Below, piece by piece: positions 1 through 22,622 of a DNA stretch of 22,622 bases (positions within the stretch are counted from its first letter, which is position 1; each line of letters begins with the position of its first letter). Location: IMG/VR virus record IMGVR_UViG_3300022937_003630, positions 1-22,622 of that record; one strand, given 5' to 3'. Source of the stretch: a virus. The translations under genes were made by a program, and so were the position numbers. The notes below the pieces were generated by a model. It did no database searches. It worked only from the letters and a program-made list of their open reading frames with translations, and was not told the origin of the DNA.

Positions 1-663
1 GCTAAGAGAAAGAGACCTAATGATGTCATGGCTTCTTGGAAGATCTTTCTTGATCGACTTGAAAAAGAAGAGGGGCACAGAAATGCAACTCTTGTAATGC
101 ATACAAATCCCACAGATCAAGAAGGCCCAAACTTGATCGCCACAATGAATATGATGGGATTGAATGACAATGTGTTCTTTTCAACGCAGTCATTAGAGTT
201 TAATCAAATGAATGTCCTGCACAACATCTCAGATTTTTGCATTAATATTGCCCTCAATGAAGGTTTTGGTCTTGCAACACTTGAGGCCATGCAAGCTGGA
301 AAACCAATTATTGCAACAAAGACGGGTGGCTTAACCCGCCAAGTCGTAGACCATAGAGATGGATCAGAGAATGGAATTGCACTGGAGCCTGATGTAAGAT
401 CAATGGTAGGAAGTCAAATGGTCCCATACATTTATGAAGACTATGTTCAAAATGAAAAAGCAGCTGAAGCAATTTACCAGATGTATAAAATGGGCCCAGA
501 AAAAAGAAAGAAGCTCGGACAAAAAGCAAGAGAATACACGCTTTCTGAGTTTAATATCTATGATACAATTGAAAAATGGCATGAATCTCTTTGGGATCTT
601 ACAGAGAAGTGGAAAAAAGACAAAGCTTCAGTCTATAAATCGTGGGAAGTGATGGAGTTTTAA
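1..663 (+). CDS. Glycosyltransferase, GT4-like, 5'-truncated by window edge
   Basis: The frame is open from base 1 (Ala-Lys-Arg-Lys-Arg-Pro...) with no stop before the ATG at 28. That ATG is therefore probably internal and the gene begins outside the window. The 220 visible residues are the C-terminal Rossmann half of a GT-B glycosyltransferase. Bases 259-330 encode EGFGLATLEAMQAGKPIIAT followed by K-T-G-G, the nucleotide-sugar binding signature of family GT4, where the first Glu and the later Glu contact the donor sugar. A charged helical tail rich in Lys and Glu follows. The gene stops with TAA, six bases before a second glycosyltransferase, so the two probably act together. Substrate and target are unknown; phage enzymes of this class can modify DNA bases, virion proteins or host surface sugars. 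The family call is secure, the acceptor is not. Confidence 0.85.
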   Translation, partial: AKRKRPNDVMASWKIFLDRLEKEEGHRNATLVMHTNPTDQEGPNLIATMNMMGLNDNVFFSTQSLEFNQMNVLHNISDFCINIALNEGFGLATLEAMQAGKPIIATKTGGLTRQVVDHRDGSENGIALEPDVRSMVGSQMVPYIYEDYVQNEKAAEAIYQMYKMGPEKRKKLGQKAREYTLSEFNIYDTIEKWHESLWDLTEKWKKDKASVYKSWEVMEF

Positions 664-669
664 TAAAGC

Positions 670-1833
670 ATGAAAAAAGTAGTAATTAGAGGACCACTTA
701 TCACACAAAGCGGCTATGGCGTTCATTCTAGACAGGTTGCTAAATGGCTTGTGGAGAAATCAAAGTCTGGACAAATTGACTTGGTGTGTCAATGTCTAAA
801 CTGGGGAAATACTCAATGGAAACTCAATGAAAGCGATGATGATGGATTAATCGGTGAAATCATGCGTCATTCAAAAAACGTTAACCACAAATTTGACATA
901 TCGTTTCAAATACAGCTTCCAAATGAGTGGGATACTAATTTAGGTGCATTTAATGTGGGTATAACTGCAGGAGTTGAAACAGACGTTTGTAATCCTGCTT
1001 GGATTGATGCTATTAACAATATGGACATTGTTATCGTACCCTCTGAGTTTACTAAGAAAACTTTTATGAATTCCGGATTGGTTACAACACCAATCAAAGT
1101 GATTCCTGAGTCTTTTATCGATGAAGTACTCTTGGATGAAATTGAAGATCCTTTTGATTTTTCAACCAGTTTTAATTTTCTTATTTTCGGACAATTGACT
1201 TCAAATAATCCAGCTGACGATCGAAAGAATATTTTTAACACCGTAAAGACAATATGTGAGACGTTTAAGGATGACGATGATGTCGGAATTGTCTTAAAGA
1301 CAAATTCAGGACGTGGCACCAAAATCGATAGATTGAATATTAGAAGGCAGTTCGAAGGCCTTGTGGGCCAGGTTAGAAAAGGACCATTTCCAAAAATCAG
1401 TCTATTGCACGGTGATCTTTCTCCTAAAGAAGTTGCTGCTTTGTATCGAAATGAAAAAGTCAAGTGCTTAGTTACAATGACAAGGGGTGAAGGGTATGGT
1501 TTGCCTTTGCTCGAAGCCGCAGCTTCAGGTTTACCTATCATAGCAACAGGATGGTCAGGTCACACAGACTTTTTAAAGGGAGATGGATATCAGAAGCTGA
1601 AGTATAATCTTGTTCAAATATCACAAACCAGAGTTGATAATAATATATTTATACCAGGCGCTCAGTGGGCTGAACCCAATCAAAAATCTACCGTTGAAGC
1701 ATTGACCAAGTTTAGAAAATACCCATCAATGTATCAGAAAAGAGCGGCACAGGCAGCAGTTAAAATTAAAAAGAATTACTGCTTTAATTCTATTAAAAAT
1801 CTTTATGATGAAGTCTTCGGTGAAGTTTTATGA
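670..1833 (+). CDS. Glycosyltransferase, GT4-like (GT-B fold)
   Basis: This 387-residue protein has the full length of a GT-B enzyme. The N-terminal half starts with a beta strand and the glycine loop SGYGVH (residues 14-19), typical of the acceptor domain. The C-terminal half begins near FNFLIFG (168-174), and residues 272-297 (RGEGYGLPLLEAAASGLPII onward to GWSGH) form the GT4 donor-sugar signature with Glu274 and Glu282. A GGAG stretch lies in the end of the upstream gene, although its spacing to the ATG is long. The gene overlaps the next one by four bases (ATGA), which suggests coupled translation. It shares only the donor motif with the upstream glycosyltransferase, so the pair are probably different enzymes and not a recent duplication. 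The acceptor is unknown. Confidence 0.88.
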   Translation: MKKVVIRGPLITQSGYGVHSRQVAKWLVEKSKSGQIDLVCQCLNWGNTQWKLNESDDDGLIGEIMRHSKNVNHKFDISFQIQLPNEWDTNLGAFNVGITAGVETDVCNPAWIDAINNMDIVIVPSEFTKKTFMNSGLVTTPIKVIPESFIDEVLLDEIEDPFDFSTSFNFLIFGQLTSNNPADDRKNIFNTVKTICETFKDDDDVGIVLKTNSGRGTKIDRLNIRRQFEGLVGQVRKGPFPKISLLHGDLSPKEVAALYRNEKVKCLVTMTRGEGYGLPLLEAAASGLPIIATGWSGHTDFLKGDGYQKLKYNLVQISQTRVDNNIFIPGAQWAEPNQKSTVEALTKFRKYPSMYQKRAAQAAVKIKKNYCFNSIKNLYDEVFGEVL

Positions 1834-2120
1834 TTTATGTAACGATAACACTGGGATGTGTATGCATAATTCAGGCATTTTATCTTTACAGATTTGCAAA
1901 AATAATATTGAAAACTGAAGAAGATGTCGAAGCATCTCTTGATGTCATAGATGCGTCATATCAAAATATTACTACAGTGCTAGAGAAACCACTTTTTTAC
2001 GATAGCGGAGAAGTTAGACAAATACTTAGCCAATTAAGAAATTCTAGAAACGCTCTATTGTATGTTGCTAATAGAATGGCTGATAATAATTTAGAATCAG
2101 AAGGTGAAACAAATGCCTAA
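1830..2120 (+). CDS. Small protein with N-terminal membrane anchor
   Basis: This is a 96-residue protein. Residues 1-20 are hydrophobic (MIYVTITLGCVCIIQAFYLY) and look like an uncleaved membrane anchor, followed by a basic turn and a soluble helical part. The stretch EKPLFYDSGEVRQI, near residues 52-65, is the most distinctive part. I recall similar short anchored proteins in other large phages, but I know of no assigned function. The start overlaps the end of the glycosyltransferase by four bases (ATGA), and the end overlaps the sigma-factor gene (ATGCCTAA), so it is co-translated with both. Spanin or holin roles were considered, but there is no second membrane segment and no lipobox. Membrane topology is inferred from hydrophobicity only. 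Confidence 0.7.
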   Translation: MIYVTITLGCVCIIQAFYLYRFAKIILKTEEDVEASLDVIDASYQNITTVLEKPLFYDSGEVRQILSQLRNSRNALLYVANRMADNNLESEGETNA

Positions 2121-2862
2121 AAAAATTGAAAAAACTACAGCTAAGAAAAAGAGCAAACCTAGAAAGAAAAATAAGGTAAGGCAGTATTTTCACGAAGGCA
2201 CTCAAACTGCAATTGAGCAATTTCAAGCCGAGGAATCTCTTGAAAAGAAGGCACAGATATACGAGTCTGAAATTCTTCCTGCTTTTGAAAAGCTTTCGGA
2301 AAACTTAATTTTTATTCACAGGTTTACTAGTCTTCACTCATCTTACGAAGATTTAAAGAATGACTGTATAACATTTCTATACGAAGCTCTTTATAAGTTT
2401 GATGCGTCAAGAGGGACAAAAGCTTTTTCCTATTTTAATGTTGTTGCCAAAAACTTCTTGATTATTAAGTCAAAACAAAGAACAAAGTTCTTAAAGAGAA
2501 ATATAAGCCTTGAGAATCCTGCTGCATTTACTCAAGATGAGACTATATCACTAAACGATTACAACTCAGTTCCAGCGCAAGAAGAGAGAATTATTCGCGA
2601 GGAAAAAAGAGATGTCATCTTAGAGATGATTAAAAAGATTGAAGATATTGTAAAGTCTGATAATGAAAGAGCTTGCATATACGCAGTAAGGCATCTTTTT
2701 GAAAATGCAGATGAATTAGAATTTTTAAACAAAAGAGCTGTTTTTGTCTATTTAAGAGAGATGAGTGGATTAAATCCAAAGCAGTTAACCACCACCATAT
2801 CTTCTCTTAAGAAAAAATATAACGAACTAAGAAAGCTTGAAGAATTCGATGCCTTCCTCTAA
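2113..2862 (+). CDS. 55: Late-transcription sigma factor, T4 gp55-like
   Basis: The protein is 249 residues from the ATG at 2113, preceded by AGGTG at a six-base spacing; a GTG at 2104 would add three residues. The N-terminus is very basic. Residues 77-128 (from YEDLKNDCITFLYEALYKF through DASRGTKAFSYFNVVAKNFL) have the pattern of sigma70 region 2, and the FDxxxG.KAFSYF part matches the 'FD.....PHAYI' segment of T4 gp55. The protein would recruit host RNA polymerase to late promoters. The C-terminus ends in EFDAFL, resembling the hydrophobic, acidic clamp-binding tails of T4 gp55 (SLDFL) and gp33 (TLDFL), which suggests loading by the phage sliding clamp. It is longer than T4 gp55 (185 residues); residues about 205-240 could form a helix-turn-helix. 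The position next to baseplate genes differs from T4. Confidence 0.72.
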   Translation: MPKKIEKTTAKKKSKPRKKNKVRQYFHEGTQTAIEQFQAEESLEKKAQIYESEILPAFEKLSENLIFIHRFTSLHSSYEDLKNDCITFLYEALYKFDASRGTKAFSYFNVVAKNFLIIKSKQRTKFLKRNISLENPAAFTQDETISLNDYNSVPAQEERIIREEKRDVILEMIKKIEDIVKSDNERACIYAVRHLFENADELEFLNKRAVFVYLREMSGLNPKQLTTTISSLKKKYNELRKLEEFDAFL

Positions 2863-3178
2863 CAATAGTGACCCAAAATCCAAAGAAGAGCTTTGGCAAG
2901 AAATATATGGGAACGCGACACAAGATCGCGAGAAGGCAAGTATGTTAATCACCAACCTCTGGAAAGAGATAACTACTGACCCAGAGAAGCACGCTCTTTA
3001 TGGTACAACAATGACAAAGTATCTTGAGAGGATGTCCAAGTCAAATGATCAGCTTGTAAAGCTTGCTGAGCTTATGGCAAAAACTGATGACTTTGATGAT
3101 TCACCACCTGATTTGGACGATGTTTACGACAGAATTGAAATTCCTGAAAAGATTAAGATTAAAGCTGAGGATGAGTAA
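2849..3178 (+). CDS. Small acidic helical protein, possibly gp33-like
   Basis: Starting at the ATG at 2849, the protein is 109 residues. A TTG at 2837 would give 113 residues but lies deeper inside the sigma-factor gene and has no better ribosome site. The start overlaps the sigma gene by 14 bases. The sequence is mostly helical and charged, with a conserved-looking block around ALYGTTMTKYLERMSKSNDQ (residues 49-68) and an acidic stretch (DDFDDSPPDLDDVYD) before a basic end. The size and the position beside a gp55-like gene suggest the late-transcription coactivator gp33, which is 112 residues in T4. However, the hydrophobic clamp-binding tail typical of gp33 is missing. A small DNA-packaging subunit is another possibility. 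The function is not established. Confidence 0.6.
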   Translation: MPSSNNSDPKSKEELWQEIYGNATQDREKASMLITNLWKEITTDPEKHALYGTTMTKYLERMSKSNDQLVKLAELMAKTDDFDDSPPDLDDVYDRIEIPEKIKIKAEDE

Positions 3179-4800
3179 TGGCAACAAATATAAAAAGCAC
3201 TCGCCCTCTTTTCGATCGAGTTGTTGTCAGGGAAGTAATCGATAACGCTCAGACATTTTTGGATCTTAAAGAAAACAATCCTGATGCGTATGCAAAAATA
3301 TTTCAAAAGAATCAAAGCATTCAAGCTGCTGAAGTAGTTCAATCTGAGAACACGCCTTTTAGCGCAGGCAATTCAGGTGTTGATCCAAAGATAGGGCTGT
3401 TATCTGATCTCTCATCTGAGAGCGAAAAAGCACTTCTTATGGCACCTCCAAATAGTATAGTCGGAGTTGTTGTCACTCCTGGGTTTGAATACGATAGTAC
3501 TCCGAAGATTTTTTATCCCATGTTCCCTCCTCACTTATCTTTTCCTGTCAAACCAGGTGAGACAGTCTGGGTAGTAAATCCAGGTAGAAAAGATGAGTTT
3601 AGCACACCTTTCGGATCTAAAAAAACTGCACAAGAATCAGCAGTAAGCGGAGAGCTTACAAACGCAGGTTTTTGGATATGCAGAATCCCATCACCTGCTT
3701 ATGCAGATGATCTAAACTTTACTCATGACGATAGATCTAGAAGTTATTACTATAGAGACTCGCAAGAGCCAAATGTTAATTTAAGTGATTTTCCTCCTGA
3801 TTTTAGTAATGGACCTTATTCTGATGGAAGAAGCCCGACACTTTATGATTCAAGCTATGATTTTAGCAACATAAGAGCAAAGTCACTATCGAATAACTTG
3901 ACGTCTCGAGAGTCTGTGCCTAGATTTACTAAGCGTCCTGGTGATCTTGTAATTCAAGGTTCTAATAATACACTGATTAGTCTAGGTGAAGATCGTCCTC
4001 GCTCTGAACAAGGATCAAATACCCAATATAGAGGCAAAGAAAAATCAGGACCAAGGATAAACCCAAAAGAAGGCACGATTGATATCGTTGCCGGAAGAGG
4101 ATTCTCACCCGAAGGATCAGCTAATAATCAAACTGCTGTAAAGAATACTCTTGGTCAAGATGAGACTGAAAAAAGAACTTGGGCAAGAGACACAGCTAAA
4201 AAAAGAATTGTGAAAGTAACTGAAGGCGATCCTGATCTTATTCATGATCTATCCAGGATTTATGTTTCCATGAAAACAGATGGTGATAAAAATTTTGGTT
4301 TTGATAATGCTTCTTTGCTTCCAGATCCGGGAGTTGCACTTGACCCTGTCGACGGTAAACCTTATGTTGTCTTAAAGTCAAATGAAATTAGAATTTTGGC
4401 TCGTCAAACAAAAGATGGCCAAGAAGTAAAAGAAAACGGAAGCATAAGGATTATCAAAGAGGGTACAAGAGAAAATGGGCACTCTGTTGATCAGGCAGTG
4501 ATAACCTTCCAGCCTGACGGAACAATAATGATCGACGGCCCAAAGATCGTAATCGGATCAGGTAACGAGAAGGGTAACGGCCAGGGTGACCAGGTTTTAC
4601 TCGGTGGGTCTTCTGCGTCTGAACCTATAGTATTAGGCAACGCGCTCAAAGAACTCATTCAGGAACTAATAACACAAATTAAAATTTTAACAGTTCCAAC
4701 AGGCGTAGGACCTTCAGGCCCACCTGTGAACGCAGCTGCATTTGAATCGATTAACCAAAGACTTAGTACTATTCTTAGTAAAGTTGGAAAAACTAAGTAA
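3178..4800 (+). CDS. Baseplate spike / hub protein, gp5 or gpV-like
   Basis: This 540-residue protein starts at a TAATG junction. Residues 91-135 (IVGVVVTPGF..., PMFPPHLSFPVKPGETVWVV) have the hydrophobic alternation and 'KPGETVWVV' turn of the OB-fold in gp5/gpV spike proteins. A second conserved-looking block (RPGDLVIQGSNNTLISLGED, 253-272) follows. Residues 396-460 are short alternating strands (IRILAR, GSIRIIKEG, ITFQPDGTIMIDGPKIVIG), as expected for a triple-stranded beta-helix needle. The tail (SEPIVLGNALKELIQELI, then VPTGVGPSGPP) is a pattern I recall from marine phage spikes. There is no T4-type lysozyme domain between the OB-fold and the needle. The protein probably forms the trimeric tip of the tail tube, consistent with its place just before gp25 and gp6. 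Confidence 0.72.
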   Translation: MATNIKSTRPLFDRVVVREVIDNAQTFLDLKENNPDAYAKIFQKNQSIQAAEVVQSENTPFSAGNSGVDPKIGLLSDLSSESEKALLMAPPNSIVGVVVTPGFEYDSTPKIFYPMFPPHLSFPVKPGETVWVVNPGRKDEFSTPFGSKKTAQESAVSGELTNAGFWICRIPSPAYADDLNFTHDDRSRSYYYRDSQEPNVNLSDFPPDFSNGPYSDGRSPTLYDSSYDFSNIRAKSLSNNLTSRESVPRFTKRPGDLVIQGSNNTLISLGEDRPRSEQGSNTQYRGKEKSGPRINPKEGTIDIVAGRGFSPEGSANNQTAVKNTLGQDETEKRTWARDTAKKRIVKVTEGDPDLIHDLSRIYVSMKTDGDKNFGFDNASLLPDPGVALDPVDGKPYVVLKSNEIRILARQTKDGQEVKENGSIRIIKEGTRENGHSVDQAVITFQPDGTIMIDGPKIVIGSGNEKGNGQGDQVLLGGSSASEPIVLGNALKELIQELITQIKILTVPTGVGPSGPPVNAAAFESINQRLSTILSKVGKTK

Positions 4801-5345
4801 TGCCACTCTCAGATGAAATATTACGACAAGGATTATCTAGGTTTATGGTCCCAGATTCTTCTTCTTTTCTAAAAGAGATTGACGGAGAAGTTGGAAGGTT
4901 TCCTCGGGACGGAGAAGACTTAGGTGAATTTTGGTCAAAAGCAACTATAGCTTATACAACAACATTATCCCCGCCCCCGGTAAATAATTTAACTTGGCTT
5001 GGAGGACTTGCTGCTATGCAGAAGCCACTTTCTTTGGGACTTCGTCCAGCTGCACTTCCCGATCCTACAGGACAAGTTTTTGAGACAGTTTTTAACACTG
5101 CTTTTAGTATTTACGGCAATGCCCTCGGTGCGTTAATACTTGCATCATCACCTGGTGTTTATAGTGCATTTACGCCGCCGATTACTTTAGTTGGCACAGG
5201 GATTAAGTTACAAGCTCTCCCACTAGGAATGTCTGGTGCGTCTCATAAAGAAGTGATGGAAAAAATTGCAGAAGTAGTTTCTGCGTGGTTTAAAACAGGT
5301 ACGGTAACTCTAACAGGCGCCACTACACCAATTCGGTGGTCATAA
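4800..5345 (+). CDS. Small virion-associated protein, unrecognised
   Basis: This 181-residue protein starts at a TAATG junction with the spike gene and is therefore translationally coupled to it. The N-terminal 45 residues are polar and charged (SDEILRQGLSRFMVPDSSSF). The middle is rich in Ala, Gly, Leu and Pro, and the C-terminal part (SHKEVMEKIAEVVSAWFKTG, then TVTLTGATTP) has an amphipathic helix followed by a short strand. No signal peptide or catalytic motif is visible. I recall similar 'AWFKTGT...' endings in proteins coded between the spike and gp25 in other myoviruses, so this is probably a tail or baseplate component. The position would also fit gp53, but no LysM-like domain is seen. 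The function is unknown. Confidence 0.65.
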   Translation: MPLSDEILRQGLSRFMVPDSSSFLKEIDGEVGRFPRDGEDLGEFWSKATIAYTTTLSPPPVNNLTWLGGLAAMQKPLSLGLRPAALPDPTGQVFETVFNTAFSIYGNALGALILASSPGVYSAFTPPITLVGTGIKLQALPLGMSGASHKEVMEKIAEVVSAWFKTGTVTLTGATTPIRWS

Positions 5346-5383
5346 AATATGTGTGATGGTTATTTATAATTGAGTGTTTGTAA
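5346..5383 (+). promoter_or_regulatory. Possible promoter before gp25-like gene
   Basis: This short gap is one of the few non-coding stretches in the baseplate region. It contains TATTTATAAT (5361-5370), which includes a perfect bacterial -10 hexamer TATAAT at 5365-5370, but there is no recognisable -35 box at the right distance. Read on the other strand, 5361-5368 is TATAAATA, the T4 late-promoter consensus, but no leftward gene follows. Only weak ribosome-binding sequence (GAG, 5372-5374) precedes the ATG at 5384. In A+T-rich DNA such matches are expected by chance, so the call is tentative. Confidence 0.3.
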
Positions 5384-5854
5384 ATGGCAACTATAAGTTT
5401 TAAATCTGTAGGAACTAAGGTATCTGAAAACAGAGCCCCTACAGCACCTGTCCCTCTACCTATTGGCATAACAACTCCAATGCAGTTGGGAGAAGGCTCT
5501 GATGGTGTGTTTAGAATGCATCGAGATCTCGGAGACCAGATAGCAGACAATCTCAGAAATCTTATATTGACAAACAATGGAGAGCGTCTTGGGCAATATG
5601 ATTTTGGTGCTGACTTAAAATCTCTTGTTTTTGATTATTCGTCTAATCCTGAGTGGGAATCCGATGCGATGTCTAATATAAAGACAGCTGTTGCCAAATT
5701 TATGCCTTTCGTGGAATTAGAATCTTTCGAGACAAGCATAGATACTAATAACGATCCACAGATTGCAACCGTAGCAATCACTGTAACTTTTAATGTTCCC
5801 ACTGCTAATATTTCAAACAAGGCAATTAGGGTCTTTTTTGAAGCAGGAGGTTAA
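5384..5854 (+). CDS. 25: Baseplate wedge protein, gp25/GPW family
   Basis: The 156-residue protein has a length close to T4 gp25 (132 residues) plus an N-terminal extension. The core motif of the family is visible at residues 61-78: ILTNNGERLG followed by QYDFGADL, corresponding to the 'LL..pGER...FG..L' signature. Later strands (ATVAITVTFNVP, near 129-140) complete the small alpha/beta fold. In contractile tails gp25 seeds wedge assembly and contacts the sheath, linking the baseplate to sheath contraction. It lies directly before the gp6-like gene, its wedge partner. The end of this gene carries the strong AGGAGG ribosome site (5845-5850) for that next gene. This is one of the firmest calls in the window. 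Confidence 0.9.
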   Translation: MATISFKSVGTKVSENRAPTAPVPLPIGITTPMQLGEGSDGVFRMHRDLGDQIADNLRNLILTNNGERLGQYDFGADLKSLVFDYSSNPEWESDAMSNIKTAVAKFMPFVELESFETSIDTNNDPQIATVAITVTFNVPTANISNKAIRVFFEAGG

Positions 5855-5857
5855 TTT

Positions 5858-7702
5858 ATGGCGCAAAACACAAAAAAGGATCTTCTGCAAGTAAAGAATA
5901 GAAGTTTCTTAAATAAGGATTTTGAGTCTTTTAGAGCAGAGCTTTTAGAGTTCGCAAGAACATATTTTCCAGATAGAATCCAAGATTTCTCAGATGCTTC
6001 GCTCGGCGGGCTTTTCTTAGATCTTGCTTCATATGTCGGTGATGTTTCTTCGTTTTATCTTGACCACCAGTTTAGAGAGCTTGATCCTGAGACTGCAGTT
6101 GAGACTGTAAACATTGAAAGGTTAGCCCGAGCAGCGGGAGTTAAGATCACAGGTGCTTCACCTGCTGTCGCACAAGTCTCCTTTACTTTAGAAGTACCTG
6201 CTGAGCAAGTAGGAAGCAAATTTAGACCTCAAGAGTCTGCTTTGCCGATTCTTCAAAAAAATACAACTGTTGTTGCAGACAACGATATTGTTTTTAACGT
6301 TGTTGACAATATAGACTTCTCTCAAAAAGATGAACTAGGGTCACTAGTTGCAACTATACAAATTCGATCTACTGATGCTAACGGAAATCCATCATCTTAT
6401 CTTGTTACAAGAGATGTGACATGCGTGTCAGGTGATAGAACTACTGAGACTTTTGAAATACCTGACACCTTTCAAGCATTTAGAACGATTACGCTTTCAA
6501 ATGCCAATGTAAGTCAAATACTTGATGTTAGGGATGCAGATGGCAACCAGTATTACGAGGTTGAATCTCTAGTTCAAGATACAGTTTATGTGGGTGTAAA
6601 TAACTTGGATGATGATAGTTTTGACGTAAGTCAAAACCTTGAAGTTCGTCCTGCACCTTATAGGTTTATTACTGATTCTTCTACGCTTACAGGTTTATCA
6701 ACAATAAGATTCGGATCAGGTAGAGGTGATACGCTTGATAGAGATATAGTTCCAGATCCTTCTGAGCTGGCACTTCCTCTTTATGGCCAAAATAACTTTA
6801 GTAGATTTTCCATTGATCCTGAGAACTTGTTAAAGACAAGAACACTTGGAATATCTCCAAAGGGCACAACAATAACAATACAATACAGATTCGGCGGTGG
6901 CCTTAGTCATAATGTAGGTGCACAAACAATTACATCCCTCGGATCTATTGGTTTGAGATTTGTAAACAGTCCGACATCTCTTGTTGAGAGAGCAGTAAGG
7001 TCTTCTATTTTTGTGACCAATAATGATCCTGCAGTAGGTGGAGAGGATGCCCCTGATATTGAGCAGATTAGAGGCTTAATAAATGCTTCAAGAAATCTCC
7101 AATCAAGAATCGTAACAAAGAAAGATCTTCTTGCAAGAGTTTATACGATGCCTGCAAACTTTGGGCGAGTATTTAGAGCGTCTGTAAGAGAGAATCCGGT
7201 AAATCCTCTTTCTTCACTGCTTTATATTATTAATCGAAATGCCTCAGGTTTTCTGCAGACGTCACCTGATGCATTAAAAAAGAATTTATCTAAGTATTTA
7301 AATGAGTTTAGGCTTATTGCAGACGCAATTGATATCTTAGATGCCCAGATAATCAATATTGGAATCGATTTTGAAATAGCAGTTGATCCAAACTTTAACA
7401 AAGAAGCAGTTCTCAAACAATGCATTGACAATCTTGCATCATACTTTAATATTGAGAATTTTCAAATTGAAGAATCAATTTTAACCTCTGATATAAATAA
7501 TTTGATTTATAATGTCACGGGTGTAACCTCAGTTACAAGTGTAAAAATAAGAAATATTATTGGTACAGTAGGAGAAAGGACTTATTCAAGTAATGCCTAT
7601 AATGTTGAAGCTAACATTAGAAAGGGCATATTGTTTCCACCGCCAGGCGGAATATTTGAATTGAAGTTTCCTAACTTGGATATTCGAGGAACAGTAAGCT
7701 AG
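5858..7702 (+). CDS. 6: Baseplate wedge protein, gp6 / baseplate J-like
   Basis: This 614-residue protein follows gp25 with a perfect AGGAGG site seven bases before the ATG. The N-terminal part (KDLLQVKNRSFLNKDFESFR, then YFPDRIQDFSDASLGGLFLD and YVGDVSSFYLDHQFRE, residues 7-75) matches the start of gp6/J proteins: an entry helix, the 'F..S..G..llD..sYv.d...fY.d....E' pattern, and then 'ETAVETVNIERLARAAGVKI' (80-99). The C-terminal third (residues about 400-560) contains the conserved wedge core, with KKDLLARVYTMPANFGRVF and a strand-helix segment around IDILDAQIINIGIDFEIAV. T4 gp6 is 660 residues, so the length fits. The protein dimerises to form the inner ring of the baseplate and holds the gp7-like protein encoded two genes downstream. 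Confidence 0.85.
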   Translation: MAQNTKKDLLQVKNRSFLNKDFESFRAELLEFARTYFPDRIQDFSDASLGGLFLDLASYVGDVSSFYLDHQFRELDPETAVETVNIERLARAAGVKITGASPAVAQVSFTLEVPAEQVGSKFRPQESALPILQKNTTVVADNDIVFNVVDNIDFSQKDELGSLVATIQIRSTDANGNPSSYLVTRDVTCVSGDRTTETFEIPDTFQAFRTITLSNANVSQILDVRDADGNQYYEVESLVQDTVYVGVNNLDDDSFDVSQNLEVRPAPYRFITDSSTLTGLSTIRFGSGRGDTLDRDIVPDPSELALPLYGQNNFSRFSIDPENLLKTRTLGISPKGTTITIQYRFGGGLSHNVGAQTITSLGSIGLRFVNSPTSLVERAVRSSIFVTNNDPAVGGEDAPDIEQIRGLINASRNLQSRIVTKKDLLARVYTMPANFGRVFRASVRENPVNPLSSLLYIINRNASGFLQTSPDALKKNLSKYLNEFRLIADAIDILDAQIINIGIDFEIAVDPNFNKEAVLKQCIDNLASYFNIENFQIEESILTSDINNLIYNVTGVTSVTSVKIRNIIGTVGERTYSSNAYNVEANIRKGILFPPPGGIFELKFPNLDIRGTVS

Positions 7703-7711
7703 GAATAAAAA

Positions 7712-9250
7712 ATGTATAGAATTCTGTCAGCATCAAAAGATTGCTATATTACAAACAAGATTATAAACAATTCTTTTAGAGCTACAGATGCAAATGTAGG
7801 TCAAGCAGGAACTCTCGATATTTTTAAGCTTTACGATGAAAGCAAAATATCAGGAGAAGATAAGCCTATTGAATTATCAAGAGCACTTATTAAATTCGAT
7901 TTAGATCCACTAAGAGAACTAACAGGTAGCATACTTGATATCACTAGTGATTCTTTTAAGTGCAATCTAAAACTTTTTGATGTTGCCGGTGGACAAACAC
8001 TTCCATCTAACTTTAAGATTATTGTCCACCCACTTTCAAGATCTTTTGACGAAGGGGTCGGAAGAGACGTTACTAGATTTCAAGATATCGATGCTGCTAA
8101 TTTTGTTACTGCGTCAATATCTGGTGATTCACCAAACGTCTGGAGCATTGAAGGTGCCAATAGAGAAGGCTTGTTAAATGCTGATGATATTGACATAATC
8201 GGCTCAGGAAACTTGGATGATGGATTAGGCGTTTCTTTTCTCTATAGTGAGCAGCTATTTGAAGATGGCACAGAAGATCTCAATGTTGACATTACAAGAG
8301 TAATATCTGGTACGCTAGCAGGACTTATACCGGACTATGGACTCAGAATAGCATTTTCAGGAACACAAGAAACTGATAATAAAACTAGATTTGTTAAAAG
8401 ATTCGCATCCAGAGATAGTTTGGATACAGCAATTCGTCCTAGGCTTGAAATAAAATTTAGAGACGATATTCAAGATCATCATGAAGCCTTCTTCTTTAAT
8501 CTATCTGGATCTTTGTTCTTAAATCATTTTTCAAGAGGTATCCCTTCGAATCTCGTATCAGGGTCAAGCTTGATTGGAATATCAGGTTCTGATTGCATGA
8601 GTGTCATGATAAAGACAGGATCTTTTGAGAAAGAACTTTCTGCATCTCAGCATTCATATGGGGCTTCACTATTTGCTTCAGGTGTATATTCAGCTAGCTT
8701 TGCGATTGATTCATTTAACACAACTGTTGTAACAGCTTCTAATACGATCGCCGATTTTGTCCGGGATAGCGGATCAATTAATTTTGATGTGTTCTGGAGA
8801 TCTAACGATAAGACTTACACATTCCACACTGGAAGCGTAGAAGTAAACAAACCTGAAACAACAGGTTTTGAAAATACTCCAAAAAGACTGATTGTGAGCA
8901 TTCAAAACGCTCGAAGCGCATACAAAAAGGGTGAAAAAGTTAGAATTAGATTTGTTGCCTTTGATGATGATGAAGTTGTGCCATCTTCAAAAGTACCTTA
9001 TGTAAGAAAAAGCCTTATCTTTACTCAGTGTTATTATAGAATTAGAGATGAGTATTCAAATACTGTCATAATTCCATTTGATACAACTGATAAGTCAACG
9101 CTTCTTTCAACTGATTCTAACGGAATGTACTTTGATCTTTACACGAACGATTTTCCCGTTGGAAGAGTTTTCTCAATTGATGTTTTGGTTAAAGACCTAG
9201 GGTCGGATCAAGTTTTCAAAAGAGTAGGTGGAACATTTAGGATTGAGTAA
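7712..9250 (+). CDS. Structural protein with DNRLRE-like N-terminal domain
   Basis: This is a 512-residue protein with an AGGA ribosome site at 7702-7705. The N-terminal part begins RILSASKDCYIT, then a variable stretch and SRALIKFDL (near residues 57-65). This is the pattern of DNRLRE-type beta-sandwich domains (hydrophobic start, 'D.yI', later 'r.lIkFDl'), which act as stalk or carbohydrate-contact modules in secreted and virion proteins. The rest is beta-rich and dense in Ser, Gly and Asp (for example GSGNLDDGLGVSFLYSEQLF, TGSFEKELSASQHSYGASLF). No catalytic motif or signal peptide is visible. It ends in TAATG with the gp7-like gene. Its position between gp6-like and gp7-like genes suggests a baseplate-bound accessory or fibre-attachment protein. 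The DNRLRE assignment is by pattern only. Confidence 0.65.
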   Translation: MYRILSASKDCYITNKIINNSFRATDANVGQAGTLDIFKLYDESKISGEDKPIELSRALIKFDLDPLRELTGSILDITSDSFKCNLKLFDVAGGQTLPSNFKIIVHPLSRSFDEGVGRDVTRFQDIDAANFVTASISGDSPNVWSIEGANREGLLNADDIDIIGSGNLDDGLGVSFLYSEQLFEDGTEDLNVDITRVISGTLAGLIPDYGLRIAFSGTQETDNKTRFVKRFASRDSLDTAIRPRLEIKFRDDIQDHHEAFFFNLSGSLFLNHFSRGIPSNLVSGSSLIGISGSDCMSVMIKTGSFEKELSASQHSYGASLFASGVYSASFAIDSFNTTVVTASNTIADFVRDSGSINFDVFWRSNDKTYTFHTGSVEVNKPETTGFENTPKRLIVSIQNARSAYKKGEKVRIRFVAFDDDEVVPSSKVPYVRKSLIFTQCYYRIRDEYSNTVIIPFDTTDKSTLLSTDSNGMYFDLYTNDFPVGRVFSIDVLVKDLGSDQVFKRVGGTFRIE

Positions 9251-12200
9251 TGACTAATAAGTCCCGACTACAGAACTTGCGTCCAGGAGTATTTTCTTCT
9301 GCAATTAGAAGAGAGAATGTGGATGGATCTAAGAGTCTAATCAACAAAACAAGTGAAGATTTAAGCAAGTTGTCAGTTGCTTCCGGTGACTACTTTCTAT
9401 ATGACAGTCCTGAAACAGGAATAAGAAACACGCAACAACTACCTGTAGATTTTTCAAAATTTGAAAATCATACCTTTTTTAACTCTGCGCAAGCAAATGT
9501 TAATGTTGCTTTTGACAATATTATCAATAAGTTTCCTTTTGATGGTACTCGACTTGAGTATGAAAACTATCTAAATGGACTTACAGGTTTTGAAAACTAC
9601 GTCCTCACACAGTTTCCCAAAAATATGGGATACCTGATTTTCTCAGGATCTTCAGGTGTTTCTGAAGAAGAAGGTACGTATATCAAGGTTTTTGATTTTA
9701 AGGGAAGTCAATTTACAGACTTCTCAAAAGACAAAACAGGTGTGTCTGTTTTAAATCCTGAGACGAATAGCTTTTCTCTTGAGTGTGTTTTAAACTTACC
9801 TTCAATCGTAAATGAAAATCAGGTCATCTTCCAAAAGATTTCTGGTTCTAATATGGGCTTTACTCTAGCAGTATCGCAGTCTAGCTCTACATCTAATGCA
9901 GATCTTCTTTTTGCAATGTCTTCCGGAAGTGTAAAGATGTTTACAAGCGCTTCTGTTGACAAAGATAGATTTAATCATATTGTTGCATCCTACGATAGAT
10001 CGACAACTCAAAATAATCTAAAGCTATACATCAATGAAAATTTAGTTGCCAGCTCTTCAGGTCAAGCAGCTCTCAAAACGATTGAATTTGATAGTACACC
10101 ATTCTTGATTGGGTCTGGATCATCGCACGAGCTTGTAGGTATGAGCGGAGATACAAACTTTATCCCCAGTGAAACGTATTCAGGATCTTTGGATGAAGTA
10201 AGATTTTATCATAGTTTAAGATCTGATTTAGATCAAAAGAAATTTGCAAATAGAAATGTTTTTCCAACGTCTGACTTGAAGCTATACTTCAAATTTAATG
10301 AACCCTCTGCAAGCTTTGGTAACAATGCATTGGTTTTGGATAGTAGCGGTAACTCATTACACTCTTTGGTTTCAAATTATGTTACTTCCATGAGAGAGAC
10401 CGGAAGTTTAGGGATTTCTTTAACCCAAGAAGATAGTGAACTAAATCCCGTTCTTTTTCCTAAATTTGAAGGTGTCCAAAATTTAAATACAGATCTTCTC
10501 ACGTCAGCCAGTACTTATGATGAAAGCAATCCAAACTTAATTACGAAGCTGGTACCTCCTCATTATTTTGATGAAGGCTTTAGCACGTTTGGATTTAGAG
10601 AATTTGATCAACCTATAAATTCACCATACTCAGGAAGCAATCTACCCGGTTCAGGTGAACTAGGATCGTCACAAATACTGTCAGCAATTTTATATGTTTG
10701 GGCAAAGCACTTTGATCAAATTAAGGCGACAACTGATCATATGTCCCAGGTAACTCACGTCGGATATGACGATGGTGAGAGTGCAGCAGATCAATTTCTT
10801 CCTTTCGTGTCGAGATACTTTGGATTTGAACTACCTCCCATTTTTACAAATGGTTCCCCTGAGCAATTTTATCACCATCAAGACTTGAGCGTTGACTATT
10901 CAAACAATCCTGCATCTTTGATGAAGATAAGAAACAATATTCTTAGGAGAATATTGACCAACATTGGAGAGACGATAAGGTCTAAAGGTACAGTTCATAG
11001 TGTTAAAACAATTTTAAGATCATTTGGTCTAGATCCTGATTTATATGTGAGAATCAAAGAGTTTGGTGGTCCAAAATCTTTCTCACTTTCAGACCTAAGA
11101 TATGATAGAGCTGTTATAAGCTCTGAATTAAGTTTCTCAGGATCATTTACTACGCCTGGATCAACAAATGCGCAGGGGATTTACGATAATCTACCTCGTC
11201 TTCAAGGCGGATATTTAACTGGATCCAGGATTGAAGTAGGTGTACCTGAAGCAGCAGGAACTTTTGTAGAAAAAGGAAGTTCACATGAGTCAAAAGGATT
11301 CGGTCTTCACGGAATATCAGATGACCCAAATGATGGACTTTTTACGTCTGGATCATGGACTTATGAAGCAACTTATAGATTTCCGAATAGATTGACAAAT
11401 AATCTAAGCTCATCATTTTCGTATCCTGTGACTCAAAGTTTGGCTCGCCTACATGTTACTGGCTCCGGAGCTTTGGCACCATATGAAGGTGTCGTAGCAA
11501 ATATGCTTCTAATGTCAGGATCAGAAGAAAACAAAGACGGGCATGTTAAACTTTGGGTTAGAAATAACACAGCAGGACCAAGTATTGCTACATTACCTTC
11601 ATTAAAGCTGGTTATACCTTTTGTCTCAGTTAGCAATGGTGAAACGTGGAACTTTTCATTTGGTAGAGAAAGAGCTGAATCTCCTGTTGTTTCTTCTTCA
11701 TACTTCTTAAGATGCGCAAGACAGTCAAATGGAAGAATAGAACAAATTTTCTCAACATCTTCTTTTTATATGGAAGATGCTAATGCAAACTTTGCAAATA
11801 ATGTTTTCCAAAATAAAAGCGATACTTTAAACGCCTCAGGTTCTTATGTTGTAATTGGACCTCAAGTTATTGGAACACACAAAGATTTCTTTTTGAATAA
11901 CAGCAATGAGGATGATCAAGCTAGAGCAACTGATTTTGCAGGAAGCGTTTCAAATGTCAAGTTTTGGTCTAAAGCGCTAAAGATTGAAGAATGGAAAGAA
12001 CACGTTAGAAATCCAAGCTCTTTAGGTGTTCAAGATCCTGAACTGAATTTTAACTTTGTCACGCAAGAATCAGGATCATTTGAAAGACTAAGAATGGATC
12101 TAACTTGCGATCAGCCTATAACATCTTCAAATTCTACAGGCGTTATCAAAATAATCGATTTCTCTCAAAATGAAACATCAGGTTCAACAACAGGATTTGA

Positions 12201-12930
12201 AAGCTCTGTTGACGTATTTGAAAATGAGAAGAGATTTATTAGCACAGTTTCTCCTAATTTTGATGAGAATTTAAATAGTGTCAAGGTTAGACCAAGAAGC
12301 TTTAAGAGCTCTGATAACAGAGATGAATACAGCGCTTTGCCTGCACCTTTATTTGAGATTCCTCGAGATGAAGAACCTCAAGATGATCCAAGATTTTCTC
12401 TAGAGTTTTCGATAGCAGATGCCCTCAATGAAGATATCTCTAAGATATTTGCAAATCTTGACGCGATCGATGATGCAATTGGAAATGCAAATCTTCAATT
12501 TGAAGAAGATTATCCAGATCTCGAATCTCTCAGAGATGTCTATTTCAATAGACTGACAAAGAAGATAAATATTAAAGAGTTTTTTGAGTTCTACAAGTGG
12601 TTTGATACATCAATTGGAGTTTTGATTGAACAAACTATGCCAAAGAAGGCAAATTTCTTAGGTGTAAACTTTGTTGTCGAACCTCACGCTCTTGAGAGAG
12701 GAAAGCTTAGACGTCATAATGGAAACTATTATACTTCTGACTATCAAAAGCCAGGAGATGTGACGCTAGGAGGGCTCCGAGGAGCAGGATCAAATCAAAA
12801 TAGAAACGAGTTTCCAGAAGGTAATTCTCCTGATGCACCTGTTCAGCCTACGCCTAATGCTTTTGATACACAAATTTGTGATTCATATAACGGTGGTTAC
12901 GGCGGAACAGGATTGAATTGGTCGAGGTAG
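9250..12930 (+). CDS. Large baseplate wedge protein, gp7/gpI-like, with two LamG-like domains
   Basis: This 1226-residue protein starts at a TAATG junction after AGGA (9238-9241). Residues about 170-325 form a LamG/concanavalin-like fold: SFSLECVLNLP, RFNHIVASYD, NNLKLYINENLVASS, PFLIGSG, SGSLDEVRFYHSLRS. A second copy covers about 700-920 (GSWTYEATYRFPNR ... KLWVRNN ... GSVSNVKFWSKALKIEEW). Between them, residues 470-605 carry a gpI-like core: ILSAILYVWAKHFDQIKATT and RRILTNIGETIRSKGTVHSV, then KTILRSFGLDPD. In contractile systems this family (T4 gp7, 1032 residues; P2 gpI; Afp12) binds the gp6 dimer. A conserved-looking C-terminal block (FFEFYKWFDTSIGVLIEQTM, then FLGVNFVVEPHALERG) follows. 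The gp7 role is inferred from this core and from order after gp25 and gp6; the LamG folds may bind glycans. Confidence 0.7.
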   Translation: MTNKSRLQNLRPGVFSSAIRRENVDGSKSLINKTSEDLSKLSVASGDYFLYDSPETGIRNTQQLPVDFSKFENHTFFNSAQANVNVAFDNIINKFPFDGTRLEYENYLNGLTGFENYVLTQFPKNMGYLIFSGSSGVSEEEGTYIKVFDFKGSQFTDFSKDKTGVSVLNPETNSFSLECVLNLPSIVNENQVIFQKISGSNMGFTLAVSQSSSTSNADLLFAMSSGSVKMFTSASVDKDRFNHIVASYDRSTTQNNLKLYINENLVASSSGQAALKTIEFDSTPFLIGSGSSHELVGMSGDTNFIPSETYSGSLDEVRFYHSLRSDLDQKKFANRNVFPTSDLKLYFKFNEPSASFGNNALVLDSSGNSLHSLVSNYVTSMRETGSLGISLTQEDSELNPVLFPKFEGVQNLNTDLLTSASTYDESNPNLITKLVPPHYFDEGFSTFGFREFDQPINSPYSGSNLPGSGELGSSQILSAILYVWAKHFDQIKATTDHMSQVTHVGYDDGESAADQFLPFVSRYFGFELPPIFTNGSPEQFYHHQDLSVDYSNNPASLMKIRNNILRRILTNIGETIRSKGTVHSVKTILRSFGLDPDLYVRIKEFGGPKSFSLSDLRYDRAVISSELSFSGSFTTPGSTNAQGIYDNLPRLQGGYLTGSRIEVGVPEAAGTFVEKGSSHESKGFGLHGISDDPNDGLFTSGSWTYEATYRFPNRLTNNLSSSFSYPVTQSLARLHVTGSGALAPYEGVVANMLLMSGSEENKDGHVKLWVRNNTAGPSIATLPSLKLVIPFVSVSNGETWNFSFGRERAESPVVSSSYFLRCARQSNGRIEQIFSTSSFYMEDANANFANNVFQNKSDTLNASGSYVVIGPQVIGTHKDFFLNNSNEDDQARATDFAGSVSNVKFWSKALKIEEWKEHVRNPSSLGVQDPELNFNFVTQESGSFERLRMDLTCDQPITSSNSTGVIKIIDFSQNETSGSTTGFESSVDVFENEKRFISTVSPNFDENLNSVKVRPRSFKSSDNRDEYSALPAPLFEIPRDEEPQDDPRFSLEFSIADALNEDISKIFANLDAIDDAIGNANLQFEEDYPDLESLRDVYFNRLTKKINIKEFFEFYKWFDTSIGVLIEQTMPKKANFLGVNFVVEPHALERGKLRRHNGNYYTSDYQKPGDVTLGGLRGAGSNQNRNEFPEGNSPDAPVQPTPNAFDTQICDSYNGGYGGTGLNWSR

Positions 12931-12936
12931 ATTTCT

Positions 12937-13902
12937 ATGTCTTTTAATCCCAAAGTAAATTTTGAATACAGAGCTGAATTTAAAGACAAGCAAGGAGTAT
13001 CAAAAATTGATGCTTCTACAAAGAAAGCAACTCCTCCAGACTTAGACAAGAGAAGAGAAAAACCTGACAGTAAATACGACCCACATTCACCTGATTACGT
13101 CAGAGAGACTGCTAAGACAAAAGACCAAGTAAACTGTGTTGCAAAGTTTACACAAGGTGTCAGCGGCAAAAACAAAACTCCATCTGGAAATAGAGTTCTT
13201 CCTTTGATGGGAACAGGCTTAAATGATAATGCGGTAGCTGTTTTAAATTTTGGACAACCCCAGGAATTTAAGTCAAATGAATCATTTGAAGATATCGCAT
13301 CTTTTTCAAAGTCTGAGATAAGACCTGATAACACTGCAGACACAGCAGCTATAGACTTCATAGAATCAGGAGATGATCAGACATACGCTCTAAACCTGAT
13401 CAATAATGCGCATGATGATCCTTCGCAATTTAACGGCGTTATAGAAGGAATGACGATTAGAGATGTTTTATCGCATGTGTCTACTGAAAGTCCTTTTATA
13501 GCTAGATCTACAAAAGGCGCAGTTATGGATGGAAATATTGATTCTCATGGAAGATCTTCTAGCGTACAAAATCTATACCCGCTTACATCTTCTTCCGGAG
13601 TTGATGTATTTTTGGACGGGGGAGAGAGAATAGGTGACATTTTAGTTCCAACTGCTGTCTGGGAACAAGAGAAAAATGTTGCACCATTTGATGAAACTCA
13701 AAACAATAGAAATGACGTAAATGCTCAAATGCTATTGCTGAGTGCTTCATCTGATATGCTCGATGCGCTGAGTGCCTTAAATCCACAGACTGAACAGTAC
13801 CCTCCCGCAGGTTTTAAATCTTCGAGAACAGGGTTTATATTTACTAATGGTGCGTTTGGTGTCGATTCAATCGCATTTGGAAATCTGAAAAACGATGCCT
13901 AA
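12937..13902 (+). CDS. Virion structural protein, unrecognised
   Basis: This 321-residue protein has a GAGG ribosome site at about 12922-12925, inside the end of the upstream gene. The N-terminal 60 residues are very charged (KDKQGVSKIDASTKKATPPD, LDKRREKPDSKYDPHSPDY) and look disordered. The middle (residues about 95-190) is acidic and includes ESGDDQTYALNLINNAHDDP, and the C-terminal part ends in short hydrophobic strands (TGFIFTNGAFGVDSIAFGNL). No membrane segment, signal peptide or enzyme motif is seen. The gene lies between the gp7-like protein and a 919-residue protein and overlaps the latter by eight bases (ATGCCTAA), so it is probably a tail or baseplate connector made with them. I do not recognise the family. 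Confidence 0.6.
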   Translation: MSFNPKVNFEYRAEFKDKQGVSKIDASTKKATPPDLDKRREKPDSKYDPHSPDYVRETAKTKDQVNCVAKFTQGVSGKNKTPSGNRVLPLMGTGLNDNAVAVLNFGQPQEFKSNESFEDIASFSKSEIRPDNTADTAAIDFIESGDDQTYALNLINNAHDDPSQFNGVIEGMTIRDVLSHVSTESPFIARSTKGAVMDGNIDSHGRSSSVQNLYPLTSSSGVDVFLDGGERIGDILVPTAVWEQEKNVAPFDETQNNRNDVNAQMLLLSASSDMLDALSALNPQTEQYPPAGFKSSRTGFIFTNGAFGVDSIAFGNLKNDA

Positions 13903-16654
13903 AAGAACAAAAGATAGAGAAGGAAATACGCTGACGATATCAGGGATCACATCTCTATCGCCCAGAGTTTATATTCGAAATGTTGATAATGCGACAGGTT
14001 CTTATCCTACTATTGCTAGAACAGGGGATTCAAGAACAGGAGTATATTCTGGATCATTTGATGATACTACATCAATTCTTGTAGGGGCATCTGACAATCT
14101 TATCTTGGGTAGGCAGATATTTTCCTCAAGTCAATACATTGATAGATTTGTTGCAACACCAAGTACGAATCCTACACTTGTAGGGCCAGGAACAGCTTCT
14201 TTTGGTATCGCAGATCAAAGAGTCACCTTCACGCCCGGGCAAGATCTTCTTCCTTTTTCTGAGCACAATCTCTTTGAAAATGATCCAAGCTCTGCAACAG
14301 ATCCTTTTTATCTAACAGGAAGCCGGGTTGAGGATGTCGGTTTGGGATTCTCAAATCCACTTAAATCTAAGACAAAAATTGAGATCGACTTAACAACTAA
14401 CGAAACTTCCCTAATCTCAGTTGATGGAGGCGCATCCGCTGGGACATTTCACCATCACATGGGATATTATAATAAGAGCGAAAAGAAATTTGACTTAATA
14501 GGCTCAGGAGTTTTTCCACAAACCGATACAGCCCAAAGATCTCTCGATTCTCTCAATATTGGATTTGGAGTTTCTACTGATGTAGGTGGTGTAACACCAG
14601 CAGATACAATTAAGCGTACTAGGCTATCCGGCGCACCCATATCAAATTTTGGATTTCCAATCCATCCGAAATATCATGCTACTTCTTCTCAGCTAACACA
14701 AATGTCTGAGTATATTAATGCACCTTTTGTTGTCGAAAAAGCAGTTTTAACTTTTTCTGGAACTTTTCAAAATGCTGAAACAGGTGGTGGAACTGCTGAC
14801 TCACCAATGTCTACGTTCTTTATCTTAAATCAAAGATCACCCTTCAATGTTGAACAGACATATACATCTGTCGAAGGTGATACAGGTTATCCCCAGTTCG
14901 GTATCTTGACTTCTTCAATCCCGTCTCTTGCAGTTTTAAATGAGTCTGGAGAAGGTGTGTATGTTGATTCAGGAAGAGATCTGGTTACATATATGCAAGC
15001 GGTTTCTGTAAACCCAGGAATATCAGGAGAACTAAAGCAGGCAACTTTGAGAGAATTGAATGTAATAGATGTTTCTGGGACAGGAAAGTTAGCTCCGGGT
15101 GAATATGTGATGTCAGGGACTGTAAAGTCTCCTGTTGTTCAAACATCTCAGGCAGTTCTAAAATTAACTGTAAATGGGAATATGGTCTTAACATCTTATG
15201 AAAACGGTGGTCGAAATGCTTTAGGTTTGCCTACAGGGCGAGATCTAACAACTTCTGTTTATGGTGAGAACGTATCGGGATCATACCAGGTAGAAAATAC
15301 GAAGACAGCATTCGTTGCTGACTTGGTTGAGCCAGAATTTGTGTCAGTTAACAACCCATACGTTTTACGTCCTGAAGACAATTTGATCTTTGGGTGGCAG
15401 CTGTCAGTGCCCTATTCGGTAGGAGGATCATCTACTCTTGAGATAGCGCCCTATAACGGCAAGCTTACACTTTACGGATCTCTAATCAGAGAGGGCAGAG
15501 AATTCCACCAGGGAACAAACCAGCTTTTAACTTCTGACAGCATCCATGAAGATGTAAGAGATAATACTACATTAACAAACACGTCAGACTGCTTAGATCA
15601 ATTTTTATCTGAGTATACATCTCAATATAGCGGATCTTATATAGATCAAGTATTTGATGAAGACTTAGGGGTCGGAACTTCTCGTATCGATGTCAAACCC
15701 AATAGTGTCATTTCCGGGCAAGCAGGAACAACAGGATCCATATTGCGAGGAATTCACTTGATCGACTCAGGTGAGAGATTCTTTGATTCTTTAGTTCCAG
15801 ATATACAGACTATTTTTTCAATTGATGGGGCTTCTATAATATCAGACCCGCTCGGATCTGGTAAGGCAGCGCTAGGCATAGGAACCCAACCTGTTGATGT
15901 CACTGATGCAACATCAAAAAATGATAAATGGTTTTTTGCCTTTCCGTTTGAAAACAGGTATGATAATGTTGCCAGAACCCCTGTCGGAATTGAAAAGATC
16001 AGTGGTGGCCCCCTTGATTCACTTTCAGCGGGAGTTGTTTTCACAGGCTTTGCACCAGACGGTGGCGCAGGATTCTGGACTGATGAAAACCTTGGCTTTG
16101 GAAATGAAACTTTCAAGCAGAGAAATAAGATTATCTTCGGAATTGGAGCAGGCCCATCTGGATCTGTCGAGCCTTCTCTTATCGACAATGCTACAATCCC
16201 ATCACCAGACGCAGAGTTTGCTTCCCCTCCGATTCTAAGAGGATTTAAGTATGGATTGATTAACGCAGTTCCTCAATTCACAAAGGCAATTTTTAGATAT
16301 GATCGATTTGGTCAGTTTAGAGATATGTTGGAGCAAAGGCTTTTTGCTAAGTTCCAGTCTGCTGGAGATCAATCAAGAGAAGTTGTCTCAATTGTCTTCT
16401 CAAAAGTTCTCAATGTGGGAGATGGAAATCTCGTAAGAAGGCAATTCACACCTGAAGATGCATCAGGACACTTAAATATCGACCAGCACGCTAGAGTCAC
16501 GAAACCTTTCTTTGATGTAGAGCCTTCTGGTATCACGCAAAATACTAATGTTGATTCACTGCAAGTTGCTAATATCAATTCTTTAGCAGGAGGCGCGGAC
16601 ATAGACCCTAAAAATCTTGGTCTGAATGATTTCTCTTCTTTCGTAAAAGGTTAA
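13895..16654 (+). CDS. Large virion structural protein, unrecognised
   Basis: This is a 919-residue protein starting inside the last codons of the previous gene (ATGCCTAA overlap); the ribosome site is weak (GGAAA), so coupled translation is likely. The composition is rich in Ser, Thr, Gly and Asp, with many short beta strands and no long helices. Examples are RTGDSRTGVYSGSFDDTTSI near the N-terminus and TGKLAPGEYVMSGTVKSPVV in the middle. A few regions look more conserved: NPYVLRPEDNLIFGWQLSVP (near 487-506), then FRYDRFGQFRDMLEQRLFAK (about 800-820), which could be a packing helix. The 'LIFGWQLSVP' strand is a type I recall from large marine phage baseplate proteins, but I have no function for it. 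It is probably a peripheral baseplate or tail-fibre network protein. A gap of 44 bases follows. Confidence 0.6.
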   Translation: MPKRTKDREGNTLTISGITSLSPRVYIRNVDNATGSYPTIARTGDSRTGVYSGSFDDTTSILVGASDNLILGRQIFSSSQYIDRFVATPSTNPTLVGPGTASFGIADQRVTFTPGQDLLPFSEHNLFENDPSSATDPFYLTGSRVEDVGLGFSNPLKSKTKIEIDLTTNETSLISVDGGASAGTFHHHMGYYNKSEKKFDLIGSGVFPQTDTAQRSLDSLNIGFGVSTDVGGVTPADTIKRTRLSGAPISNFGFPIHPKYHATSSQLTQMSEYINAPFVVEKAVLTFSGTFQNAETGGGTADSPMSTFFILNQRSPFNVEQTYTSVEGDTGYPQFGILTSSIPSLAVLNESGEGVYVDSGRDLVTYMQAVSVNPGISGELKQATLRELNVIDVSGTGKLAPGEYVMSGTVKSPVVQTSQAVLKLTVNGNMVLTSYENGGRNALGLPTGRDLTTSVYGENVSGSYQVENTKTAFVADLVEPEFVSVNNPYVLRPEDNLIFGWQLSVPYSVGGSSTLEIAPYNGKLTLYGSLIREGREFHQGTNQLLTSDSIHEDVRDNTTLTNTSDCLDQFLSEYTSQYSGSYIDQVFDEDLGVGTSRIDVKPNSVISGQAGTTGSILRGIHLIDSGERFFDSLVPDIQTIFSIDGASIISDPLGSGKAALGIGTQPVDVTDATSKNDKWFFAFPFENRYDNVARTPVGIEKISGGPLDSLSAGVVFTGFAPDGGAGFWTDENLGFGNETFKQRNKIIFGIGAGPSGSVEPSLIDNATIPSPDAEFASPPILRGFKYGLINAVPQFTKAIFRYDRFGQFRDMLEQRLFAKFQSAGDQSREVVSIVFSKVLNVGDGNLVRRQFTPEDASGHLNIDQHARVTKPFFDVEPSGITQNTNVDSLQVANINSLAGGADIDPKNLGLNDFSSFVKG

Positions 16655-16698
16655 GCAGTAAATCGATAAGTATTTACATATGATCTGCGGAGAGCAAC
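16655..16698 (+). promoter_or_regulatory. Gap with small inverted repeat and possible promoter element
   Basis: This gap precedes the 1109-residue fibre gene. It holds an inverted repeat, GTAAAT (16658-16663) and ATTTAC (16672-16677), around an eight-base loop, and a TATTTACATAT stretch (16671-16681) that resembles TATTTATAAT in the gap before gp25. A short out-of-frame ATG (16680-16682) opens only eight codons. The ribosome site GGAG (16689-16692) lies six bases before the TTG start at 16699, which decides that start. Promoter activity is a guess. Confidence 0.3.
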
Positions 16699-19600
16699 TT
16701 GTCTAATTTTACAAACCTGTTTGTCAATCAGAAGACAGGAAAGATAGAAACAATAGGCGCAACCAAGATCACTGCTCTTGACGTGAGAGCAGGCTCCGCT
16801 CGTGTCGGTGCCGCAGAGATGCCAGGTGCAGACACAAACTTCTTTGTGTCAGGGTCAGTTGAGTCAAAAGCCGCTGGTTCTTTCGGTGTATCAGTTTTCG
16901 GCGGCGATGTTGTAATCTCAGGTTCTCTTTACGGCGGTTCTCCTCTCGAAGTAAGAACGCCTCTCGAAGGATACCAGGGTCTATCTGGATCACTAACTCA
17001 ACTAACTGATGGCAGATCTTATCTTGTCGAGGGAAATCAGGTTCAGATCACAAGCCAGTCAAATGGCCAGATTATTATAGGTGGAACATTTGGTGACCCT
17101 GTTATTGTTTCCATCACTCAAACTAACGATATCACTACGCTTGGAGCTGACGCTGGAACAGGAAATGAAAGAGTTCTTTTTAGTACAGCAGAACCAGGTA
17201 CTACCCCCACCCTAAATACCAATGTTCCCGAATCAGGAATATCTTTCGCGTCTTCAGCAGGAACATTTACAGTTGACAATGCAGGAACATATTTCATAGC
17301 AGTTGCATTCTCTGCAAAAGTTTCTGCAACAACCCAGTATGACGTTAGAATAAAAGTTAATGGTGTAACAAAACATACAAAGAGAAATGGAACAGAGACA
17401 TCAGGAGATCCTGACGAATCAACTTCAATGGTGATTCTAGATCTGTCAGCGAGTGACATCGTCACAGTCACATATGAAGATGATGGAACAGCTGATATCT
17501 TTCCGAATACAGGGACATCGATTTCCATTTTTCGAGCCGGCCCAGGAGGAAATAACTCAGGTTGGACCGACGATGGTGCTGTAGTTAGACTGACAACTTC
17601 TTCTGACAAAGTAGGAATAGGTGATAGCGATCCGACTGCGTTCGGAAGTGATGTGTACCTCTACGTGTCAGGATCATCTCGAAATGACACAACAGGTGTG
17701 ACTGTCTTTGGCGGTGATGTTGTTATCTCCGGCACACTGCACGGTGGATCTCCTCTAAAGATTGCAACAGAAGGTATCAAGCTTGGAGATCAAAGGATTC
17801 ACCAGACTGAGCCTGGAAAAATTACTTTGGGTGAAAATGTCCACTTTGACTCAGAAAGTCTTCACTTTGGTGATCATAAAATTAAAGATGAGGGCGGATT
17901 TTTAAAGTTCGATAGTAACAATTTCAAGATTGGAGATCACGAATTTTCCCATGATGCAGGAGTGCTTCACTTTGGAAATCAGGATCAAGACACTAAAATA
18001 GGTGATATCAGAGTAAGAAAGAATACTTTATCTACTTTTTCTGAGATGCCGCTTATTCTCGGTGCTGATACACACGATTTTGTCATTATTGAGAACAAAT
18101 TAGTAGTTACAGGATCTACTTGTATTATTGGTGATATCGATGTCGAAGGCTGTCTTAGAAGTTTACACAACTCGATCACAGGATCTCTCCAGAAAGTGAT
18201 GGACGGATCTTCATATCTTGCTGCAGGCACAGGCATCAATATCGTAACCCAATCAAACGGACAGATCGTCATCTCCACATCAGGGACAGGACTCGGAACA
18301 ATTGGTGAATCAGAGGATGCCGACTATTCTGACGGCTTGTTCACAGATTTCAATACTTCAACCCCTATTGGCACCGCTGTTGATAGATTTAACGAAGTGC
18401 TTAAGTCATTAGCACCTGGTCCCGCACCTTCACTTTCTCAGATTAATGCAACTCAGTCTGGTGCTAGTTCAAAACTTTCTTTTGGTGCTACAAGTGAGAT
18501 TGTTGGTTATACTAATGTTAAAGGTGTGGGTGATTTCACACCAGGTGATATTAATTCTCCATTTTTAAATGCAATATTTGGATCTGATGTTAGACTTGGT
18601 GCTATTAACGCCAGCACAAACATAAGCGGGAAAGTAAACGATCATGTGGCAGCAGACTCAGTTAATTATCCCGCTGATTGTTTTGGAGATGCAAATACCG
18701 GCGAGCTGATATTAGAAATCAATGGAGTAGAGCAGCTATCCATTGATCTAGCTGTACCATCGTCTGATAAGCCAGAAACGTCTTTCGGCACGTATCTATC
18801 AGCTTCAGCTCCGTTTTCAGCACACTTTGAGGACGGATCTGAGCTAGACGTCTTTAAGCATAGGCTTGGCACCTTCCTTATTCACTCTGGTGATATGTCA
18901 CCTGGTCACAACTACGCTAGAGTTATACATAGAAAAACTTCTGCTGATGTGGTGACAAACTATATTGATTGGGTGGTCGATGACTATGTCACTCCAATTG
19001 CTGCATCAAACTCGCTGATTCAAAATCTTAACATGACAGGTGATAAAAAGATATCAGGTGTGTCATATCACACAGGTGGTACAGCAGACTATAGCTTGAC
19101 AGTTGACAATGCTTACAAAAATGTCTATTCTAATTCAATCTCAGCGATTACTTTCACTGGATTAAACTGTGCTGCCTCTTATGTCTCTCCTGCTACGGGA
19201 GAACTACCTGAAATCAACGTATCGACGGGTGAGAATGAGACAAAATCTCTTTCTATTAGCGCACTCTTAAATGTTAATGCTTCCAAACTATTAGATGGTT
19301 CAATTACGGCATCGACAAATGTCCTTCATCCGATAAGCGAGAAGTCATTGACGCTTGGTGGAACTAAGTCTGTTTCAAACTTATTAGTTTATAATCTATC
19401 TGATACTGCTACAGACACTTTTGAACCTCTAAGAGGAGAAGATTATCGATTACCTGTCAAAGCTTATGACGGACAATCTGATGTTGATACTCCTTGGGAT
19501 TCAAATGAGTCACTACTTTTAAATGATGGGCTTCTTGTCTATGATGAGAAGTTGGTATCCCCAATAAATGGCGTGAACGGAGGAAACTTTTCTTCTGTTG

Positions 19601-20028
19601 CAAATGGGCCTGTAAGCAACGTAGACTATTCAGGAATAGCGTCAGGCGCAAGAACTTACTATAGAAAGTTTAAAAATAATGCAGGCGGCTCCAAGACTAA
19701 TTTTACTCTAACATTTGCAGGTACGGGTCAAGTTGTTCCAGTTGGGACATCGTTAGCAAGTACAAACAAGTTCACAGTCGCTGTTAAACTACCTCAAAAT
19801 TCAGAAAATCAATCAACCGGATGGATGGATCTGGCTCTTCCTTTCTCTACGGGAGAAGTTGGAGACGGTGATGGATGTCTGGTGGGTACGCTAGGAAGTA
19901 TGGGTCAAGCAACTGAGGGAACTTTTGGAACGCAGTTCTTAAGCGCAAATGATTATTTAGTTATGAAGATCGAGGCAGATGCATCTTGGACAGGAAACAT
20001 TAGTTCGATCACTTTAAATTGGGTATAA
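16699..20028 (+). CDS. Modular tail fibre / adhesin protein with C1q-like domain
   Basis: This 1109-residue protein is read from a TTG with GGAG six bases upstream; no in-frame ATG lies nearby. Modules in order: a VFGGDVVISGSLYGGSPL unit (residues 66-83); an SGSL-type unit (LSGSLTQLTDGRSYLVEGNQ, 95-114, ending SNGQIIIGG); a C1q/TNF-like jelly roll (about 143-280, with AGTYFIAVAFSAKVS and SGTSISIFR-like strands); a second VFGGDVVISGTLHGGSPL (336-353); a histidine-rich beta-repeat (about 360-440); and a second SGSL unit (492-526). The C-terminal half is a long beta-rich shaft, ending in FGTQFLSANDYLVMKIEADA then WTGNISSITLNW, a tip domain I recall from other phage fibres. It probably forms trimeric fibres on the baseplate. 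Next to it lies another fibre gene sharing the SGSL module. Confidence 0.78.
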   Translation: MSNFTNLFVNQKTGKIETIGATKITALDVRAGSARVGAAEMPGADTNFFVSGSVESKAAGSFGVSVFGGDVVISGSLYGGSPLEVRTPLEGYQGLSGSLTQLTDGRSYLVEGNQVQITSQSNGQIIIGGTFGDPVIVSITQTNDITTLGADAGTGNERVLFSTAEPGTTPTLNTNVPESGISFASSAGTFTVDNAGTYFIAVAFSAKVSATTQYDVRIKVNGVTKHTKRNGTETSGDPDESTSMVILDLSASDIVTVTYEDDGTADIFPNTGTSISIFRAGPGGNNSGWTDDGAVVRLTTSSDKVGIGDSDPTAFGSDVYLYVSGSSRNDTTGVTVFGGDVVISGTLHGGSPLKIATEGIKLGDQRIHQTEPGKITLGENVHFDSESLHFGDHKIKDEGGFLKFDSNNFKIGDHEFSHDAGVLHFGNQDQDTKIGDIRVRKNTLSTFSEMPLILGADTHDFVIIENKLVVTGSTCIIGDIDVEGCLRSLHNSITGSLQKVMDGSSYLAAGTGINIVTQSNGQIVISTSGTGLGTIGESEDADYSDGLFTDFNTSTPIGTAVDRFNEVLKSLAPGPAPSLSQINATQSGASSKLSFGATSEIVGYTNVKGVGDFTPGDINSPFLNAIFGSDVRLGAINASTNISGKVNDHVAADSVNYPADCFGDANTGELILEINGVEQLSIDLAVPSSDKPETSFGTYLSASAPFSAHFEDGSELDVFKHRLGTFLIHSGDMSPGHNYARVIHRKTSADVVTNYIDWVVDDYVTPIAASNSLIQNLNMTGDKKISGVSYHTGGTADYSLTVDNAYKNVYSNSISAITFTGLNCAASYVSPATGELPEINVSTGENETKSLSISALLNVNASKLLDGSITASTNVLHPISEKSLTLGGTKSVSNLLVYNLSDTATDTFEPLRGEDYRLPVKAYDGQSDVDTPWDSNESLLLNDGLLVYDEKLVSPINGVNGGNFSSVANGPVSNVDYSGIASGARTYYRKFKNNAGGSKTNFTLTFAGTGQVVPVGTSLASTNKFTVAVKLPQNSENQSTGWMDLALPFSTGEVGDGDGCLVGTLGSMGQATEGTFGTQFLSANDYLVMKIEADASWTGNISSITLNWV
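16879..17085 (+). repeat. First copy of VFGGD and SGSL fibre modules
   Basis: Within the 1109-residue protein, residues 66-83 and 94-129 encode two short modules that recur in this window. The VFGGDVVISG.L.GGSPL unit recurs at 17704-17757. The GSL...DG..YL..G..I.I...SNGQ.. unit recurs at 18172-18276 and, in the next fibre frame, around 20840-20950. The amino-acid similarity is clear by eye, while the DNA has diverged, so these look like old shared modules and not a recent duplication. Confidence 0.75.
17704..17757 (+). repeat. Second copy of VFGGD fibre module
   Basis: Residues 336-353 of the 1109-residue protein read VFGGDVVISGTLHGGSPL, against VFGGDVVISGSLYGGSPL at residues 66-83: 16 of 18 positions are identical. 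Synonymous differences are frequent, so selection acts on the protein. Confidence 0.8.
18172..18276 (+). repeat. Second copy of SGSL fibre module
   Basis: Residues 492-526 of the 1109-residue protein carry SITGSLQKVMDGSSYLAAGT and then INIVTQSNGQIVIS, matching the module at 94-129 of the same protein and the one in the following fibre frame. The spacing GSL-DG-SYL-G-(I/V)x(I/V)-SNGQ is preserved. Confidence 0.75.
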
Positions 20029-20029
20029 G

Positions 20030-20701
20030 ATGGCTTTTGTAAGCGCAACTGAGAGAGACTTAGCTCTTAAGAAAATAGTTGGTAAGGCGCACACATCGCC
20101 TGACAAAGAGATTGCCAATGAAGCACTGTCTAGCGGTCTTACTATATCTGCTCAGACTGTATTTGGAGAACAGGTACCAAGCACACCATCAAAGACGTCT
20201 TTTTATACGATCACTGGAGGTGTTGCTGAGTACGTAAGATTACCTGTCACATTTATACCAGGAACAGATACAGATCAAGGTAGGCATAGTTTCTCTGTTA
20301 GACTTCCTGACGACTATGTTGCAAATAGCTCAAATCCAAAAGCAGGAACAGGATTCTTCGTAAACGGGCAGGAGATATATGAGACCCTAGGTGGAATTCA
20401 ACTTATTCCCACCACGTTCGGATCAGACTACGAAGCTATCCCTCATTACGGTGATATCTCAGCTCTTGAGAGAGTATATCCGCTAGATGAGAGAGACTGG
20501 TCGCTTGATTATTTTAATGGGGTTTTCTTTCAACAAGACCCACCTGGGACAGGAGCTCATGCCCAAAATCCCACTTACATTGATGCTTTTATCTACATCG
20601 GCGATACTCTTGATACAGTTATTGGAGGCTTGTCTGGCGGCGGCGGAGGAGTTTCCGACGGTAGTTTTATCACTATCGAGTCCGAATCAGGAATGTCCTA
20701 A
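20030..20701 (+). CDS. Fibre protein N-terminal (attachment) part, ends at in-frame TAA
   Basis: This 223-residue open frame begins two bases after the stop of the large fibre gene, with only a poor ribosome site. It has a compact N-terminal domain (ATERDLALKKIVGKAHTSPD), a beta-rich middle (YVRLPVTFIPGTDTDQGRHS) and a striking block near residues 135-195 (GIQLIPTTFGSDYEAIPHYG, ERDWSLDYFNGVFFQQDPPG) that I recall as well conserved in marine phage fibres. A glycine hinge (GGLSGGGGG) follows, and then FITIESESGMS. The frame ends at TAA (20699-20701), but the same frame continues after it without another stop for 347 more residues that read as fibre shaft and tip. The product is therefore either a short attachment protein or the first part of a 571-residue fibre. 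Confidence 0.7.
   Translation: MAFVSATERDLALKKIVGKAHTSPDKEIANEALSSGLTISAQTVFGEQVPSTPSKTSFYTITGGVAEYVRLPVTFIPGTDTDQGRHSFSVRLPDDYVANSSNPKAGTGFFVNGQEIYETLGGIQLIPTTFGSDYEAIPHYGDISALERVYPLDERDWSLDYFNGVFFQQDPPGTGAHAQNPTYIDAFIYIGDTLDTVIGGLSGGGGGVSDGSFITIESESGMS
20699..20701 (+). other. In-frame TAA stop inside a fibre reading frame
   Basis: The codons read TCC TAA GAA AGA AAG CTG ACC. The protein sequence on both sides is fibre-like (ESESGMS, then ERKLTIGTGLSGVDGG), and the frame is unchanged across the stop. TAA ends many other genes in this window, so it is not globally reassigned. A substitution, a sequencing error or readthrough would each explain it. Confidence 0.75.
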
Positions 20702-20842
20702 GAAAGAAAGCTGACCATCGGAACAGGTCTGTCAGGAGTAGATGGCGGAGAAAACTCAACTTATGAGATCTCAGTTGACTCGACTGTTGTCCCGCTTCTT
20801 GCAGGCGCCTCTTTTACAGGTGATGTCTCGTTTAACCAGGGA

Positions 20843-21745
20843 TTGTCTGGATCTTTGCAAACCTTGAAAGATGGTAGACCATATCTTGTCGCGGGAAATA
20901 ACATCCAGATTCAATCTGGATCATCTGGCCAAGTAACGATATCAAGTACAGCTACTGGAGGAAATACTGGCTTCACGTCCCTGATATTAGGTGCTGACAC
21001 TCTTGAGGCTTCCGTGTCTGAAGATATCACGTTTGTGGCTGGTAGTGGAATGCAGATATCTGCTGACACCTCGACCAATACAATGACGTTTGAGGTGTCA
21101 GGAAGCACAGTTACTGAGATAATAAAGGTTGGCAATACAACTGAGGAAGTCTTAACAGATAATTCACCAGAAACCCTTTTACCCTTCATTCTAACAGGCA
21201 CTCCAGTTCCAGCAAGCTCTCTTGCTATTTTTATAAATGGAATTAGACTTTCATCTGGCGTGGATTTTACTTACGATGCCGCAATAAAGTCGGTGACAAT
21301 ACCTTCCGACTACAACATAGGAAGTAGAATTATCGCAACTTACAATGAATCTGTTAGCGGTGTTGTTGCAGAGGATGATCCACGCCTCACTGATGATAGA
21401 ACCACCGGAGGAATAAGGACCCAGACAACAATCGTGTCTGTGTCAGGATCTACGGCACCCACTGAGGGACAAGTTCTCATTGCTGAAAGTGATACACAAG
21501 CTTCTTGGGGCGACTTTATGATCTTTAATGAAGTACCCACAGGCATCAAAGATGATGCAAACCAGGACTTCTCTCTCAGCCAGGCACCTTTGAGTGAAAA
21601 TGATATGATGATCTTTGTAAATGGGCTCTTGCAAAAAAATGGAACAAGTTATGATGTGGCCCTCTCGGGAAATACACTGACCTTTGCTGTGCCACCAAAC
21701 GAGTCTGACATGATTTCGGCAACTTATCGACCAAATTATTCTTAA
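20843..21745 (+). CDS. Fibre protein C-terminal (shaft and tip) part, in phase with upstream frame
   Basis: The frame is open from 20702; the first conventional start codon in it is a TTG at 20843, giving 300 residues. That TTG lies in the middle of an SGSL module (GLSGSLQTLKDGRPYLVAGN), directly after AGGGA with no spacing, so it is a poor start. The 47 residues before it (ERKLTIGTGLSGVDGG... then GASFTGDVSFNQG) are also fibre-like, so this is the tail of the upstream frame. After the SGSL unit come two similar tip domains: LAIFINGIRLSSGVDFTY with RIIATYNE, and MMIFVNGLLQKNGTSYDV with MISATYRPNYS. These domains are typical of phage fibre tips. If translated at all, it is most simply explained as a 571-residue fibre separated by the TAA. 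Confidence 0.6.
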   Translation: MSGSLQTLKDGRPYLVAGNNIQIQSGSSGQVTISSTATGGNTGFTSLILGADTLEASVSEDITFVAGSGMQISADTSTNTMTFEVSGSTVTEIIKVGNTTEEVLTDNSPETLLPFILTGTPVPASSLAIFINGIRLSSGVDFTYDAAIKSVTIPSDYNIGSRIIATYNESVSGVVAEDDPRLTDDRTTGGIRTQTTIVSVSGSTAPTEGQVLIAESDTQASWGDFMIFNEVPTGIKDDANQDFSLSQAPLSENDMMIFVNGLLQKNGTSYDVALSGNTLTFAVPPNESDMISATYRPNYS

Positions 21746-21817
21746 AAAAATATTCCTGCCCTCATACTTAATTTTGACTTATTCGCGTTCTTGAAAATTT
21801 CAAACTGAGGAAACTTA
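21746..21817 (+). promoter_or_regulatory. Gap before DUF5659-like gene, weak promoter-like sequence
   Basis: This 72-base gap has TTGACT at 21774-21779, close to a bacterial -35 box, and TACTTA at 21765-21770, similar to the TATTTA elements of the other gaps. No good -10 hexamer follows at the usual spacing. A GAGGA ribosome site lies just before the ATG at 21818. No hairpin followed by a T-tract was found, so I do not call a terminator. Confidence 0.25.
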
Positions 21818-22036
21818 ATGTCATCTAAAATTTATAAGACAAACGATCTTATTCTTGCGTCCTACTTGAAGCACAAAGGGCTTGCTCTTGATTCTTATCA
21901 AAAAGATGCTAAAGGACGTGTGACATTTCAATTTAACGTTTCAGACGAGGACATTGAGAAACTCGTCGTACAATATCTGAACTCTGAGGAGAGAGCATTC
22001 TATGATGAACTAAAAGCTCTAAAGCGGCTCACGTGA
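21818..22036 (+). CDS. DUF5659-like small protein
   Basis: This 72-residue protein has a clear GAGGA ribosome site. The pattern KTNDLILASYLKHKGLAL (residues 7-24), then a strand with VTFQFNVSDED and LVVQYLNSEERAFYDELKAL, matches the DUF5659 family as I recall it ('tnDL.LAaYL..kG', a basic strand, then a helix with 'v..Yln'). Members are small proteins found in phages and bacteria with no assigned function; a nucleic-acid role has been guessed from size but is not shown. The TGA stop lies inside a perfect 12-base palindrome (22027-22038). It stands alone between the fibre frame and the structured leader of the next gene. Confidence 0.65.
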   Translation: MSSKIYKTNDLILASYLKHKGLALDSYQKDAKGRVTFQFNVSDEDIEKLVVQYLNSEERAFYDELKALKRLT

Positions 22037-22038
22037 GC
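22027..22038. repeat. Perfect 12-base palindrome GCTCACGTGAGC
   Basis: GCTCACGTGAGC reads the same on both strands and includes the stop codon (TGA, 22034-22036) of the DUF5659-like gene. It might be a protein-binding site or part of the adjacent RNA structure; no function is known. Confidence 0.6.
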
Positions 22039-22247
22039 TCAAGCCCTCGGCAGCCGCTAAAAATGCCGGGGCAAAAATAGAAATGCACATATAAAACAGA
22101 TATAAAAATACAAATTCAGATCCCTATGCACATGAATATGAACATGCAGACCGCTAAAAGTGTCTGTTGGGCGGTGTAGCACTTTGCCACACACGTCAGG
22201 ACCGATGCGGCTATTAACGCCATATTTTACAATTTAGGAGAATAATA
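22037..22247 (+). other. Structured non-coding leader with twin hairpins
   Basis: These 211 bases have no gene. Hairpin 1 pairs GCCC(T)CGGCA (22043-22052) with TGCCGGGGC (22064-22072): nine pairs with a bulged T and a loop GCCGCTAAAAA. Hairpin 2 pairs CAGAC (22147-22151) with GTCTG (22062+100 to 22066+100, that is 22162-22166), with a loop CGCTAAAAGT. The two share the stretch CAG(A)CCGCTAAAA(G)TG. AGCCGCT (22052-22058) is fully complementary to AGCGGCT at 22023-22029, and ACCGC (22150-22154) to GCGGT (22171-22175), so each loop has a partner outside its stem. A third hairpin spans 22174-22192. Between them is A+T-rich sequence with TAAAAATA (22103-22110), one mismatch from the T4 late promoter TATAAATA. 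It could be a terminator, a processed 5' leader or a regulatory RNA. Confidence 0.5.
22103..22110 (+). promoter_or_regulatory. Possible T4-type late promoter
   Basis: TAAAAATA matches the T4 late-promoter consensus TATAAATA at seven of eight positions and lies about 140 bases before a gene that looks highly expressed. The surroundings are A+T-rich, so the chance of a random match is substantial. Confidence 0.3.
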
Positions 22248-22622
22248 ATGGCAACAAAGAAAATTAGTTTCGCAGCAGGTCACGTGAATAAGGTTGCAGC
22301 AGCGAACCGCTCTAGCCAAACACGTGTTGATGCAGCACAGATGTTCGTTCGCCTCGCTAGCGGCGACTTCATCGATCTGTACGACGCTCTTGAGCAGCTG
22401 AACGATGATCTCGCTTCTGAGGCAGTCGACCGCGCAGCAGGTGATGCAGCACTTCAAGTCAACATCGACGCTGAAGAAGTAGCACGTATTGCAGGCGACT
22501 CCTCTCTTGAGACACGTCTTGGAAGTGAAGAAGCCGCACGCGCAGCAGCTGACAGCTCCATCGACGTAGTCATGGCAGCTATCCAAGCAGACGTTGACGC
22601 TAACGAAGCAGCATCTGACGCA
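22248..22622 (+). CDS. Coiled-coil repeat structural protein, 3' end outside window
   Basis: The ATG at 22248 follows a strong TAGGAG site (22235-22240), and the frame is open to the window edge: 125 residues are visible. After a short start (MATKKISFAAGHVNKVAAAN) the sequence becomes an Ala/Asp/Glu-rich helical repeat: EAVDRAAGDAALQVNIDAEE, then SEEAARAAADSSIDVV and AAIQADVDANEAASDA. Such repeats form long parallel coiled coils in phage fibres and other extended virion proteins. All seven arginines I counted use CGT or CGC, and 22261-22622 is about 54% G+C (196 of 362 by my count), unlike the A+T-rich, AGA-using genes before it. Together with the strong ribosome site this suggests very high expression, or acquisition from another source. 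The rest of the protein is not visible. Confidence 0.8.
   Translation, partial: MATKKISFAAGHVNKVAAANRSSQTRVDAAQMFVRLASGDFIDLYDALEQLNDDLASEAVDRAAGDAALQVNIDAEEVARIAGDSSLETRLGSEEAARAAADSSIDVVMAAIQADVDANEAASDA

Follow-up and report, generated by a model that had tools for sequence, protein, structure and literature searches.

In laboratory phage lambda the side-tail-fibre gene, stf, is broken by a frameshift (PMC10721106). For programmed readthrough of a stop codon in a phage tail fibre, no precedent is evident in the titles and abstracts of three papers that contain the terms, and one of these uses the word readthrough for the established -1 frameshift of tail genes. The locus described here is a fibre reading frame split by an in-phase TAA, found in a viral stretch of 22,622 nucleotides (the window, meaning all of the DNA that was analysed). 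If the change is real, the locus would resemble lambda stf in that a fibre gene is broken by a small mutation, but it would differ in being a nonsense mutation and not a frameshift, in an unrelated gene and outside a laboratory-adapted strain. The fibre genes of IMGVR_UViG_3300007276_000526, 3300044268_006045 and 3300044233_006019 have the same full-length architecture as the window (69-76% protein identity), but they are uninterrupted and carry lysine at the site. Closer still is a contig with the same gene order, IMGVR_UViG_3300017962_004826 (the twin), which has a lysine codon where the window has TAA and a single ORF of 571 amino acids. Comparison of these sequences makes it very probable (about 95%) that the TAA is a single-base change confined to one assembly, with a consensus error favoured over a recent nonsense mutation that truncates the fibre.

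Table 1. Coordinates of the interrupted fibre gene and of the stretch shared with the twin contig (positions in the window)
Feature	Position	Strand	Description
Stretch common to the window and IMGVR_UViG_3300017962_004826	4620..22622		18,003 bases, one mismatch
Fibre gene, first part	20030..20701	+	ATG start; conserved N-terminal domain, glycine-rich linker and start of xS(N/K)ER module; TAA end
In-frame TAA	20699..20701	+	AAA (lysine) in the 99.994% identical twin; AAG/AAA in L002/L003
Fibre gene, second part	20702..21745	+	SGSL modules and tip; open up to the normal TAA at 21743-21745

The interrupted frame is as the sequence-only reading described it, with 223 codons from the ATG to the first TAA and a further 347 codons open in the same frame up to the second (Table 1). 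This downstream openness is no chance event, since 20,000 base shuffles of this stretch gave not one that stays open. In relatives, one uninterrupted ORF aligns over the full extent of both parts; about 50 phage loci have N-termini homologous to the first part, and the second has 69-71% identity to the matching stretch of the intact ORFs in the relatives L002 and L003. A recurring module spans the stop; its sequence is LSNERVL, LPNERVF, LSAERVL or LNAERVM in relatives, and MSKERKL in the nearest of them. The motif LxNERxLT, which the sequence-only reading gave for related fibres at this point, is thus roughly right.

The gene probably encodes a tail fibre, judging from its position, its SGSL modular repeats, its conserved N-terminal domain and the weak matches of its tip, which are to tail-fibre and virion-structural families in PHROGs. 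Pfam and PHROGs give no match for the N-terminal part, whose predicted fold is a moderate model (mean pLDDT 67.5) with no significant match in PDB; the model of the C-terminal part is unusable (mean pLDDT 36). Across relatives the conserved N-terminal domain is joined to very different tips. The N-terminal part presumably attaches to the virion, and the distal part would be the receptor-binding end. Baseplate wedge proteins are encoded at 5384-7702 of the window, and the tail region also has several large structural ORFs. The ORF at 9250-12930 contains a laminin-G/concanavalin-like domain (PF13385, E 1.1e-14) and has no PHROG match. The SGSL-module gene at 16699-20028, directly upstream of the fibre gene, has weak BclA_C/C1q-like matches and likewise no match in PHROGs.

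Further downstream, the segment 22037-22250, between a small ORF (21818-22036) and the ORF starting at 22248, has 86-88% identity to two relatives compared with about 75% in the fibre region. A stem-loop is predicted at its start (GCCCTCGGCA...TGCCGGGGC; folding z -1.56) with no Rfam match, and the segment may have a regulatory role or encode a small RNA. The ORF at 22248-22622 runs out of the end of the window and encodes a repetitive, alanine-rich, AARAAADSS-like sequence that by eye resembles a coiled coil. In L002, too, a repetitive ORF of similar kind comes after the fibre gene.

The twin (L001/L034; 18,159 bases) was located by a search with the first part of the fibre against the IMG/VR viral collection. 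Base-by-base comparison shows that the overlap with the window is free of gaps and that 18,002 of the 18,003 bases agree, the sole mismatch being position 20699, where the window has T and the twin has A. The 223 N-terminal residues are 100% identical in the two contigs, and the ORF of the twin continues uninterrupted through the site. When the viral collection was scanned by pattern, twice, for further copies of the same phage spanning the stop position, only the twin was found. The stop is private to the window contig among the sequences compared. It is very unlikely that the twin is the erroneous copy, because other relatives also carry lysine.

The same residue is found in the next relatives, a comparison that the sequence-only reading had proposed as a check: the codon is AAG in L002 and AAA in L003 and in L004, the last two being identical in the fibre gene. 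The ORFs of these three relatives are uninterrupted (572, 575 and 575 amino acids), and their proteins are about 70-75% identical to that of the window along the full length of the gene. A wider set was obtained by a profile search with 16 N-termini, which gave 51 loci and, after deduplication, 35 complete ORFs including the twin. These vary in length between 277 and 1057 amino acids, and none of the 35 ends near residue 223, the shortest being the one of 277; separation of homologues into two genes, which had been named as a refuting observation, is thus not seen among them. One more relative, of 333 amino acids, comes from a bacterial MAG. This sequence, L089 (NHDW01000006.1), is the only relative in the bacterial/archaeal genome collection and lies on a contig of 305,838 bases in the MAG Methylococcaceae bacterium TMED69; the contig is possibly a large phage binned with the Methylococcaceae MAG. 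The annotated phage collection contains only two distant and unannotated matches with 26-28% identity.

The constraint on the two parts was compared using pN/pS by Nei-Gojobori style proportions, for the window against L002 and L003 and with L002 against L003 as a stop-free comparison. Before the stop the ratio is 0.19-0.20 for the window against the two relatives and 0.13 between the relatives. After the stop it is 0.29-0.31 for the window and 0.29 between the relatives. The distal part has evolved as protein in the window lineage just as it has in the relatives, with no sign of decay, and the interruption is therefore either very recent or not real.

On the preferred reading the locus would be one ordinary tail-fibre gene of 571 codons, in which a single base at 20699 converts a lysine codon to TAA in the window contig. 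That one chance change yields a stop is unremarkable, because 4.2% of all single-base changes in the fibre coding stretch create a stop and the window was singled out for having one. For the consensus of a low-coverage metagenome, an error rate of one in 18 kb is ordinary. The contigs share their remaining 18,002 bases and show no other sign of population variation between them, and for this reason the balance tips towards error. A base-calling or consensus error of the metagenome assembly is accordingly judged the probable origin of the change, and a nonsense mutation that arose recently in the lineage of the sampled phage a possible but less probable one. The sequence-only reading had listed stop-codon readthrough, loss of the fibre by mutation, population-level variation and assembly error; its suggestion that mutation or error is the simpler explanation is supported by the twin, which differs at this base only and has lysine at the codon.

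Taken alone, a genuine nonsense mutation that is fixed or at high frequency in the sampled phage, leaving the fibre without its distal part, is a tentative explanation. The base at 20699 is unambiguous in the contig, fibre-loss mutants such as the frameshift-broken stf of laboratory lambda are known (PMC10721106), and the neighbouring long gene at 16699-20028, with similar SGSL-type modules, is intact. Against this, every other base of the overlap matches an intact twin, so that nothing else points to real variation between these contigs; relatives show clear purifying selection on the distal part, and none of them has a truncated form. If the change is real, the product would have 223 amino acids, with the conserved N-terminal domain and the linker but without the SGSL repeats and the tip, and the virion would be without the distal part of this fibre.

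Programmed readthrough of the stop codon, giving a short form of 223 and a long form of 571 amino acids, is highly improbable. It requires a downstream frame that is open and conserved, and the frame behind the stop is both (347 codons, pN/pS about 0.3), but this is likewise expected of a recently interrupted gene, and the intact twin and relatives, which have no stop to read through, explain the downstream conservation without it. The stop itself is not conserved at the site, where the twin and L002, L003 and L004 carry lysine codons and none of the 35 distinct complete relatives has a stop nearby. TAA followed by G is usually an efficient stop. In pseudoknot-free folding, the RNA that follows the stop does not outperform shuffled sequences (z 0.29 for 99 bases and 0.74 for 149 bases), and the window has no tRNA gene that could act as a suppressor. 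Rfam gives no matches. Reassignment of TAA to an amino acid is rejected, because TAA is the terminator of the fibre frame itself and of 11 among the other 14 genes tabulated for the window, an observation that also counts against readthrough. The sequence-only reading had regarded readthrough as less simple than mutation or error, and readthrough finds no support. A mixed case is extremely improbable: a real TAA that readthrough or suppression in the host overcomes in part, with short as well as full fibres in this lineage and full ones only in the twin.

It is scarcely credible that the two parts are separate genes, the second being translated by reinitiation beyond the stop. In-frame TTG, GTG and ATG codons are present from 20843 onward, but the nearest start lies 141 bases beyond the stop inside a conserved module, and in no relative is the gene split here. 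This nearest start is the TTG at 20843, with CCAGGGA directly against it, and the spacing for a ribosome site is unsuitable, in agreement with the earlier view that there is no good downstream start. The chance that a diversity-generating retroelement made the change from A to T at 20699 by targeted adenine variation is negligible: the change does sit at an adenine of a fibre gene, but only one among many neighbouring adenines differs from the twin, and the window contains no variable and template repeat pair with a nearby reverse transcriptase, as no template-like repeat of the fibre stretch is present and family searches gave no reverse transcriptase for those window ORFs that they covered.

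A single base in a single metagenome contig can mimic recoding, and a near-identical contig in the same virus collection settles such a case quickly. Should the mutation be real, the locus would exemplify the natural loss of the distal end of one of a phage's fibres, an event of a known kind.
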